DNA of 64,000 nt, from positions 1 through 64,000 of the forward strand of contig NZ_CABVQC010000002.1 in the NCBI RefSeq assembly GCF_902499175.1, written 5' to 3'. A program made the position numbers and the translations under genes. Position 1 is the first letter of the stretch; every line of letters begins with the position of its first letter. This DNA comes from Burkholderia aenigmatica (GTDB lineage: Bacteria > Pseudomonadota > Gammaproteobacteria > Burkholderiales > Burkholderiaceae). The notes under the pieces are model-generated. The model was not told the origin of the DNA, ran no database searches, and saw only the letters and a program-made list of their open reading frames with translations. Below are positions 1-64,000 of the stretch, one piece after another.

Positions 1-2428
1 GTCGCGCGGGGCCGGCGCCGGCGGCGGCTTCGTCGCCCGCGCGGCGTGCCCAGTCGGCGATGGCCGGGTGTGCGTCGACGAGCGTGCGCGTCAGCCCGAA
101 CACGTCCGCGAGGTTCATCGCCTCGTCGAGCAGCGCGCGGCCGGCGCCTCCCGACTGTTCGAGCGCGAACGCACTGAGCGCCATGATCTCGATGCGCGCT
201 TGCCCCATGCTCATTTCGCGGGCCAGCACGGCGGCTTCGTCGAGCGCCGCGCTCGCATCGTCCCAGCGGCGCGCGGCCAGCGCGGCGCCCGCGTGCGCGG
301 TCGCCTGCAGCAGCACGACAGGGCGCCGCCACAACGGCCCGTGCGACGGAAACTCGGCCGCGGCGATCGCATCGATCCGCTCGACGAGCGCATGGCAGGT
401 CGCTTCGCGATAGCGCGCCGCGTGGATGCGCACCTGTTCGGCGAGACTCGCGACCGACAGGCGCGGCAGGCGGCGCGCGACGCCCATCGCATCGAGCGCT
501 TCGAGCAGGTCGATCGCACGGTGCTCGACGCCGCGCAGCAGCGCGATGCGCGCGGCGGTGCGATAGCCGAGCAGCACGGTATCGGGCGTGCCCGTATGCT
601 CGAGCACGTCGAGCCGGTTCGCGAGCAGCGCGGCGGCCTGGTCGACGCGATCGGCCTCGTAGGCGAGCGCCGCGCACATCGCCGCGAGCATGCAGGTCAG
701 CGGATGGCGGCGCCCGAGATCGGCTTCCGCGCGCGCCAGCGCCGGCGACAGTGCGTCGTCGGCCAGCCGGACCTGGCCCTCGCGCAGGTAGCTCAGCCCC
801 GTGATCAGTTCGCCCCAGCGCGCGACATAGCCGAACCCGGCCGCCGTCTCGCCACGCGGCGCCGCGTGCTGGAAGCGGCGCGCCTGCGCCGGTTCGCCGA
901 CGATGATCGCGCGTGCCGACAGCCGGTTCGCTTGCATTTGCGCGAGCCAGGTCGCCGCCGGTGGCGTGAAATCGGCCCACGGTTCGAACAGCTCGACGAA
1001 GCGGTCGATTTCGTCGGCGTAATACGCGGCCGCGCTGAGGATCAGCGCGCATTCGTAGCGCATTGCCGCGGGCGTGCCGGGATCCGCGAGGATGCCCGCG
1101 ATCTGGCGCCGCGCCTCGACATGGCGCTCGCCGAGCGCCAGCGCCCATGCCACCGCGACGCGCAGCGTCGGACGCTTGTCGAGCTCCGCATCGGGCAGCA
1201 GCGCGAGCCAGTCGAGCACGTCGTTGATACGGCCCTGCTTGATCGCATCTTCGAGGCAACGCTGCGCGAGTGCGTACGCCACCTCGAACTGGCCCGCCGC
1301 ATACGCGTGACGTGCCGCTTCCTCGGTCATCCCGTGCGCGTCGAGCCATGCGGCCGCACGCGCATGCAGCGCGCTGCGCTCGGTATCCGGGCCCGCGGCC
1401 AGGCGGTCGCGCAGCGTGTCGCGCACGAGCGGATGCAGCCGGCACCAGTCCGAATCGTCCGACGCAATGAACAGCGGCGTGTCGCGTGCGAGCCGCGCGA
1501 GACGGTCGGGCGCGTCCGCGTCGTCGAGCAGCGCGGCGCACAGCGACGGATGCAGGCGATCGGCGACGCTCGTGCGGGTCAGGAACGCGGTGTCGTCGGC
1601 CGACAGGTTCGTGAGCAGCAGCTCGACCAGCCGGTCGCGCGTGCCGTCCACGCGGGCGGCGAGCGCGTCGACCGCCTGACGCGGATCGGCCGAGTGCGCC
1701 ATCGCAGCCATCGCGAGCTGCAGGCCGAGCGGCCAGCCGTCGACGCGTTCGAACAGCCGCGCGCAGGCGTCGGCATCGACCCGCTGCGCAAAGCGCGCGC
1801 CGACCAGCGCGATCGTCTCGTCGAGCGTGAAGCGCAGCCAGTCGGGGCCCGCGAGCGTGCATTGCCCGCCGGCGAGCAGATCGCCGGCCACGTGATCGAG
1901 CCCGCGCCGCGCGGCGACGACGACATGCAGGTTTTGCGGCGCGTTGTGCAGCACGTAGGTCAGCGCATCGAGGCCGGCTGGCGGCAGACGCTCCGCATCG
2001 TCGACGATCAGGAGCGCATCGATCGACAGTTGCGCGACTTCGGCCAGCCACGCGGTCACGCCCTCCAGCGCGCGCGCCGCGTCGGCCGCGCCGACCGGAA
2101 TCAGGCGCCCGAAGCCGGGCCGCGCGCAGCCGGTCCGTACCGCCTGCACGAGCCCCTGCAGCAACCGGGCCGCATCGTCGCGCTCGTCGGCCGACAGCCA
2201 CACGACCGCGCGGCCGAGCGCGAGGGTTTCGCGGCGCCATTGCGCGAGCAGCGAGGTCTTGCCGTAACCGGCCGGCGCCTGCACGAGCGTGACCGGTCGG
2301 CCGTCGAAGGCGGGCGCGGCGAGGCTCAGCCGCGCGCGGGCCAGCAACTGCGCCGGCACGCGCGGCGCGGTCGTCTTCAGGACCAGTTCGGTGGGAGGCG
2401 CGTCGGCGCGATCGGGTGGGTAGGCCAT
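1..2428 (-). CDS. MalT-like LuxR-family ATP-dependent transcriptional regulator (C-terminus cut by window edge)
   Basis: The minus-strand frame is open from an ATG at 2426-2428 to the left edge (about 809 codons visible). Near residue 55-64 is a Walker A motif, APAGYGKTSL, followed by a Walker B-like LLIVDDAERLP. That is the STAND/NB-ARC-like ATPase layout of MalT-family regulators. After it comes a long Ala/Leu-rich helical region that fits the TPR sensor domain. The LuxR helix-turn-helix expected at the extreme C-terminus lies beyond the window and is not seen. Such proteins bind ATP and an inducer, multimerise and activate promoters. The inducer cannot be told from sequence. It is divergent from the UspA-hemerythrin gene. 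A longer open frame on the plus strand (68-2584) is an Arg-rich shadow and was rejected. Confidence 0.85.
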   Translation of the reverse strand, partial: MAYPPDRADAPPTELVLKTTAPRVPAQLLARARLSLAAPAFDGRPVTLVQAPAGYGKTSLLAQWRRETLALGRAVVWLSADERDDAARLLQGLVQAVRTGCARPGFGRLIPVGAADAARALEGVTAWLAEVAQLSIDALLIVDDAERLPPAGLDALTYVLHNAPQNLHVVVAARRGLDHVAGDLLAGGQCTLAGPDWLRFTLDETIALVGARFAQRVDADACARLFERVDGWPLGLQLAMAAMAHSADPRQAVDALAARVDGTRDRLVELLLTNLSADDTAFLTRTSVADRLHPSLCAALLDDADAPDRLARLARDTPLFIASDDSDWCRLHPLVRDTLRDRLAAGPDTERSALHARAAAWLDAHGMTEEAARHAYAAGQFEVAYALAQRCLEDAIKQGRINDVLDWLALLPDAELDKRPTLRVAVAWALALGERHVEARRQIAGILADPGTPAAMRYECALILSAAAYYADEIDRFVELFEPWADFTPPAATWLAQMQANRLSARAIIVGEPAQARRFQHAAPRGETAAGFGYVARWGELITGLSYLREGQVRLADDALSPALARAEADLGRRHPLTCMLAAMCAALAYEADRVDQAAALLANRLDVLEHTGTPDTVLLGYRTAARIALLRGVEHRAIDLLEALDAMGVARRLPRLSVASLAEQVRIHAARYREATCHALVERIDAIAAAEFPSHGPLWRRPVVLLQATAHAGAALAARRWDDASAALDEAAVLAREMSMGQARIEIMALSAFALEQSGGAGRALLDEAMNLADVFGLTRTLVDAHPAIADWARRAGDEAAAGAGPAR

Positions 2429-2607
2429 CGGGGCAGCAGTCGGAATCCGGCGGTGCCGTGCGGGCCAGCGTCCGGGGTGGGTGTGGGGGGAAGGATCGGT
2501 CGAACCGCGTTCGCCCGTCAATCCCCCCCGCGACGAGTGGGGCCGCACCGGCACCGCATCGATAGCATGGGTTCCGATGCATGACGAACACCACGAGGAG
2601 CCCACCC

Positions 2608-2658
2608 ATGAACATCGTATCGACCGGCACGCGGCGCAGCGCGCCGCTCGCCGGATAA
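2608..2658 (+). CDS. possible 16-codon upstream ORF before the UspA-hemerythrin gene
   Basis: A short frame (MNIVSTGTRRSAPLAG, then TAA) begins at an ATG preceded by GAGGAG with 6-7 nt spacing, a better ribosome site than the following gene has. It ends 13 nt before the next start, so it could be a leader peptide or translation-coupling ORF. No family is recognised and it may be chance. Confidence 0.3.
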   Translation: MNIVSTGTRRSAPLAG

Positions 2659-2671
2659 GCGGAGCGGCACG

Positions 2672-3607
2672 ATGTACCGCCATCTGCTCGTGACGGTCGA
2701 CGGCACGCCCGGCGGCATCGACGCGATCGGCCATGCGCTCGAACTGGCGCGCGCGGTCGGCGCCCGGGTCACGTTCATGCTGACCGGCGCCGCACCGGAC
2801 TCGCGTTTATCCGGAGCGCGGCTGCCGGAGCACGGTGCGAAAGTGGAAGCCGCCGCGCGGGCGCAAGGGTTGTCCCATGCGATCGCGGGGGCCGGCCAAC
2901 CGGGGGCCGGCGACGCAGCGCCCGGCGTGCTGGCGGCCGAACTCGGCTGCGACCTGATCGGCGTCGCGGCGCTGCCGCACGATGCCGATGCAGCGGCCTG
3001 CGCGCAACGGCAGCATCTGCTCACGACGAGCGGCGTGCCGGTGCTCGTGTGCCCGTCGCGGCGATCGCCTGCCGAGGCGCGCGTGATGGCGCGTTGCCTC
3101 GATGCGCATCGCGCAGTCGGCGGGTTGCTGCATGCGCTGACAGCGTCCGGCGCGGACGTAGACGTGGACGTGAACGCGCAGCAGCAACGGGCCGACACGC
3201 AGGATGCGCTGGCATCGCTCGCCGCCCTGCAGCGCGCCCGGGTCGGCACGGCCGCCGAAGCGCGCCTCTTCGCGGCATTGCGCGTCCGCGCGGAGTGCGT
3301 CGCGGCCGAACTGGATGAACTCGACCGCCAGCGGCGGCGCGACGCCCAAGCGCTCGATGCGCTCCTGCGGATCGCCGCCGACGGGCTGCCGTCGATCGCG
3401 TTCGACGCGGCGCTCGCCCGCTATGCGCACGGCGCGTTCGAGCAGATGGGACGGATGGAAGGCGTGATTTTCCCGGCCGCGCGGCGCTACCTGGGCGACG
3501 CGGACTGGACCGGACTGGATGAATCGCTGGCGGACGGCGCAGCCGCGCAGCCGCCACGCGCAAACGAACCGAACGAACCCGACGATGCGCGACGCGCATC
3601 CGACTGA
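2672..3607 (+). CDS. UspA-type universal stress protein fused to a hemerythrin-like domain
   Basis: 311 residues. Residues 1-135 have the UspA fold pattern: YRHLLVTVDGTPGGIDAIGHALELA at the start, and LLTTSGVPVLVCPSR at the end of the domain, where Usp proteins normally finish. Residues ~145-290 look like a four-helix hemerythrin (HHE) domain: an Asp-x-His-Arg at the start of helix 1, an Arg/Glu-rich helix near 205-225, and HGAFEQMGRMEGVIFPAARRYL near 265-285, resembling the C-terminal H-x3-E-E-x2-[LF]-P signature. Ligand spacing is imperfect, so di-iron binding is unproven. Hemerythrin domains sense O2, NO or redox state and Usp domains respond to stress. The fusion suggests a cytoplasmic stress sensor (inference). 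A quinone oxidoreductase starts 19 bp downstream and may be co-transcribed. Confidence 0.75.
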   Translation: MYRHLLVTVDGTPGGIDAIGHALELARAVGARVTFMLTGAAPDSRLSGARLPEHGAKVEAAARAQGLSHAIAGAGQPGAGDAAPGVLAAELGCDLIGVAALPHDADAAACAQRQHLLTTSGVPVLVCPSRRSPAEARVMARCLDAHRAVGGLLHALTASGADVDVDVNAQQQRADTQDALASLAALQRARVGTAAEARLFAALRVRAECVAAELDELDRQRRRDAQALDALLRIAADGLPSIAFDAALARYAHGAFEQMGRMEGVIFPAARRYLGDADWTGLDESLADGAAAQPPRANEPNEPDDARRASD

Positions 3608-3626
3608 CACCATACGGAGAACAAAG

Positions 3627-4607
3627 ATGGCACATGCAGTGCGATTCCACGAAACCGGCGGCCCCGAGGTCCTGCGCTGGGAGGAAGTCGAGGTCGGCGA
3701 CCCGGGCCCCGGCCAGGTACGCCTGCGGCACGACGCGGTCGGCCTGAATTTCGCCGACACGTATTTCCGCAGCGGCCTGTATCCGGTGCCGCTGCCGGCC
3801 GGCCTCGGCGTCGAGGCAGCCGGCGTGGTCGAGGCCGTCGGCCCCGGCGTGACGAATGTCGCCGTCGGCGACCGCGTGACCTACACGGGCTTCCTGAACA
3901 CGCTCGGCGCGTACAGCACCGAACGGCTGATCCCCGCCGCGCCGCTCGTGCGGCTGCCGGCCGGCATCACGTGCGAAACGGCCGCGGCGATGACGATGCG
4001 CGGCCTGACGTCGGCCTACCTGATGCGCCGCATCCACGCGTTCGCACCGGGCGACACGATCCTGCTGCACGCGGCCGCCGGCGGCGTCGGGCTGATCGTG
4101 TCGCAATGGGCGAAGCTGCTCGGGCTCACGGTGATCGGCACCGTCTCCAGCGAGCACAAGGCCGGGATCGCCCGTGCGCACGGTTGCGACCATACGATCG
4201 ACTACAGCCGCGAGGACGTCGCGAAGCGCGTGCGCGAACTGACGGACGGCACGGGCGTCGACGTCGTGTTCGACAGCGTCGGCAAGGACACTTTCGAAGG
4301 CTCGCTCGATTCGCTGAAGCGGCGCGGGCTGATGGTGTGCGTCGGCACCGCGTCGGGCCCGATCCCGCCGTTCGATCCGCAGCGCCTCGCGATGAAGGGC
4401 TCGCTGTACCTGACGCGCCCGGCGCTGGCCGACTACATCGCCGATCCCGCCGAGAAGAACGACCTGGCCGGCGAACTGTTCGCGCACGTCGCGGCCGGCC
4501 GGATCCGGATCGAGATCAACCAGCGCTACGCGCTACAGGACGCGGCGCAGGCACACCGCGATCTCGAATCGCGCAAGACGACCGGTTCGTCGGTGTTCAT
4601 CGTCTGA
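3627..4607 (+). CDS. NADPH:quinone oxidoreductase, zinc-independent MDR family
   Basis: 326 residues from the ATG at 3627, preceded by GGAGA with good spacing. The in-frame ATG at 3519 lies inside the upstream gene and was rejected. The N-terminal GroES-like domain (MAHAVRFHETGGPEVLRWEEV) lacks the zinc ligands of alcohol dehydrogenases. The nucleotide-binding domain has AAAGGVGL near residue 147, followed by the ATVSSEHKAG-type segment expected of the QOR subfamily. Known members reduce quinones or alpha,beta-unsaturated carbonyls with NADPH. It is first in a closely spaced same-strand set with a TauD-type dioxygenase (10 bp downstream), suggesting an operon, but its real substrate is unknown. 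Confidence 0.88.
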   Translation: MAHAVRFHETGGPEVLRWEEVEVGDPGPGQVRLRHDAVGLNFADTYFRSGLYPVPLPAGLGVEAAGVVEAVGPGVTNVAVGDRVTYTGFLNTLGAYSTERLIPAAPLVRLPAGITCETAAAMTMRGLTSAYLMRRIHAFAPGDTILLHAAAGGVGLIVSQWAKLLGLTVIGTVSSEHKAGIARAHGCDHTIDYSREDVAKRVRELTDGTGVDVVFDSVGKDTFEGSLDSLKRRGLMVCVGTASGPIPPFDPQRLAMKGSLYLTRPALADYIADPAEKNDLAGELFAHVAAGRIRIEINQRYALQDAAQAHRDLESRKTTGSSVFIV

Positions 4608-4617
4608 GGAGACGCGC

Positions 4618-5466
4618 ATGCGAGTCGAACCCCTGACCTGCGCGATCGGCGCGGAACTGCTGGATGTGAGCCTCGCCGACGCCGTGCACGACGACGGCCT
4701 GTTCGCCGAGATCCGCGCGCAACTGCTCCGGCATCGCGTGCTGTTCCTGCGCGACCAGGACATCACGCGCGCCGAACATGTCGCGTTCGCGCGGCGCTTC
4801 GGCGAGCTCGAGGATCATCCGGTGGCCGGCAGCGATCCCGAGCACCCGGGGCTCGTGCGGATCTACAAGTCGCCCGACCAGCCGAACGACCGCTACGAGA
4901 ATGCGTGGCACAGCGATGCGAGCTGGCGCGTGGCGCCGCCGTTCGGCTGCGTGCTGCGCTGCGTCGACGGTCCGCCGGTTGGCGGCGACACGATGTGGGC
5001 GAACATGGTGCTCGCATACGAGCGCCTGCCGGAGCACGTGAAGCAGCAGATCGACGACTTGCGCGCGCGCCACAGCATCGAGGCGAGCTTCGGCGCGGCG
5101 ATGCCGATCGACAAGCGCCTCGCGCTGAAGGCGCAATACCCGGACGCCGAGCATCCGGTCGTGCGCACGCATCCCGAAACAGGCGAGAAGGTGCTGTACG
5201 TGAACGCGTTCACCACGCATTTCACCAACTTCCATACACCGGAGCGCGTGCGCTTCGGGCAGGACGCGAACCCGGGCGCCGGGCAACTGCTGCAATACCT
5301 GATCAGCCAGGCCTACATCCCCGAATACCAGGTGCGCTGGCGCTGGAAGAAGAACAGCGTCGCGATCTGGGACAACCGCAGCACCCAGCACTACGCGGTG
5401 ATGGACTACCCACCGTGCGTGCGCCGGATGGAGCGCGCGGGCATCGTCGGCGACGTGCCGTTCTGA
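4618..5466 (+). CDS. TauD/TfdA-family 2-oxoglutarate/Fe(II)-dependent dioxygenase
   Basis: 282 residues, normal for the family. The iron facial triad is visible: H98-x-D100 in WHSDASW and the distal His258 in STQHYAV. R269 or R270 fits the 2-oxoglutarate carboxylate anchor. GGDTMW near 122-127 is also typical. Known members hydroxylate taurine, 2,4-D, alkyl sulfates and related compounds at the cost of 2-oxoglutarate and O2. The substrate here is not deducible. Its place between a quinone oxidoreductase and a DUF849 beta-keto acid cleavage enzyme suggests a first hydroxylation in a catabolic route (inference). The start is the ATG at 4618, 10 bp after the previous stop, with GAGGAGACGC as ribosome site. 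Confidence 0.88.
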   Translation: MRVEPLTCAIGAELLDVSLADAVHDDGLFAEIRAQLLRHRVLFLRDQDITRAEHVAFARRFGELEDHPVAGSDPEHPGLVRIYKSPDQPNDRYENAWHSDASWRVAPPFGCVLRCVDGPPVGGDTMWANMVLAYERLPEHVKQQIDDLRARHSIEASFGAAMPIDKRLALKAQYPDAEHPVVRTHPETGEKVLYVNAFTTHFTNFHTPERVRFGQDANPGAGQLLQYLISQAYIPEYQVRWRWKKNSVAIWDNRSTQHYAVMDYPPCVRRMERAGIVGDVPF

Positions 5467-5505
5467 GCGCGTCCGCACCGTAACCGATTCGCAACCCTGA
5501 ACCAC

Positions 5506-5528
5506 GCGCCGGGCCTGCCGCCCGGCGC
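5506..5528. terminator. intercistronic hairpin
   Basis: Perfect 9-bp inverted repeat GCGCCGGGC / GCCCGGCGC with a 5-nt loop, 40 nt after the dioxygenase stop. There is no U-run, so it may be a transcript-stabilising or partial-termination structure inside the operon. Confidence 0.45.
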
Positions 5529-5584
5529 GGCGGGATACGCACGCCCGTACGCCCGACATACAACGATTTCCACTGGAGGACGAC

Positions 5585-6640
5585 ATGCAATTTCTCGACG
5601 ATTCGCTGCACCCGGAAAACCAGGACAAGGTAGTCATCACGGTCGCCCCGTACGGCCCCGAATGGATGCCCGCCGATTTTCCGGAAGACATTCCGGTGAC
5701 GATGGACGAGCACGTGCAGAAGGCCGTCGACTGCTACAACGCCGGCGCGACGGTGCTGCACATGCATGTGCGCGAGCTCGACGGCAAGGGCAGCAAGCGG
5801 CTGTCGAAGTTCAACGAGCTGCTCGGCCGGCTGCGCGAGGCGGTGCCCGACATGATCCTGCAGGTGGGCGGCTCGATCTCGTTCGCGCCGGAAGGCGAGG
5901 GCGCCGATGCGAAATGGCTGTCCGACGACACGCGCCACATGCTCGCCGAGCTGACGCCGAAGCCCGACCAGGTGACGGTCGCGATCAACACCGTGCAGAT
6001 GAACATCACCGAGCTGATGAACCGCAAGGACATCGCCGGCACGTCGCTGAACGATGCCGCGTACTGGGACGCGTACCGCGAGATGACCGTGCCGGCCGGC
6101 CCCGGCTGGGTCGACGAACACCTGCGCCGCCTGCAGGCGGCAGGCATCCAGCCGCATTTCCAGCTCACCGGCATGCACGCGCTGGAAACGCTCGAACGGA
6201 TCATCCGCCGCGGCGTCTATCGCGGCCCGCTGAACGTGACGTGGGTCGGCATCGGCGGCGGCTTCGACGGCCCGAATCCGTACAACTTCATGGAATTCGT
6301 GCGGCGTTGTCCGGATGGCGCGTGCATCACGCTCGAATCGCTGATGAAGAACGTGCTGCCGATCAACACGGTCGCGATGGCGCTGGGCCTGCATCCGCGC
6401 TGCGGGATCGAGGACACGATCATCGACCAGAAAGGCAACCGGATGACGTCGGTGCAGCAGGTCGAGCAGTGCGCACGGATCGCGCGCGAACTCGGCCGCG
6501 ACATCGCCACCGGCAAGGAGGCGAAGGCGATCTACCGGATCGGCGTGCAGTACGACGGCATCGACGAGACGCTGGCGCACCTCGGGATGGCGCCGAACCG
6601 CCGGCCGGGCCAGGCGAACGTGCCGCTGCGGGCGGCCTGA
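5585..6640 (+). CDS. beta-keto acid cleavage enzyme (BKACE, DUF849 family)
   Basis: 351 residues with a strong GGAGGA ribosome site. The zinc-binding HMHVRE (H59, H61) follows a TIM-barrel strand. Later motifs GIGGGFDGPNPYN and CITLESLMKNVLPINT fit the DUF849/Kce family. Family members use Zn to condense a beta-keto acid with acetyl-CoA, giving acetoacetate plus a new CoA thioester. Known substrates include 3-keto-5-aminohexanoate, dehydrocarnitine and beta-ketoadipate. The cluster holds no lysine or carnitine genes, so the substrate stays open. The partners (dioxygenase, MFS importer, small hydrolase) suggest uptake and oxidation of an organic acid ending in this cleavage (inference). Confidence 0.9.
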   Translation: MQFLDDSLHPENQDKVVITVAPYGPEWMPADFPEDIPVTMDEHVQKAVDCYNAGATVLHMHVRELDGKGSKRLSKFNELLGRLREAVPDMILQVGGSISFAPEGEGADAKWLSDDTRHMLAELTPKPDQVTVAINTVQMNITELMNRKDIAGTSLNDAAYWDAYREMTVPAGPGWVDEHLRRLQAAGIQPHFQLTGMHALETLERIIRRGVYRGPLNVTWVGIGGGFDGPNPYNFMEFVRRCPDGACITLESLMKNVLPINTVAMALGLHPRCGIEDTIIDQKGNRMTSVQQVEQCARIARELGRDIATGKEAKAIYRIGVQYDGIDETLAHLGMAPNRRPGQANVPLRAA

Positions 6641-6667
6641 CGCACCGCGCATCCGCGCATCCGGGTA

Positions 6668-6686
6668 GGCGGCCGTGACGGCCGCC
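6668..6686. terminator. hairpin between the BKACE and MFS genes
   Basis: Near-perfect palindrome GGCGGCCGT-G-ACGGCCGCC in the 171-bp gap after the BKACE gene. No T-run follows, so a termination role is uncertain. The rest of the gap holds no gene. Confidence 0.35.
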
Positions 6687-6811
6687 GCCCGCCGATCGTT
6701 GTGGCGTGGCACCCACCCCTGCGCAGCGCGCGGGAGCGGACTCCGGTCAACGGAGCGGGGCCACGCAAGCCGCGCCGGAGCACGACCGCTCCGGTGCCGG
6801 AGGAGACACGC

Positions 6812-8140
6812 ATGCTGATCCATCATGTCGAGCCGTCGATGCAGGACGTCGCCGCCGCCGGCCGGCGCGCGCCCGCGTATGCGTGGCTCGTGTTCGGGCT
6901 GACCGTCGGCCTGCTGCTGTCGGACTACATGTCGCGGCAGGTGCTCAACGCCGTGTTCCCGCTGCTCAAGCACGCGTGGGCGCTGTCGGACACGCAGCTC
7001 GGTTCGCTGTCCGGTGTCGTCGCGCTGCTGGTCGGGCTTTTGACGTTTCCGCTGTCGGTGCTCGCCGACCGCTTCGGCCGCGTGCGCAGCATCGTGCTGA
7101 TGGCCGCGCTGTGGAGCGTCGCGACGCTCGGCTGCGCGCTGTCGACCAACTACGCCGAGATGCTGGTCGCGCGCGGCCTCGTCGGGCTCGGCGAAGCCGC
7201 ATACGGCAGTGTCGGCGTCGCGCTGATCCTCAGCATCTTTCCGGCACGCCTGCGCGCGACGCTGACCGGCGCGTTCATGGCCGGCGGCGCGTTCGGCTCC
7301 GTGTTCGGGATGGCGCTCGGCGGGCTGGTCGGCGCGCATCTCGGCTGGCGCTGGTCGTTCGGCGTGATGGCCGCGCTCGGCATCGTGCTGCTCGTCGCCT
7401 ATCGCTGCGTCGTGACCGAACGGCGGCTCGCCGCTTATCGGATCGAGCCGTGCCGGCGCGACGCCAGCGCGCCGCGTGACTTGCGCGGCAGCGCGCGTGC
7501 GCTGATGTCGGGGCTGTTCGCGTCGCGCTCGGTGATCTGCGCGTATCTCGGCAGCGGGCTGCACCTGTTCGTGCCGGGCGCGCTGTTCGCGTGGCTGCCC
7601 AGCTACCTGAACCGCTACTACGCGATGGCGCCCGACCGTGCGGCCGTGCTCGCGGCCGGCTTCGTGCTGCTCGCAGGCGTCGGGATGGTCGGCTGCGGGA
7701 TCGTCACCGACCGCGTCGGCAAGACCGACGGCAAGCGCAAGTGGCTGACCGCGATCGCGTATTGCGTGCTCACGGGCGTGTGCCTCGCGATTGCGTTCCG
7801 GCTGCCGCCCGGGCCGCTGCAGCTCGCGCTGATCTGCGTGGGGATGCTGGTCGGCGCGGGTGCGTCCGGTGCGTCGGGCGCGATGGTCGCGAACCTGACG
7901 CCGGCCGCGATCCACGCATCGGCGTTCGCGACGCTCACGCTCGCCAACAACCTGCTCGGCATGGCGCCGGGCCCGCTGCTGACGGGGTGGGTCGCCGATC
8001 GCGCCGGGCTCGTCGGCGCGCTGCAATGGATTCCTGTCGTGCCGCTCATGGCCGCCGTGCTGTTCGCGATCGGACGCGCGAGCTACGTGGCCGATCTCGC
8101 GCGCGTCGAACGCGAACGGCGCGCGTCCCACCTTTCCTGA
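6812..8140 (+). CDS. MFS transporter
   Basis: 442 residues from the ATG at 6812, chosen for the GGAGGAG about 7 nt upstream. The open frame extends to 6701, but that extension is Arg/Pro-rich and non-membrane. About 12 hydrophobic segments are visible. The loop 2-3 signature LADRFGRVRS gives MFS membership, and SDYMSRQVLNAVFP in TM1 resembles the anion:cation symporter / sugar-phosphate (ACS) type. It acts in the inner membrane, probably taking up an organic acid anion with protons. It follows the BKACE gene and precedes a small hydrolase by 16 bp, so it is the likely importer for this cluster's substrate. Confidence 0.85.
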   Translation: MLIHHVEPSMQDVAAAGRRAPAYAWLVFGLTVGLLLSDYMSRQVLNAVFPLLKHAWALSDTQLGSLSGVVALLVGLLTFPLSVLADRFGRVRSIVLMAALWSVATLGCALSTNYAEMLVARGLVGLGEAAYGSVGVALILSIFPARLRATLTGAFMAGGAFGSVFGMALGGLVGAHLGWRWSFGVMAALGIVLLVAYRCVVTERRLAAYRIEPCRRDASAPRDLRGSARALMSGLFASRSVICAYLGSGLHLFVPGALFAWLPSYLNRYYAMAPDRAAVLAAGFVLLAGVGMVGCGIVTDRVGKTDGKRKWLTAIAYCVLTGVCLAIAFRLPPGPLQLALICVGMLVGAGASGASGAMVANLTPAAIHASAFATLTLANNLLGMAPGPLLTGWVADRAGLVGALQWIPVVPLMAAVLFAIGRASYVADLARVERERRASHLS

Positions 8141-8156
8141 ACGCTTCGGAGACTGC

Positions 8157-8732
8157 ATGACCCTGACGACCACCCCCACCATCCTGATCGTGCCCGGCTT
8201 GCGCGATCACGTCGAAGACCACTGGCAAACGCACCTCGAACGGCGCCTGCCGAACGCGCGCTCGGTCGCGCCGCTCGAAGCCGACAAGCTGAGCCGCGCC
8301 GCACGCGTCGCGGCGCTCGATGCGGCGCTGGCCGAGATCGACGGCCCCGTGATCCTGGTCGCGCACAGCGCGGGGGTGATGATTACGGTGCACTGGGCGC
8401 GGCAGGCCACGCGCAAGATCCACGGCGCGCTGCTCGCGGCGCCCGCCGATCTCGAGTCGCCGATGCCCGCCGGTTATCCGGCGTCCGATGCGATCGAAGC
8501 CAACGGCTGGACGCCGATACCGACCGAACGGCTGCCGTTTCCGAGCGTCGTCGCCGCGAGCCGCAACGATCCGCTCGCGCGTTTTGAGCGCGTCGAGGCG
8601 CTGGCGGCCGGGTGGGGTAGCCAGCTCGTCGATCTGGGGGCGGTCGGGCACCTGAACCCGGCGTCGGGGTATGGCGAGTGGCAGGATGCGGAGCGGCTGA
8701 TCGGGGAGGTGGCCGCACTCGGCGCGGCCTGA
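8157..8732 (+). CDS. RBBP9/YdeN-family serine hydrolase
   Basis: 191 residues. It has the short alpha/beta-hydrolase layout of RBBP9/YdeN: TILIVPGLRDHVEDHWQ at the N-terminus, the nucleophile elbow AHSAG (S around 70) after a hydrophobic strand, and the closing catalytic His in GAVGHLNPASG near 165. A catalytic Asp in SRNDPLARFE near 140 is consistent. Family members are small esterases of unknown physiological substrate. The 16-bp spacing from the MFS gene implies co-transcription. Confidence 0.8.
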   Translation: MTLTTTPTILIVPGLRDHVEDHWQTHLERRLPNARSVAPLEADKLSRAARVAALDAALAEIDGPVILVAHSAGVMITVHWARQATRKIHGALLAAPADLESPMPAGYPASDAIEANGWTPIPTERLPFPSVVAASRNDPLARFERVEALAAGWGSQLVDLGAVGHLNPASGYGEWQDAERLIGEVAALGAA

Positions 8733-9049
8733 CTGGCTGAATATCCCTGTGTTCCGCGCGCCGCGCCCGACCGGGCAGCCGGCGCGCAACCTGTCGCTGT
8801 CGGGCCGCGATACGGCCCCGAACCGATTCCATTTCGCCGCCCGCCGAGATACGACGTCTTAACACGCCGCACAATCGACGTCGCACGGCGCCACAGCAGC
8901 GGTCGACACACAAATCCTCAACAAACGGAAGGTGTTTGTCAGGGAAAATCCCGCCCTGTGCACGGTGGTTTTTTGTTGACCGACATCGTATAACGCCGTC
9001 ATGATTTCCTGAAAAGAAAGGTCCCATCCACCGACCGAAGTGAGGAGAC
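8733..9049. promoter_or_regulatory. 317-bp non-coding region with promoter of the ABC importer operon
   Basis: No convincing gene is present. The last 120 bp are visibly more AT-rich. TATAAC at 8989-8994 could be a -10 element, but no good -35 lies 16-18 bp upstream, hinting at activator-dependent transcription. GAGGAG just before 9050 is the ribosome site of the binding-protein gene. Confidence 0.4.
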
Positions 9050-10216
9050 ATGAACGCCACCACGATCGCTCGCCGTGTCCGCCGGATCGCACTCGCCCTG
9101 GGTTTCACGCTGTCGGCCGCGGCAGCCGTTGCCGCTCCCGTCTCGCTGAACATCGTCGATGTCGCGGGCAACCTGCAGCTCACGCAGAAGGCCATCGAGG
9201 CCTTCCGCGACAAGAACCCGAATCTTGTCTCGAACGTCACGTTCACGAACGCGCCGGCGCCGCAATTGCCGGGCAAGATCAAGGCGATGCAGGCGGCGGG
9301 GCGCTCGGACATCGATCTCGTCCTGACGGGCACCGACGCGCTGGCCGCCGGCATCGAGCAGAACCTGTGGCTGAAGCTGCTGCCCGACGACGCGGCCGCG
9401 TTCCCCGGTGTGCTCGACAAATACGCGCCCGGCCCGCGCAAGATGCAGGATCTCGCGCAGGGCTTCGGTCTCGAAGTCGCCTACATGCCGGCCGGCCCGC
9501 TGCTCGAATACAACCCGGCGAAGGTCAGCAACCCGCCGAAGACGCCCGATCAGCTGCTCGCATGGTGCAAGGCACACCCGAACAAGCTGATCTATGCGCG
9601 CCCGGCGAACTCGGGCCCCGGCCGCACGTTCCTGATGGGGCTGCCGTACGTGCTCGGCGACAAGAATCCGCAGGATCCGATCAACGGCTGGGACAAGACC
9701 TGGGCGTTCCTCAAGGCGCTGAACGACTGCGTGCCGTACTACCCGGGCGGCACGTCGGCCGTGATGAAGGAGCTCGGCGAGGGCACGCGCGACATGACCG
9801 TGACCGTCACCGGCTGGGATCTCAACCCGCGCGCACTCGGCATCGTGCCGGCCGAGTTCCGGATCCAGGCCTTCGACAACATGACGTGGGTCAACGACGC
9901 GCACTACATGGTGATCCCGAAGGGCGTGTCGAAAGAGAAGCTCGACGTGCTGTTCAAGCTGATGAACTTCCTGCTCGAACCGGCGCAACAGGCGATGACC
10001 TATGACGACGGCTATTTCTATCCGGGCCCGGCGGTGAAAGGCGTGACGCTCGAGATGGCGCCCGCGCACAGCCAGGAGGTGGTCCGCAAGTTCGGCCGCC
10101 CCGAGTACGCGAAGCTGCTCGCGGATCGCCCGCACGTGCAGCCGCTCAGCGCGCAGGCGATGGTCGCCGCGTTCCAGAAGTGGGATCGTGAAATCGGCGC
10201 GCAGAAGTCGAAGTGA
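9050..10216 (+). CDS. ABC transporter periplasmic substrate-binding protein (PotD/AfuA-like)
   Basis: 388 residues. A clear Sec signal peptide (MNATTIARRVRRIALALGFT... ending AAAVAA) is cleaved near residue 29. The mature part starts VSLNIVDVAGNLQLTQKAIEAFRDKNP, the usual opening of family 1 / PotD-like binding proteins. Aromatic-rich segments (YYPGG, TWVNDAHYM) are consistent with a cleft for a small cation or organic solute. It is followed by ATPase and two permease genes, a full importer. The substrate (polyamine, amino acid, phosphonate or similar) cannot be assigned from sequence. The start has GAGGAGAC 5 nt upstream. Confidence 0.85.
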   Translation: MNATTIARRVRRIALALGFTLSAAAAVAAPVSLNIVDVAGNLQLTQKAIEAFRDKNPNLVSNVTFTNAPAPQLPGKIKAMQAAGRSDIDLVLTGTDALAAGIEQNLWLKLLPDDAAAFPGVLDKYAPGPRKMQDLAQGFGLEVAYMPAGPLLEYNPAKVSNPPKTPDQLLAWCKAHPNKLIYARPANSGPGRTFLMGLPYVLGDKNPQDPINGWDKTWAFLKALNDCVPYYPGGTSAVMKELGEGTRDMTVTVTGWDLNPRALGIVPAEFRIQAFDNMTWVNDAHYMVIPKGVSKEKLDVLFKLMNFLLEPAQQAMTYDDGYFYPGPAVKGVTLEMAPAHSQEVVRKFGRPEYAKLLADRPHVQPLSAQAMVAAFQKWDREIGAQKSK

Positions 10217-10265
10217 CGCATGAACCCGCAGGCGCCGAGGCGCCCGTGTCAACGGAGTGGGCCGG

Positions 10266-11351
10266 ATGAAACACAGTTTCGAACGGCTGCGGCTCGATGG
10301 CGTGTGCCGCAGCTTCACCAATGCGGAAGGCGCGCAGGTCGCCGCGCTGAACGGGCTCGATCTCGAGATCCGGCGCGGCGAGTTCATCGCGCTGCTCGGC
10401 CCGTCGGGTTGCGGCAAGTCGACCGCGCTCAACTGCATCGCGGGGCTGCAGCCGCTCACGCGCGGCGGCATCTGGCTCGACGACACGCGCATCGACGTGC
10501 TGCCGCCCGAGCGCCGCGGCTTCGGGATGGTGTTCCAGAACTACGCGCTGTTTCCGCACATGTCGGTGCTCGACAACGTCGGCTTCGGCCTCAAGATGCG
10601 CGGCGTGCCAAAGCAGGAAACGCGGCGGCGCGCACAGCAGGCGCTCGAACTCGTGCAGCTCGTCGGGCACGAGGGCAAGCTGCCCGGGCAGCTGTCGGGC
10701 GGGCAGCAGCAGCGCGTCGCGATCGCACGCGCGATCGTGATCGAGCCGCCGCTCGTGCTGATGGACGAACCGCTGTCGAACCTCGACACGAAGCTGCGCA
10801 TCGAGATGCGCGCCGAGATCCGCCGGATCCACACGCAGCTCGAACGCGCGACGATCTACGTGACGCACGATCAGGACGAAGCGCTGTCGATGGCCGACCG
10901 CATCGTCGTGATGAAGGAGGGCGTCGTGCAGCAGGTTGCGACGCCGAAGGACGTCTATACGCGTCCGCACAACCTGCATGTCGCGCGCTTCATGGGCTAT
11001 CGCAACGTGCTGCCGTTCATGCTCGAAGGGATGGCCGGCGATTACGTGAAGGTCGCAGGGGGCGGCGCGCAACTCACCGGTGTGCCGATGGATGGCTTCG
11101 ATGCAAAGGACGTGACAGTCGCGCTGCGGCCCGACGACATCGAGCGGGCAGACGATGCGGGCGACAACACGAACACGTTCGATGCGACCGTCGAAACGGT
11201 CGAATACGGCGGCCGCGATTCGCTGATCCGCGCGGTCACGCCGTTCGGCGCGATCTGGGCGCGCGTGGCCGGCGAATTCGCGGAAGGCGAGCGGTTGCGG
11301 CTGCGCGTTGCGCCGTCACGCACGCTCGTCTACCCGGGAGCGCCGAAATGA
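10266..11351 (+). CDS. ABC transporter ATP-binding protein, PotA/UgpC-like
   Basis: 361 residues from the ATG at 10266. A GTG three codons upstream (10257) is a possible alternative. All ATPase motifs are present: Walker A GPSGCGKST near 47, Q-loop VFQNYALFPHMSV, signature LSGGQQQR, Walker B PLVLMDEP, D-loop SNLD, and switch His in YVTHDQDEA. The C-terminal ~120 residues fit the TOBE/OB domain common to importers of the polyamine/iron/maltose group. It energises the two permeases encoded downstream on the cytoplasmic face of the inner membrane. Confidence 0.92.
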   Translation: MKHSFERLRLDGVCRSFTNAEGAQVAALNGLDLEIRRGEFIALLGPSGCGKSTALNCIAGLQPLTRGGIWLDDTRIDVLPPERRGFGMVFQNYALFPHMSVLDNVGFGLKMRGVPKQETRRRAQQALELVQLVGHEGKLPGQLSGGQQQRVAIARAIVIEPPLVLMDEPLSNLDTKLRIEMRAEIRRIHTQLERATIYVTHDQDEALSMADRIVVMKEGVVQQVATPKDVYTRPHNLHVARFMGYRNVLPFMLEGMAGDYVKVAGGGAQLTGVPMDGFDAKDVTVALRPDDIERADDAGDNTNTFDATVETVEYGGRDSLIRAVTPFGAIWARVAGEFAEGERLRLRVAPSRTLVYPGAPK

Positions 11352-11388
11352 GCGGCGTGGCCGCAGCCCGGTTACACCGGGAGACCGC

Positions 11389-12258
11389 ATGAGCACGCTC
11401 TCGGCCGGCACCCCGCGCGACTCAAAAGCCTGGCTCGTCACGCCCGCGCTCGCGTTCATCGTCGCGCTGTTCATCTATCCGTTCGCGTACGGCCTCGTGC
11501 TGTCGTTTCAGCCGATGAACGGCGGCGGCGCGCTCGCGAACTACGTGCAGTTCTTCACCGACACGGCCATGTGGCCGACCGTGCTCGTCACGCTGAAGCT
11601 CGCGGTGCCGGCGACGCTGCTCAACGTCGGCATCGCGGTGCCCGTCGCGTTCGCGCTGCGCCGCAACTCGCCGTACCAGAAGTTCGTCACGACGCTGCTC
11701 GTGATTCCCGTGACGCTCGGCACGGTGCTGGTCGCCGACGGGATGCTCACGTACTTCGGGCCGAACGGCTGGTTCCCGCAGGCGCTGCAGGGGCTGCACC
11801 TGTACACCGACGAAGTGCGCCTCACGCACAACTACTGGGGTGTGCTGCTGTCGCTGATCGTGTCGGGCTTTCCGTTCGCGTTCCTGCTGATGCTGTCGTA
11901 CATCAGCGGCATCGACCCGACGCTCGCGCGCGCGGCCGCGACGCTCGGCGCGAACCCGTGGCAGCAGTTCCGGCAGATCTACCTGCCGCTGCTCGTGCCG
12001 GGGCTCACGATGGCCGCGTGCCTGTCGTTCGTGCAGGCGTTCTCGGTGTTCCCGTCGGCCGTGCTGCTCGGCGCGCCGGCCGGGCCCACGCGCGTGATCT
12101 CGATCGCGGCGGCGGAAGCCGCGTTCGAGAGCTACGACTATTCGCTCGCGTCGGCGATCGCGATCGTGATGGGTTTCGTGCAGTTGCTGGTGGTCGCCTC
12201 GATGCTCGGCGCGCGCCGCTTCTTCTATACCGGCGCGGTGACGGGAGGCAAGGGCTGA
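11389..12258 (+). CDS. ABC transporter permease (PotB-like)
   Basis: 289 residues from the ATG at 11389 with GGGAGA upstream. Six hydrophobic segments are seen. The coupling-helix (EAA) motif AAATLGANPWQQFRQIYLPLLVPG near 178-201 contacts the ATPase. The first of two permeases, its stop overlaps the next start (TGATG), so the two are translationally coupled, as expected for a heterodimeric channel. Confidence 0.9.
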   Translation: MSTLSAGTPRDSKAWLVTPALAFIVALFIYPFAYGLVLSFQPMNGGGALANYVQFFTDTAMWPTVLVTLKLAVPATLLNVGIAVPVAFALRRNSPYQKFVTTLLVIPVTLGTVLVADGMLTYFGPNGWFPQALQGLHLYTDEVRLTHNYWGVLLSLIVSGFPFAFLLMLSYISGIDPTLARAAATLGANPWQQFRQIYLPLLVPGLTMAACLSFVQAFSVFPSAVLLGAPAGPTRVISIAAAEAAFESYDYSLASAIAIVMGFVQLLVVASMLGARRFFYTGAVTGGKG

Positions 12259-13181
12259 TGGCGACCGACAATCATGCCGCGCGCACCTGGCCGCCGAAAC
12301 ACGATGCGTCCGATGCGCGGGCCGTCGATGCGAGGAAACCGCGCAAGATGAAAAGCAACCTGGCCGGCCGTGCGTGGAAGGCGCTCGTCTGGGGGCTGAT
12401 GGCGTTCTTCCTGCTGAACGTGATGCTGCTGATCGCGACCGTCGCGGTGAACTCGATCGCGACCCGCTGGTTCGGCACGCCGCTGCCGCAGGGCTTCACG
12501 CTGCACTGGTATGCGAAGGCGTGGGAGGACTTCCAGCTCGCGAGCGTGCTGTGGGTGACCGTCGAGGTCGTCGGCGCGGTCGTGCTGCTGTCGATCGCGC
12601 TCGGCGTGCCAGCCGCGTATGCGCTCGCGCGCGTGCAGTTTCGCGGCAAGCGCTTCGCGCTGCTGGTGTTCCTGCTGCCGCTGATGGTGCCGCCCGTCAC
12701 GTACGGGATCCCGATGGCCACCGTGATGTACAAGGTCGGGCTCGCGGGCACCTTGCCCGGCGTGATCCTCGCGAACCTCGTGCCGGCGCTGCCGTTCGTG
12801 ATCCTCGTGATGACGCCGTTCATCGAGCAGATCGACCCGAATCTCGAAGCCGCCGCGCGCATCTTCGGTGCGAACACGTGGCGCTATTTCCGCTACGTGC
12901 TGCTGCCGCTGCTCGTGCCCGGCATGCTCGCGGCGGGGCTGCTCGTGCTGGTACGCACGATCGGGATGTTCGAGCTGACCTTCTTCACCGCCGGGCCGAG
13001 CACGCAGACGCTAGTCGTCGCGCTGTATTACGCGGTGTTCTCGACCGGCGTGCGCGCGCCGCAGTCGATCGACGCGATGGCGATGATCTACATGGCCATC
13101 ACGCTCGTGTGGGTCGTGATCGCGCTGCAGTTCGTGAGCCCGACGCAGCTCGTCAGCCGCGTGAAGCAGGAGCGGCAGTAG
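12258..13181 (+). CDS. ABC transporter permease (PotC-like)
   Basis: 307 residues, beginning at the ATG that overlaps the upstream TGA. A hydrophilic N-tail of ~35 residues precedes the first membrane segment (VWGLMAFFLLNVMLLIATVAV). Six segments follow, with the EAA motif AARIFGANTWRYFRYVLLPLLVPG near 196-219. It is the second channel subunit and closes the four-gene operon. The next gene starts 122 bp later with its own signal peptide and looks unrelated. Confidence 0.9.
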   Translation: MATDNHAARTWPPKHDASDARAVDARKPRKMKSNLAGRAWKALVWGLMAFFLLNVMLLIATVAVNSIATRWFGTPLPQGFTLHWYAKAWEDFQLASVLWVTVEVVGAVVLLSIALGVPAAYALARVQFRGKRFALLVFLLPLMVPPVTYGIPMATVMYKVGLAGTLPGVILANLVPALPFVILVMTPFIEQIDPNLEAAARIFGANTWRYFRYVLLPLLVPGMLAAGLLVLVRTIGMFELTFFTAGPSTQTLVVALYYAVFSTGVRAPQSIDAMAMIYMAITLVWVVIALQFVSPTQLVSRVKQERQ

Positions 13182-13303
13182 GCGAGGGCGACGCACGGGC
13201 GTGCGATGCCGCTTGCGTATCCGTGCAATTGGTTACAAATGGATACCGCGCCCGACACGCGGACGTTGCAGACTACGCGGCGTTCACCCGATAACGGATA
13301 TCC

Positions 13304-13741
13304 ATGAAGTTCCACACGCTGCTGACACTCGCCGGGGCATCGACGCTGCTGGCCGCCTGCAACCTGCTCCACGACGGCCCCGGTTCGAGCGACGTCGACG
13401 CTGCCGTGCGCCGCGCGCTCGAGGCGGAAAACCACGGCGGCCTGAACGCGTTGTTCGGCCAGCCGCTGCCCGTCTCGGCCGATGTCGTGTCGGCGAAACC
13501 CGACGGCGACTGCAAGAAGCTCGGCGATCGCACCTACTCGTGCGACGTCGTGGTCACGTGGCGCAATGCCGACTACAAGCCGTCGCGCGCGAACCTGACC
13601 TTCGTGGAGGCCGCCGACGGCGCGTGGCAGACGTCCGGCGTCGACGCGGCGATCGTGACGGGCACCGCAAAATCGCTGGTCGACGAGATCGGCAAGGCGT
13701 GGCCCGGCAATGCGGCGAGCGGCGCGTCGGCGCCGCAGTGA
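13304..13741 (+). CDS. putative lipoprotein
   Basis: 145 residues. A type II signal peptide with lipobox LLAAC (Cys19) predicts a lipid-anchored envelope protein. The mature part has two further Cys (near residues 69 and 77, CKKLGDRTYSC) that could form a disulfide, and a segment (DVVVTWRNADYKPSRANLTFVEAADGAWQ) reminiscent of small beta-sandwich periplasmic proteins. Function is not recognised. It is monocistronic, with DUF4148 convergent downstream. Confidence 0.75.
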   Translation: MKFHTLLTLAGASTLLAACNLLHDGPGSSDVDAAVRRALEAENHGGLNALFGQPLPVSADVVSAKPDGDCKKLGDRTYSCDVVVTWRNADYKPSRANLTFVEAADGAWQTSGVDAAIVTGTAKSLVDEIGKAWPGNAASGASAPQ

Positions 13742-13895
13742 CGCAAGCGGGCGGCGGGCTGGTCGCTTCCGTCCCGCGATGCGCGGTCTGCCGCGCCTGA
13801 AGGCCGCACGGTTCCTTCTGCTCGGCAGACGGCACGCCATCGACCGGTTGCCGCGCGCACGTCGCGGCCTGCACCGGGGCGGGGGTGGGGGCGGG

Positions 13896-14189
13896 TCAGC
13901 GCCCGCGACTCGGCTGGCCGGATACGGTTGCCGGCAGCGCCGGGCGGCCGGACGCGGCCGACCCACCGGCTTCCGCGCCGATCCCCGACGACTGCGCGAT
14001 GCGTGCTTCGGCCGCCTGGATATCTTCCGGGTACTGGCCTTTCAGCGGCTTGTAGCCGGCTTGTTCAACCTGGCGCAACTGCGCGACGACTTCGGCGCGC
14101 GTGACAGGGCCATTGGCCGTCTGCGCAAACGACACGGCGGGCGCCGCGATCGCGGCTGCGAGGACGAGCAGGGAAAGGGCTGGTTTCAT
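13896..14189 (-). CDS. DUF4148 small secreted protein
   Basis: 97 residues with a clean signal peptide (MKPALSLLVLAAAIAAPAVS, then FAQ). The conserved DUF4148 core VTRAEVVAQLRQVEQAGYKP follows. The family is common in Burkholderiales, exported, and of unknown function. Two tandem paralogues lie at 54305-55015. This copy ends with a Gly/Pro/Ser-rich tail instead of their SIYFGH ending. A small hairpin (13781-13796, GCGCGG/CCGCGC) in the gap to the convergent lipoprotein gene may serve as terminator. Confidence 0.85.
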   Translation of the reverse strand: MKPALSLLVLAAAIAAPAVSFAQTANGPVTRAEVVAQLRQVEQAGYKPLKGQYPEDIQAAEARIAQSSGIGAEAGGSAASGRPALPATVSGQPSRGR

Positions 14190-14351
14190 CTTCAGGATCT
14201 CCGAACAGGACAGGGTGGCCGGCGCGGCGCGGACACCGCAACCGGTCCACCCATCTTGTTCGACCGGTGCTTAAGCGCGGATTAACGGAGAAAAAGGGCG
14301 CGAGCACCGTGTACGCGCGCGATTGAACGCATCCTCGGTATGCGGGCTGCC

Positions 14352-14390
14352 TTATAGGGAAAACCCTTATTTCGAGATATAATCACGGCC
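14352..14390 (+). promoter_or_regulatory. promoter with consensus -10 before the 70-aa ORF
   Basis: A perfect TATAAT lies at 14378-14383, 25 bp before the ATG at 14409. No consensus -35 is present. Instead the -35 zone holds a dyad, TTATAGGG-AAAA-CCCTTAT (about 14353-14371), which could be an activator or repressor site. Confidence 0.5.
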
Positions 14391-14408
14391 TAAGAGATAG
14401 GTCGAACC

Positions 14409-14621
14409 ATGCCTGAACGTTTCCAAACCCTTGAAAAATTTGTGTTTTCCCTCGTCGTGATGTCCGCCGTCGTGTGCTCGGCATTCCTCGCGTACGAGCG
14501 TCACCCCGAGATCAAGATCGCGCTGCACGAAGGCGAAGCGCTGATGCGCGAGAGCGCCAAGTATTCGGTCATCTGCTCGCCGTCCAAGGTCGATCCTTGC
14601 GTCGAGATGTCCGCTTACTGA
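14409..14621 (+). CDS. small membrane-anchored protein of unknown function
   Basis: 70 residues: a hydrophobic segment near 11-27 (FVFSLVVMSAVVCSAFLAY), then a short soluble tail with two Cys (SVICSPSKVDPCVEM) that could form a disulfide if exported. A near-ideal -10 box lies just upstream. No family is recognised. The good promoter and the compositional change from its neighbours make it a credible gene. Confidence 0.6.
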   Translation: MPERFQTLEKFVFSLVVMSAVVCSAFLAYERHPEIKIALHEGEALMRESAKYSVICSPSKVDPCVEMSAY

Positions 14622-14827
14622 CATGCGCACCGATAGCGGTGCGCCGCTGTCGAAACGGCGTTTCCAGGATTCGCCCGATTCAGTTTCAGACGCGCGCTAC
14701 AGCGTTGGCGGCCCGGATTCCTTGAAGTAGAGCCCATCGGGAATTCGCAACCGGCCGCAAGACCGGGCGGATGCACGAGCCCGCCACGTGCCGAGTCGCT
14801 GACGTAAGCAGCCCCCCGAATTCAGCC

Positions 14828-14856
14828 GGCCCCGCTTCGAGCAATCGAGCGGGGCC
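14828..14856. terminator. GC-rich hairpin, likely terminator
   Basis: Arms GGCCCCGC (14828-14835) and GCGGGGCC (14849-14856), with TCGA/TCGA pairing inside and one bulged T. It lies between the 70-aa ORF and the 3' end of the convergent dehydrogenase gene. A few Ts follow on the plus side. Confidence 0.55.
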
Positions 14857-14908
14857 GCTCTGTTTGCGCGGTTCAAATGACCGCCCGCCACGCCGTGCTC
14901 AACACCCG

Positions 14909-15874
14909 TCACACCACATGCCGTGGCGTGCCGCCCACGAACGCGGCGACGTTGTCTACGAGCTGATCGGCGAGCGCCTGCATCGCTTCGTCGCTTGCCC
15001 ACGCAACGTGCGGCGTCAGGATGAACGCCGGATGCGACAGGATTGCGTGGAACGGATGCGCGGCCGGCAGCGGCTCCTGCGTGACCACGTCGAACCCCGC
15101 GCCCGCGATCTGCCCCGACTGCAAGGCGTCGACGAGCGCGCTTTCGTCCACGAGCCCGCCGCGCGCGGTATTGATCAGCAGCGGCCGGCGCGCCATCCGC
15201 GCGAACGCGGCCGCGTCGATCAGGTGCCGTGTCGCCGGCGTGAGCGGGCAGTGCAGCGTGATCACGTCGCTGTCGCGCAGCAGCGTGTCGAGCGGTACGT
15301 AGTCGTCGCCCGACGCCTCGCCGTGCGCCGCGAACCGCACGCGCATGCCAAGCGCGCGGGCGATGCCGGCCACCGCGCGCCCGAGCACGCCGTCGCCGAC
15401 GATCCCGAGCATCGAGCCGGCCAGGTCGCGAATCGGATGATCGAAAAAGCAAAACTGCCTGCTGTCGAGCCAGCGCCCCGCGCGCACCGCGTCGCGGTAC
15501 GCGACGAGGCTGCGGCGCAGCGCGAAGATCAGCGCGAACGTGTGCTCGGGCACCGTGCGGACCGCATACCCGCGAATGTTGCTCACGACGATGCCGCGCG
15601 CCGCGCACGCGTCGAGATCGACGATGTCGGTGCCCGTCGCGGCGATCGCGATCATCCGCACGCGCCGCGCATCGGCAAGCGTGGCGGCATCGAGCCGTAC
15701 CTTGTTGGTCACGACGATGTCTGCGTCGCCGATGCGCGCGGCAATCTCGTGCGCGGCCGTCCGGTCGAACGTGCGCACCACGTGCGGAAACGGAAACGGC
15801 TTCAGTACGGTGTGCGGCGACAGCGTCGCGCGGTCGAGAAACACGATCGTCGCGGGAGAGGAAACAGAAAACAT
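14909..15874 (-). CDS. D-2-hydroxyacid dehydrogenase (glycerate/hydroxypyruvate reductase type)
   Basis: 321 residues from the ATG at 15872-15874. The upstream extension of the frame is Arg-rich and was dropped. The NAD-binding fold has GIVGDGVLG (158 onward). The catalytic triad of the family is intact: Arg238 (NTARGG), Glu267 (VTQEP) and His289 (TPHVAW). Such enzymes reduce 2-keto acids such as hydroxypyruvate, glyoxylate or substituted pyruvates. It is divergent from the CoA-transferase / HMG-CoA lyase operon and shares its intergenic region, so it may belong to the same pathway. Confidence 0.88.
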   Translation of the reverse strand: MFSVSSPATIVFLDRATLSPHTVLKPFPFPHVVRTFDRTAAHEIAARIGDADIVVTNKVRLDAATLADARRVRMIAIAATGTDIVDLDACAARGIVVSNIRGYAVRTVPEHTFALIFALRRSLVAYRDAVRAGRWLDSRQFCFFDHPIRDLAGSMLGIVGDGVLGRAVAGIARALGMRVRFAAHGEASGDDYVPLDTLLRDSDVITLHCPLTPATRHLIDAAAFARMARRPLLINTARGGLVDESALVDALQSGQIAGAGFDVVTQEPLPAAHPFHAILSHPAFILTPHVAWASDEAMQALADQLVDNVAAFVGGTPRHVV

Positions 15875-15966
15875 GGCGGGGCTCGCTGACAGGCGCCCGG
15901 CGGGCGCGGAACGGGTTCGATTCTGCCGGCGGCGCGCATGCCGTCGTTTGACCGTTGCGCAAGTGC

Positions 15967-16041
15967 GCTTTCCCGGATGGAAAGGCTGATGCACCGCAGA
16001 TGGGAAGGTGCGCGGCACACGCCTTTCCGTTTCGGAAAGGC
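15967..16041. promoter_or_regulatory. two CTTTCC/GGAAAG inverted repeats in a divergent promoter
   Basis: Between the divergent dehydrogenase and CoA-transferase starts lie two dyads with the same arms: CTTTCC 15968-15973 with GGAAAG 15979-15984 (5-nt spacer), and a perfect 9-bp GCCTTTCCG 16021-16029 with CGGAAAGGC 16033-16041 (3-nt spacer). Centres are about 55 bp apart. They look like operator sites for a dimeric regulator. The regulator is unidentified. Confidence 0.6.
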
Positions 16042-16125
16042 TGGTTGAGCATCGATCGATGTTCGCCGGGCGCGAACGCCGTCATGATCGCCGTCATCGA
16101 CACCACGATTTCATCGGAGACAGCC

Positions 16126-17316
16126 ATGACACGCCCCCTGGACGGCATCCGCGTGCTGGAACTCGGCCAACTGATCGCCGGGCCGTTCGCGGGCCGGATG
16201 CTCGCCGAATTCGGCGCGGACGTGCTCAAGATCGAGCCGCCCGGGCTCGGCGATCCGCTGCGCAAATGGCGGCTGCTGCACGACGGCACGTCGGTGTGGT
16301 GGGCCGCGCAGTCGCGCAACAAGACCTCGCTCACACTCGACCTGCGTACGCCCGAAGGGCAGGACGTCGTGCGCCGCCTCGTCGCCGAGACCGACGTGCT
16401 GATCGAGAACTTCCGGCCCGGCACGCTCGAAGGCTGGGGGCTCGGCTGGGATGCGCTGTCCGCGATCAACCCGGGGCTCGTGATGCTGCGCGTGTCGGGC
16501 TTCGGGCAGACGGGCCCGTACCGCGACCGTCCCGGCTTCGGCGTGATCGCCGAAGCGATGGGCGGCCTGCGGCACCTGACCGGCGAGCCCGGCCGCACAC
16601 CGGTGCGCGTCGGCATCTCGCTCGGCGATTCGCTGTCGGCGCTGCACGGCGTGATCGGCGTGCTGCTCGCGCTGCGGCATCGCGAGCAGCAGGGCGGCAA
16701 GGGGCAAGTCGTCGACGTCGCGCTGTACGAATCGGTGTTCAACCTGATGGAAAGCCTGCTGCCCGAATACTCGGCGTTCGGCGCCGTGCGCGAGGCGGCC
16801 GGCAGCAGCCTGCCCGGCATCGCGCCGACCAATGCGTACCGCTGCCGCGACGGCAAGTACGCGCTGATCGCCGGCAACGGCGACAGCATCTTCCGGCGCC
16901 TGATGGAGCTGATCGGCCGGTCCGATCTCGGCAACGATCCCGCGCTCGCGCACAACGACGGGCGGGTCGCGCAGGTCGAACGCATCGACGCGGCGATCGG
17001 CGCGTGGAGCGCGCAGCACGATCTCGACGCCGTGCTGGCCGCGCTGAACGAAGCGCGCATCCCGTCCGGGCGCATCTACGACGTGGCCGACATCGCGGCC
17101 GATCCGCATTACCGCGCGCGCGACATGCTCGTCGATGCCGCGCTGCCCGACGGCACGCCCGTGCTCGTGCCCGGCATCGTGCCGAAGCTCGGCGCGACAC
17201 CCGGGCGTATCGAGCACGCGGCGCCCGCGCTTGGCGCGGATACCGACGCGGTACTCGACTCGCTCGGCATCGATGCGGCGACGCGCGACGACTGGCGCAC
17301 GCGCGGCGTGATCTGA
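16126..17316 (+). CDS. family III CoA-transferase (CaiB/BaiF)
   Basis: 396 residues from the ATG at 16126 (CGGAGAC ribosome site). Family hallmarks are LDGIRVLELGQLIAGPFAGRMLAEFGADVLKIE at the N-terminus, SRNKTSLTLDLRTPEG, and NFRPGTLEGWGL. The catalytic Asp is expected at D168 (GISLGDSLSALHG), where family III enzymes form the aspartyl-CoA thioester. It moves CoA between organic acids. With an HMG-CoA lyase 24 bp downstream, the likely product is the CoA ester that this lyase cleaves, for example 3-hydroxy-3-methylglutaryl-CoA or a homologue (inference). Confidence 0.9.
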   Translation: MTRPLDGIRVLELGQLIAGPFAGRMLAEFGADVLKIEPPGLGDPLRKWRLLHDGTSVWWAAQSRNKTSLTLDLRTPEGQDVVRRLVAETDVLIENFRPGTLEGWGLGWDALSAINPGLVMLRVSGFGQTGPYRDRPGFGVIAEAMGGLRHLTGEPGRTPVRVGISLGDSLSALHGVIGVLLALRHREQQGGKGQVVDVALYESVFNLMESLLPEYSAFGAVREAAGSSLPGIAPTNAYRCRDGKYALIAGNGDSIFRRLMELIGRSDLGNDPALAHNDGRVAQVERIDAAIGAWSAQHDLDAVLAALNEARIPSGRIYDVADIAADPHYRARDMLVDAALPDGTPVLVPGIVPKLGATPGRIEHAAPALGADTDAVLDSLGIDAATRDDWRTRGVI

Positions 17317-17340
17317 GAAGCGGAAACAGGAGCAGACAAC

Positions 17341-18303
17341 ATGAACGGGCAACGCAAACGGCTCTACCTTCACGAAGTCGCGACACGCGACGGTTTCCAG
17401 AACGAAGCGGCATTCGTCGACACCGACGACAAAATCGCGCTAGTCGATGCGCTGAGCGCGTGCGGCTACGCGAAGATCGAGGTCACGTCGTTCACGTCGC
17501 CGAAAGCGATCCCCGCGTTGCGCGACGCGGAGGCCGTGATGCACGGTATCGCGCGCGTACCGGGTGTGGTCTATACGGTGCTCGTGCCGAACGTGCGCGG
17601 CGCCGAGCGCGCGCTGTCGTGCGGCGTCGACGAAGTGAACCTCGTGATGTCGATGAGCGAAAGCCACAACCGCGCGAACCTGCGGATGACGCGCGAGCAA
17701 TCGTTCGCGCAGTTGCGCGACGTGATCGACGCGGTACGCGGCACGGGGGTCGCGATCAACGTGTCGCTGTCGACCGCGATGGGCTGTCCGATGGAAGGCG
17801 ACGTGCCGGTCGAAGGCGTGCTCGCGTGGATGCAGCGCTTCGCGGATCTCGGCGTGCACGGCTTCACGCTGTGCGATACGACGGGCATGGCGTTTCCGTC
17901 GCAGGTGCGCGACCTGTCGGCCCGTGCACGCGAACGCTTCGGTGCGCTACAGCTCACGCTGCACTTCCACAACACGCGGGGAATGGCGCTCGCGAACACG
18001 CTCGCGGCACTCGATGCCGGGATCGACCGCTTCGACGCATCGCTCGGTGGCCTCGGCGGCTGTCCGTATGCGCCGGGCGCGACCGGCAACGCGTGCACCG
18101 AAGAACTCGTGCACATGCTCGAACTCGACGGCTACGATACGGGCGTGGATCTCGCGGCCGTGCTGGCCGCGTCGGCACGGCTGCCGGCGCTGATCGGTCA
18201 TGACGTGCCGAGCCAGCTCCTGAAGGCCGGGCGCCGCTCGGACCTTCATCCGCCGCCGCGCGCGGACGCCGGCGACATGCCCGCGCAACGCGCTTTCTCA
18301 TGA
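17341..18303 (+). CDS. hydroxymethylglutaryl-CoA lyase family protein
   Basis: 320 residues. The DRE-TIM barrel has TRDGFQ (R16, D17) at strand 1, the metal-binding HFHN (208-211), and the family signature GGLGGCPYAPGATGN with active-site Cys241. These match HMG-CoA lyase, which splits HMG-CoA into acetoacetate and acetyl-CoA. Bacterial relatives also cleave other 3-hydroxy-3-methylacyl-CoAs. Its place between a CoA-transferase and a VOC protein supports a dedicated catabolic operon rather than leucine catabolism, whose liu genes are absent here. Confidence 0.9.
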   Translation: MNGQRKRLYLHEVATRDGFQNEAAFVDTDDKIALVDALSACGYAKIEVTSFTSPKAIPALRDAEAVMHGIARVPGVVYTVLVPNVRGAERALSCGVDEVNLVMSMSESHNRANLRMTREQSFAQLRDVIDAVRGTGVAINVSLSTAMGCPMEGDVPVEGVLAWMQRFADLGVHGFTLCDTTGMAFPSQVRDLSARARERFGALQLTLHFHNTRGMALANTLAALDAGIDRFDASLGGLGGCPYAPGATGNACTEELVHMLELDGYDTGVDLAAVLAASARLPALIGHDVPSQLLKAGRRSDLHPPPRADAGDMPAQRAFS

Positions 18304-18325
18304 ACAACGAACCGGAGCGAATTTC

Positions 18326-18709
18326 ATGGCGCTGATTGACCACCTCGACCATCTCGTGCTGACCTGCGTCGATCCCGACAGGACCAGGCATTTCTACACC
18401 GAGGTGCTGCAGATGCAGCTCGAAACCTTCGGCGCCGGCCGGCTCGCGTTCCGCTTCGGCAACCAGAAGATCAACCTGCACGTGCGCGGCGCGGAATTCG
18501 AACCGAAAGCGCATGTGCCGGTGCCCGGCGCGCTCGACCTGTGCTTCATCGCGGCGGTGCCGCTCGACGACGTGATCGCGCATCTGAAGCGCGTCGAATG
18601 GCCGATCGTCGAAGGGCCCGTCGAACGCACGGGCGCAACGCAGAAGATCCGGTCGGTCTACGTGCGCGATCCCGACCTGAACCTGATCGAGATCTCCGAG
18701 TTGATCTGA
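18326..18709 (+). CDS. VOC-superfamily (glyoxalase-like) protein
   Basis: 127 residues: one vicinal-oxygen-chelate module pair, opening LIDHLDHLVLTCVDPDRTRHFYTEVLQMQ and closing KIRSVYVRDPDLNLIEISE. Potential metal ligands are His (DHLVL), His (NLHVRG) and Glu (LIEIS). VOC enzymes include glyoxalases, epimerases and ring-cleavage dioxygenases. The length fits a single-subunit homodimer. It is 22 bp after the HMG-CoA lyase and probably co-transcribed. Its reaction is unknown. Confidence 0.82.
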   Translation: MALIDHLDHLVLTCVDPDRTRHFYTEVLQMQLETFGAGRLAFRFGNQKINLHVRGAEFEPKAHVPVPGALDLCFIAAVPLDDVIAHLKRVEWPIVEGPVERTGATQKIRSVYVRDPDLNLIEISELI

Positions 18710-18940
18710 CCGTCGGCGCAGCGCCGGCCGTATCGCGTGCCGCAGGAGCGCGTCGGTGCGGTCGCATGCCGCGCCGATCTCCCGCCGAAAACGGACAGCC
18801 GGATTCCGCGCTCGCCGATTCCGGATAGCCGGCCCGTGGCACGCTGCGGATAATGCGTCCATCGGCGACCGAGAGGCCGCCTTCGCACCGGACGCGACGC
18901 TTGCGTCCGCGCTTTCCGCAACCCGACCAGGCGATTCCCG

Positions 18941-19804
18941 ATGACGATCCTCTATCGCGGCATGGACCGCGCGGCGCTCGACGCCGCCTATCTGAACACG
19001 AAGGTGGTGCCCGATTTCCCGGCGTTGCTGGTGTCGATGCAGGCGCGTAGCACGGCGCTTTACGCAGCGGCATCCGGCCGACGCGACCTGCGTTACGGTG
19101 CACGACCCGCGCAGCGGTTCGACTGGCTGTCGTGCGGTCAGCCCGATGCGCCGCTGTTCGTGTTCATTCACGGCGGCTACTGGCAGCATTGTGCGAAAGA
19201 GGATTTCGCGTATGCGGCGAGCGGGCCGCTCGCGTGCGGTTTCGACGTGATACTCGCCGAATACACGCTTGCGCCGGTCGCGATGATGACCGACATCGTC
19301 GGCGAGATCGGTGCGCTGCTCGATTACCTCGCGAACGATCCCGACGGCCTCGGCACCGCGCAACGGCCGATCCACCTGAGCGGCCATTCGGCGGGCGGCC
19401 ACCTGACGGCCGTGCACCGCGCGCATCCGGCCGTCGTGTCGGCGCTTGCGATCAGCCCGCTCGTCGATCTCGAACCGATCTCGCTGTGTTGCCTGAACGA
19501 CAAGCTGCAGCTCACCGCGCACGAGGTCGACGCGTACAGCCCGTTGCGCCATATCGGGCCCGGCGCGCCGACGGTCGTTGCGGTCGGCGACGCCGAGCTG
19601 CCCGAACTGGTCCGGCAGGCACGCGACTACGCGACGGCCTGCGAAGCGGCGGGCGAGCGGAGCGTCCACGTCGGGCTGCCCGGCATGCGGCACTTCGACG
19701 TGCTCGACGATCTCGCGAAGCCGGACGGCGCGATGCTTGCCGCATTGCGGTCGTTCGCGCCGCGCCAGGCGCACCATTTCGCGCTCACACGGCCGGGCGT
19801 ATGA
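18941..19804 (+). CDS. alpha/beta hydrolase, arylformamidase (kynurenine formamidase)-like
   Basis: 287 residues. The oxyanion-hole motif HGGYWQ (near 77), the nucleophile SGHSAGGHL (near 146) and the closing His in [12 protein letters not shown] (near 247) form a complete hydrolase set of the arylformamidase / hormone-sensitive-lipase group. The N-terminal [14 protein letters not shown] resembles formamidase openings. No kynurenine-pathway genes are nearby, so N-formylkynurenine is not a secure substrate. The 231-bp gap upstream holds no gene. Confidence 0.8.
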
Positions 19805-19864
19805 TCGGCGCTAGGCCGCCGCGCTGACGGCATGCGCCGGCGCTGCCTTCCCAGGACCCACGAC

Positions 19865-20758
19865 ATGGTGAACCCGCTTCATTTCGATCTGCAGTCGCTG
19901 CGCGTGTTCGCGCTCGTTGCCGAGCACGGCAGCCTGACGAAAGCGGCCGAACACGGCCAGCTCACGCTGTCCGCGGTCAGCAAGCGCATCGCCGAACTCG
20001 AAAGCGTGACGGGTAGTGCGCTGTTCGTCCGGCATGCGCGCGGCGTCGAGCTGACGCCCGCGGGCCGTGCGCTGCTCGACCATGCGGCGAAGGTGATCGA
20101 GCAAGTCAACCGGATGGCGCACGAGATGAGCGACTACGTCGCCGGCGTGCGCGGCCATATCCACGTGTGGACCAACACGTCCGCGATCGTCCAGTTCCTG
20201 CCGGCCGATCTCGCCGCGTTCCTCACCGACAATCCGGGCATCAAGGTCAGCCTCGAGGAGCGGCTGAGCCACGAGATCGTCGACGCGCTCGCGTCCGGCA
20301 AGGCCGATCTCGGCGTGTTCGCCGACAACGTCCCGGCCCCCGGCATCGAACGGCGGCTGTACCGGCGCGACGAGCTCGTGCTGCTCGTGCCGCGCACGCA
20401 CCGGTTCGCCGCGCGCGACGGCATCCGCTTCGCCGATACGCTCGACGAGGACTACGTCGGGCTCAGCGACGGCAGTTCGCTGCTCGCGCGCATGACCGAC
20501 GCCGCGTTCGCGGTCGAGCGCTCGCTGAAGCTGCGGATCCAGGTATCGAATTTCGACGGCGTGAGCCGGATGATCGAAGCGGGGCTTGGCATCGGCATCC
20601 TGCCGCGCGATGCGGTGACCGGCGAGCGCGCGGCGCGGCTCGGGGTCGTGAAGCTCGACGATGCGTGGGCCACACGAACGCTGTGGGTTGGCGTGAAGGC
20701 GGGCAGCGTACTGACGACCGATATCGCGAAGCTGTTCGATTTCATGTCGGCACGGTGA
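19865..20758 (+). CDS. LysR-family transcriptional regulator
   Basis: 297 residues from the ATG at 19865. The N-terminal winged HTH is FDLQSLRVFALVAEHGSLTKAAEHGQLTLSAVSKRIAELESVTGSALF. The substrate-binding domain starts near 90 (VRGHIHVWTNTSAIVQFLPADL). It lies same-strand after the arylformamidase-like gene. Its target is likely that gene or the upstream CoA-transferase operon, but no divergent partner pins it down. Confidence 0.9.
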   Translation: MVNPLHFDLQSLRVFALVAEHGSLTKAAEHGQLTLSAVSKRIAELESVTGSALFVRHARGVELTPAGRALLDHAAKVIEQVNRMAHEMSDYVAGVRGHIHVWTNTSAIVQFLPADLAAFLTDNPGIKVSLEERLSHEIVDALASGKADLGVFADNVPAPGIERRLYRRDELVLLVPRTHRFAARDGIRFADTLDEDYVGLSDGSSLLARMTDAAFAVERSLKLRIQVSNFDGVSRMIEAGLGIGILPRDAVTGERAARLGVVKLDDAWATRTLWVGVKAGSVLTTDIAKLFDFMSAR

Positions 20759-20850
20759 ATCGGTCGGCAAGAGCCGGGGCATGGCCTCCAGGGCGCGTGA
20801 TCACCCGTGCTCGTTCCAAGGTTCATGCTTGAATCGTCGCGGAAGCCGAC

Positions 20851-21831
20851 TCAAGCAGCACCGAGGCGCGCAAGCGTGGCGTGTTCCTTCGGTGCGCTCA
20901 GCGCGCCGACCAGCAATGGCGACGCGGTCTCGGGGCCGGCTTCCCGCGCCCAGTCGAGCGTGTCCTGAATAGTTCGCGCGAGAGGCGAAAACGCGAGACC
21001 ACTCCGTAGCGCGCGGCTGTTGTCGGCGAGGAATATGCCGCCCGCCTCAGCATCGCTTTCCGCGATCCAGAGCGGAAGCTCCGTCCATCCTTCGATACCC
21101 GCGTCGAGAACCTGTTGATCCGTGAGCCATACCAGCTGTGCGGGGCTCGAGGCAACCTCGATGCACCGGCTGAGAAACTGCTCCATCGTCAACGTCGATG
21201 CGGGACCCACTGCGTTCAATGCGGCGTTCGCGTTGCTTTCCGCCATCTGCACGCACCATTGCGCAACGTCCCGCGCATCGATGAACTGGATCGGGCGATC
21301 GGGCCGCCCGGGTGCAAGGATGCGGCCCCCTGTCGCGACGCGGCGAATCCAGTACGTGAACCGGCCGGTGGGATCGTAGGGGCCAACGATCAACCCCGGC
21401 CTGAGAATCGCGACGCGCCCCGGCATGGCCGACTGAATGGCCGCTTCCGTTCTGGCCTTCAGCGCACCATAACCTTCGTGGCCCGGAAGGGTGTCCGCGT
21501 TCTCGTCATAGCACGTACCGGGCGGGAAGCTGCGATAGACGGAAATACTGGAAATGAACGTGTAGTGCTTCGGCGGGGCCTTCAGCGCAGAAAGCACAAG
21601 GTCGACGTGTTCAGGGCGATACGCGGAAGGGTCGATCACGGCGTCGAATTGCCGACCCGCCAAGGCGGAGAGATCCGAGTCCCTATCGCCAACGAGACGC
21701 TCGATCTCGGGAAATAATGACGGGTTTTGTTGCCCCCGGTTGAATATCGTTACATCGTGCCCGCGCTGCAGGGCCGCTTCGACAATGTGCCGACCGAGAA
21801 ACAGTGTCCCGCCCATTACGAGTATGCGCAT
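20851..21831 (-). CDS. NAD-dependent epimerase/dehydratase family protein
   Basis: 326 residues from the ATG at 21829-21831. The extended SDR fold opens MRILVMGGTLFLGRHIVEAALQRGHDVTIFNRG. A Tyr-x3-Lys pair (YGALK near 145) and RPGLIVGPYDPTGR follow. It resembles the atypical extended SDRs related to chloroplast RNA-binding / isoflavone reductase-like proteins rather than classic sugar epimerases. The substrate is unknown. Base composition becomes less GC-rich upstream of its start, where the 20.8-24.7 kb islet begins. Confidence 0.82.
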   Translation of the reverse strand: MRILVMGGTLFLGRHIVEAALQRGHDVTIFNRGQQNPSLFPEIERLVGDRDSDLSALAGRQFDAVIDPSAYRPEHVDLVLSALKAPPKHYTFISSISVYRSFPPGTCYDENADTLPGHEGYGALKARTEAAIQSAMPGRVAILRPGLIVGPYDPTGRFTYWIRRVATGGRILAPGRPDRPIQFIDARDVAQWCVQMAESNANAALNAVGPASTLTMEQFLSRCIEVASSPAQLVWLTDQQVLDAGIEGWTELPLWIAESDAEAGGIFLADNSRALRSGLAFSPLARTIQDTLDWAREAGPETASPLLVGALSAPKEHATLARLGAA

Positions 21832-22095
21832 AAAGGTTACACGTTCGTCCCGAGAATTCGACGATATTAATCTGCTGCCATTTCGGGTGCAATCGCCCCG
21901 CGAGGCTTGCATTACCTGGGCGCTCGCTTCTCAGCGATTTCAAAATTTCAAAACGATTGGCGGTAATCGGGCGTTTCTCGTGACGCCTTTGGCGTCGACT
22001 ACGATCGGCCACGACGGGGCGTTCGACATACCGGCGCGGATCGCTGACAATCGGACGTCGACGATATGGAGTCGAGCTAAACCGAACCCACTCTT

Positions 22096-23550
22096 ATGAA
22101 CGAAAATACCTTGCAAGCCGGGGTTCGCGTGAGCCCGCGATCGAGCGACCGAATGCGCGACGTAATCCTGCTGGCACTCGGATTGCTCATGTTCAGCCTC
22201 GCCGGTTCGGCACGGGCATACACGGACACTATCTGTCGGGAATACTGGTATCCGCAGGCGCGTGCTGGCAAAAGCATGGGCGCGCTGACCGCCGAACGCG
22301 AGGGGCCGTGCCAGCATCCGTCAGTCAAGATGCTGAGCGACCAGTATGGCGTGATCAATGGCCGGGGGTATTTCATCTCGGAATTGCATGAATTACATGA
22401 TGCGTGTTCGCACGGCGGGCCGGTACCCGATCTGGCCTGTCTTTTGCCGTCGCATATGCGCCGTCATGAAGACGACGAGGCACGACATTATTATCTGCTC
22501 ACGCAACGAGGTTCGGCGCTGCGCATTCTGGATCGACTCCACGCCACTGACGGCCAGCAGGTATTCGACGGCGCCGACGTGATTCCGGGCGCCGATCCCG
22601 CGACCTTCAAGACCTTTGTGCCCAAGGGCGCAAAAGCGGATGACGGGTGGGCGTACGACCGCAACCACGTGTATCTGGAAGAGCGAATGGACCCGAAGAT
22701 GGTGCCTGGTCCGGTCGAAGTTATCGGTAATACCTTCGCAGTCAATGCTGGACGCGTATTTTCAGTCGACGCCCTCGAGGGCCCCGTTTATCGGCCTGAA
22801 ATCAAGGCGCCGCTGAAGCTGCTGAGCCCGCCGGCCTCACTCCAACCCGCCATCATCAGCGACGGCGAGCGTGTCTACCTGGGCCGGAAGCCGCTTGACG
22901 GCGTGCGGGCGGCCACGTTCCAGATGCTGGTTCCGGTGTGCCCGGTGCCCGGCGCACCCGATTTGAAATGCGTCCACAATGTCCAGCCGGACGAGTTCCG
23001 GGTAGCCCGCAGTGGCCTGGATGTGCTGTATTTCCACGAGTTCGACGATATCAAGCGCATCGCCAATGTGCCCGACTTCGTTTATTTTCTGATATCGGGC
23101 TCGTCGTATCTCGGTATCGGTGGAAAGCAGATCTTCGATCTTGACCCGTTGCATCAAAGCTACGGCGCAGGCGTCATGAAAAGTAGCGTGCAAATCGCAG
23201 GTCATTTGAGTGGCCCGGTAGCAGGCTACCTGGCCGACGACCTCGGGTTCATCAACCTGCGGAGTGCATTGTCGAGGGACGATGGGCCGCTGTGCGGCGC
23301 GCTCGCGAAGCTCGCCGCGCCGACGCCGGCGCACCGGTTTGGTCCGCTCCGGCCCATCGCGCCACAGAAATTGCCGGCCGGCTATTCGATCGGCTATGAA
23401 AACACGCACTACCGGTATCTTTTCAAGACTGCTGACGATACGACACTCGAGGACACCGTGGTCGATCTCGGCAACGGCAAGCGGATGCGGGCGACGTGGT
23501 GCGGGGACGATATCCAGCTGCAAGGGTCAACCACCACGAGCAACAATTAG
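22096..23550 (+). CDS. DKNYY-like secreted protein
   Basis: 484 residues. An N-tail of ~20 polar residues precedes a hydrophobic segment (VILLALGLLMFSLAGSARA) that should be a signal peptide cleaved near residue 41. The mature protein carries repeats of the DKNYY type: VFDGADVIPGADPATFKTF then GWAYDRNHVYLEE, again VYLGRKPLDGVRAATFQ, and weaker copies. This family is secreted or periplasmic and of unknown function. Several Cys suggest disulfides. Codon use is less GC-biased than in flanking genes, in line with recent acquisition. Confidence 0.65.
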   Translation: MNENTLQAGVRVSPRSSDRMRDVILLALGLLMFSLAGSARAYTDTICREYWYPQARAGKSMGALTAEREGPCQHPSVKMLSDQYGVINGRGYFISELHELHDACSHGGPVPDLACLLPSHMRRHEDDEARHYYLLTQRGSALRILDRLHATDGQQVFDGADVIPGADPATFKTFVPKGAKADDGWAYDRNHVYLEERMDPKMVPGPVEVIGNTFAVNAGRVFSVDALEGPVYRPEIKAPLKLLSPPASLQPAIISDGERVYLGRKPLDGVRAATFQMLVPVCPVPGAPDLKCVHNVQPDEFRVARSGLDVLYFHEFDDIKRIANVPDFVYFLISGSSYLGIGGKQIFDLDPLHQSYGAGVMKSSVQIAGHLSGPVAGYLADDLGFINLRSALSRDDGPLCGALAKLAAPTPAHRFGPLRPIAPQKLPAGYSIGYENTHYRYLFKTADDTTLEDTVVDLGNGKRMRATWCGDDIQLQGSTTTSNN

Positions 23551-23697
23551 GCAGGAAAGGACCGGCTCGCAGATCTTGCTGAATGCGCAGCGTCGACCGG
23601 TCGCAGTCAGTCGGCGCCGGCCTCAAGATCGCCGAGAGTCGATACGAGCGCAGGTGTTTATCGCGCCTGGTTTGCGTTTCGTCCATTGGGAGGACTT

Positions 23698-24576
23698 GTG
23701 CGAGTTGAAGTTCAAATCGTCAATGCGTTGACAGACGGACATGCCGGGGGCAATCCTGCCGGCGTGGTGATTGATGCGGATGCGCTTTCGGCAAACCAGA
23801 AGTTGTATGTTGCCCAGCAGGCCGCATTGTCGGAAACCGCATTCGTGTCGAAATCGGATATTGCGACGGTCAAGGTGGAATTTTTCACGCCGACGCGGCA
23901 GATCGCTCATTGCGGCCATGCCACCATCGCCACGTTTTCTCTGTTGAGAGCAATCGGCAGGGTGGATGACGGCCAGTCGTCGAAAGAGACGATCGACGGA
24001 TGCCGAGACATCATGATCGATGGCAATACCGTTCTGATGGAGCAGCGTTCCCCGATTTATCGCTCGATCGAAGCCGACTCCCCGTTCTCCGCAAGAATCG
24101 CTCAATCGCTGGGCGTATCGACTGCACAAATTTATAGCGTCGAAAGCCCAACCGTCGTCAACACCGGCAACAGCTTCCTGATGATTGCGTTGCCCGACGA
24201 GCCGTCCGTGGCTGCGATTCGTCCGGACCAGCGAGCGATTGAATCGATCAGCGACGATCTGGATTTGATCGGTTACTACGTCTTCTCGACGACGACGAAA
24301 ATACCCGGGCGCCACGCGGGCGCCCGCATGTTCGCGCCGCGTTTCGGCATTGCGGAAGAGTCGGCGACCGGAACGGCAGCCGGGCCGCTGGCGTGCTTGC
24401 TATTCGAGCGGATGGGGGTAGGCGACACGAAAATCATCATTGAACAAGGGCATTTGATGCCGCAGCCTTCGCCGAGCGTCATCAAAGTCATGCTCGATGT
24501 CGAAGGCGGCAGGATCTCGCGATTGATGGCCGGAGGCACCGGGGTGGTCACGCGGTCGATCACTGTCGAGATCTGA
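23698..24576 (+). CDS. PhzF-family isomerase
   Basis: 292 residues from a GTG at 23698 with GGGAGGA just upstream. A TTG at 23686 lies before the Shine-Dalgarno and is less likely. Family features: VNALTDGHAGGNPAGVV at the N-terminus, catalytic Glu46 in ALSETAFV, FTPTRQIAHCGHATIA, and EESATGTAAGPLA in the second half. PhzF enzymes catalyse allylic isomerisation or epimerase-like proton transfers. No phenazine genes accompany it, so it is a stand-alone paralogue of unknown substrate. It lies 147 bp after the DKNYY-like gene in the same lower-GC islet. Confidence 0.85.
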   Translation: MRVEVQIVNALTDGHAGGNPAGVVIDADALSANQKLYVAQQAALSETAFVSKSDIATVKVEFFTPTRQIAHCGHATIATFSLLRAIGRVDDGQSSKETIDGCRDIMIDGNTVLMEQRSPIYRSIEADSPFSARIAQSLGVSTAQIYSVESPTVVNTGNSFLMIALPDEPSVAAIRPDQRAIESISDDLDLIGYYVFSTTTKIPGRHAGARMFAPRFGIAEESATGTAAGPLACLLFERMGVGDTKIIIEQGHLMPQPSPSVIKVMLDVEGGRISRLMAGGTGVVTRSITVEI

Positions 24577-24799
24577 TGTTGCTTCGAACGTCCGCTTCCC
24601 GAATGTCCGAATGGCTTCAATAGGGCGGTTAATCACGTTGCCGATTGCGTCGGCTACGTCGACCGCCTTTTGATATCGAAGCTCATCCGGATAGCATCCC
24701 TTGCGTGCTAACTCGCCATGAACTCATCTCCCGAGCTTTTTGATGACGTTCCGTTCTCGGGCCGCATCACCTCGGGCAGATGAATTTCATCAGGCATCC

Positions 24800-25963
24800 T
24801 CACATCCCGAGCGCCTCGATGACCTTCTTGCCGAATCCCGCATACCGGTTCACCGGCTCGTTCGCGAAGACGAAACGGATATAGGCGCCTCCGTGTTGCC
24901 GACCCCAGCCCGTCATCGCCGTCGCGCATACGTCCAGTTCGAGCAGCCGCTCCGACATCTGTTCACCCGTGAGACCGAAATCCGACACGCGCAGCAGCAT
25001 CGACCAGCCGCCCGCAGGCATGCCGAACGGCAGGCCATGAAGCTCGGCGGCAATCGCGTCGCGTCGACGCTGCAGTTCCGCGACGTAATCGGGCAGGTCG
25101 ATCGTCGAGCGCTCGAGCGCGATGGCGGCGGCGGCCTGCGCGATGCCGACCGGCACGACCACGTTCGCGAGCGACACCGCAACCAGATCGGGGATGAGCG
25201 CATCCGGCGCCACGATCCAGCCCACCCGCCAGCCGATCATCCGCAACTCCTTCGACGCCGAGCCCACCGTGATCGTGCGCTCGGCCATGCCGGGCAGCCG
25301 AGCCGGATGAACGACCTTGCGCCCGTCGAACAACAACCGCGCCATCGCGCTGTCGACGATCAGCAACAGGTCGTGCTGCACGCACAAACCGGCGACGAAG
25401 ACCCAGTCCTCCTCGTCAAGCACCGCGCCGGAAGGCATCGACGGGGACATCAGCAGCATGGCGCGCGTCTTCGGGCCACACGCGGCGGACATCGCCGCGC
25501 GATCGAGTTTCCATTCCGCGCCCGGGTGAAAGCTGAACGGGATCTGCACGGGTGAGCCGCCGGCCAGCCGCACGCGGTTGAGCAGCCCCGCATAGGTCGG
25601 GTCGGTCAGAATGACCTCGTCGCCGACTTCCAGCACCGCCAGCAGGACGTTCAGGATGCCGGACAGGCCGCCCGCCGATACGATGACGTTGTCGGCCCGG
25701 TAGTTCACGCCCGTCTGCACGGTGACGTGCGCTGCAACGCTGGCGCGCAGCCGGTCCTGGCCGACGAACGGCAGATACGAATTCGCGGCATCCTCGCTCG
25801 CCGCCGCGCGCGTTCGCGCGAGCGCATCGGCGTGCGGCGGGATATCCGTATCGAGATTCTCCAGCCGGAGCACGTCGCGCCCAGAGTGGTCCGCGATAGA
25901 TCCCATGCGGTCGACGCCGATACCGGCGATCTCCTGCAGTCGGGCGGGGCGGCGGTGGCGCAT
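24800..25963 (-). CDS. class I/II PLP-dependent aminotransferase
   Basis: 387 residues. CGGGAGA lies 7 nt before the start at 25963. PLP-site elements are Lys238 in SASKELRMIGWRVGW, Asp204 in IVDSAM (the Asp contacting the pyridine N), and the C-terminal Arg in YIRFVFANEP that binds substrate carboxylate. NSYLPFVGQDRLRASVA is the usual fold-type I opening. The substrate is unknown. It is divergent from a GntR/FCD regulator across a 53-bp gap holding a repeat operator, so it is very probably that regulator's target. Confidence 0.88.
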   Translation of the reverse strand: MRHRRPARLQEIAGIGVDRMGSIADHSGRDVLRLENLDTDIPPHADALARTRAAASEDAANSYLPFVGQDRLRASVAAHVTVQTGVNYRADNVIVSAGGLSGILNVLLAVLEVGDEVILTDPTYAGLLNRVRLAGGSPVQIPFSFHPGAEWKLDRAAMSAACGPKTRAMLLMSPSMPSGAVLDEEDWVFVAGLCVQHDLLLIVDSAMARLLFDGRKVVHPARLPGMAERTITVGSASKELRMIGWRVGWIVAPDALIPDLVAVSLANVVVPVGIAQAAAAIALERSTIDLPDYVAELQRRRDAIAAELHGLPFGMPAGGWSMLLRVSDFGLTGEQMSERLLELDVCATAMTGWGRQHGGAYIRFVFANEPVNRYAGFGKKVIEALGM

Positions 25964-25985
25964 ATCTGTCTCCCGATCTGTTACT

Positions 25986-26012
25986 ATAGATAATAGATAA
26001 TAGATAATCTAT
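25986..26012. promoter_or_regulatory. triple ATAGATA repeat and palindrome, likely GntR operator
   Basis: Three perfect head-to-tail copies of ATAGATA occupy 25986-26006. The last overlaps a 13-bp palindrome, ATAGATAATCTAT (26000-26012). It sits between two divergent starts and ends 4 nt before the ATG of the GntR gene, so it likely contains both promoter and operator. Confidence 0.65.
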
Positions 26013-26016
26013 TCTG

Positions 26017-26703
26017 ATGGTGGTTGAGATGAATGGCGATGTCAAGGACGATCGCTCGGTCGCGGCGCATATCGCACAATCGATTGCCGCCCGGATCGTT
26101 TCGGGTGAACTTGCGCCGGACGAGCGACTCAAGCAGGACGAGTGGGCCGACGCGTTCAGTACGAGCCATGTGCCGGTCCGCGAAGCGTTTCGTCGGCTCG
26201 AGGCACAAGGGCTGGTCATCGCGGAGCCTCGGCGTGGGGTGCGCGTGGCGCCGCTCGATGTGGAGGCGGTCATTGAGGTCTCCCGCATGCGGGCTGCGCT
26301 CGAACCGCTCGCGCTCCGGTACGCGATTCCCCGCTACACCGAAGATGACCTGGCACGCGCTGCGTCCTTTCTCGAGGCCGACGCACCATCGGGAGACATC
26401 GCCGCGCTCGAACGCATCAATCGAGGCTTTCATCAGGCGATCACCACGCCGTGTGGCATGCCGCGGGTCGTCTCCGTGATCGCGGATCTGCACCAGGCCA
26501 GCGCGCGCCATCTGTTTGCCGCGTGGAAATGGCTCGACTGGCGTGCGCGCTCCGACAACGAGCATGTCGAGATATTCGATGCGGCACGCGCCGGCCGGGT
26601 CGACGAAGCCTGCGAGCGCCTGGCCGCACACATCACCGACGCCGGTCAGGCACTGACTGATGCGCTACGACAAAAAGCGATCCCGGCGGAGCCGGATGCC
26701 TGA
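26017..26703 (+). CDS. GntR-family (FCD subfamily) transcriptional regulator
   Basis: 228 residues. The winged HTH is IAQSIAARIVSGELAPDERLKQDEWADAFSTSHVPVREAFRRLEAQGLV, followed by an all-helical FCD domain with likely metal/ligand residues in INRGFHQAITTP, HQASARHLF and DNEHVEIFDA. The start is ambiguous: ATG 26017 (no ribosome site, operator immediately upstream) or ATG 26029 (GGTGG 6 nt upstream). It probably represses the divergent aminotransferase and itself. The effector is likely a carboxylate or amino acid, as is usual for FCD proteins. Confidence 0.88.
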   Translation: MVVEMNGDVKDDRSVAAHIAQSIAARIVSGELAPDERLKQDEWADAFSTSHVPVREAFRRLEAQGLVIAEPRRGVRVAPLDVEAVIEVSRMRAALEPLALRYAIPRYTEDDLARAASFLEADAPSGDIAALERINRGFHQAITTPCGMPRVVSVIADLHQASARHLFAAWKWLDWRARSDNEHVEIFDAARAGRVDEACERLAAHITDAGQALTDALRQKAIPAEPDA

Positions 26704-26736
26704 TACTTGGCCAGTTGCACAACGACGGAGATGCAC

Positions 26737-26991
26737 ATGGTGTTCTTTGCCTGCTCCAGGGTCGGCGTCAACGCATTCGAAAGTCTATGGCGCGACAACA
26801 AGGCTCACCGCCTGTGGGTGGATGCTGGCGTACTGACTGAAGAAGAGATGGCTGCACTTCGCTCTACGGGCATGCTCGTCACGAACTTCACAGGCCATGC
26901 GCGCGCAGGAGACGTCCAGGAAATGGTGCACGCAGTTGCCGTCATTCAAGAGCATCATCCTGCAGAGCCGATCTGGATCGAGGCTGCGTGA
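26737..26991 (+). CDS. small hypothetical protein (84 aa)
   Basis: Start chosen at 26737 because GGAG sits 6 nt upstream. An ATG at 26731 directly abuts it. The sequence opens MVFFACSRVGVNAFESLWRDNK and ends EHHPAEPIWIEAA. It is amphipathic with a single Cys, no signal peptide and no recognised family. It lies 33 bp after the GntR gene on the same strand and may be co-transcribed. Confidence 0.5.
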   Translation: MVFFACSRVGVNAFESLWRDNKAHRLWVDAGVLTEEEMAALRSTGMLVTNFTGHARAGDVQEMVHAVAVIQEHHPAEPIWIEAA

Positions 26992-27333
26992 AACGCGAAG
27001 TCTTTCTCGCACGAGACGTTCGCTGAGCGTTGTCACTCAGCCGCGGTCGGTTGCCGCCGCCTCGGTCCGGCAGCAGTCGGAGGCCATGCACGCTTGGTCG
27101 TGACCTTTTGACCGTCGTCGCCGGCCCGTTTCTTTCACTCTCTTTACATGGCGCCAAGTTGCGTCAGCGATGACCTCCGGGCCGGACAACACGCGTGTTC
27201 CCCGGGCTTGGCGCCGCACACGCTATCCCCCCGTAAAGCCTGCGCGCTCGCGCAGTAAATTTTCACACTCGACACAATATTCGCGCGGCTGAAACGTCTT
27301 CAGGCACATGGACCGCCACTCACTTCACGCACG
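26992..27333. other. 342-bp intergenic region
   Basis: No supported gene. The last ~90 bp are AT-richer, with CTGAA-ACGTC-TTCAG at 27289-27303, a small dyad that may belong to the promoter of the ECF sigma operon. No convincing ECF-type -35/-10 pair could be fixed by eye. Confidence 0.35.
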
Positions 27334-27891
27334 ATGACCGACCCAGACCGCGACATCACCGCGATCGTGATGCGTGAACGAACGAGGCTCGTGAGCTTTA
27401 TCCGGCGTCGGATACGCGACCCGGACGATGCCGAGGACGTTCTGCAGGATGTGTTTCACGAGTTCGTTCAGGCTTACCGGCTTCCCGCGCCAATCGAACA
27501 GGCGAGCGCGTGGCTTTTCCGTGCCGCGCGCAACCGTATCGTCGACCGCTTTCGCAAGAAGAAGGAGCAGCCGCTGGCGGATCTGTTCGACGCCGAGGAT
27601 GACGCGAACGACGAGTATCGCCTGGACCTCGCGCTACCCGCGCACGATGCCGGCCCCGAGGCGCTCTACGCGCGCACGCTCTTGCTCAAGGCCCTGCAGG
27701 ATGCGCTCGACGAGTTGCCGGCGAATCAGCGCGAGGTATTCATCGCGCACGAACTGGAGGGCCGCTCCTTCAAGGAGATGGCCACGCAACGCGGTATCGC
27801 GCTCAATACGCTGCTCGCTCGCAAACGCTATGCGGTCTTGCATCTGCGTGCCCGGCTGCAGCCTGTTTATGACGAATTGGACAATACCTAG
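27334..27891 (+). CDS. ECF-subfamily RNA polymerase sigma factor
   Basis: 185 residues. Region 2: RERTRLVSFIRRRIRDPDDAEDVLQDVFHEFVQAYRLP, ending in WLFRAARNRIVDRFRKKKE. An acidic linker (FDAEDDANDEY) follows. Region 4: ALDELPANQREVFIAHELEGRSFKEMATQRGIALNTLLARKRYAVLHLR. It directs RNA polymerase to a small stress regulon. No classical zinc anti-sigma gene follows. Instead a small membrane protein starts 12 bp downstream and a ferredoxin after that, so control of this sigma factor may be unusual. Confidence 0.9.
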   Translation: MTDPDRDITAIVMRERTRLVSFIRRRIRDPDDAEDVLQDVFHEFVQAYRLPAPIEQASAWLFRAARNRIVDRFRKKKEQPLADLFDAEDDANDEYRLDLALPAHDAGPEALYARTLLLKALQDALDELPANQREVFIAHELEGRSFKEMATQRGIALNTLLARKRYAVLHLRARLQPVYDELDNT

Positions 27892-27903
27892 AGGAGTCGA
27901 CAG

Positions 27904-28212
27904 ATGAATTTTCGAATCAGATGTGCCGGCAAGGCGCTGCTCGTGGTGATCGCCATCGCGGTGCTCGGATGGGTCGTCATGATGTTGTGGAACTGGGTGA
28001 TGCCGGCGCTATTCATCGGCGCCCGCACGATCGACTTCGCCCATGCGCTGGGCCTGCTCGTGTTGAGCCGCATCCTGTTCGGCGGCTTCCGCGGACACCG
28101 CGGCTGGCGCGGTCGGCGCCACTGGCGCAAGTGGGAATCCATGACGCCCGAAGAGCGCGAGCATTTCCGGACCGCGTGGCGATCCGGCAGCAACCGGCCC
28201 GACGGGGAGTGA
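27904..28212 (+). CDS. small membrane protein in the sigma-factor operon
   Basis: 102 residues with a hydrophobic N-terminal hairpin (LLVVIAIAVLGWVVMMLWNWVMPALFIG near 14-40, then ALGLLVLSRILFGGF near 48-62). A very basic segment (HRGWRGRRHWRKWE) and an acidic/basic tail with MTPEEREHFRTAW follow. The tail resembles those of small membrane proteins often encoded beside ECF sigma factors. An anti-sigma or sensory role is possible but unproven. The ribosome site AGAGGAG is 8 nt upstream. Confidence 0.7.
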   Translation: MNFRIRCAGKALLVVIAIAVLGWVVMMLWNWVMPALFIGARTIDFAHALGLLVLSRILFGGFRGHRGWRGRRHWRKWESMTPEEREHFRTAWRSGSNRPDGE

Positions 28213-28214
28213 AC

Positions 28215-28511
28215 GTGCGCGAAAAATCAACGGGCGACTGCAAACAGAAACCGGGCGTGATCGTGCCGATCGTCGACCTGAAACGTTGCGAAGGCAAAGG
28301 GGATTGCGTCGCGGTTTGCCCCGAGAACGTGTTCGAGGTCCGGCGCATCGACCAGGCTGATTACGTCGGCCTCAATCTGATGCATCGCCTGAAGCAGCGC
28401 GTGCATGGAATGAAAGTCGCCTACGCGCCGAACGCGCATTCGTGCCGGTCATGCGGACTGTGCGTGACGGCGTGCCCCGAACACGCGATCACGCTCGCCC
28501 GAACGGCATAG
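28215..28511 (+). CDS. 4Fe-4S ferredoxin
   Basis: 98 residues from a GTG at 28215 with GGGGAG 5 nt upstream, 2 bp after the previous stop. Two cluster motifs are visible: CEGKGDCVAVCP (first spacing longer than the usual C-x2-C) and the canonical CRSCGLCVTACP. A 7Fe or 8Fe ferredoxin is likely. It could pass electrons to an oxidoreductase elsewhere. Operon membership with the sigma factor hints at a redox or oxidative-stress role. An ATG-initiated reading through the previous gene (27921) was rejected. Confidence 0.82.
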   Translation: MREKSTGDCKQKPGVIVPIVDLKRCEGKGDCVAVCPENVFEVRRIDQADYVGLNLMHRLKQRVHGMKVAYAPNAHSCRSCGLCVTACPEHAITLARTA

Positions 28512-28615
28512 CAACATCCGTGTATCGCCGCTATCGAGTGACGGCGCAGCAACCCTGACGGGTAGGCGGTCGCTGGATACATCGTCGAAATGATCAATTT
28601 CGTCAAGGAACGCAC

Positions 28616-29350
28616 ATGGCTTCACCCACCACCGTTCTTCTGCGGCGGCTCCACGAAGAGAGCCGGACCGAAATCGTCGCCCGCGCCCGCGCACAGTTCC
28701 AGGGATCGAACGAGGATTTTCTGTCGTTAGCCGAAGACTACGAAGCGATCGCACCGCGTCTGCGGGGGCGGTTTCTCGAAACGTTCGGGCTGTCCAGCGA
28801 CGACTTCGCGTCCCCGGAAGGCAGTCCGCTGTCGTTGGCCGTGTCGCCGGAAACGGGCGGATTTCTACGCAACCTGGTGCTTTCGCAACGACCGGCGAGA
28901 ATCCTCGAACTCGGCAGTTCATGCGGCGTGTCCACGCTGTATTTTGCCGAGGCGCTGCGCACGTTGGGCAGCGGCGTGGTCGTCGCGACCGAACGCGATG
29001 CGCTCAAGTGCACGCGTTTGCGCGATCACGTCAGAACGGCGGGCCTCGACGCCTATGTCGACGTGCGAGAGGGCGATGTCTTCGAGATCGTCGCCGAGCT
29101 GGACGGTACGTTCGACATGGTATTCATCGACGTATGGGCCGACGTCTATCTGAAGGTGTTCAAGGAGATCGAGCACCTGCTACGCCCGGGATCGATCGTC
29201 CTGGCCGACAACATGTACACGGCCGAGGAGGCCGTTCGACCGTACAAGCACTACCTCGACGACGATCCGCGGTTCTCGACCACGACGCTGGATTTTGAAT
29301 CGGGGATCGAATTTACGGTCGTCGTTTCTCGAGCGGGAATGTCGTCGTAG
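28616..29350 (+). CDS. SAM-dependent O-methyltransferase (COMT/caffeoyl-CoA type)
   Basis: 244 residues. SAM-binding motif I, ILELGSSCGVSTLYFAEAL, lies near residue 100. Acidic motif II is VVVATERD, then FDMVFIDVWADVY with a probable metal-binding Asp and VLADNMYTAEEAV, as in class I metal-dependent O-methyltransferases. The N-terminal ~80 residues are helical and may cap the site. The acceptor is unknown. A 104-bp gap separates it from the ferredoxin gene, so it may have its own promoter. Confidence 0.82.
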   Translation: MASPTTVLLRRLHEESRTEIVARARAQFQGSNEDFLSLAEDYEAIAPRLRGRFLETFGLSSDDFASPEGSPLSLAVSPETGGFLRNLVLSQRPARILELGSSCGVSTLYFAEALRTLGSGVVVATERDALKCTRLRDHVRTAGLDAYVDVREGDVFEIVAELDGTFDMVFIDVWADVYLKVFKEIEHLLRPGSIVLADNMYTAEEAVRPYKHYLDDDPRFSTTTLDFESGIEFTVVVSRAGMSS

Positions 29351-29418
29351 CGTCCTTGTCGCGAAGCACCAGACATGATGCGGGGAGCGCGTTCCCGCGC
29401 CCCCGCATCGAAACACGC

Positions 29419-30876
29419 TCACACCGGATTGATCTCGTCCTGGCTGCGCCGCGTCGTCAGCGGCCCGAGCACGCGCAGCGTGACGGCGACGATACCGAGC
29501 GCAATCGAGATCACCCCGAACATCGCACCCGCGCCATAACTGCCGAGCACCGGCAGCAACACGAACGGCAGCGCACCGCTGACGATCCGCGACAACGCAT
29601 AGGTACTGCCGATCGCCGTCGAACGCACGCGCGCCGGGAAAATCTCCGCCTGGTACACGTGATACGCGTTGCTGAACACGTTCGACGCACAGGTCGTCAG
29701 GAACCCGAAGCCGACGATCAACATCGTATGGCCCGAGTATGCGAAGCACAGCCCGAACACGGCGATCGACAGGATCGACTCGATCACGAGCGTGCGGCGT
29801 TCGATCCAGTTGAGCAGCGGAATCGACAGCAGCGAGCCGATCGGATAACCGATGAACGACAGCGCAATGAACAGCGTACTGTCCGTCACATCGAAACCGC
29901 GGCTCTTCACGACCGTACCGGCCAGCGTACCGAAGCCGTAATAACCGAAGCCCTGGAACAGGTGAAAGATCGCGAGCATCAGGTAGCGCGCGCCATACGG
30001 CTCGCGACGCAGCAGTGCGATACGCTCGCCGAGCCCGAGCGGCCGTTGCGGTTCGACCGGTTCCGCGAACTGCTCGGGCACGCGCACGCCGGTACCTTCC
30101 GCGAAGCGCCGCAATGCCGCGTGCGCATCCGCGGTGCGCCCCTGCGCGAGCAGCCAGCGCGGGCTCTCCGGCAACCGGTGCTGGACGAGCAGCACATACA
30201 CCGCGCCGAGGCTGCCGATCGCGAGGATGATGCGCCAGCCGGCCACGCCCCCCACATGCAGCGGGTTCAGCCACAGCGCGAGGAAGCCGACGAGCGGCAC
30301 CGCGACATAGGAAGTCGTATAGGCCCACGCAGCGAGCCGCCCGCGCTTTTCTTTCGGGAGGATTTCGGACAGGAAGCTGTCGGCGACCGGGTAGATCGCA
30401 CCGACGCCGATCCCCGTCAGGAACCGGCACGCGACGAGCATGTCGGCATTCACCGAAAACGCGCCGACCAGCGAGAACGCGCTGTACCACGTGAGCGTCA
30501 GCAGGAACGCCTTGCGCCGGCCGATGCGGTCGGCGAGGCTGCCGAGGCACATCGCACCGACGAACATGCCGATGAATGCCGATGCCAGCAGCAGCTTGAA
30601 ATCGGTGCTCTGCCGGCTCAGCCCGTATTCGTTCTGCAACGCGGAACCGATCGTGCTGACGAGGAAGATCTCGTACATGTCGAAGAACAACCCGATGCCG
30701 ATCACCCAGACGACGAACCGGTGCAATGCGCCGACCGGCAGGTCGTCCATGAAAGCGCCGAGCGTGACACGGCGGGCGGGGCCGGCCGACGCATCGGCGC
30801 CGGCGGCAGCGGCCGGCGGGCGTGCGGACGCGGGTCCGCCCGCGTTGCCGCCGAGATCGAGGGAATGGCTGTTCAT
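29419..30876 (-). CDS. MFS transporter (sugar-porter / aromatic-acid symporter type)
   Basis: 485 residues. A disordered Ala/Pro/Gly-rich N-tail of ~40 residues is followed by 12 hydrophobic segments. Signature elements are GIGLFFDMYEIFLVSTI (TM1), GSLADRIGRRKAFLLTL (loop 2-3), GIGVGAIYPVADSFLSEILPKEKRGRLAAW, and PESPRWLLAQGR after TM6, the sugar-porter hallmark also found in organic-acid porters. It is an inner-membrane proton symporter for a sugar or organic acid. Its 382-bp upstream region holds a dyad like the one before the CoA-transferase operon. Confidence 0.88.
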   Translation of the reverse strand: MNSHSLDLGGNAGGPASARPPAAAAGADASAGPARRVTLGAFMDDLPVGALHRFVVWVIGIGLFFDMYEIFLVSTIGSALQNEYGLSRQSTDFKLLLASAFIGMFVGAMCLGSLADRIGRRKAFLLTLTWYSAFSLVGAFSVNADMLVACRFLTGIGVGAIYPVADSFLSEILPKEKRGRLAAWAYTTSYVAVPLVGFLALWLNPLHVGGVAGWRIILAIGSLGAVYVLLVQHRLPESPRWLLAQGRTADAHAALRRFAEGTGVRVPEQFAEPVEPQRPLGLGERIALLRREPYGARYLMLAIFHLFQGFGYYGFGTLAGTVVKSRGFDVTDSTLFIALSFIGYPIGSLLSIPLLNWIERRTLVIESILSIAVFGLCFAYSGHTMLIVGFGFLTTCASNVFSNAYHVYQAEIFPARVRSTAIGSTYALSRIVSGALPFVLLPVLGSYGAGAMFGVISIALGIVAVTLRVLGPLTTRRSQDEINPV

Positions 30877-31258
30877 CGTGTCTCCTGATTATCGATACGC
30901 CGTGGCGCGTGGCCCGGCCGTTCGCGACCGGCGCACTGCACCCGGCCGCACGACGTGGCGGCAGGCACCGCAAGGCCCATGAAAGGGCCGGACAGGCGGG
31001 CTGTACCGATCGTCCGGCACATGGTGGGCAAATCCGCGGCACGTGATAATTGCGGATGTTTCAAGCATCCTTTCCTGTGCAGAAAGGGTGCGGAACACGC
31101 GGCGGCCGGCATGGCCGCGGCAGGCCCGTGCAGCCTGCGTGGCGTGCGTTGACGCCCCGGATCCGGTTGCGCTTGCGCGCCACCGGCAGGCCGGGAAAAC
31201 CATGAGCGCCGTTGCGTGACCGCCGGCGCAACAGCCGCCGGCGGCCAGGCCCGCGTGG
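30877..31258. promoter_or_regulatory. 382-bp intergenic region with CCTTTC/GAAAGG dyad
   Basis: This lies upstream of the MFS gene and downstream of prfH (both minus). No gene is seen. Arms GCATCCTTTC (31065-31074) and GAAAGGGTGC (31082-31091), with one mismatch and a 7-nt spacer, form a likely operator about 190 bp from the MFS start. Weak resemblance to the dyads at 15967-16041 is noted. Confidence 0.5.
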
Positions 31259-31873
31259 TCAGTCAGCCGGCACGAACGCCGCCCCGTAAAACACGCGCAC
31301 GGGGTTGCCGCGCTCCAGCGCAAAGTGCTGCATGCGCCGCTGCCGGCGTGCATCGGACGCGTGACGGTCGGCTTCCTGCTGCAACCGCACCTGCAGCAAC
31401 TGCAGCGCCAGACGCTTGTTCGCGTGCTGGCTGCGCTCGCTTTCCACACGCACCGACAGGCCGGTCGCGACATGGGTCGCACGAATCGCGGAGCTCGTCT
31501 TGTTGACGTGCTGGCCGCCGGGCCCGCGTGCGCGCATCGCCTCGAACCGCACATCGCCATCCGGCAGCGGCTGTGCGTCGGCACAGCGCGTGACGCCGAT
31601 GAACCAGTTCTTGCGTGGATGGCGCAACCGGTACGGGCTCGCGCAAATCCATTGCAGCGTGCCCGTCCAGCGGTCGGCAAGCGCGTGTGCGCCAGCGCCG
31701 TCGAGATCGAGCAGCGCCGAGCGCAGCGTGCCGGGCCGTTCGCCCTGCTGCGCATCGAGCACCGTGACGACAACGCGCTGCGCATCGGCTTCCGCCTGCA
31801 GGCGCTGCAATGCGTTGGCCGCCGCGAGCTGGCACTCGAGCGGGCCGTGCGCCGAAGAAATCTGCATCAGCAT
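31259..31873 (-). CDS. prfH: PrfH, GGQ peptide-chain-release-factor homologue
   Basis: 204 residues, much shorter than RF1/RF2 (about 360). The catalytic GGQ (119-121) sits in ARGPGGQHVNKTSSAIRATH. The N-terminal ~100 residues lack the stop-codon recognition domain. The C-terminus is basic (DARRQRRMQHFALERGNPVRVFYG). PrfH paired with RtcB2 is known as a ribosome-repair pair: PrfH hydrolyses peptidyl-tRNA on ribosomes whose 16S rRNA has been cut at the decoding centre, and RtcB2 reseals the RNA. The start overlaps the end of rtcB by 7 bp, so they are translationally coupled. Confidence 0.9.
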   Translation of the reverse strand: MLMQISSAHGPLECQLAAANALQRLQAEADAQRVVVTVLDAQQGERPGTLRSALLDLDGAGAHALADRWTGTLQWICASPYRLRHPRKNWFIGVTRCADAQPLPDGDVRFEAMRARGPGGQHVNKTSSAIRATHVATGLSVRVESERSQHANKRLALQLLQVRLQQEADRHASDARRQRRMQHFALERGNPVRVFYGAAFVPAD

Positions 31874-33015
31874 CGGTCAGCCTCCGCGGACGTCTTGTAG
31901 GTCAGCACCGGCGCGAGCCGCGCGAGCTTGCGCAGCAGGCCGGCCGCCTCGAGCGCGTCGACGACGCTGTCGATCGGCTTGTAGGCCTGCGGCGCTTCCT
32001 CGTACAGCAGTTCGCGGTCTTCGCAGATCACGTGGCTGCCGAGCGGCGTGCGCGTGAGCTGCGACGGCGTGAAGCGCCGTTCGAGGCGCTCCTTGCAATC
32101 GCCGCGTGCCCACTTGCGGCCCGCACCGTGCGCAAGCGACGCAAGGCTGGCCGCATCGTCCGGCCGTACCGGGGCGACGAGGTAGCTGTAGTCACCGCGC
32201 GACCCGGGAATGACGACCGGCCCCGCATCGGCCGGCGTCGCACCTTTGCGATGCAGCCAGCCCGGCTCGCCGTCGACGCTCGCGCGGCTCACCAGGTTGT
32301 GGTTCACATCGAGCACGCACTGGCCGTCGGTACGCCAGCGCGCCAGCATGCGCCGCGCGATCAGGTCGCGATTCGCGACCGCATAGCGCAACGCCGCATC
32401 GTGACGCGCGAGGTACGCGGTGCAGGCGGCATCGGTATCGTCGAGGCCGTTGTAGCCGTGCTCGCGCATGTGCTGCTCGAGGATCGACTGGCCGAAGCCG
32501 CGCGACCCGCTGTGCACGAGCAGCAGCAGACGGTCGCGGTCGAGACCGAGCGCCTGGACGGCATCCGCGTCGTACACCGCGTCGATCCGCTGCGCCTCCG
32601 CGAAATGATTGCCGCTGCCGATCGTACCGAGCGACGCCGCGAACGCGTGATCCGCGAAGCCGGCGGCCGCAATGCACGGCTGCCAGCTGGCATCGGGCGT
32701 GGCGTCGATCGAGCCGAGCCGGCTCGCGAGCTTCGACGCGCTGACGCGCCGCGCGTCGAGCGCGGTTTGCCACAGCGCCATCCCGCAGCCGATATCGCCG
32801 CCGATCAGCGCCGGATACAGCCGGCCCGTCGAGAAGAACGCAGCGCCGACCGGGTAGCCGCGTCCAGGATGAAGATCGGGCATGCCGGCGACGCGCCGCA
32901 TGCCGGGGAGGGTGGCAGCGTGTTCGAGCTGCCGGATCGCCTCACCTTCGATCCAGGTGGTGGCACAAGCGCACAGCGTGATGTGCTTGGCCAGGTATTG
33001 CATGGAATTGCCCAT
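31867..33015 (-). CDS. rtcB2: RtcB-family RNA ligase, PrfH-associated type (RtcB2)
   Basis: 382 residues, shorter than housekeeping RtcB and typical of the PrfH-linked type. Metal and active-site elements are GGDIGCGM (D74, C77), GSGNHF (134-139), HSGSRGFG, and HGAGR with the probable guanylate-accepting His296. RtcB joins 2',3'-cyclic-phosphate or 3'-phosphate RNA ends to 5'-OH ends using GTP and Mn2+. Start: ATG 33013-33015 (GGAAA upstream). Met5 is an alternative. It is followed by prfH and preceded by a ~230-nt leader with a small ORF and three hairpins. Confidence 0.92.
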   Translation of the reverse strand: MGNSMQYLAKHITLCACATTWIEGEAIRQLEHAATLPGMRRVAGMPDLHPGRGYPVGAAFFSTGRLYPALIGGDIGCGMALWQTALDARRVSASKLASRLGSIDATPDASWQPCIAAAGFADHAFAASLGTIGSGNHFAEAQRIDAVYDADAVQALGLDRDRLLLLVHSGSRGFGQSILEQHMREHGYNGLDDTDAACTAYLARHDAALRYAVANRDLIARRMLARWRTDGQCVLDVNHNLVSRASVDGEPGWLHRKGATPADAGPVVIPGSRGDYSYLVAPVRPDDAASLASLAHGAGRKWARGDCKERLERRFTPSQLTRTPLGSHVICEDRELLYEEAPQAYKPIDSVVDALEAAGLLRKLARLAPVLTYKTSAEADRC

Positions 33016-33062
33016 GGAGGTTTCCGTTCGATGAAAAGGAAGAACGGCGGGCCATGGCGCAG

Positions 33063-33155
33063 GCAGCGCACAGATGCGCTGCCCGACATCGGAAGTCGGG
33101 AAGAGGGCGGCACGAACGGATCGGAACGACCCGGCTCATCGCCGTGATGGCGATG
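33063..33155 (-). promoter_or_regulatory. three perfect hairpins in the rtcB2-prfH leader
   Basis: Stem 1: GCAGCGCA 33063-33070 with TGCGCTGC 33075-33082 (8 bp, 4-nt loop). Stem 2: CCCGAC 33082-33087 with GTCGGG 33095-33100. Stem 3: CATCGCC 33137-33143 with GGCGATG 33149-33155. They lie between the 12-codon leader ORF and the rtcB2 start, the arrangement of an attenuator. Function is inferred. Confidence 0.55.
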
Positions 33156-33207
33156 CGTGGTGCTGCTTGGCGTGAACGATGAAACGAACGGACGCGAAAA
33201 ACCCGAA

Positions 33208-33246
33208 CTACGACCCGCGACGGGAGGAGTGTTGGCGTGACGTCAT
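33208..33246 (-). CDS. 12-codon leader ORF upstream of rtcB2
   Basis: ATG at 33244-33246 with a near-ideal AAGGAGA about 8 nt upstream, the best ribosome site in this stretch. The peptide is MTSRQHSSRRGS, then TAG. It is Ser/Arg-rich, and tandem Arg and Ser codons could slow translation. It lies ~190 nt before rtcB2 with three hairpins between. A regulatory leader peptide is the best reading, not yet supported beyond position and ribosome site. Confidence 0.5.
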   Translation of the reverse strand: MTSRQHSSRRGS

Positions 33247-33290
33247 GATTTTTTCTCCTTGCGAGTGAGGGGTTGATCGGAATGGCGGCG

Positions 33291-33320
33291 ACTCTAGCAT
33301 GCTCGCGACGGTCGCAGCAA
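33291..33320 (-). promoter_or_regulatory. putative sigma70 promoter of the rtcB2 leader
   Basis: On the minus strand, TTGCTG (33315-33320) and TAGAGT (33291-33296) are separated by 18 bp. Transcription would start near 33284, about 40 nt before the leader ORF. No sigma54 -24/-12 site of the kind that drives E. coli rtcBA was found. Confidence 0.45.
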
Positions 33321-33476
33321 GCGGGCAGCGCAGCGCTGTCCATCGAATCGCCGCTCGATGTTGCGAAAAACACACACATAGGAATCCGGATCATTCCCTC
33401 GTCGATGTCGCGCACGACGCGCCGTAGCAGGCATACCGCGTACGCAGACAGCCGCCACGGATGTGCCCAACCACGC

Positions 33477-33505
33477 TTGACAGCGCAAAAGCCGTTTCGT
33501 AGCAT
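33477..33505 (+). promoter_or_regulatory. putative sigma70 promoter of the RNA ligase gene
   Basis: TTGACA at 33477-33482, 17-bp spacer, TAGCAT at 33500-33505. A perfect -35 with optimal spacing. It implies a ~240-nt 5' leader before the ligase ATG at 33750. Between 33016 and 33749 no gene other than the leader ORF is supported. Confidence 0.55.
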
Positions 33506-33749
33506 CCGCCTGCTTCATCCCTGAACCCTCATCGAATCGGTGATCCAAGTGCCCGCAAACATTCGTCCCTTCGCCTGATACGCCGACGACTGCCGTCCCG
33601 GCCGCGTGTCGTCCTGCCCCGTTTCCGCCTGCCTCGCAGCGCCGGAACGTCGATCGCAGGAACGCGCCCGGACCCGCACTGACACCGCAACGCACACCCC
33701 ATCGTTCGTTCACGTCGTCGGCTTTTTCCCCTGTTTCCGGAGAAAGACC

Positions 33750-34619
33750 ATGACGCTGGATTTTCGCGCCTACGCGCAATCGCTCGACCTCGCCCGCTAC
33801 CCGCGCACGCCGCATCTCGAAGGCTCGCGCCTGCAGGACGGCGACGAAGGTCACGACCACGTTCCCTATCGCACCCTCGCGGGCGCCCATCTCGTCGTCG
33901 AGGAAAAGCTCGACGGCGCGAACACGGGCATCAGCTTCAGCCCCGCGGGCGAACTGCTGCTGCAGTCGCGCGGCCACTACCTGGCCGGCGGCGGCCGCGA
34001 GCGGCAGTTCGGGTTCGTGAAGACCTGGGCGGCCGCCCATGCCGGCTGGCTGCTCGATCGCCTCGGCGATCGCTACGTGATGTACGGCGAGACGATGAGC
34101 AAGAAGCACGCGGTGTTCTACGACGCGCTGCCGCATCACTTCTTCGAATTCGACGTGTTCGACCGCGCGACGGGCCGCTTCCTGTCGACGCCCGCGCGTC
34201 GCGCGCTGCTCGCCGACGGGCCCGTGCTGTCGGTGCCCGTGCTGTACGAAGGCATCGCGCCGGCGCGGCTCGCGGACCTGAAGGCATTGCTCGGCCCGTC
34301 GCTCGCGAAGACGCCGGACTGGCGTCGCGCGTTCGAGGAAACGGTGCGGCGGCAGGGGCTCGACCTCGCGCGGGCATGGCAGCAGTGCGACAAGTCGGAG
34401 CGCTCCGAAGGGCTCTACGTGAAGGTCGAGACGGACGACACGACGACCGCGCGCCTGAAGTGGGTGCGCCACGATTTCGTGCAGGCCATTCTCGAATCGG
34501 CGCGCCATCACTCGGAGCAGCCGTTCATCCCGAACCAGCTCGCGCCGGATGTCGACCTGTATGCGCCGCGCCCGACGGTCACGTGGGCATCGAACCCCGC
34601 TGCGCAGCCGAACCAATGA
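33750..34619 (+). CDS. ATP-dependent RNA ligase (Rnl family)
   Basis: 289 residues from the ATG at 33750 (CCGGAGAAAG upstream). The nucleotidyl-transferase motifs are present: motif I EEKLDGAN with lysine nucleophile K53, motif III-like RYVMYGETM, motif IV SEGLYVKVE and motif V ARLKWVRHDF. It would seal 3'-OH/5'-phosphate RNA ends, the ends produced by an HD-Pnk healing enzyme. Accordingly an HD-Pnk gene begins 41 bp downstream (interrupted, then supplied again by the inserted element). Divergent rtcB2-prfH gives the locus a second, different ligation chemistry. Confidence 0.88.
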   Translation: MTLDFRAYAQSLDLARYPRTPHLEGSRLQDGDEGHDHVPYRTLAGAHLVVEEKLDGANTGISFSPAGELLLQSRGHYLAGGGRERQFGFVKTWAAAHAGWLLDRLGDRYVMYGETMSKKHAVFYDALPHHFFEFDVFDRATGRFLSTPARRALLADGPVLSVPVLYEGIAPARLADLKALLGPSLAKTPDWRRAFEETVRRQGLDLARAWQQCDKSERSEGLYVKVETDDTTTARLKWVRHDFVQAILESARHHSEQPFIPNQLAPDVDLYAPRPTVTWASNPAAQPNQ

Positions 34620-34660
34620 ATGCGGAACGGCCGAGCGCCGTTTCGAGAGGAGTCTTGATC

Positions 34661-34813
34661 ATGAAGTACGAACAACTGCAGGCGCTCGTGCCTGCGCCCG
34701 GCCGGCAGCCGGACTATCGCGCGTGCCTCGCGGCGTTTCCCGCGCTCGAACACGCGAAGACGACCCCGCAGGAGCCTGCGCATCACGCGGATGCCCCCTT
34801 CCGAGGCAACTAA
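34661..34813 (+). pseudogene. 5' fragment of resident HD-Pnk gene, split by element insertion
   Basis: It starts MKYEQLQALVPAPGRQPDYRACLAAFPALEHAKTTPQ with a good GAGAGGAG ribosome site. This matches the first ~36 residues of the complete HD-Pnk at 34897. After about residue 43-45 it runs into element sequence and stops at codon 51, before the HD domain. The missing part resumes near 41806. Base composition switches from high GC to AT-richer at about 34790-34815. Confidence 0.85.
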
Positions 34814-34824
34814 TAACAACAAAT

Positions 34825-34873
34825 CAAGGCGCTACAGACAGTTGGGTAACTATTTTTCCAACTATTCGCCTTG
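34825..34873. other. nested inverted repeats at the element's left end
   Basis: Outer arms CAAGGCG 34825-34831 / CGCCTTG 34867-34873; inner arms AGTTGG 34840-34845 / CCAACT 34858-34863. It lies in the 83-bp gap between the broken resident gene and the element HD-Pnk. It could be a recombinase-binding end or an RNA hairpin in the leader. Confidence 0.5.
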
Positions 34874-34896
34874 GTCTCCCAATTTCGAGGTGGACC

Positions 34897-36054
34897 ATGA
34901 ATTGGAATGATATAAGGATGCTCGTGCCGGTCAACGGGGCCGCGCCGGACTTCGATGCATGTCTGGAGGCGTTCCCCGCCCTGGAGTTTGCCAAAAAGAC
35001 GTTGCAAGGCCGCTTCCACCTGGAGGGGAGCGTGTGGGTGCACACCCAGCTTGTAGTGAACGAACTCCTTGCGCTGGCTGACTACCAGGCTGCCACACGA
35101 GCGGACCAGGAAATCCTGTTCCTTGCTGCGCTGCTGCATGACATCGCGAAATACAGCACGACGGTTATCGACCCGGTGACAGGTAACATCAGCCAGCCGG
35201 GCCACTCGCGCAAGGGTGCCATCGACGCGCGCATCGCCTTGTGGGACGCCGGCACGCCGTTCGACGTGCGCGAAGCCATCTGCCGTCTCGTTTCCGTGCA
35301 CCAGGTGCCGTTCCACGCGTTCGAGCAGCGCGCCAGTCGCGGCCCGGATGACCAGCACAAGACGAAGACGCCGGAGTTCCGCGTGCGCCAGTTGTCGTGG
35401 CAGGTCGACCTGCGACTGCTCGCGACGCTCGCGGAGGCCGACATGCGCGGCCGGATATGCGATGACAAGCAGAAGGTGCTCGACAACATTGAGCTGTTTC
35501 GCGAACTCGCGCGCGAGGAACGCTGCTATGGCCAGCCACGCTCGTTTGCGGACGCTCACACTCGCGTGAGCTACTTCCGGGGAGCTGACGTGCACCCGGA
35601 CTATCCGTTGTTCCAGGAAGCGGGGTCGAAGGTCGTCGTCATGTCCGGGTTGCCTGCCTCCGGCAAGAACACGTGGGTCTCGAAGCATCATCCCGGACTG
35701 CCGGTCGTGTCATTCGACGACTCCCGCGAAGAACTTGGCCTGCGTCATGGCAAGAACGAGGGGATGGTCGCGCACCATGCGGTCAACAAGGCGAAGGACC
35801 TGCTTCGAGCGAGCACGCCGTTCGTCTGGAATGCGACGAACACTGGTTCGCAGCTGAGGGAGAAGGCACTGAGCCTGCTCTATGCCTATCACGCCGAGGT
35901 CGAAGTGGTGTATCTCGAGCGGCCACGGGCGGAGCTTTTCTCGCGCAACACGCGGCGCGACACGTCGCTCACAAACAAGGGCATCGAGTCGATGCTGCTG
36001 AAGTGGGAGCCGCCGCTGCCGACTGAAGCCCATGCCATCACTTATCTCGCGTGA
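34897..36054 (+). CDS. HD-Pnk: HD-domain phosphoesterase / 5'-OH polynucleotide kinase (element copy, intact)
   Basis: 385 residues from the ATG at 34897 (CGAGGTGG upstream). Residues 45-200: HD domain with HTQ (49-50), HDIAKYS (H81, D82), GHSRKGAID and VHQVPFH. Residues 245-385: P-loop kinase with GLPASGKNTW (251-260), SFDD (probable general-base Asp), FVWNATNT, and RRDTSLTNKGIESMLLKWE as lid. HD-Pnk enzymes characterised in Runella remove 2',3'-phosphates and phosphorylate 5'-OH ends, readying breaks for an Rnl-type ligase. The RNA ligase gene is immediately upstream of the insertion. The protein is close to the resident copy (41791-42825) but clearly diverged, with less GC-biased codons, so it arrived with the element. 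Confidence 0.88.
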   Translation: MNWNDIRMLVPVNGAAPDFDACLEAFPALEFAKKTLQGRFHLEGSVWVHTQLVVNELLALADYQAATRADQEILFLAALLHDIAKYSTTVIDPVTGNISQPGHSRKGAIDARIALWDAGTPFDVREAICRLVSVHQVPFHAFEQRASRGPDDQHKTKTPEFRVRQLSWQVDLRLLATLAEADMRGRICDDKQKVLDNIELFRELAREERCYGQPRSFADAHTRVSYFRGADVHPDYPLFQEAGSKVVVMSGLPASGKNTWVSKHHPGLPVVSFDDSREELGLRHGKNEGMVAHHAVNKAKDLLRASTPFVWNATNTGSQLREKALSLLYAYHAEVEVVYLERPRAELFSRNTRRDTSLTNKGIESMLLKWEPPLPTEAHAITYLA

Positions 36055-36055
36055 A

Positions 36056-36091
36056 ACGCCTCCCGCCGTCATGAAGATAGGCGAGAGGCGT
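36056..36091. terminator. hairpin after the element HD-Pnk gene
   Basis: ACGCCTC 36056-36062 pairs with GAGGCGT 36085-36091, extended inward by CGCC 36064-36067 / GGCG 36080-36083. It starts 2 nt after the stop codon. No U-run. Confidence 0.5.
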
Positions 36092-36185
36092 GCGAGAGCT
36101 TGAGCCCCCGCCCTTGCGACGGTTGCAGGCCTTGGACATCAGCCGGCAGTTTGACAAGATTGTCGGTGGGCGGCGGCGTCCTAAC

Positions 36186-36836
36186 TCACGAGCCTTGCAG
36201 CAACTTCTCGAGCGCTTCGACCTCGGCCTTCTCAAGGAGAACGGTCTTCGTGGTTGCCTGCCGCAGTCGCCCCTTGGCCAGCTCAAGACCGCATGCGCGA
36301 AGCCGCTCTTCGTCGAAAAGAACTGCGATGACCTTGACCAGTTCAGGGGACACGGCCTGTACACCGACGGGCGCAGCATCGGCTCGCGGCGCAGACAGTG
36401 TGCCTCGAATCAGGTCGTCCACGGATATGCCGGGGATTTTTCGCAGACCGGCCTGAATTCTGGTTCGGTCGGCGACCGCCTGGTCGCGCTCTTCCTTCAG
36501 AAGTTGAACATACGCACGCAGCGACTCGTCAGCAATCTCGGGCTCAGAGGATTGCTTGGGGCGTTCGCGAAACTGCTGACCCGATTGCCGGACCAGTAGG
36601 TAGCGCATCAGAACGTCTTTCGAGTTTCGAATCGACTGCGCTTTCGGCCCATCCCAATCCCGGTCAAGGCAATAGCGTTCGACGGTCGTGGGCGAAATCT
36701 TCATCTTGTGCGCGTCAAGGTAGTCGCACGCCGCTTTGATGCGTTCCAGGGTAATGCGTTGGCGGGGATTCGTCGCCTGCTCCAGCAAGGCTTCGTAGGT
36801 GCCTTCCAGGGTCTCTTCAAGGTCAAGGGTGCTCAT
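36186..36836 (-). CDS. gmtX: GmtX-like small partner protein of the recombinase trio
   Basis: 216 residues. The start overlaps the end of gmtZ by 4 bp (ATGA). Residues 20-75 (NPRQRITLERIKAACDYLDAHKMKISPTTVERYCLDRDWDGPKAQSIRNSKDVLMRYLLVR) look like an HTH. A coiled coil follows near 105-130 (AYVQLLKEERDQAVADRTRIQAGL). This is the layout of TnpC/GmtX proteins, thought to guide or regulate the two recombinases. The assignment rests mainly on position in the trio, size and HTH-plus-coil layout. Confidence 0.72.
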   Translation of the reverse strand: MSTLDLEETLEGTYEALLEQATNPRQRITLERIKAACDYLDAHKMKISPTTVERYCLDRDWDGPKAQSIRNSKDVLMRYLLVRQSGQQFRERPKQSSEPEIADESLRAYVQLLKEERDQAVADRTRIQAGLRKIPGISVDDLIRGTLSAPRADAAPVGVQAVSPELVKVIAVLFDEERLRACGLELAKGRLRQATTKTVLLEKAEVEALEKLLQGS

Positions 36837-39800
36837 GCGAAGGTCTCTTCGTTGTTATGGGTGAGGGTCTGCTCGTTCTCGCCGAGCGACAGCAGCTCGG
36901 ACTGAAGGGCGAGAAGCTCCCCGGTGTCGGTGGCCGTCTCAAGCGCTTTCAGCTTCTCGGTCAGTTGAGGGTACGCACTCAGCTTGGTACGGCCGGACAG
37001 AACGTCGTCGAGGTCGCGATGCTTGACCTGCTGCAACAGAAGAGCCGACAAGAGGTTTCCGGCTTCGTGGGCGTGCTCATCCGAAAGCGTCAGCAGGAAC
37101 GGCTTAACCCCGTTTGCGGCCAACATCCTGGAAAGGATGGTGTTTTTTTCCAGCTCAGCTTCACGATTGCGAAAACCCGTGACGAAATCGGCCATTTGCG
37201 TGATTTGGTCGAGCAGTGCGAATTCATGCGCTTCCTCGAGGGTCACCTTCAGCTCGGATGCCGTCCCGGCCGTCAGCAACGGAACAGGCAGGTTGTCGCC
37301 GTCCACCTTGGCTTTGGCTTCCAGGTAAGCATTAAGCTGCGAGACCGACTGCTCCGCGTAGCGGTACCGGGCCGTCCACTCTTCGATGTCGATAGCCAAC
37401 TCGCGATTGAGAACATCAACGCGGTCGCGAATCTGCCGCGCGTTCTTTTGATTCCCCACGTCCTCGGCATCGAGCCGCTCATCATTCAACTGGGCCACCT
37501 CGAGCCCCTTCTTCCGGATGGTGTAAGCGAGGTTGTTGACGGCTGCGACCTGGCCGAGCAAATGCGCAGGGCCGGTAATCCAATACCGGCAGAGCCCGCA
37601 GCGCTGGCCTCCCGGGACCGGGCCGTGCTGGACGCGCGTCGAGTCGAGCGGGCCGCCGGTGCTGCACGAAGTACCCGGGCAGATGCCCTCCGACGTGATG
37701 GTGATGATGCCGGTCTTCTCTCGCAACGCGCCGAGCCCGGGGCCCTGGCCAGCACCTTCTTGCCCAAGGAGGTAGGGAGCAAAGGCGTCGAGGTTCTGCA
37801 TGAACGACTCGGAACCCACGAAGTCGACGTTTTCCGACGCTTTCTCGTGGGCCTCTTTCAGCATTTTCTGCAGCTTCAGCGGGGAGTAGCGGAGGTAGTG
37901 CAGGGTCATGACCAGCGTCGTGTGCCCGGCGACGAACTGGGACACGACCTCGAGCGGCACGCCGCTCTCAATCATGGCGGTGATGCCACTGACTCGTAGT
38001 GTGTGCAGGTCGACGGCCCATTTCAGCTCGCCGTTTTCATCTTCCGACACCAGTTGGATGTCGTGACCATGCTTGCGTTTGATGCGCTCCTGCACTTCGG
38101 CCAAGGCATTGGTGTAGAAGGTTGCGAGGCGGTCATAGGTGATGGGCGCGTCGTGGCGGTTCTTCGCCGGGTCCCGGAAAATCGGGGTGACCTGAGGCCC
38201 CTTTGCCTGGATTCGCTCGCGCTCTTCAGCACTGTGCTTTTCGCCGTAGTATGGAATGGGGGCAGCCATTGGCGTGTTGTACCGTTGTTGCCACGCGCGC
38301 ATCATCTTGAGATAGGACACGAGCTGGTCGGAAACATACGGGATGCTGTAGCCGGGCTCGACTTCGTCATATTTCGCCGTCTTGTTCGTGTTCACCCAGA
38401 GCCCGAACCAGTCGGTCTTGCGCAGGGCATCATGCTGGAGGCGCAGGACAGCCTCGCGGCGACCGGCGATGGCATGCACAGAGGCGTTTTTAACCAGCCG
38501 GTTTGTGCTGGCCTCGTACACGAGCTCGTCCAGCTCGCCTGAGTCCATCCAACGAGCCTGGTGCGAACGGATGGGCGCTTCCAGCATCAGGTACAGGCAG
38601 ACCGTTGCAGCAGGAAACCAGACGCGCACAGGTTTCCCGGTCGTGTTGTCCAGCACCCGAACGTAGTGCGAGCCATGGGATTTTCCGAACGCGAAGTCAT
38701 CGTCGATGAGCAGGGACTTCATCTCCTCGATAACATAGCTGGGCAGCGCGTTTCGTGCCGTCTGTCCGCGACTGTTGCGGCCGCCTTTGCCGAGGGTATC
38801 GGTCGTGAGGATAGGATTCTTGAAGGTGGCGGCTTCCTCAGCTCCTGTTGCCAGCAGGTAGTCGGCGTACCAATCGAGAAACCTTCGCAGTAGCGACAGC
38901 GCGGCGCTCGCAGCGCTCTTTTCCAGGCGTTTGCGGAGATATTCGCTGTAAGTAGCGTCGTTGGTTAGCGTTGCGTCGTAAATGTGTCGCGGCCGGTCCA
39001 GCTCCAACGGACTCCCGGGGGGATTTTCGAGCGAAAGCAAGAAGTCGGCGAAATGGTTCAGTCGGGAAACCTGCCCGGCGATACGCGCGGTAGTCAGTTG
39101 CCCCACGTACCGGCGCATCAGGTCTCCCCAACCTGACAGCTCGGGCGAAGCGACACCCAGCCAAAGAAACTCGCCGCTCGTTTTAACCAGTTCTGCGGGC
39201 TTTGCGGCTTTCGATGAACGTGTCTGCGTCCTCGCGACGGCCAGGGCTGGATGGGCTTGATTGAACAATAGCCGGAAGACCTGCGCAGTACGTGTGACGA
39301 AGCTCTTTGCGCTATGTAGCGCGTTACCCTCCAACTGCTCAGTCTCCGCCATCAACGCGGCTTCGTAAGCGTCAATCAACTCCAGCGACAGTTCGCCGGC
39401 AAGCGTCAGGCTGCTCGCAGTGAGCAGGCCATAGGTGCGGCTCTGGAATTCGGAAGTGTCCGTTCCACGAAGGGCCTCTGTAACGAGCTTGACGAGAGGC
39501 GCCTTGTCGCCCGTATAACGGTCGTTTCGCAGGACCTCCCATTTTTGCCGTACCGTCCAGGCCCGAAACCCGGCGGGGAACAGGATGTAGTTGCGGGCCC
39601 ACAGCATGTACATCAGCTCGAGATAACGGGGCGCGTGATAGGGCGGATTTCTCAGGCCCCGGAGCGCTTTGGCCAGATGGTGCACAAACGACTGCGGAGT
39701 CCCGGCTTCGGCCAGCATCTCGCGAAAGTCAGGCGCGAATGCCGGAGGACTGTAGACAAGAACGCCGGCCAGCTCCGAACGCGACGCCGGCAGCACAGCC

Positions 39801-40159
39801 ATCACCCGTTCGCGCTGTTCCGCCAAGGGCAACCGTCGAAGGTACGAATTTAGCTCTGCCCCCTTGAGCGGCCGTCCCGCGACACGTTGCAGCGCGTTGC
39901 TTTGCAGATATGCGGGTGCCGGGTGGCCCTTCGGGTCCCTTCTAGTCTTGAACGCTACAATCCAGCTTCCGCGTTCATCTTCTGCTAACAGCGAGTGCTC
40001 CCAGAACTCACGGGTCCGGATGCGCTCGTGCTCCGCTATGACGTCGAGCAGTCGTTGCTCGGTCAGCTCAGGCGCAACGTGAACCAAGTCCGGCGACAGG
40101 TTCAGGAGAACCTCGGCCTGAGCGCCTGGGCACGGGAAGGTGAAAAGTGAATTGAGCAT
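36833..40159 (-). CDS. gmtZ: GmtZ-like large tyrosine recombinase
   Basis: 1108 residues, three times a normal integrase. A long N-terminal region (1-470) of unknown fold includes a core-binding-like segment near 345-440. The catalytic domain has Arg531 (LEAPIRSHQAR), His719-x2-Arg722 (LHTLR), His746 (AGHTT) and probable nucleophile Tyr755 (HYLRYS). Behind it, near 850-895, is a Cys-rich patch (CPGTSC ... RCGLCRYW) that could bind zinc, then ~200 residues rich in heptads. GmtZ of Gamma-Mobile-Trio elements has this size and trio context. It acts with GmtY to move the element. Confidence 0.8.
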   Translation of the reverse strand: MLNSLFTFPCPGAQAEVLLNLSPDLVHVAPELTEQRLLDVIAEHERIRTREFWEHSLLAEDERGSWIVAFKTRRDPKGHPAPAYLQSNALQRVAGRPLKGAELNSYLRRLPLAEQRERVMAVLPASRSELAGVLVYSPPAFAPDFREMLAEAGTPQSFVHHLAKALRGLRNPPYHAPRYLELMYMLWARNYILFPAGFRAWTVRQKWEVLRNDRYTGDKAPLVKLVTEALRGTDTSEFQSRTYGLLTASSLTLAGELSLELIDAYEAALMAETEQLEGNALHSAKSFVTRTAQVFRLLFNQAHPALAVARTQTRSSKAAKPAELVKTSGEFLWLGVASPELSGWGDLMRRYVGQLTTARIAGQVSRLNHFADFLLSLENPPGSPLELDRPRHIYDATLTNDATYSEYLRKRLEKSAASAALSLLRRFLDWYADYLLATGAEEAATFKNPILTTDTLGKGGRNSRGQTARNALPSYVIEEMKSLLIDDDFAFGKSHGSHYVRVLDNTTGKPVRVWFPAATVCLYLMLEAPIRSHQARWMDSGELDELVYEASTNRLVKNASVHAIAGRREAVLRLQHDALRKTDWFGLWVNTNKTAKYDEVEPGYSIPYVSDQLVSYLKMMRAWQQRYNTPMAAPIPYYGEKHSAEERERIQAKGPQVTPIFRDPAKNRHDAPITYDRLATFYTNALAEVQERIKRKHGHDIQLVSEDENGELKWAVDLHTLRVSGITAMIESGVPLEVVSQFVAGHTTLVMTLHYLRYSPLKLQKMLKEAHEKASENVDFVGSESFMQNLDAFAPYLLGQEGAGQGPGLGALREKTGIITITSEGICPGTSCSTGGPLDSTRVQHGPVPGGQRCGLCRYWITGPAHLLGQVAAVNNLAYTIRKKGLEVAQLNDERLDAEDVGNQKNARQIRDRVDVLNRELAIDIEEWTARYRYAEQSVSQLNAYLEAKAKVDGDNLPVPLLTAGTASELKVTLEEAHEFALLDQITQMADFVTGFRNREAELEKNTILSRMLAANGVKPFLLTLSDEHAHEAGNLLSALLLQQVKHRDLDDVLSGRTKLSAYPQLTEKLKALETATDTGELLALQSELLSLGENEQTLTHNNEETFA

Positions 40160-40177
40160 TGGTGGTATTCGAGGCGC

Positions 40178-41581
40178 TCAAGCAAGAAGCGATAGCGCGG
40201 TTGGGGCTGCGAGGAGGTCTGGAGCCTCGAGGGCTTGTCGCTCCTGAGCGGCAAGCAGTTCTTTGCGCACGGCCTCGGCAGACAAGGCGTAGTAGATTTC
40301 CGTGGACATCACGCTCGCGTGATGCATCAGGCGCTGTGTCGTCTCGATGGGCAGCCGAAGCACGGAGGCACAGTAGAAGCCGTAGAAGTGCCGGGCACCG
40401 TGGGGATTGACGCCCGCCATGCTGGGAGACAGGGAAACACGCTCGGCTGCCCGGTTGAACGCCTTCGACATGTTCGACAGCTTTAGAGGTTGACCGTAGC
40501 TGTCGCCCTCCTTTTCGTTGACGAAGTAGTACGGATGGGTGTCGGGCAGCTTGCTGCGCACCGTCCGGATGTACTCGGCGTGCAGACGTGCGAACAGCCT
40601 GCCAGCATCTTCCCGCAGCCAGTGGACGACGGACTCGGACCGCTTCTTGTCATCGGCCATCATGCCTTTCCAGCCGGCGTGCAACGGATGCTTCTCAGCC
40701 AGCAGATTGCGCGGCGTGAGGCCGTACTTCTCCTGCAGGAAGGTGGCGCGGTTGCCGACCTTCTTCTTTCGGTCCCGGCCAATCCACTGGTAGCTCCCGT
40801 CCTGGGGGTGCCCGAGCACCACGCGCGCTGTCCCATCCGGCTGGATGCTGATGTCGGACGCAAACAGGTGCATCGGCTCAGAGATACGTACACCGCCGAA
40901 GAAGAGCAACAGCAGGTAAAGCTTGTCCCGCAACGACGGAGTCTTCAGGACGGCCTCCCATACCGTGTCCGGCGGGAAGTGCTTGTTGTCTGTGAAGGCT
41001 TTGTTCCGGTTGCCGCGCGCTGGGTCGAAAGCCCGACGCGTCACGATACCCTGAGCTTCATCTGACGCAGGTTCCAAGTGATGGAGCATGTCCCACTCTC
41101 TCCGCGAAGTACGCTTCATCTCGATAGTCTTCTGCTCCCGGAGATTGAGCTGCTCCACCAGCACGCGTTCTTTCGGATTGACAGGCGTGTGACCGAAATT
41201 GTTGGTGCACCACTCGGTAAAGTCGCTCACGGCGCGGACGTCCGCAGCAGCCGTCGCCACCTTGACCGCGTCCCATCCGAGAGATGCTCTTCCGAAACGG
41301 CGAGCCTCATAGAACTCTGCCAAAACCAGTCGCAACTGGTCCGCAGCGAGCGGGGCTCCGTTCCTCTCGAGCTGGTAGTAGTCGTAAAAGCGCCCGATGG
41401 CGGATACCGCCTTTGCGAGCGTCGAGGTCCCGCTGCCTTCTATGAGCATCTTGTTTCGTACCCACGCCAAGGCGAGGTAACTCAGTTCCCCGTCTTGCAG
41501 GAACAGGAAAGGGAGACTCATTCCAGGAACGCCCTCCTGAATGGGTATGTCGAGAATCGAGTGAACGGTGCGAATAGGCAT
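40178..41581 (-). CDS. gmtY: GmtY-like tyrosine recombinase
   Basis: 467 residues from the ATG at 41579-41581. The frame is open to 41653, but no upstream start has a ribosome site. TATACT just before this ATG could be a -10 for a leaderless message. Catalytic residues: Arg232 (GGVRISEP), His394-x2-Arg397 (NPHGARHF), His421 (MHHASV) and a Tyr at 430/431 (EIYYAL). The N-terminal half fits a SAM-like core-binding domain. First gene of the minus-strand trio, it ends 18 bp before gmtZ and lies next to the element's right end, as integrases often do. Confidence 0.82.
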   Translation of the reverse strand: MPIRTVHSILDIPIQEGVPGMSLPFLFLQDGELSYLALAWVRNKMLIEGSGTSTLAKAVSAIGRFYDYYQLERNGAPLAADQLRLVLAEFYEARRFGRASLGWDAVKVATAAADVRAVSDFTEWCTNNFGHTPVNPKERVLVEQLNLREQKTIEMKRTSRREWDMLHHLEPASDEAQGIVTRRAFDPARGNRNKAFTDNKHFPPDTVWEAVLKTPSLRDKLYLLLLFFGGVRISEPMHLFASDISIQPDGTARVVLGHPQDGSYQWIGRDRKKKVGNRATFLQEKYGLTPRNLLAEKHPLHAGWKGMMADDKKRSESVVHWLREDAGRLFARLHAEYIRTVRSKLPDTHPYYFVNEKEGDSYGQPLKLSNMSKAFNRAAERVSLSPSMAGVNPHGARHFYGFYCASVLRLPIETTQRLMHHASVMSTEIYYALSAEAVRKELLAAQERQALEAPDLLAAPTALSLLA

Positions 41582-41653
41582 CAAATAAGTATAAGAGTTA
41601 GGGGTGTATTTCAGAAAAGCTACCATGACCGAAAAGCAGTTGAACGGCGTCAA

Positions 41654-41790
41654 TGGTCCTTGACGAAATGCTGTTCTTTTCTATGCCCAGGCACTGTGAC
41701 ACCCTTTGAACTCTCCGCTTTCCGTTGGCTTTGTCCTCAATGAGGACTGAGCCGTGATAAACCATAGAACCTTGAACCCTGGACTAATAG
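41654..41790. other. right end of the element, with palindrome
   Basis: Non-coding. A 15-bp palindrome, GTCCTCA-A-TGAGGAC, lies at 41733-41747. ACTAATA at 41783-41789 repeats ACTAATA at 34809-34815 near the left end. AGTTGATTAA (41789-41798) partly matches AGTTGGGTAA (34840-34849). Any of these may mark the crossover site. Confidence 0.45.
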
Positions 41791-42825
41791 TTGATTAAGG
41801 TGCGGGTGGAGAACCACGGCGAAGGCGACGTGTGGACGCATACGATGATGGTGATCGATGCGCTGCTCGCGCTGCCCGAGTACCAGGCCGCGTCGCGCGC
41901 GGATCAGGAGATCGTGTTCCTCGCCGCGCTGCTGCACGACATCGCCAAGTACAGCACGACGGTCGTCGATCCCGATACCGGGGCGATCGGCCATCCCGGC
42001 CACTCGCGCAAGGGCGCAATCGATGCACGGATCGCGCTGTGGGATGCCGGCATGCCGTTTGCTGTGCGCGAGGCGATCTGCCGGATGATCGCCGTGCATC
42101 AGGTGCCGTTCTTCGCGATGAGCGGGTCGCGTCGCGGCACGCCCGAGTTCATCGCGCGCGAGCTGTCGTGGCAGGTCAGCCTGCCGCTGCTGTGCCTGCT
42201 CGCCGAGGCCGACATTCGCGGGCGCATCTGCGACGACACGCAGCGCGTGCTCGACAACATCGAACTGTTGCGCGAGCTGGCGCGGGAAGAGGGCTGTTAC
42301 GGCCAGCCACGCGCGTTTGCCGATGCGCACACGGCGCTCAGCTATTTTCGCGGCGCGGACGTGCATCCCGACTATCCGCTGTACCGCACGCCGGGCTCGC
42401 GGGTCGTCGTGATGTCGGGCCTGCCCGCGGCGGGCAAGAACACGTGGGTTGCGCGGCATCATCCGGATCTGCCGGTCGTGTCGTTCGACGATGCACGCGA
42501 TGCATTGGGGCTACGCCACGGCCAGAACGAGGGCGCGGTCGCGCACCATGCGGTCGACGCCGCGAAGGCGTTGTTGCGCGAACAGCAACCATTCGTGTGG
42601 AACGCGACGAACCTGTCGCCGCTGATGCGCAAGAAGACGCTCGACCTGCTGTTTGCGTACGGCGCCGACGTGACGCTCGTCTACCTCGAACAGCCACGCG
42701 CGGCGCTGCTGCGTCGCAACGCGCGGCGCGACACGTCACTGACGAATCACGCGCTCGAGGCGATGCTGCTGCGCTGGGATCTGCCGCTGCCCACCGAAGC
42801 GCACGCGGTGCGCTACGAAGTCTGA
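41791..42825 (+). pseudogene. 3' fragment of resident HD-Pnk gene with both catalytic domains
   Basis: The open frame runs 345 codons and aligns with residues ~40-385 of the element copy: VWTHT, HDIAKYS, GHSRKGAID, VHQVPF, GLPAAGKNTW, SFDD, RRDTSLTNHALEAMLLRWD. It lacks only the first ~45 residues. High-GC codon use matches the chromosome, not the element. A TTG (41791) or GTG (41800/41806) could start it, but no good ribosome site is seen, so expression is doubtful. No internal stop or frameshift has built up, meaning the insertion is recent or the fragment is still used. Confidence 0.82.
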
Positions 42826-42843
42826 TGCGACGCTGTCACCACA

Positions 42844-42883
42844 CGAGCCGGTACGCCGCACGTCATCGCGGCGTACCGGCTCG
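42844..42883. terminator. strong bidirectional terminator
   Basis: Perfect 16-bp stem, CGAGCCGGTACGCCGC (42844-42859) / GCGGCGTACCGGCTCG (42868-42883), with an 8-nt loop and TTTCATTT on the plus side. It ends the RNA-repair operon between convergent genes. Confidence 0.85.
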
Positions 42884-42885
42884 TT

Positions 42886-43569
42886 TCATTTCAGCGCCGG
42901 ATTCTGCTGCGTCGCGCAGGCGCGCAGCGCGGTGACGAGATCGGCCTTGCCCAGCTTGTCGAACAGGTCGGCCATCTCCATCTGCGCGACCGGGTCGCCT
43001 TCACGGGCCGCGCGCCAGCGCAGCGACGCGATCATCCCGCTCATGCCCTCGCCGGGCGTTTCGCCGTCGTAGCCCGACATCGCCTGCAAGACATCCGCGA
43101 GCTTGTTGTAGCCGGCCGGCACGTGATGAACGAGCAGCCACGCGATCGCAGGCTGCGCACCTTCCCAATCCTCGTCGTCGAGCGAACTGCTCGCCAGGCG
43201 GGCGGCCGCGCGCCATGAACCGAGCGATGCCGCCTTCGCATACGCGATGTCGGCTTCGCGGCCGCGCGGCGACGGCGCCGCGTCGAACGCGGCCTGGGCT
43301 TCGGCCGACGGCGGCGGCAACGCAAGCTTCGTGCAGCGGAACGCGCCCGCATCGGGCGCGTTGCCGGGCAGGTCGGCCCAGCGCACCTGATCCTTCAGCG
43401 CGCGATCGAGCGTGGGCCGCACGTCGCTTTCCTTCATCGACGCGAACACCCAGTCGGTCCGGACATGGCGCGCTGCGTCCCAGTCGCCTTCGGCGCAGGC
43501 GTGCTGCGCGAAGGCCAGGCAGGTGGCCACGCAGCCGATCCGGAACATCTTTCGGGCAGGGGATTTCAT
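42886..43569 (-). CDS. exported protein of unknown function
   Basis: 227 residues from the ATG at 43567-43569. A signal peptide (MFRIGCVATCLAFAQHACA, cleaved near residue 26) is followed by an alpha-helical body with many A-x3-A patterns: ADIAYAKAASLGSWRAAARLASS, IAWLLVHHVPAGYNKLADVLQ, RWRAAREGDPVAQMEMADLFDKLG. These recall Sel1-like repeats of periplasmic scaffolds. It lies 14 bp after a lipoprotein gene on the same strand, probably one operon. A longer frame reading through that gene was rejected. Confidence 0.72.
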   Translation of the reverse strand: MKSPARKMFRIGCVATCLAFAQHACAEGDWDAARHVRTDWVFASMKESDVRPTLDRALKDQVRWADLPGNAPDAGAFRCTKLALPPPSAEAQAAFDAAPSPRGREADIAYAKAASLGSWRAAARLASSSLDDEDWEGAQPAIAWLLVHHVPAGYNKLADVLQAMSGYDGETPGEGMSGMIASLRWRAAREGDPVAQMEMADLFDKLGKADLVTALRACATQQNPALK

Positions 43570-43583
43570 CGTGGATTCCGGTC

Positions 43584-44216
43584 TCAACTTGCCATGATGA
43601 TGAAGGTGGTGAGCGCGATCGGGAACAGGGCGAGGCCAAGCAGGCCCAGCGCGCCATCGGCCGCCATCGCGATCGGCGACAACGCCAGCTTGGCGCCGTG
43701 GCCGACGGCCGTCAGCTTGTCCGTCACCGTGACATGGTAAGGACGATTGAACGCCTGCGGAACCGACGAAGGCGTGACATCGTTCGGCAGATAGCGCTTG
43801 CCGCTGATCGTGCCTTCCGACGTCAGGTAGCCATGGTCCTTCTTGAAACCGTCCGCGAGCGCACGCTCGCGGACGTCGGAGCCGGTCGGCGCATCCGGGT
43901 AGTCCAGCCTCATTGTGTAGCGACCGGTGATCGCGTCGCCGTGCGTCTCGAAATCGTTGAACGCCGTGTGGATCTTGGGACGATAGGGCGCGGTGAGCAC
44001 CGTCGCGAGGCCCGGCGGCATCTCGAAGATGTAGTGATACTTCTGGCCGAGCACGACGAGTTGCTTGCCGTCCGCGGTAATCAGGAAGGTCGACAAGGTT
44101 TCGTCGTATTCCGAATCCTTCATCCACGCTTTCGTGGCGGGACCGAAATCGGCGCAGCCGGCGAGCATGCCGGACGCTGCCACGGCGGGCAGCGCGAGAA
44201 ATGTTCTTCTTTTCAT
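43584..44216 (-). CDS. lipoprotein of unknown function
   Basis: 210 residues. MKRRTFLALPAVAASGMLAGC is a lipoprotein signal with an RR-x-F-L start that could also be Tat-dependent. The lipid-bearing Cys is residue 21. The mature part ends in a hydrophobic segment (ALGLLGLALFPIALTTFIIMA), so a C-terminal membrane anchor is likely. Not recognised as a named family. It is divergent from a LysR regulator and followed by the exported protein gene. The frame extending to 45344 crosses that regulator and is a shadow. Confidence 0.72.
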   Translation of the reverse strand: MKRRTFLALPAVAASGMLAGCADFGPATKAWMKDSEYDETLSTFLITADGKQLVVLGQKYHYIFEMPPGLATVLTAPYRPKIHTAFNDFETHGDAITGRYTMRLDYPDAPTGSDVRERALADGFKKDHGYLTSEGTISGKRYLPNDVTPSSVPQAFNRPYHVTVTDKLTAVGHGAKLALSPIAMAADGALGLLGLALFPIALTTFIIMAS

Positions 44217-44453
44217 GAGTGCTGTTTTGGATGTTGTTCGTTTTTCAGCGGAACCGCTTGAATGTCGGACGCAGCGTTCGAGGAACGCGGCATCCTGACG
44301 GCCGGTCATGCGGTTACTTCGCCTGCGCATTGTAGGGCCAAAACCGCAAGTGCAGTATCCCCCGGGCCAAGCACCGCGCCGGCGTGCGGTAGACTGCTCG
44401 CTCGCTTGCCTGCCGCCCCTCACACGACCGTTTGCGCCCAGCCCGCCCAGACC

Positions 44454-45380
44454 ATGGATCGAATCGATGCGATGAAGGTGTTCGTCGCCACGCTGGACGA
44501 GGGCAGCCTCGCGGGCGCGGGCCGGAAGCTCGGCCGGTCGCCGGCGGCGGTCAGCCGCGCGATTGCATTCCTTGAAGAACATACGGGCACCGCGCTGCTC
44601 TACCGCACGACCCGGACGATCCGGCTGAGCGAGGCTGGCGAACGCTATGCGGCCGCGTGCCGCCGCATCCTGTCCGATCTCGAGGAAGCCGACATGCTGG
44701 TCGCCGACGAACGCTCGGCGCCGCGCGGCCTGTTGACGGTCACCGCGCCCGTCGCCGCGGGCGAAGACGTGCTGCGTGCGCTGCTCGACGAATTCATCGA
44801 ACGCCATCCGGCCGTGTCGATCCGCCTGCAGTTGCTCGACCGTCCCGTCAGCCTGATCGACGAAGGGATGGACGTCGCGCTGCGAATCGCGCACCTGACC
44901 GATTCGACACTGGTCGCGATTCCGGTCGGCGCGGTGCGCCGGGTCGTCGTGGCTTCGCCCGATTACCTGGCGCAGCATCCGGCGATCGAGACGCCGGCCG
45001 ATCTCGCGCAGCACCGGATCATCTCGATGACGCATTTCGGCCTCGATTCGTGGAGCTTTCCGCCGTCCACGCCAGCGGCACTGCCACAGGTCGTCCCGTT
45101 CACGCCGCGCTTCATCATCAACACGATCCGCGGCGCGGTTGCGTCGGCCGTCGCCGGGCACGGCGTCACACGGCTCTTTTCGTATCACGTCGCCGAACCG
45201 GTACGGGACGGCACGCTGCGGATCGTGCTGCGCGACAGCGAGCACGCGCCGTTGCCGATCCATCTCGTCACGCCTTACGGACGCCTTTCGGTGCCGAAGG
45301 TGCGCGCATTCGTCGATTTCGCGGCGCCGCGCCTGCGCGAGCACTTCGCGCGGCTGGCGGCCATCACCGACGGCGATTGA
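44454..45380 (+). CDS. LysR-family transcriptional regulator
   Basis: 308 residues. HTH: MDRIDAMKVFVATLDEGSLAGAGRKLGRSPAAVSRAIAFLEEHTGTALLYRTTRTIRLSEAG. The effector domain begins near 90. This is the broad group that controls adjacent efflux or oxidoreductase genes. It could regulate the divergent lipoprotein operon or the MFS exporter 280 bp downstream. The start is the first Met in a typical position. Upstream in-frame Mets (44262) give an atypical extension. Confidence 0.88.
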   Translation: MDRIDAMKVFVATLDEGSLAGAGRKLGRSPAAVSRAIAFLEEHTGTALLYRTTRTIRLSEAGERYAAACRRILSDLEEADMLVADERSAPRGLLTVTAPVAAGEDVLRALLDEFIERHPAVSIRLQLLDRPVSLIDEGMDVALRIAHLTDSTLVAIPVGAVRRVVVASPDYLAQHPAIETPADLAQHRIISMTHFGLDSWSFPPSTPAALPQVVPFTPRFIINTIRGAVASAVAGHGVTRLFSYHVAEPVRDGTLRIVLRDSEHAPLPIHLVTPYGRLSVPKVRAFVDFAAPRLREHFARLAAITDGD

Positions 45381-45497
45381 ACCGGGACGCGGAAGAATGG
45401 CTTTCGCGTGACGAGGATTCTCCCGGGATTCGACTCAATCTAGACTTCCTTCAACCGATGGACGCGCATGGCGTCCGTTCAGCGAATGGAGGTCAAC

Positions 45498-45662
45498 ATG
45501 CATCAAGCGCTTCCCGACCCGCGTCGCGCCCGTGCGGCCGGACTGACGCACCGCGTGGTGTCCGCTATCGGCATTGCCCGGTTCGCATGCGTGCCGCTGC
45601 CGGCGAGCTTCGCCGCGCAGGGCTTTCCCGCACCGATGACCGTGACGGCGAGGCTGCCATGA
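45498..45662 (+). CDS. 54-codon ORF translationally coupled to the MFS exporter
   Basis: ATG at 45498 has a strong GGAGG 6 nt upstream. The stop overlaps the start of the MFS gene (ATGA). The product is Ala/Arg-rich (MHQALPDPRRARAAGLTHRVV...) with no recognised domain. It may be a leader whose translation opens the exporter's start. It may not be a functional protein. Confidence 0.45.
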   Translation: MHQALPDPRRARAAGLTHRVVSAIGIARFACVPLPASFAAQGFPAPMTVTARLP

Positions 45663-46915
45663 GCACGATCTCGCATGCGCCCGCCGCGGCCCGGGCCGAA
45701 CGGCCCGCCGCCAGCTATGCCGAGCGCAACGCGCGCTACTGGCGGCGCAATCTCGCCGTCTGCGTGTTCGGCTCGTTCACGACGCTCGTCAGCCTGAGCA
45801 TGCTGCTGCCGTTCCTGCCGCTGTACGTGCGGCAACTCGGCGTCGATGCGCAGTCGGCCGTGATCCAGTGGTCGGGCATCGCGTTCGGCGCGACGTTTCT
45901 CGGCACGGCCGTCACCGCGCCGCTGTGGGGCCGCCTCGCGGATCGCTTCGGCCGCAAGCCGATGCTCGTGCGCGCGGCGATCGGCATGGCGATCGTGATG
46001 TCGCTGATCGGCGTCGCGCACAACGTGGCCGAACTCGTCGCGCTGCGGCTGCTCGCGGGGCTGGTCGGCGGCTACGCGTCGGCGTCGACCGTGATGGTCG
46101 GCACCCAGGCGCCGCGCGAGCGCGCCGGCTGGGCGCTCGGCATCCTGTCGACCGGGGCGCTCGCGGGCAACCTCGTCGGGCCGCTCGTCGGCGGACTGCT
46201 GCCGGGCTGGCTCGGCATTCGCGGCACGTACTTCGCCGGTGGCGCGATGATCGCCGTCGCCGCGCTGCTGACGATCTTCGTCGTGAAGGAAGACTTCCAC
46301 GCGGGCACCGATGCAAGAACGCGCACCACGAGCGCCGCGGCCGGCACGCCGCACCGCACGAATCGCGCGGCGGTCGCCGCGCTGCTGGTGACGGCGATGA
46401 TGGTGCTGCTCGCGAACATGTCGATCGAGCCGATCATCACCGTGTATATCGGCGGCCTCGGGGTCGGTGGCAATCACCTCGCGCGCATCGCCGGCGTCGT
46501 GATGGCGTGTTCGGCGCTCGGCAGCATGCTGACCGCCGCACGCCTCGGCGCGCTGGCCGACCGGATCGGCAGCTGGAACGTGATCATCGGCTGCCTGCTG
46601 CTGACCGCGCTCGCGATGGTGCCGCAGGCGTTCGTCACGCACTGGTGGCAGCTTGGCGCGCTGCGCGTGCTGATGGGCATGACGCTCGCGGGCTTGCTGC
46701 CGTCGATCGGCAAGCTCGTGCGGCAATCGGTCGACGAGCGTGCGACCGGGCAGATGCTCGGCTACCTGCAGTCCGCGCAGTTCAGCGGACAGGTGATCGG
46801 CCCGGTGATCGGCGGGCAGATCGGCGTCGCGCTGGGGCTGCATTCGGTGTTCTTCGTGACGGGCGCGCTGCTGGCAGTCTGCGCGGGGCTCGCACATTGG
46901 GCGCGCAGCCGATAG
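45659..46915 (+). CDS. MFS drug efflux transporter (DHA1 / MdtG-like)
   Basis: 418 residues with 12 hydrophobic segments. GRLADRFGRKPMLVRAAIG is the loop 2-3 signature. Motif C in TM5 (GALAGNLVGPLVGGLLPG) marks drug:proton antiporters. A second copy of the fold signature, LGALADRIGSWN, occurs in the C-half. It sits in the inner membrane and exports a hydrophobic compound. The start overlaps the stop of a 54-codon ORF, so expression depends on coupling. Confidence 0.87.
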   Translation: MSTISHAPAAARAERPAASYAERNARYWRRNLAVCVFGSFTTLVSLSMLLPFLPLYVRQLGVDAQSAVIQWSGIAFGATFLGTAVTAPLWGRLADRFGRKPMLVRAAIGMAIVMSLIGVAHNVAELVALRLLAGLVGGYASASTVMVGTQAPRERAGWALGILSTGALAGNLVGPLVGGLLPGWLGIRGTYFAGGAMIAVAALLTIFVVKEDFHAGTDARTRTTSAAAGTPHRTNRAAVAALLVTAMMVLLANMSIEPIITVYIGGLGVGGNHLARIAGVVMACSALGSMLTAARLGALADRIGSWNVIIGCLLLTALAMVPQAFVTHWWQLGALRVLMGMTLAGLLPSIGKLVRQSVDERATGQMLGYLQSAQFSGQVIGPVIGGQIGVALGLHSVFFVTGALLAVCAGLAHWARSR

Positions 46916-47190
46916 CGGCTGGCCGGCGGATCGCGGGCTGGCGTAGGATGGGCGCAGTTGCGGAGGCGCGCGCCGGGAAGCGGCGACGACGTACGCGTTC
47001 ACCGCGCATCGCGGACGCCGCAGTCGCAGACACTGCATCGCACGACGGCGCATCGTTTTCGACATCGCTTTCACGTGACCGGTTGCGCACCAAGCACGAC
47101 GAACGCGCACCGATCCGAACCCGACCCACGCGTTTCGGCCCGCATCCGGCCGAAGCATTTCGATGACGGATCTTGCAGGAGGCAAGCAAC

Positions 47191-48291
47191 ATGAATCAAT
47201 CGACCGACAACCGGACGCTGTTGCGCGCGCTTGGCATCCGCGCACCGATCGTCCAGGCGCCGATGGCCGGCGTCAGCACGCCGGCGCTGGCGGCCGCCGT
47301 GTCGAATGCTGGCGGGCTCGGCTCGCTCGGCGTGGGTGCGACGAACGCCGACGGCGCCCGCAAGATGATCCGCGACACGCGCGCGCTCGCCGACCGGCCG
47401 TTCAACATCAACGTGTTCTGCCACCAGCCGGCGCACGCCGACGCGGCCGTCGAACGCGCGTGGCTCGCGTGGCTCGCGCCGGCGTTCCGCGAGTACGGCG
47501 CGACGCCGCCCGCATCGCTGTCGGAGATCTATACGAGTTTCGTCGTGGACGAAGCGATGCAGGCGATGCTCGTCGAAGAGAAGCCGGCCGTCGTCAGCTT
47601 CCATTTCGGCCTGCCGTCCGAGGACGTGATCGCCGCGCTCAAGCGCGCGGGCATCACGCTGTTCGCGGCCGCGACCAATCTCGACGAGGCGCAGCAGATC
47701 GCCGCCGCCGGCATCGACGCGATCGTCGCGCAGGGGATCGAAGCGGGCGGACACCGCGGCGTGTTCGATTCGACCGCGCACGACGATCGGCTCGGCACGT
47801 TCGCGCTCACGCGCCTGATCGTGCGCGAATGCGCGCTGCCGGTGATCGCCGCCGGCGGCATCATGGACGGCGAGGGCATCGCAGCCGCGCTCGCGCTCGG
47901 CGCGCAGGCCGCCCAGCTCGGCACCGCGTTCGTCGCGTGCCCGGAGACGTCGATCGACGACGGTTATCGTCGCGCGCTGCTCGGCGACGCGGCGCGCCGC
48001 ACGACGTTCACGGCCGCGATCTCAGGCCGGATCGCGCGCGGCATCGCCAACCGGCTGACCGCACTCGGCGACGACCCGCACGCGCCGGCCACGCCCGCGT
48101 ATCCGATCGCGTACGACGCCGGCAAGGCGCTGCATGCGGCCGCGAAGGCGAAGGGTGAATTCGGCTACGGCGCGCAATGGGCCGGGCAGGCGGCGCCGCT
48201 CGTGCGGTCGCTGCCGGCGGCCGAGCTGTTCGCCGCACTCGAACGCGAAACGCGGGCGGCGATCGAGCGGATGCAGCACGTGCTGGATTGA
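47191..48291 (+). CDS. nitronate monooxygenase family protein
   Basis: 366 residues from the ATG at 47191, with GCAGGAGGC upstream. TIM-barrel FMN enzyme: [30 protein letters not shown] at the N-terminus, [23 protein letters not shown] (catalytic His in the flexible loop near 190) and [29 protein letters not shown] for phosphate binding. It matches class I NMOs, which oxidise propionate-3-nitronate and related nitronates to protect the cell or use nitroalkanes. Monocistronic. The 275-bp region upstream holds no gene. Confidence 0.9.
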
Positions 48292-48463
48292 TCGCGCGAT
48301 TCGCAGACAACGGGCCGCAGCCACATGCCGGCGATCGGCGAACGCACACCGATCGCCGCCGATTTGCAATGTTCTGTATCGGCACGAACCGTGGATACAT
48401 CGCGATACAACGCACGTTCGGGCGTCCGCTATAAAGCAGGCATGACCTCTTCTGGAGTGCATC

Positions 48464-48835
48464 ATGTCTGCAACCTGGTTCAAAGGATCCTGCCATTGCG
48501 GGGCCGTCAAATTCGAAGTCCGAACCGCCGTTACACCGGCAGCGCGCTGCAACTGCAGCCTGTGCCGCCGGCGCGGCGCGTTGATGAGCCCGATGTTCGC
48601 CACCAGCGAACTGAAGATCCTCGAAGGCGAGGGCGCGCTGACGTGCTACCGCTTCAACACGCGCACGGCCCGCCACTATTTCTGCGGCCATTGCGGCGTC
48701 TACCCGTTCCATCAGACGCGCAGGGATCCCGCCTGCTGGCGCGTCAATCTCGGCTGTCTCGACGGCATCGACCCGTATGCGCTCGACGCGACGGTCGCCG
48801 ACGGCGCGAGCCTCTCGGTCGTGGAGGGCGCATGA
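48464..48835 (+). CDS. GFA / CENP-V-family protein
   Basis: 123 residues. Zinc ligands are in the expected order: GSCHCGAVKFEV, CNCSLCRRRG, then FCGHCGVYPFH. This is the Mss4-like fold of the glutathione-dependent formaldehyde-activating (GFA) family. Most members have no proven reaction, so formaldehyde chemistry should not be assumed. The stop overlaps the start of a 42-aa ORF (ATGA). Confidence 0.85.
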   Translation: MSATWFKGSCHCGAVKFEVRTAVTPAARCNCSLCRRRGALMSPMFATSELKILEGEGALTCYRFNTRTARHYFCGHCGVYPFHQTRRDPACWRVNLGCLDGIDPYALDATVADGASLSVVEGA

Positions 48836-48960
48836 AACGCTGGCTGATGATCCTGCTGTTCGCAGCAGGCGGGCTCGCGACCGAAATCGCGCATCCGGTG
48901 CAATGCACGCTGCTGTCCGTTAACCGCACACAGACCGGCAAGCGCCGCAGGGCGGACTGA
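48832..48960 (+). CDS. 42-aa membrane or exported peptide coupled to the GFA gene
   Basis: MKRWLMILLFAAGGLATEIAHPVQ gives a hydrophobic N-terminus, then a basic tail ending GKRRRAD. ATG overlaps the GFA stop codon, with GGAGGG 5 nt upstream, so translational coupling is likely. No family is recognised. Confidence 0.55.
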   Translation: MKRWLMILLFAAGGLATEIAHPVQCTLLSVNRTQTGKRRRAD

Positions 48961-49020
48961 CGGCGCGCCGGCAGCGTCGCGCCACTCCGCCGGTTCATCG
49001 AGGCCGATTATCATGCTTCC

Positions 49021-49038
49021 GATAAGATCGCACGCGAT
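49021..49038. promoter_or_regulatory. OhrR-type operator before the OhrR gene
   Basis: GATAAGATCGCACGCGAT closely matches the two sites before ohr (GATTAGATCGCATGCGAT at 55543-55560 and GATTAAGTCGCATGCGAT at 55600-55616). It lies 47 bp before the OhrR start, fitting autoregulation. Confidence 0.65.
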
Positions 49039-49084
49039 ATATAATGCGTCCATCTGCGACCGTTCGGGTCGCTGGAGGACGTTC

Positions 49085-49540
49085 ATGAAACCGACCGAAG
49101 CCCCATCCGCCGCCGCGCCGAAGCTGTCTGAGTTCCTGTGCTTTGCGATCTACTCGGCGAACCTCGCGTTCGGCAAGGCCTACAAACCGATCCTCGAAGA
49201 GCTCGGCCTCACGTATACGCAATACATCGCGATCATTGCGCTGTGGGAGCAGGACAACCAGACGGTCGGCCAGCTCGGCGAGAAGCTGTTCCTCGAATCC
49301 AATACGCTGACGCCGATCCTGAAGAAGCTCGAGGCAATGGGCTACCTGGAGCGGCACCGCGATCCGTCGGACGAACGTCAGGTGCTCGTCAGCCTGACGA
49401 AGAGCGGCCGCCGCTTGCGCGAGAAGGGGCTCGACATGAATCTGGTCGAGGCCACCGGGTTGAAGCCGGACGAATTCGCGAAGATGCAAAAGGCGATCGT
49501 CACGCTGCGCGGCAACCTGATCCAGTCAACCGAAGAATAA
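49085..49540 (+). CDS. ohrR: OhrR, MarR-family organic hydroperoxide sensor
   Basis: 151 residues, GGAGGA upstream. Cys19 in LSEFLCFAIYSANLAF is the peroxide-sensing Cys of OhrR. The rest follows the family closely: LGLTYTQYIAIIALWEQDNQTVGQLGEKLFLESNTLTPILKKLEAMGYLERHRDPSDERQV. Reduced OhrR represses ohr; oxidation by organic hydroperoxide releases it. Here ohr is 6 kb away (55086) instead of adjacent, but both carry the same operator-like sequence. A strong bidirectional terminator follows. Confidence 0.9.
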   Translation: MKPTEAPSAAAPKLSEFLCFAIYSANLAFGKAYKPILEELGLTYTQYIAIIALWEQDNQTVGQLGEKLFLESNTLTPILKKLEAMGYLERHRDPSDERQVLVSLTKSGRRLREKGLDMNLVEATGLKPDEFAKMQKAIVTLRGNLIQSTEE

Positions 49541-49555
49541 CCGCCCGGACAAGCG

Positions 49556-49584
49556 GCGGCCGGCACGTGTATCGTGCCGGCCGC
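49556..49584. terminator. bidirectional terminator between ohrR and the GNAT gene
   Basis: Perfect 12-bp stem, GCGGCCGGCACG (49556-49567) / CGTGCCGGCCGC (49573-49584), 5-nt loop. It lies between convergent stops. Confidence 0.75.
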
Positions 49585-49588
49585 GTCG

Positions 49589-50305
49589 TCATGCGTGCGC
49601 GTCGCCCAGCACCAGCAGGTGCATCTCGCGGCGGATGGCGAAACCAAGGGCGAGATAGCGCTCGATCGCGACCTGGTTCGACGTGAGGACGTGCAGGAAA
49701 GGCGTATCCGCGCGCGCATCGATCTCCGCAATCAACGCCCGCATCAGACGTGCCGCGAGCCCTTGCCGCCGGAACGCGGCATCCACGCACACGGCGCTGA
49801 TCTCGGTATACCCGTCGATCTGCATCCGCTCGCCGGCCATCGCGGCCAGCCGGCCTTCGCTGCGGATGCCGATGTAGTGGCCGAGCTCGAACGTGCGCGG
49901 GCCGAACGGGCCGGGCTGCGCAGCCGTGGTCAGCGCGAGCATGTCCGGCCCGTCGGCTTCGGCGAGCGTGACATGTCCGGATTCGGGCGCCGGGTCGAGC
50001 GCCCCTTGCCAGACCATTTGCAGCAGGTTCGCGCGCCGGATCGCCGACAATCCCGCCGGCAGCTCGACCTCGTCCGGCGTGACCAGCGCCGCCGGCCCGT
50101 GTGCGGCAATCAGGGCGCGCAACGCGTCGAACGAGGCCGCGCTCGTGTCCTCGATCGCCGCAAACGGCGCGATGGCCGCCGGAAACCGCCATGCCCGGTC
50201 GTTGCCGAGCGCCAAGCGGCGCTGCCGGCCCGTCAGCGCATTCCACACCACTTGGTCGAGCGGGTGCGCACGGCCTGTCGCGTTTCCGGTCGTTGCATCG
50301 GACAT
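49589..50305 (-). CDS. GNAT-family N-acetyltransferase
   Basis: 238 residues from the ATG at 50303-50305 (GAGGAG upstream). An N-terminal ~120-residue extension precedes the GNAT core. Acetyl-CoA binding is in EISAVCVDAAFRRQGLAARLMRALIAEI (motif A, R-R-Q-G-L-A near 183). The C-terminal beta-bulge is FLHVLTSNQVAIERYLALGFAIR. It belongs to the FR47-like subgroup with a two-part layout. The acceptor is unknown. Confidence 0.85.
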   Translation of the reverse strand: MSDATTGNATGRAHPLDQVVWNALTGRQRRLALGNDRAWRFPAAIAPFAAIEDTSAASFDALRALIAAHGPAALVTPDEVELPAGLSAIRRANLLQMVWQGALDPAPESGHVTLAEADGPDMLALTTAAQPGPFGPRTFELGHYIGIRSEGRLAAMAGERMQIDGYTEISAVCVDAAFRRQGLAARLMRALIAEIDARADTPFLHVLTSNQVAIERYLALGFAIRREMHLLVLGDAHA

Positions 50306-50411
50306 CGGCTGCTCCTCGATTGAAGGTGTCGGTGGCACAGCATAGACCGTGATCGGCCGGGCCGGGCGCGGCGTAACGTTATCGACCGCGTCGCCGGCAC
50401 GGCACGCCGCA

Positions 50412-51797
50412 CTAGCGCTGCCAACGTTCCGGATCCAGCCAGATCGGGAACGACAGGATCACCGCCAGCCCGTTCCCGCCGATACCGGCCGTCACCTCGA
50501 CCGACCCGCCGTGCGACTCGGCGATGCGCGCGACGAGCGACAGGCCGATACCGCTGCCCGGCTGCACCGTACCCGGTACGCGGTAAAAGCGTTCGAAGAT
50601 CCGCGTGCGCTCGCCGACCGGCACGCCGGGCCCGTCGTCCGCGATACGCAGCTTGACCCGCGCGCCATCCGCATCGGCAGGGATGGCGCACGTGATCTCG
50701 ACCCGCCCGCCGTCACGGCCGTAACGCAGCGCGTTGTCGAGCAGGTTGCGCACCGCAATCGCGATCTCGTCCAGATCGCCCCAGACGCGCACCGGGTCGA
50801 CCGCGATCCGCACCGTCTGTCCGCGCGCATGCGCGGCCGCGTCGAAGTCGCTCGCGATCAGCGCAACGAGCCGCGACAGTTCCACCGGCCCATGCTGTTC
50901 GGCGCGCGAACCGGCATCCAGCCGCGCCAGTTCCAGCAGTTGCCCGGATAGCCGCGCGCTGCGCTCGACGCCTGTTGCCAGCCGACGCAGTGCTTCGTTC
51001 TTGTCCGCCAGACTGTTCGCCTGCAACGCCACTTCCGCTTGGGCCGACAACGCCGCGAGCGGCGTGCGCAACTCGTGCGCCGCATCGCCGATGAAACGGC
51101 GCTCGGTATCGACGGCCTGACTCAGCCGCGCGAGCAGGCGATTGAACGACTCGACGAGCGGCCGCAGTTCGCGCGGCAGCGTCACCAGCGGCAACGGCGA
51201 GAAATCGAACGCGGCCTTCCGCTGGATCGCCTGCTGGACCTCGCGCACCGGCCCGAACGACCAGCGAATCACCCACCAGATCACGACGCCCAGCATCCCG
51301 AGCATCACCGCCGTATTGAACAGGCCGAGTTGCAGCGCGTTGTTCGCCTTCTCCTGCCAGGTCGTGGCCGGGCCGCCTGTCTGAACGTGAATCCGGCCCG
51401 CCGGATCCGACAGCGAGTAGACCCGCCAGGTCTCGTCGTGCGCGGCGCCACGCCCGGTGCTCACCCCGTATCCGTCCCGCAGGTCGGCCTTGAGTGCCGG
51501 CCCCGGCGCATCCGCGCTGTGCATCACGTTGCGACCGTCGACCCAGACCTGGAACGCGACGTCGTATTTGCCATACGCGGTGTTCGGTACGACCGCCTGG
51601 GCGTTCGCCGCAGGCAGGCGATCGATCGCATCCGGCAACGACAGAAGCAATAGTTGCGCGGCGCTCTCGAGCATGCTGTCGCGCCAGCCGCGCTGTTCAC
51701 GCCACAGGCCGATGCCGAGAAACGCCCCCCAGCTTGCCCAGAACACGACGACCGCCGCCATCACGGTCGCGAGCAGGCGCACGCGTAGCGACTTCAT
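50412..51797 (-). CDS. two-component sensor histidine kinase (QseC/TctE-like)
   Basis: 461 residues. TM1 is near 8-30, a periplasmic sensor near 33-155, and TM2 near 157-178. The HAMP-like segment precedes the phosphoacceptor His241 in GDAAHELRTPLAAL. ATPase motifs: N-box AVRNLLDNALRYG, G1 IADDGPGVP, F ERFYR, G2 GSGIGLSLV. It senses a periplasmic signal and phosphorylates the response regulator encoded immediately upstream, whose stop overlaps this start by 4 bp. Confidence 0.92.
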   Translation of the reverse strand: MKSLRVRLLATVMAAVVVFWASWGAFLGIGLWREQRGWRDSMLESAAQLLLLSLPDAIDRLPAANAQAVVPNTAYGKYDVAFQVWVDGRNVMHSADAPGPALKADLRDGYGVSTGRGAAHDETWRVYSLSDPAGRIHVQTGGPATTWQEKANNALQLGLFNTAVMLGMLGVVIWWVIRWSFGPVREVQQAIQRKAAFDFSPLPLVTLPRELRPLVESFNRLLARLSQAVDTERRFIGDAAHELRTPLAALSAQAEVALQANSLADKNEALRRLATGVERSARLSGQLLELARLDAGSRAEQHGPVELSRLVALIASDFDAAAHARGQTVRIAVDPVRVWGDLDEIAIAVRNLLDNALRYGRDGGRVEITCAIPADADGARVKLRIADDGPGVPVGERTRIFERFYRVPGTVQPGSGIGLSLVARIAESHGGSVEVTAGIGGNGLAVILSFPIWLDPERWQR

Positions 51798-52459
51798 GCG
51801 GGGCTCTCCCCGACGCGATAGCCGAAGCCGTGCACCGTCACGATCAGTTCGTCGCCGAGCTTGCGCCGAAGTTGATGGATGTACACCGCGATCGTGTTGC
51901 TTTCGATCTCGCTGTCGTTGCCGTACACGCGCTCTTCGAGCTGCGCTCGCGTGACGACGCGGCCTTGCCGCTCCATCAGCGCGAGCAGCGTGCGGTATTC
52001 GTGAATGCTGAGCGCAACGGGTTCGCCGGCCCGCGTGACTGCCTGGCGCGCCGGATCGACGTGCACGTCGCGGTAGACCAGACGCTCCGACACGCGGCCC
52101 TGGCTGCGGCGCGTCAGCGCGCGCAGGCGCGCATAGAGCTCGTCGAGCTGGAACGGCTTCACGAGATAGTCGTCGGCACCGGCGTCGAGGCCGCGGATCC
52201 GATCGCTCAACTGATCGCGCGCGGTCACGATCAATACCGGCGTCGGGTCGTAGTTCGCGCGCATCGCAGCAAGCAGCGTGAATCCGGACGCGCCCGGCAG
52301 CTGCAGGTCGAGCAGCACCGCGTCGTAGTCATGGCCGACGAGCGCGAGCCGCGCGGCCGGCACGTCGGCCGACCAGTCCGCGCGCCAGCCGTTCTGCCGA
52401 AGGCCCGCGCAAACGGCGTCGGCCAGCATGACATCGTCTTCCACCAGCAGGATATGCAT
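51794..52459 (-). CDS. OmpR-family response regulator (QseB-like)
   Basis: 221 residues from the ATG at 52457-52459. Receiver: acidic pair E7/D8/D9, phosphoacceptor Asp51 in AVLLDLQLPG, and Lys in YLVKPF. The C-terminal winged helix is YRDVHVDPARQAVTRAGEPVALSIHEYRTLLALMERQGRVVTRAQLEERVYG...VYIHQLRRKLG...GFGYRV. First gene of the two-gene system. TTAA direct repeats 48 bp upstream look like its own binding site. Confidence 0.93.
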   Translation of the reverse strand: MHILLVEDDVMLADAVCAGLRQNGWRADWSADVPAARLALVGHDYDAVLLDLQLPGASGFTLLAAMRANYDPTPVLIVTARDQLSDRIRGLDAGADDYLVKPFQLDELYARLRALTRRSQGRVSERLVYRDVHVDPARQAVTRAGEPVALSIHEYRTLLALMERQGRVVTRAQLEERVYGNDSEIESNTIAVYIHQLRRKLGDELIVTVHGFGYRVGESPA

Positions 52460-52506
52460 CGGTTTTGCTCCTCGAATGTCGAGGTCGCCAGCCTGACCGA
52501 CCGCGA

Positions 52507-52522
52507 TTAAAAACTTCTTAAA
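52507..52522. promoter_or_regulatory. TTAA direct repeat, probable response-regulator box
   Basis: TTAAAAACTTCTTAAA: two TTAA half-sites spaced 11 bp start to start, one helical turn, as OmpR-family dimers prefer (compare PmrA/QseB boxes). It lies 48 bp before the regulator's start. Confidence 0.55.
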
Positions 52523-52743
52523 GCCTGGGGGCCACGATGCGTGCCATTCGCCGCATTGCCGGTGCAATGCATCTGGCGTTTTTTCGAGAGGCTCGCGATG
52601 ACCGTGTCACGCCCTTCAATTTCGTTGCTGCAATGCAATGCGGCCCGAAGCACCAGCTTCGCACCGCTCCGGTGCGGGCCATTCTGGCATGGAAGGTCGC
52701 GCACGTTGTGCGCGTTGTGCGCCCGCCGCGCGGGAGCCGTGCG

Positions 52744-53271
52744 ATGAACCAGCTCGCCACGCTCGTCCCGTTCGGCCTCGCACTCAGCCTGGCCAGCGCC
52801 AACGGCATCGCCTGCCTCGTCGGCCTGTCGCTGATCGAACGGCTGATCCCCGTGCTGCCGTCCCACATGCTCCTGACGATGATCGGCGTCGCCAGCGCGC
52901 AAGGCGCATGGACCCTGCCGGAAGCGATCGTCGTCACGGCGCTCGGCAGCTTCGCGGGCTGCCTGTTGCATTACGCGCTCGGCAACCTGTGGCCGGAAGA
53001 CAGCGTGCTGACGCTGCTGCGCCGCGTCGCGCCGCTGGGCAGGCTGCAGCCCGCAAGAATGGACGCGCTGATCGACGGAATCCGCACGCGGCCCACGCGG
53101 CTCGCACTCTGGTCGCAACTGGTGCCGTTCGTCCGGCTCGTCGCCCCGGCGCTCGCCGGCTTGCTGGAAACGAGCTTCGCGCGATTCGCGTCGGGCGCCG
53201 CAGCCGGCATCGCGCTATGGAACACGCTGTTCATCACGGCGGGCTACCTGGCCGCGCAAGCGGCCGCCTAG
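52744..53271 (+). CDS. DedA-like inner-membrane protein
   Basis: 175 residues from the ATG at 52744 (GGGAG upstream). Upstream open sequence is Arg-rich. Features recall the DedA/SNARE-associated (VTT) fold: ERLIPVLPSHMLLTMIGVASAQ resembles the E-x-x-x-P-x-P-x-E reentrant region, then ALGSFAGCLLHYALGNLWPE and a second reentrant-like segment, SQLVPFVRLVAPALAGLLE with the F/G-R-x(2)-P pattern. DedA proteins move lipids (undecaprenyl phosphate, phospholipids) across the membrane. The subfamily here is uncertain. A methyltransferase gene follows 43 bp later. Confidence 0.7.
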   Translation: MNQLATLVPFGLALSLASANGIACLVGLSLIERLIPVLPSHMLLTMIGVASAQGAWTLPEAIVVTALGSFAGCLLHYALGNLWPEDSVLTLLRRVAPLGRLQPARMDALIDGIRTRPTRLALWSQLVPFVRLVAPALAGLLETSFARFASGAAAGIALWNTLFITAGYLAAQAAA

Positions 53272-53314
53272 CCGGACATGTCGTTGCCCGATCGAACCCG
53301 CCTGGAGCCTGTCG

Positions 53315-54046
53315 ATGCGAATCCCTGAATGGATGCTGTTCCTGCGTACCTGGTTGCGCAATCCGCGCCGGGTCGGTGCGCTCGCGCCGTCCGGCCCGGC
53401 GCTCGCCGCGCTGATCACCGCCGATATCCCGCGCGACGGCGCCACCGTAATCGAACTCGGTGCGGGCACCGGCGTGTTCACGCGCGCGCTGCTCGCACGT
53501 GGTGTCGCGAGCGACAGGCTGGTGCTGGTGGAAGCCGATCCCGCTTTCGCGAACGCGCTGCGACAGCAGTTTCCAGCGTTGCGGATCATGCAGATGGATG
53601 CCGCGCAACTCGGCATGACGGGCGACTTTTTCGGCGGGGCGCGCGCGGATGCGATCGTGAGCGGGTTGCCGCTCGTCGCGATGCCGGTCGAACAGGCCGT
53701 GGCGATCGTTCACTGCGCGTTCGCGCGTCACCTGGCCGCCGATGGCGCGTTCTACCAGTTCACGTATGTGCCGCGCTGCCCGATCCCGGCGCGCTACCTG
53801 GAGGCCATGCGCATTCGCGCCGTCAGGATCGGCGTCGCGTGGATGAACTTTCCGCCCGCCATCGTGTATCGCTTCGAACGCCGGATCGACAAGATCCGGC
53901 ATCCGTGGCCAGGTGCTCGGCCGCAGCTGGATGCGGTTGCGCAAGCAACCACTTTGCACGGCCTCGACATCGCCCAATTTCCCCATGCGCCATCACTCGA
54001 CTCGAGCGGCGCCGGGCCATCGACGGAGGGACCTCCATCATCGTGA
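53315..54046 (+). CDS. SAM-dependent methyltransferase, phospholipid N-methyltransferase-like
   Basis: 243 residues. It starts MRIPEWMLFLRTWLRNPRRVGALAPSGPALA, as in PmtA/rRNA-adenine-methylase-like proteins. The SAM motif VIELGAGTGVFTRALL is near residue 45, the ribose Asp/Glu in LVLVEADPAF, and post-motif AIVSGLPLVAMP. The last ~45 residues (after IVYRFERR) are atypical and low-complexity. The family's usual end is near residue 200, so a frameshift or lost stop near 53900 is possible. With the DedA-like gene upstream, a role in membrane lipid modification is plausible. The 258 bp after it hold no supported gene. Confidence 0.78.
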   Translation: MRIPEWMLFLRTWLRNPRRVGALAPSGPALAALITADIPRDGATVIELGAGTGVFTRALLARGVASDRLVLVEADPAFANALRQQFPALRIMQMDAAQLGMTGDFFGGARADAIVSGLPLVAMPVEQAVAIVHCAFARHLAADGAFYQFTYVPRCPIPARYLEAMRIRAVRIGVAWMNFPPAIVYRFERRIDKIRHPWPGARPQLDAVAQATTLHGLDIAQFPHAPSLDSSGAGPSTEGPPSS

Positions 54047-54304
54047 ACGCGCTCGGGCAGGGGGGCTGTTCGGCCTGCCACCGCTGCGGTCGCTTCTTCC
54101 ACACTGGCTGGTTGCTGGAGTCGGCAACCACATCGGCGCCGCGCGCCATCGAATCCCGAGCCGACGCACGCGCGGGGCGCAGGTCGACCTGCAACGCTGT
54201 TTCTTGCGGAAGACCGACGAGGCGCGCGTCGTGCTCGCGCGCCCCGTTTCTCGCGCGTCGTACCGAGCTGCCCGGATGGGCTCGACGATTCCGCCACGCC
54301 ATGC

Positions 54305-54631
54305 TCAATGGCCGAAGTAGATCGAGCGCTCGACCGTGCGAACCGCGCTGCGACTGCCGGACTGCGTCGCATCGCCAGCGTCGCTGCCGTAACCGGACGC
54401 CTGCGACTCGACCGCGACTGCCTCGTTGTCGTGGACCCGGCGCAGCGCGGCCTGGAGATTGTCCGGATAGTTCGGGTCGTTGGGCCGGTTCGGCAGGTAG
54501 CCGGCCTTCTGCAGCGCGGCCAGTTCCGCACGCACCTGCGCGCGCGTCACGGTGCTTTCGCCCGCAAACGCCGGTGCGGCAACAGCAGCCGACACGGCAA
54601 CGAGAAGGGCGGCGATCAGTGGGGTCTTCAT
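54305..54631 (-). CDS. DUF4148 secreted protein (tandem copy 2)
   Basis: 108 residues. Signal peptide MKTPLIAALLVAVSAAVAAPAFA. The DUF4148 core VTRAQVRAELAALQKAGYLPNRPNDPNYPDNLQAALRRVH follows, and the end is TVERSIYFGH. The second of two adjacent ATGs is preferred because GAGG sits 6 nt before it. It is very similar to the next gene (54689) including the ribosome site, so they arose by tandem duplication. Function unknown. Confidence 0.87.
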   Translation of the reverse strand: MKTPLIAALLVAVSAAVAAPAFAGESTVTRAQVRAELAALQKAGYLPNRPNDPNYPDNLQAALRRVHDNEAVAVESQASGYGSDAGDATQSGSRSAVRTVERSIYFGH

Positions 54632-54688
54632 CATTCACCTCGACAAGAAAAGGGGGATTCAGCGGTTGCGCAACGTGCGCGGTTTCGT

Positions 54689-55015
54689 TCAATGACCGAA
54701 GTAGATCGAGCGCTCGGCGATCCGCGTTGCGGGCCGGCTGCCCGACTGCGTCGCGGCGACGGCATCGCTGCCATAGCTGGACGTCGCTGCATCGGCCACT
54801 GCGGTGTCGTTCGTATGAATGCGCGTCAGGGCGGCCTGCAGGTCGTCCGGATAGTGCGGATCGTTCGCACGACCCGGCCGATAGCCGGCCTGTTCGAGCT
54901 GGACGAGCTCGGCACGCACCTGCGCGCGGGATACGACGGCTACGTCGGCGAACGCCGGTGCGGCAGCGGATGCGGAAACGGCCACGAAAAGGGCGGCGAT
55001 CAGTCGGGTATTCAT
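54689..55015 (-). CDS. DUF4148 secreted protein (tandem copy 1)
   Basis: 108 residues, same length and layout as its neighbour. Signal MNTRLIAALFVAVSASAAAPAFA, core VSRAQVRAELVQLEQAGYRPGRANDPHYPDDLQAALTRIH, end RIAERSIYFGH. The conserved SIYFGH tail is absent from the third paralogue at 13896. Start chosen as above. It lies 70 bp after ohr on the same strand. Confidence 0.87.
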   Translation of the reverse strand: MNTRLIAALFVAVSASAAAPAFADVAVVSRAQVRAELVQLEQAGYRPGRANDPHYPDDLQAALTRIHTNDTAVADAATSSYGSDAVAATQSGSRPATRIAERSIYFGH

Positions 55016-55085
55016 CATTCACCTCGAAAAGAAAGAAAGGAAATCGGGCATTCGGCAGGCGGCGCTCGGCCGCCCGATGCATCGT

Positions 55086-55505
55086 TCAAGCGATACGGAT
55101 GTCGACGTCGATGTTGCCGCGCGTCGCCTTCGAATACGGGCAGGTCTGGTGCGCGGCATCGACGATGTGCTGCGCGACGTCGCGATCGAGCCCCGGCACG
55201 CTCACGTTCAGCCGGGCCTGCAGGAAGTACGCGTTGCCGGCGGTGCCGAGATCCACTTCCGCGTCGACCGCGAGATCGGCCGGCAGCGTCACCTTCGCGG
55301 CACGCGCCGCAAGCTGCATCGCGCCGATGAAGCAGGCCGACCAGCCGGCCGCGAACAGTTGCTCCGGATTGGTGCCGGTGCCGGCGCTGCCCGGCGACGA
55401 CAACTGGATGTCGAGGCGGCCGTCGGAACTGCGCGCCGCGCCGTCGCGGCCGCCCGAAGTCGTATGCGTCTTGCCCGTGTACAGCACTGTTTCGATCTTG
55501 CTCAT
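55086..55505 (-). CDS. ohr: organic hydroperoxide reductase Ohr (OsmC family)
   Basis: 139 residues from the ATG at 55503-55505 (CGGAG 6-7 nt upstream; the ATG one codon earlier is too close). Catalytic peroxidatic Cys58 (GWSACFIGAM) and resolving Cys122 (HQTCPYSKATRGN) are both present. ERSSDGRLDIQLSSPGS-type and NPEQLFAAGW motifs are exact Ohr features. It reduces fatty-acid and other organic peroxides using lipoylated dihydrolipoamide acyltransferases. Two OhrR-like operators lie directly upstream. Confidence 0.95.
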   Translation of the reverse strand: MSKIETVLYTGKTHTTSGGRDGAARSSDGRLDIQLSSPGSAGTGTNPEQLFAAGWSACFIGAMQLAARAAKVTLPADLAVDAEVDLGTAGNAYFLQARLNVSVPGLDRDVAQHIVDAAHQTCPYSKATRGNIDVDIRIA

Positions 55506-55539
55506 CATTTGCTCCGTCAGTTGGCTGGTTTGTTTCATA

Positions 55540-55616
55540 TGCGATTAGATCGCATGCGATGGAGTTTCACCGAGACGACCATTCACGTCAAGCGCATTCG
55601 ATTAAGTCGCATGCGA
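55540..55616. promoter_or_regulatory. paired OhrR operators before ohr
   Basis: ATGCGAT-TAG-ATCGCAT inverted repeat at 55540-55556, and a second GATTAAGTCGCATGCGAT at about 55600-55616. Both contain the palindrome TCGCATGCGA (55550-55559; 55607-55616), 57 bp apart. The rest of the 390-bp gap to the MFS gene holds no gene. Confidence 0.7.
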
Positions 55617-55895
55617 TATTTTGTATTTCAATGTATCTGGAACGTGTAGCGCGTTGATGAGCAAGGCTTTCCGGTGATCTATCCCTGATAATCGGGGAAC
55701 CGTGAACGATGCCGGAACGGAAGCGGGAAGCGGGTAGTCGCCGACCTGACTTTCCATAAAGCGAACAGGTTCCTTGTCATTATTTCGCTTTCTACAACGC
55801 AACGTCTCTTCTAACCTAGCCGCACCCGATTGCAAGCGGCCCACCACGGCCGGCACTTGCACGGACCACAAGCACAATCGAAACGGAGACATTAC

Positions 55896-57215
55896 GTGTC
55901 GCGCGTCAGCCCTCTTGCAACGGCCACGGATTCCCGGCCGACCGGAACCCTCGCGAACCTCAAATCCATCTTCAGCGGATCGGTAGGCAACCTCATCGAG
56001 TATTACGACTGGTACGTGTATTCCGCGTTTTCGCTGTACTTCGCGAAGGCGTTCTTTCCCAACGGCAACCTGACCGTGCAGTTGCTGAACACCGCGGCCA
56101 TCTTTGCCGTCGGCTTCATCATGCGGCCGATCGGCGGCTGGCTCGTCGGCCTGTACGCGGATCGCCACGGGCGCAAGGCCGCGCTGCTCGTCTCGGTGCT
56201 GGCGATGTGCGTCGGCTCGCTGATCATCGGCCTGACCCCCGGCTACGACACGATCGGCATTGCCGCGCCCGTGCTCCTGGTGTTCGCGCGACTGCTGCAA
56301 GGGCTGAGCCTCGGCGGCGAATACGCGAGCTCGGCGACGTACCTGAGCGAGATGGCCGACAAATCCCGTCGCGGCTTCTATTCGAGCTTCCTGTTCGCGA
56401 CCCTGTCGCTCGGCCAGTTGCTCGCGATGGGCGTGCTGGTCGTGCTGCAGCAGTTTTTCCTGACCACCGCGCAGCTCGAAAGCTGGGGCTGGCGCATCCC
56501 GTTCCTGCTCGGATCGCTGCTGGCCTGCAGCGCGATCTTCCTGCGCAGCAACATGCAGGAAACGGCATCGTTCGAGCAGCACCGTCGCAGCAAGCGCCGC
56601 CACGCGTCGATCGCCGACCTGTTTCACCACAAGCGCGAATGCCTGATCGTGGCCGGCCTGACGCTCGGCGGCACGGTCGCGTTTTATGCGTATACGACGT
56701 ACATGCAGAAATTCCTCGTCAACAGCGCGGGGATGAGCAAGGCCGACGCCTCGATGGTCTCCGTGATCAGCCTGCTGGCATTCGTCGCAATGCAGCCGAT
56801 CTTCGGCAGCCTGTCCGATCGCGTCGGCCGTCGCCCGCTGCTGATCGCGTTCGGCGTGCTCGGCACGCTCTGCACCGTGCCGATCTTCCAGGCGCTGCGC
56901 GGGGTGCAGACAACCGGCGGAGCGCTGGCGCTGATCGTCGTCGCGCTGCTGATCGTCAGCCTGTATTCATCGGTCAGCGCGGTGGCCAAGGCCGAACTGT
57001 TTCCGGTCGGCGTGCGCGCACTGGGCGTCGGGTTGCCGTATGCGATCACGGTGTCGCTGTTCGGCGGAACGGCCGAATACGTCGCGCTGTGGATGAAGAG
57101 CATCGGGCACGAAGCATGGTTCTTCTACTACGTGTCCGCATGCGTGTGCGTGTCGCTGCTGTGCTACCTGTGGATGCCCGATCCCAGGCAGGTCTCGCGC
57201 ATCGACGAAGCGTGA
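55896..57215 (+). CDS. MFS transporter, metabolite:H+ symporter (MHS, KgtP-like)
   Basis: 439 residues from a GTG at 55896 (ACGGAGAC upstream). MHS hallmarks: IFSGSVGNLIEYYDWYVYSAFSLYFAKAFFP in TM1, GGWLVGLYADRHGRKAALLVS in loop 2-3, and LLQGLSLGGEYASSATYLSEMADKSRRGFYSSF in TM4-5, all as in alpha-ketoglutarate and citrate porters. Inner membrane, proton-coupled. Convergent with a LysR gene and near a 2-hydroxyacid oxidase, so the substrate may be a 2-hydroxy or 2-keto acid (inference). Confidence 0.9.
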   Translation: MSRVSPLATATDSRPTGTLANLKSIFSGSVGNLIEYYDWYVYSAFSLYFAKAFFPNGNLTVQLLNTAAIFAVGFIMRPIGGWLVGLYADRHGRKAALLVSVLAMCVGSLIIGLTPGYDTIGIAAPVLLVFARLLQGLSLGGEYASSATYLSEMADKSRRGFYSSFLFATLSLGQLLAMGVLVVLQQFFLTTAQLESWGWRIPFLLGSLLACSAIFLRSNMQETASFEQHRRSKRRHASIADLFHHKRECLIVAGLTLGGTVAFYAYTTYMQKFLVNSAGMSKADASMVSVISLLAFVAMQPIFGSLSDRVGRRPLLIAFGVLGTLCTVPIFQALRGVQTTGGALALIVVALLIVSLYSSVSAVAKAELFPVGVRALGVGLPYAITVSLFGGTAEYVALWMKSIGHEAWFFYYVSACVCVSLLCYLWMPDPRQVSRIDEA

Positions 57216-57236
57216 CGACGGCACGCATCGTCGGAA

Positions 57237-57260
57237 CCGCCCGCGCCTGACGCCGGGCGG
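57237..57260. terminator. hairpin between convergent MFS and LysR genes
   Basis: CCGCCCG (57237-57243) / CGGGCGG (57254-57260), 10-nt loop, in the 56-bp convergent gap. Confidence 0.5.
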
Positions 57261-57271
57261 CAAGCCACGGT

Positions 57272-58159
57272 TCAGCGGAAATCCGCATACTGCCGCACCA
57301 GCGACAGCATCGACGGAATCAGCCCGCGCACGTCGCCGCGGCGCCACTGGAACGCATATTGAAGCGGCGCCAGCGGCGGCTCGCTCGTCAGCGGCACGAG
57401 ATTGCCGCCCGGCCGCGCACGCGCCCAGTCGACGGGCAGGAAGCCGATGCCGACGCCTTCGCCCAGCATGCCGGCCACCGCACTCCAGTTGTTGCACGCG
57501 ATCCTGCGCGCGTGATTGATGCCGCACGCGAGCAGCCAGTCGTCGAGAATGCGCGTCACGCCCGAACCGGACGGCAGCAGCACCAGCGCATGACGGGCGA
57601 GCAGTGCCGGCGTCAGTACGCGTTCGCGGCCGACCAGCACCTCGGCCGCCATCCACGCGAACCGCGCTTCCGCCACCGGCTGCGACAGCACGCTGCCGCG
57701 CGACGAGCGGCCGGCGATCACCGCGAAATCCAGTTCACCGGCGTCGACTTTCTCCTCCAGTGCCGCACCCACGTCGACATACGGCTCCAGCGCCAGCTTC
57801 GGGTGCAGCTTCTGGACCGCCGCCACGAAGCGCGGCAGCCACGTCAGCGCCGACAGTTCGCCGACGCCGAAGCGCAGCCGGCCGCTCAGCCCTTCGTCCC
57901 TGGCAACCGATTCCTGCAGCGCGGCAACGGACTCGAGCACCCGCACCACGGCCGGCAGCAGCGCCTCGCCGTCGTCGGTCAGCACGGCCCGATGGCCGCT
58001 CCGGTCGAACAGCGTGCGCTCGACGACCTGCTCCAGTTCGTTGATGCGCTTGGACAGCGACGACACCGACAGATGAAGCCGTTGCGCCGCGGTCGAGAAG
58101 TTTGCGCAGGTCGCCGCCCAGTAGAACGCGTCGAGCTGCTTGAGAGTCGGAGTGGCCAT
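57272..58159 (-). CDS. LysR-family transcriptional regulator
   Basis: 295 residues. HTH: PTLKQLDAFYWAATCANFSTAAQRLHLSVSSLSKRINELEQVVERTLFDRSG. The effector domain starts near 90 (GRLRFGVGELSALTWLPRF). Its start is 103 bp from the divergent 2-hydroxyacid oxidase, so it most likely controls that gene and perhaps the convergent MHS transporter. Effector probably the oxidase substrate. Confidence 0.9.
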   Translation of the reverse strand: MATPTLKQLDAFYWAATCANFSTAAQRLHLSVSSLSKRINELEQVVERTLFDRSGHRAVLTDDGEALLPAVVRVLESVAALQESVARDEGLSGRLRFGVGELSALTWLPRFVAAVQKLHPKLALEPYVDVGAALEEKVDAGELDFAVIAGRSSRGSVLSQPVAEARFAWMAAEVLVGRERVLTPALLARHALVLLPSGSGVTRILDDWLLACGINHARRIACNNWSAVAGMLGEGVGIGFLPVDWARARPGGNLVPLTSEPPLAPLQYAFQWRRGDVRGLIPSMLSLVRQYADFR

Positions 58160-58262
58160 TGTCTTTCGCTTTTATCGAACAAATTCATTGGAAGATTATC
58201 GCTTTTTAAGCACGGCGCACGTACCTAAAATTCCAGCATCGATTCAAGAACAGGCCGCAGAC

Positions 58263-59516
58263 ATGACTCCTTCCGCCTCATCCGCTCCCGGAACAAGCCG
58301 CCCCCAGACCGCTACGCCCACGCCGCACCTGCCGCGCGTGCTGCGAAAGATGCTGTGCCTTCACGATTTCGAAGCCGCGGCGCGCCGCGCACTGCCGCGC
58401 CCGATCTTCGGCTACGTCAGCGGCGCGGCGGAAGACAACCGCACGCGCGACGACAACCGTGCCGTGTTCGACGAGTACGGGTTTGCCACGCGCGTGCTGC
58501 GCAACGTTTCGCAGCGGCAGCAGGGTGTCGAGCTGTTCGGACGACGCTACGCGTCGCCGTTCGGCATCGCGCCGATGGGGATCCATGCGCTGTCGGCCTA
58601 TCGCGGCGACATCCTGCTGGCGCGGGCCGCGCAGCGCGCGGGCATCGCGTCGGTCATGAGCGGCTCGTCGCTCATTCCGCTGGAGGAGGTCGCCGCTGCC
58701 GCGCCAGGCACGTGGTTCCAGGCCTACCTGCCAGGCGATGCAAGCCGCATCAGCGCGCTGCTCGAACGCGTGGCGCGCGCCGGCTACCGGACGCTCGTGA
58801 TCACGGTCGACATCCCCGTGTCCGCCAATCGCGAAAACAACGTGCGTACCGGCTTCACCACACCGCTGCGCCCCGGACCGCGCCTGTTCTGGGACGGCAT
58901 CGTGCGCCCGCGCTGGCTCGCGGGCACCTTCGCCCGGACGCTGCTCGCGCACGGCATGCCGCATTTCGAGAATTCCTTTGCCACCCGCGGCGCGCCGATC
59001 CTGTCGTCCACGGTGCAGCGGGATTTCTCGGCCCGCGATCATCTCGACTGGGGGCACCTGAAGCGGATCCGGCAGGAATGGAAGGGTGAACTGGTGATCA
59101 AGGGCATCCTCAGTGTCGACGATGCCGTCATCGCGCGCGACGCGGGTGCCGACGGCATCATCCTGTCGAACCACGGCGGCCGCCAGCTTGACGGCGCGGT
59201 CTCGCCGATGCGGATCCTGCCCGACGTGGTTCGGGCACTGGGCGCGGACTATCCGGTGATGATCGACAGCGGTTTTCGTCGCGGCTCGGACGTGCTGAAA
59301 GCGGTCGCGCTGGGCGCGCGCATGGTGTTCGTCGGGCGGCCGTTCAACTACGCGGCGGCCGTGGCCGGCGAAGCCGGCGTCATGCACGCGATCGGCCTGC
59401 TACGCGACGAAGTGGACCGGAACATGGCGATGCTGGGCGTCGAGCAGTGCAGCAGCTTGACGCCCGGCGTGCTGATCCGCAAGGGCGGCGCGCCGGCGTC
59501 GCCGACGGCCGTGTAG
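58263..59516 (+). CDS. FMN-dependent alpha-hydroxy-acid oxidase/dehydrogenase (LldD family)
   Basis: 417 residues from the ATG at 58263, with a Pro/Ser/Thr-rich 25-residue tail before the conserved HDFEAAARRALPRPIFGYVSGAAEDNRTRDDN. FMN and substrate residues: APMGIHALSAYRGD, WFQAYLPGD, TVDIPVSANREN, VIKGIL, and active-site His304/Arg307 in SNHGGRQLDG. The family oxidises L-lactate, glycolate or mandelate. No membrane insert is evident, so it may be a soluble dehydrogenase or oxidase. Divergent from its likely LysR regulator. Confidence 0.9.
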   Translation: MTPSASSAPGTSRPQTATPTPHLPRVLRKMLCLHDFEAAARRALPRPIFGYVSGAAEDNRTRDDNRAVFDEYGFATRVLRNVSQRQQGVELFGRRYASPFGIAPMGIHALSAYRGDILLARAAQRAGIASVMSGSSLIPLEEVAAAAPGTWFQAYLPGDASRISALLERVARAGYRTLVITVDIPVSANRENNVRTGFTTPLRPGPRLFWDGIVRPRWLAGTFARTLLAHGMPHFENSFATRGAPILSSTVQRDFSARDHLDWGHLKRIRQEWKGELVIKGILSVDDAVIARDAGADGIILSNHGGRQLDGAVSPMRILPDVVRALGADYPVMIDSGFRRGSDVLKAVALGARMVFVGRPFNYAAAVAGEAGVMHAIGLLRDEVDRNMAMLGVEQCSSLTPGVLIRKGGAPASPTAV

Positions 59517-59528
59517 CGCGGGAGCGGC

Positions 59529-59556
59529 CGGTTGCCGCCCCGCGGCGCGGCAACCG
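59529..59556. terminator. hairpin between convergent oxidase and RidA genes
   Basis: CGGTTGCC (59529-59536) / GGCAACCG (59549-59556), perfect 8-bp stem with a GC-rich loop, 12 nt after the oxidase stop. Confidence 0.6.
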
Positions 59557-59558
59557 CA

Positions 59559-60023
59559 TCACGCCGGATCGATTTCGGCGATCACGACGAGAGCCACAGC
59601 CGCATCGGCCGGCAACTGACGCTGGGAGAACGCCGAGCGCGCATGGCCCGCCTTGCCGCCCAGCACGGCGGCGAACAGGTCCGACGCGCCGTCGATCACG
59701 GCCGGCTGCCCGAAAAAACCGTCGGCCGAACTCACGTGCCCCTCGACGCGCACGATCTTGCGCAGGCGTTCGAACCCGCCCAGGTGCCGGCGGATCTGTG
59801 CGAGCACGTTCAGCGCCGCGAGCCGGGCGGCATGCTTGCCTTCGTCGACGCTCAACCGCTCGCCGACGCGGCCGGTACACGCGACCTTGCCGTCGACGAG
59901 CGGCAGTTGTCCGGAAACGAACAACAGGTTGCCGGCTTCGCTGACGGCCGTATAACTGCCGAGCGGGTTCGGCGGTTCGGGTAACGCGAGACCGAGGTCG
60001 GCCAGCTTCTGTTCGACGGTCAT
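59559..60023 (-). CDS. RidA-family protein
   Basis: 154 residues from the ATG at 60021-60023 (AAGGAG upstream). It has the longer YjgF/Rid form: LGLALPEPPNPLGSYTAVSEAGNLLFVSGQLPLVDGKV, ARLAALNVLAQIRRHLGGFERLRKIVRVEGHVSSADGF, and HARSAFSQRQLPADAAVALVVIAEI. The catalytic Arg of RidA deaminases would lie in the HARSA region, which here has R-S in place of the usual R-S/T-A-V, so imine deaminase activity is uncertain. Divergent from a LysR regulator. Confidence 0.87.
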   Translation of the reverse strand: MTVEQKLADLGLALPEPPNPLGSYTAVSEAGNLLFVSGQLPLVDGKVACTGRVGERLSVDEGKHAARLAALNVLAQIRRHLGGFERLRKIVRVEGHVSSADGFFGQPAVIDGASDLFAAVLGGKAGHARSAFSQRQLPADAAVALVVIAEIDPA

Positions 60024-60236
60024 GTCGTGCTCCTTGCGGGAAAAGGGTTCAGGCAATCGGTGCTGCCTGTGAATCACAGTAGTCATGCGGCCGAAGCCGG
60101 TAAATGTCGGCGGCGCAATTGATTCACGACGTGGTGTAACGAATCACGCCATGCGCGTGTGCTGGTTTCCCGCGCGGGATTCATGCACACTCGGCGTCAT
60201 CGCGCGCCACGCGCCGGAGACGGCAGGAATCGCCCC

Positions 60237-61202
60237 ATGCAACGACAATTCGACGATCTGCTGCTCGGCAGCATCGAGCTGTTCTGTCTCGCCGCCGAAC
60301 TCGGCAGCTTCACGCTGGCGGCCAACGCGGCGAGCGTCACGCCGGCCGCGGTCAGCCGGTCGGTCGCGCGGCTCGAGGAGCGTCTCGGCGTGCGGCTGTT
60401 CGTGCGTACGACACGCCAGATCCGCCTGACCGATTCCGGCCGCCGCTATTTCGAGCAATGCCGCGACGCGCTGTCGCAACTCGTCGACGCGGAACGCGAG
60501 GCGACCGGCCAGCAGGCCACGCCCGCCGGCTTGCTGCGGATCAGCATGCCGACGCCGTACGGACACTATCGCGTGCTGCCGCTGCTGCCGGCGTTTCGCG
60601 AGCGGTACCCGGACGTGCGCGTCGAAACCCACCTGAGCAACCGCAACATCGACTTCGCCGAGGAAGGCTACGATCTCGCGATCCGCGGCAGCGCGCCCGC
60701 CGATTCGAACCTGGTCGCACGCAAGCTGGAGGATGCCGAACTCGTGGTCGTCGCGACGCCCGGCTACCTGAAGCGCGCAGGCATGCCGACCGCCATCGAC
60801 GACCTGCATGCGCACGAATGCATCCAGTTCGAGCTGCCGAGCAGCGGGCGGCCGATTCCGTGGCTGTTCAACGATGGATCGGAGGGAATCGATGTCGCCA
60901 CGACCGGCAGCTACAGTACGTCGGGGGACTACATTGCCGGTGTGACGCTCGCGCGCAGCGGTGCGGGCTTGTTCCAGACCTATCGCTTCATCGTCGAGCA
61001 GGATCTGCGCGCCGGCACGCTTGTGGAAGTGCTGCCCGGCCTAGGCGGCCGGTCGCGGCCGTTCATGCTGCTGTATCCGCATGCGCGCTTTCTGTCGTCG
61101 CGCGTGCGTGTATTCGTCGATTTTCTCGTCGAGCATCTGGCGCACGCGCCCGCCAGGCCGGTGGCCGCGACACGCGCCAAACGGGCCGGCGCATCGCGAT
61201 AG
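60237..61202 (+). CDS. LysR-family transcriptional regulator
   Basis: 321 residues from the ATG at 60237. HTH: LLLGSIELFCLAAELGSFTLAANAASVTPAAVSRSVARLEERLGVRLFVRTTRQIRLTDSG. The effector domain begins near 95. The C-tail is Ala/Arg-rich. It is convergent with the SDR gene and divergent from ridA, its most likely target. A hairpin (61185-61192 / 61205-61212) covers its stop codon and may terminate transcription. Confidence 0.88.
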   Translation: MQRQFDDLLLGSIELFCLAAELGSFTLAANAASVTPAAVSRSVARLEERLGVRLFVRTTRQIRLTDSGRRYFEQCRDALSQLVDAEREATGQQATPAGLLRISMPTPYGHYRVLPLLPAFRERYPDVRVETHLSNRNIDFAEEGYDLAIRGSAPADSNLVARKLEDAELVVVATPGYLKRAGMPTAIDDLHAHECIQFELPSSGRPIPWLFNDGSEGIDVATTGSYSTSGDYIAGVTLARSGAGLFQTYRFIVEQDLRAGTLVEVLPGLGGRSRPFMLLYPHARFLSSRVRVFVDFLVEHLAHAPARPVAATRAKRAGASR

Positions 61203-61233
61203 GCGCGCCGGCTCGCGGTTTCAACGCTGCGCG

Positions 61234-61941
61234 TCAATGCCCGGCGCTCTGGCCGCCGTCGACATGCAGGATCTCGCCCGTGACGAACGGTGCCGAGTCC
61301 AGGTACAGGATCGCGTCGACGATGTCGCTCATCTCGCCCATGCGGCCGACCGGATGCAGCGACGCGAGCGTCGCATGGGATTCGGGCGCATGCATCGGCG
61401 ACTTGATGATGCCGGGCGACACCGCATTCACGCGAATGCCGGCCTTCGCATACTCGATCGCGAGCGACTTCGTCGCCGCATTCAATCCACCTTTTGTCAG
61501 CGACGCGAGCACCGACGGCACGTTGCTGTTCGCGTGATCGATCAGGCTCGTCGTGATGCTGACCACGTGGCCGCTGCCGTGCTTCTGCATCGCGGCGATC
61601 GCATGCTGCGTGACGTGGAAGAAACCGCTCAGGTTGACGCTCGTGATCTGCGCATAGTCTGCCGCGGTGTATTGCGTGAACGGCTTCGCGATGAACACGC
61701 CGGCGTTGTTGACGAGCGTGTCGACGCGGCCGAAACGTTCGATGGCGGCGTCGACCACGCGCCGTGCGACGGCCGGATCGCCGATGTCGCCCGCGACGGT
61801 GACGAGATCGGGATCGTTCGACGGCCCGATCGAACGTGACGTTGCGACGACGCGATGGCCGCGGGCCCGGAATGCGTTGACCGTTTCCGCGCCGATGCCT
61901 TGCGATGCGCCGGTGACGATGATGACTTTGGATGCGCTCAT
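61234..61941 (-). CDS. short-chain dehydrogenase/reductase lacking the catalytic Tyr
   Basis: 235 residues from the ATG at 61939-61941 (GAGGCAT upstream). Cofactor motif TGASQGIG (10-17), NNAG (near 79), ISLVVSITTSLIDH-like strand with the catalytic Ser, and PGIIKSPM after strand 6. Where the family has Tyr-x3-Lys, this protein reads LASLTKGG: Lys is present but the Tyr position is Ala. The DNA is unambiguous there (GCG). It may use another general acid, or act by binding only. An AraC regulator lies upstream. Confidence 0.85.
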   Translation of the reverse strand: MSASKVIIVTGASQGIGAETVNAFRARGHRVVATSRSIGPSNDPDLVTVAGDIGDPAVARRVVDAAIERFGRVDTLVNNAGVFIAKPFTQYTAADYAQITSVNLSGFFHVTQHAIAAMQKHGSGHVVSITTSLIDHANSNVPSVLASLTKGGLNAATKSLAIEYAKAGIRVNAVSPGIIKSPMHAPESHATLASLHPVGRMGEMSDIVDAILYLDSAPFVTGEILHVDGGQSAGH

Positions 61942-62248
61942 GATATGCCTCGATAGGTGAATGGTTCTCGGCTTCGGTGCCGACCGGATCGTTGAATCCG
62001 ATGGGCCAACTGTAGGCGCGCCGGTCACGATCTCGAACACCCACCGTGGAGCAACAGTCTTGCGTCGGGGGAACAAATGGGGAGGAGGGAGGCTGCCGTC
62101 GCGCGGCACATGCGTGAACCGCGTCACCGGCCGGGAGCGCGGGCAGTAAGGGTGTCCGACGGAAATAGCGTGGTGATCGGGGTGCAGCGCGAACGGCGAT
62201 AGATTCGCGAGCCGGCTGTCGTCGCCTGCCCCGGGTTGGAGGCGGGCT
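61942..62248. other. 307-bp intergenic region upstream of the SDR gene
   Basis: It lies between the stop of the AraC gene and the SDR start (both minus). No gene seen. It must hold the SDR promoter unless the two are co-transcribed, but no clear -35/-10 pair could be picked. Confidence 0.35.
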
Positions 62249-63166
62249 TCAGCCGGCCGGGTCGCTGCCGAGACCGCGATAGGTGCGCGGCGAGCAACCC
62301 ACGATGCGCTTGAACGCGTGTCCGAACGCGCTATCCGAGTCGTAACCGAGCTGCTGCGCAATCGCCGACACGGACACGTTCGAGCGGCGCAGTTCGCGCA
62401 TCGCGAGCTGCACCCGCCAGCGCAGCACGTACTCGAGCGGCCCGAATCCCATCCGCCGCTTGAAATGCAGCGCGAACGTCGAACGCGATACATGACAGCA
62501 CGCGGCAAGATCCTCGACGGTCCAGCGTCGTGCCGGGGTCGCGTGAATCGCGCTGAGCGCCGCCGTGACCCGCGCATCCCCGAATGCGGCGAGCCATCCG
62601 GTGTTGTCGGGCGCGCCCTCGGTCACGTAGAGCCGAAGGATATGCACCAGCATCATGTGCCCGAGCTGCCTGACCATGAGCGACGCCCCCGGCGACGACG
62701 CGCCGAATTCGTGTGCGAGCTGCTGCAACGCCCAGCGCATCACCGCCGCCTGCTCCGACTCTCCGTTCACGACAACCACCGGAGGCAGACCGCCGAGCAA
62801 CAGCTGCGCACCGTCCTCGTACGAGAAGCGGCCGCCGATCAGGAAACAATTCGTCGGCTCGCCGTAGTGCGCGATGCCGCTCTCGGTATTCACGTACACC
62901 TCAGCCGCGGCGACCGGCGCGACGGCCGGATCGCTCGCCAGCCAAAACGCGCGAGGCGCGGTGAGCAGAAAGCAATCGCCCGCGCGCAGCCGGACGGGCG
63001 GACCGGCACCATCGACCGTCAGCCAGCACGAACCTTCGACGATCGCATTGAACTTGATCCCGTCGGGCGGGGGAAGGGCGATCGCCCAGTCTCCACCGGC
63101 GCGCAGGCCCGTGAAATAGGAGTCGCGCGTTTCCAGCAGCGACAGCACCTCCGATAGCGGATCCAT
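62249..63166 (-). CDS. AraC-family transcriptional regulator with cupin domain
   Basis: 305 residues from the ATG at 63164-63166. An upstream ATG at 63214 gives an atypical extension. N-terminal cupin (residues 15-130, AraC_binding_2 type): IKFNAIVEGSCWLTVDGAGPPVRLRAGDCFLLTAPRAFWLASDP. C-terminal double HTH: WTVEDLAACCHVSRSTFALHFKRRMGFGPLEYVLRWRVQLAMRELRRSNVSVSAIAQQLGYDSDSAFGHAFKRIVGCSPRTYR. Divergent from the SDR gene at 63305, its probable target. Such pairs usually respond to small aldehydes or aromatic compounds. Confidence 0.92.
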   Translation of the reverse strand: MDPLSEVLSLLETRDSYFTGLRAGGDWAIALPPPDGIKFNAIVEGSCWLTVDGAGPPVRLRAGDCFLLTAPRAFWLASDPAVAPVAAAEVYVNTESGIAHYGEPTNCFLIGGRFSYEDGAQLLLGGLPPVVVVNGESEQAAVMRWALQQLAHEFGASSPGASLMVRQLGHMMLVHILRLYVTEGAPDNTGWLAAFGDARVTAALSAIHATPARRWTVEDLAACCHVSRSTFALHFKRRMGFGPLEYVLRWRVQLAMRELRRSNVSVSAIAQQLGYDSDSAFGHAFKRIVGCSPRTYRGLGSDPAG

Positions 63167-63304
63167 GCATCCCTCGGACGATCTCGACGAAAAACCGGAT
63201 TTTATTGCATTCACAGTCCAGGAACGTCACCCGACAATGAATGCCATGCATCGACGCGGCCGACACACGGCCGCGAGCGTCATGCATCACTTCAGGAGTC
63301 TTCC

Positions 63305-64000
63305 ATGACGAGTCATCAGATACCCGTGCATTCCGGTTTCAGTTCCGCATCGACTGCCAGCGACGTGCTGGCCGGCCTCGATCTGGGCGGCAAGACCGTG
63401 ATCGTGACGGGCGGCCATTCGGGCCTGGGCCTCGAAACGTCGCGCGCACTCGCACTGGCGGGTGCGAACGTCGTCGTCGGCGCACGGGATCCCGAGGCCG
63501 CGCGCGCCGCGACACACGGCCTGAGCGGCGTCGAGATTACCGCGCTCGACCTCGCCGATCTGGGCAGCGTAGCCGCATTCGCCGCGCGCTTCGTCGACGC
63601 ACGACGCGACGTGCACATCGTGATCAACAGCGCAGGCATCATGGCGTGCCCCGAGACGCGCGTCGGCGATGGCTGGGAAGCGCAGTTCGCGGTCAACCAC
63701 CTCGGCCATTACGCGCTCGTCAACCGACTGTGGCCCGTGCTCGCGCATGGCCACGGCGCACGCATCGTCGCGGTGTCGTCGCTGGGGCATCGGCTGTCGC
63801 CGATCCGCTGGGACGACGTCCAGTTTGCGCACGGCTACGACAAATGGCTGGCATACGGACAGTCCAAGACCGCAAACGCGCTGTTTGCGGTGCAGCTCGA
63901 TGCGCTCGGCGCGCGCAGCGGCGTCAGGGCCTATTCGCTGCATCCGGGCAAGATCGCCACGCCGCTGCAGCGGCATCTGACCCACGCGGAAATGATGGCG
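63305..64000 (+). CDS. short-chain dehydrogenase/reductase (C-terminus cut by window edge)
   Basis: 232 residues visible, no stop inside the window. CAGGAG 9 nt before the ATG. Cofactor motif TGGHSGLG, NSAGIM, catalytic Ser in VAVSSLGH and Tyr-x3-Lys in YGQSKTAN are all present, as is HPGKIATPL after strand 6. It resembles the retinol-dehydrogenase / WW-oxidoreductase-like SDRs (about 320 residues). Divergent from the AraC/cupin regulator across a 138-bp gap, it is very likely under its control. Confidence 0.9.
   Translation, partial: MTSHQIPVHSGFSSASTASDVLAGLDLGGKTVIVTGGHSGLGLETSRALALAGANVVVGARDPEAARAATHGLSGVEITALDLADLGSVAAFAARFVDARRDVHIVINSAGIMACPETRVGDGWEAQFAVNHLGHYALVNRLWPVLAHGHGARIVAVSSLGHRLSPIRWDDVQFAHGYDKWLAYGQSKTANALFAVQLDALGARSGVRAYSLHPGKIATPLQRHLTHAEMMA

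Follow-up and report, generated by a model that had tools for sequence, protein, structure and literature searches.

The window is a 64,000-nucleotide stretch of Burkholderia aenigmatica DNA (GCF_902499175.1, contig NZ_CABVQC010000002.1, positions 1-64,000; genome G000). It contains a small RNA-repair locus in which an RtcB-family gene lies divergent from an RNA ligase gene and its partner, the resident gene of the HD-Pnk family. A second HD-Pnk, the cargo, is encoded within an insert. HD-Pnk enzymes combine an HD phosphoesterase with a 5'-OH kinase activity. The features of the locus are as follows.

31867-33015, divergent from the RNA ligase and HD-Pnk genes: RtcB-family gene, part of the small RNA-repair locus
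33750..34619, + strand: RNA ligase (PF09414, E 6.9e-33), partner upstream of the resident HD-Pnk
34661..34787, + strand: resident HD-Pnk 5' piece, 42 codons and then out of frame; aligns with element-free relatives up to 34787
34784..34787, + strand: CACG, left copy of the junction repeat
34788-41814: insert, 7,027 bp, plus one CACG copy, between the resident HD-Pnk halves
34788..34896, + strand: left end of the element; its CCCCC...CAACTAATA box repeats the right end in inverted, imperfect form
34897..36054 (stop included), + strand: cargo HD-Pnk, intact, 385 aa, with the junction motif QGRFHLEG, unlike the residents
36186..36836, - strand: GmtX-like protein, 216 aa (NF040692, 33.3 bits, cutoff 40)
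36833..40159, - strand: GmtZ-like integrase, 1108 aa (NF047926, 334 bits, cutoff 600; PF13009)
40178..41653, - strand: GmtY-like tyrosine recombinase, 491 aa (NF040693, 236 bits, cutoff 340; PF00589)
41654..41814, + strand: element right end, whose reverse complement reads GTTCTCCACCCG...CAACTATT; common to related elements
41815-41818, + strand: CACG, right copy of the junction repeat
41815..42825, + strand: resident HD-Pnk 3' piece, an open frame with HD and kinase motifs that starts with the right CACG copy
42843..42884, + strand: strong hairpin after the resident gene, a possible operon terminator (-43 kcal/mol, z -10.9)

The resident HD-Pnk gene is split after codon 42 by the 7.03-kb insert. 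A sequence-only reading of this DNA had described a split HD-Pnk gene, two copies of it and a recombinase trio, and all of these were confirmed, with resident pieces at 34661-34787 and 41815-42825 and the trio and the 385-aa cargo between them. Its coordinates for the break were correct to within a few bases, but its count of 43-45 codons was not. The lower-GC segment of about 7 kb that it had noticed measures 7,027 bp, with a GC fraction of 0.602 inside versus 0.682 (30000-34787) and 0.686 (41815-48000) outside, and the single intact, diverged HD-Pnk lies at 34897-36054 on the + strand, in the same orientation after the broken 5' end, as it had stated. The alignment with element-free relatives that it had proposed revealed empty sites in eight of eight and fixed the junction at CACG, which occurs twice in the filled site and once in each empty site. 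None of these eight relatives is cut at the junction; seven encode an intact 377-aa HD-Pnk and in one the gene is broken elsewhere. The sequence CACGGCGA is present at the junction in 12 of 13 intact residents of the genus and is lacking in L032. Precise ends, a short direct repeat and empty sites in relatives are the features by which a site-specific integrative element is recognized, and all of them were found here.

The two ends of the insert repeat each other imperfectly in inverted orientation and contain a CAACTATT-like box, and the GmtY-side terminus, GTT[AC]TC..CCC..CAACTATT, is common to related elements sitting in other genes; this end structure and the repeats fit a tyrosine-recombinase element. 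The cargo starts 109 bp inside the left end, preceded by a ribosome-site-like GAGGTGG, and is oriented like the interrupted gene. The right end gives the resident 3' piece an in-frame GTG at 41806, so that the broken resident might still be made in part. This GTG is kept in a second genome with such an insertion (G032, below), where the AAGG ahead of it reads GAGG.

The three trio genes are all open frames, and the other ORFs of at least 80 aa listed inside the insert overlap the trio and cargo genes. GmtY matches NF040693 over profile positions 16-441 of 441 (E 9e-70, below the cutoff of 340) and GmtZ matches NF047926 over positions 6-784 of 784 (below the cutoff of 600). Because the matches to the NCBI GmtX, GmtZ and GmtY models are near-full-length but below the curated cutoffs, the trio is called gamma-mobile-trio-like. 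P0279, which is 54% identical to the GmtX of the window, is named gamma-mobile-trio GmtX by NCBI. The trio genes are adjacent and in the order Y-Z-X in the window, in G032 and in loci L042-L050, and this order defines the gamma-mobile-trio (GMT). In the GmtY alignment the His, Arg and Tyr columns are invariant, and the named GmtY relatives obtained by protein search are mostly from beta-proteobacteria and Pseudomonas.

Cargo and resident both possess HD and AAA_33 kinase domains, and the HD-Pnk domains and motifs present are PF01966, PF13671, LLHDIAK and GLPASGKNTW. The cargo is 69-73% identical to the residents of the genus.

The genus survey covered 65 genomes, with HD-Pnk counted at E 1e-30 or better. 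The gene was found in 16 of them: intact in 13, cut by a trio element in two and cut elsewhere in one. At the same threshold it is absent from 49 genomes, one of which, G036, holds a short remnant; HD-Pnk is thus not essential in the genus, and since most genomes lack the gene, a selective advantage of its restoration is not evident. In G023 a Tn3-family transposon interrupts HD-Pnk near codon 26 and there is no second copy; another kind of element thus breaks this gene and leaves it without a replacement. A gene of the 34897 type without the trio was seen in none of the 65 genomes. In both genomes with a close GmtY (that of the window, and G032 with 89%) this gene lies within HD-Pnk and is accompanied by HD-Pnk cargo; the remaining four GmtY matches of the survey (E 1e-20) are 29-35% identical.

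The second insertion is that of Burkholderia sp. LMG 13014 (G032, NZ_CAJNKE010000138), in which a trio element with HD-Pnk cargo occupies the same nucleotide as in the window, with the same gene order and the same cargo orientation at the entry side. An intact copy of the broken gene, the 385-aa cargo HD-Pnk, is carried in both insertions. The sequence-only reading had named as support many insertions at one codon, each bringing its own HD-Pnk; G032 is such a case, but instead of "many" there are two genomes in which the site is known at the DNA level.

Protein searches extended the comparison to 120 of 1,342 HD-Pnk relatives, 111 GmtY and 120 of 121 GmtX entries. Among the matches listed, five HD-Pnks (P0113, P0114, P0147, P0149 and P0171) have a longest contig equal in length to that of a GmtX entry, and three of the five also share their length with a GmtY entry. 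For four of them the lengths are 81,960 bp (P0114, with P0003), 12,860 bp (P0147, with P0006), 46,103 bp (P0149, with P0012) and 16,614 bp (P0171, with P0238). Under a jitter of up to 2% in length, 0.46 such links are expected, and no draw out of 2000 exceeded 4; the five links are circumstantial and carry no information on the insertion site. P0113 is identical to the G032 cargo and is therefore not a new element. The links suggest that HD-Pnk is a stable cargo. The identities of HD-Pnk and GmtX covary (Spearman 0.77 over 15 non-independent pairs), as expected if the two travelled together. Five HD-Pnk-associated GmtYs fall within a 9-row tree group (SH-aLRT 80), apart from the GmtYs that target glutamate synthase. 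P0002 in this group is a near-copy of the GmtY of G032; for P0004, P0005 and P0009 no HD-Pnk partner was found among the 120 of 1,342 relatives listed, nor for P0236, a GmtX with 81% identity whose Paraburkholderia caribensis contig measures 163,611 bp. In the HD-Pnk tree, a check that had been suggested, the element copies stand apart from the residents, but the smallest supported clade with the window cargo also includes P0115, which lacks a trio link, is nearest to the element clade and has the long form of the junction motif described below.

Searches of viral contigs with GmtY and GmtZ gave no match; six HD-Pnk relatives were found there, and the trio was absent near the three inspected, within the available stretch. 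Among plasmids, GmtY occurs in two records only, both distant (28.6-39.4%), and HD-Pnk in 18 records, all below 60% identity. Of 399 genomes of the order, two have GmtY at E 1e-60, that of the window among them, and 12 have HD-Pnk, with no further double copy. HD-Pnk was found in 18 of 398 genomes of the family at E 1e-100 and, at E 1e-60, in 1 of 16 (g176), 3 of 60 (g28) and 0 of 144 (g30).

Besides G032, ten further GmtY-like loci were located in named genomes. L042-L050 (GmtY 47-57%) contain all three trio genes and no HD-Pnk in the available stretch, and L051 (GmtY 29%) is a rearranged array. At least five distinct loci end inside a glutamate-synthase-like gene at the GFMFA codons (L043=L074, L044, L045=L075, L050=L077 and L076, the equalities being inferred from coordinates or peptide), and in L049 a terminus-like match falls within a gene of acyltransferase/AMP-binding type, at a distance of 3.9 kb before gmtY. 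PADLOC, applied to the cargo of six loci, gave a strong PsyrTA-type match in L042, a strong Hachiman-type (HamB-like) match in L044, a RecD-like helicase match in L043 and L045, and no match for L047 and L048. Self-comparison of L042-L050 revealed no split-and-copied target in the available stretch, beyond which the cargo ends may lie. In Paraburkholderia (g30 above; genus assigned by coordinates, G841 matching L043) HD-Pnk was found in 0 of 144 genomes at E 1e-60 and GmtY in 4 of 144 (47-55%). The targets of related trio elements are thus conserved coding sites, and a replacement copy was seen as cargo in the clade of the window alone. Since the distant cousins have other targets and other cargo, target replacement is a trait of this clade and not of all trio elements; the proposal made from the sequence alone fails for the cousins (GmtY 47-57%), with their unrelated targets and no HD-Pnk in the available stretch, and holds in its main points for the clade of the window.

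At the cut site the residents of the genus read Q-E-P-A-[HY]-H-[GR]-E-G, a long form kept in 13 of 13 intact residents. All six element-associated HD-Pnks read QGx[YF]H[LR]EG, which is one residue shorter, versus 17 of 114 other HD-Pnks with the QG form and no trio link among the matches listed (Fisher p 2.8e-5, relatedness not removed). At the DNA level, the identity of the cargo to the 13 residents over the 30-bp site is 0.39 (window) and 0.49 (G032), the gene-wide cargo-resident identity is 0.69-0.70, and residents share 0.89 among themselves. The difference at the site amounts to 0.27-0.57 in 14 comparisons of recoded with long forms versus 0-0.36 in 14 long/long control pairs, which were picked by the analyst from the tree; in two comparison pairs with P0203, 109-110 of 368 alignment windows are as different as the site. 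The sister rows P0127 and P0133 differ by 6% overall and in 27% of the columns at the site.

From these comparisons we infer that the changed codons would shield the cargo from its own recombinases, a form of self-immunity, by keeping them off the cargo copy. The residues H, EG, W and HT, kept in all aligned cargo-type proteins, would stay despite the recoding. That the changed motif is instead drift or a subfamily trait is possible, though somewhat doubtful. It would account for the 17 unlinked HD-Pnks with the same form, and the element copies are diverged throughout, with 12 and 24 of 377 alignment windows as low as the junction site or lower and the lowest point near residue 150. Against drift, an HD-Pnk tree built without the motif columns, in which 53 of 144 inner branches are weak, requires at least 11 gains or losses of the form, with nearly the same one-residue-shorter QG motif at the exact cut site, and the QG form is absent from 29 of 29 further HD-Pnk genes in the genomes examined. 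Whether the element family spreads by allele replacement, attacking a single conserved coding site, breaking the host's RNA-repair gene and supplying a self-immune recoded version, a long-standing companion of its recombinases, on which the host comes to depend, we regard as an evenly balanced question.

The preferred reading of the locus itself is that an integrated element, likely mobile by means of its trio-like recombinases, has cut HD-Pnk and that its own HD-Pnk takes over, which we consider probable. GmtY and GmtZ, with GmtX, are predicted to join the element ends to a ..CA(T/C)CACGGCGAAGG.. site inside HD-Pnk. The cargo would then be transcribed from the host promoter of the RNA-ligase/HD-Pnk genes in place of the resident gene. 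Such read-through is expected because the sole forward promoter-like match within 33400-42900 lies ahead of the RNA ligase (33477-33505); promoter-like sites numbered two versus 1.6 expected by chance and terminator-like sites eight versus 7.9. Excision would restore the resident gene, and the host would thus have HD-Pnk in either state.

HD-Pnk might instead be cargo of the usual kind, useful for fitness or defence through RNA repair, in which case its resemblance to the target would be a matter of chance or a by-product of site preference, with no replacement. The defence genes carried by related trio elements (PsyrTA-like in L042, Hachiman HamB-like in L044) and the many genomes of the genus without HD-Pnk (49 of 65) are in keeping with that explanation, which is nevertheless unlikely: in both insertions the cargo is placed directly at the entry side and points the same way as the target, and it is the sole cargo gene, diverges in step with GmtX, differs from the target at the junction and matches no PADLOC model.

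The insertions in the window and in G032 are best read as independent events in which diverged elements entered at the same nucleotide. Between the two, dS is 0.11 for the RNA ligase and 0.10 for the resident 3' piece on the flanks, versus 0.57 for the cargo, 0.74 for gmtX, 0.94 for gmtZ and 0.79 for gmtY in the element. A single insertion in the common ancestor of both Burkholderia species, followed by faster evolution of the element than of the flanks, would explain the identical site and gene order, and the resident 3' pieces, still open in both genomes, have a dN/dS of 0.19 versus 0.05-0.11 in 14 other pairs, which indicates some relaxed constraint. It is nonetheless very improbable, since element dS is 5-9 times that of the flanks on both sides and the low dN/dS of the element genes (0.08-0.11; cargo 0.095) argues against loss of constraint, the excess divergence reflecting age and not decay. 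The two HD-Pnk copies side by side might also be taken for a tandem duplication or a separate horizontal gain followed by an unrelated trio insertion, but wherever the gene is intact (13 genomes) a second copy is lacking, two genomes have cargo plus trio jointly enclosed by the gene halves at an identical nucleotide, and the empty sites of the relatives rule out tandem duplication as the cause, which leaves this explanation hardly credible.

Where integrative elements insert into a tRNA or protein gene, they often rebuild its end and so limit the damage. Several known systems resemble the element, which we read as probably replacing its target gene. GMT islands (Mahata et al. 2024, Nat Microbiol 9:3268), as represented by NCBIfam models and citing papers, likewise hold GmtY, GmtZ and GmtX homologues side by side, and some related elements carry defence cargo; the window element differs in that its three proteins fall below the NCBI equivalog cutoffs, its host is Burkholderia and its one cargo gene is a copy of the target. 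Two identical GMT islands at different places are reported for Vibrio in the available text of PMC12039261. GInt islands (Bardaji et al. 2017, PMC5385486) are similar in having several recombinases and a small protein, site-specific insertion, cargo and imperfect direct repeats at the ends, and 6-nt staggered cuts have been proposed for them. As far as the accessible part of that report goes, they are set apart by description, with a four-gene ginABCD operon, and a whole target gene as cargo is not described. SXT in prfC and IMEs in dusA (PMC8409611) compensate the interrupted host gene, as is predicted for the window element, but according to the portion of that source available they give the resident a promoter and a new N-terminus, whereas the window element carries a complete diverged paralogue. 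As with HD-Pnk enzymes, the resident of the window follows an RNA ligase gene; unlike known HD-Pnk genes, the cargo copy is carried by an element and deviates at the very motif into which that element inserts. Literature searches yielded no description of such target replacement, on which the primary GMT paper may say more. What is new is the whole substitute differing at the insertion motif, together with an apparent lasting link to the recombinases, and not the recombinases themselves.

If this reading is true, outright exchange of a host allele is within the reach of a mobile element, which thereby gains a built-in reason to be kept. The changed insertion motif in a cargo gene would provide a simple signature for finding other target-replacing elements. 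No solved structure similar to the cargo was found by sequence at E 0.001; its predicted structure, of moderate confidence (mean pLDDT 73), has a helical N-terminal part and an alpha/beta C-terminal part.

The right end of the element in the window hands a short stretch to the remainder of the gene that it splits:

Window, 41800-41815: right end of the element, which provides AAGG and an in-frame GTG for the 3' part of the split HD-Pnk gene.

In the second element of this kind, that of Burkholderia sp. LMG 13014, the GTG is retained and AAGG is replaced by GAGG. The related trio elements at L043, L044, L045, L050 and L076, hosted by Paraburkholderia, Ralstonia and one Burkholderia-named strain, have their end point in a glutamate-synthase-like gene, at the same codons (GFMFA[VL]). 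Defence genes were found as cargo of trio elements:

L044 (Ralstonia), 16654-19818: Hachiman HamB-like gene.
L042 (Pseudomonas), 16435-19880: PsyrTA-like genes.

On a Magnetospirillum contig (L051, a single 8.8-kb record), GmtX/GmtY/GmtZ-like genes are duplicated and rearranged (1395-8126).

In genome G023, a transposon interrupts HD-Pnk near codon 26, with a 5-bp repeat (ATTTC), and no substitute HD-Pnk copy was found in that genome:

L078 (G023), 10089-16446: Tn3-family transposon with TnpA (PF01526) and a tyrosine recombinase with DUF3701.

A congener otherwise without HD-Pnk (G036) retains a remnant of 66 residues, 69% identical (L014, 1501-1695). HD-Pnk was detected in none of the 144 Paraburkholderia genomes examined. 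The matches listed nevertheless include HD-Pnks of Paraburkholderia strains UCT31 and EG287A (P0115 and P0118; 82-87% identity to the window's cargo), which are possibly mobile.
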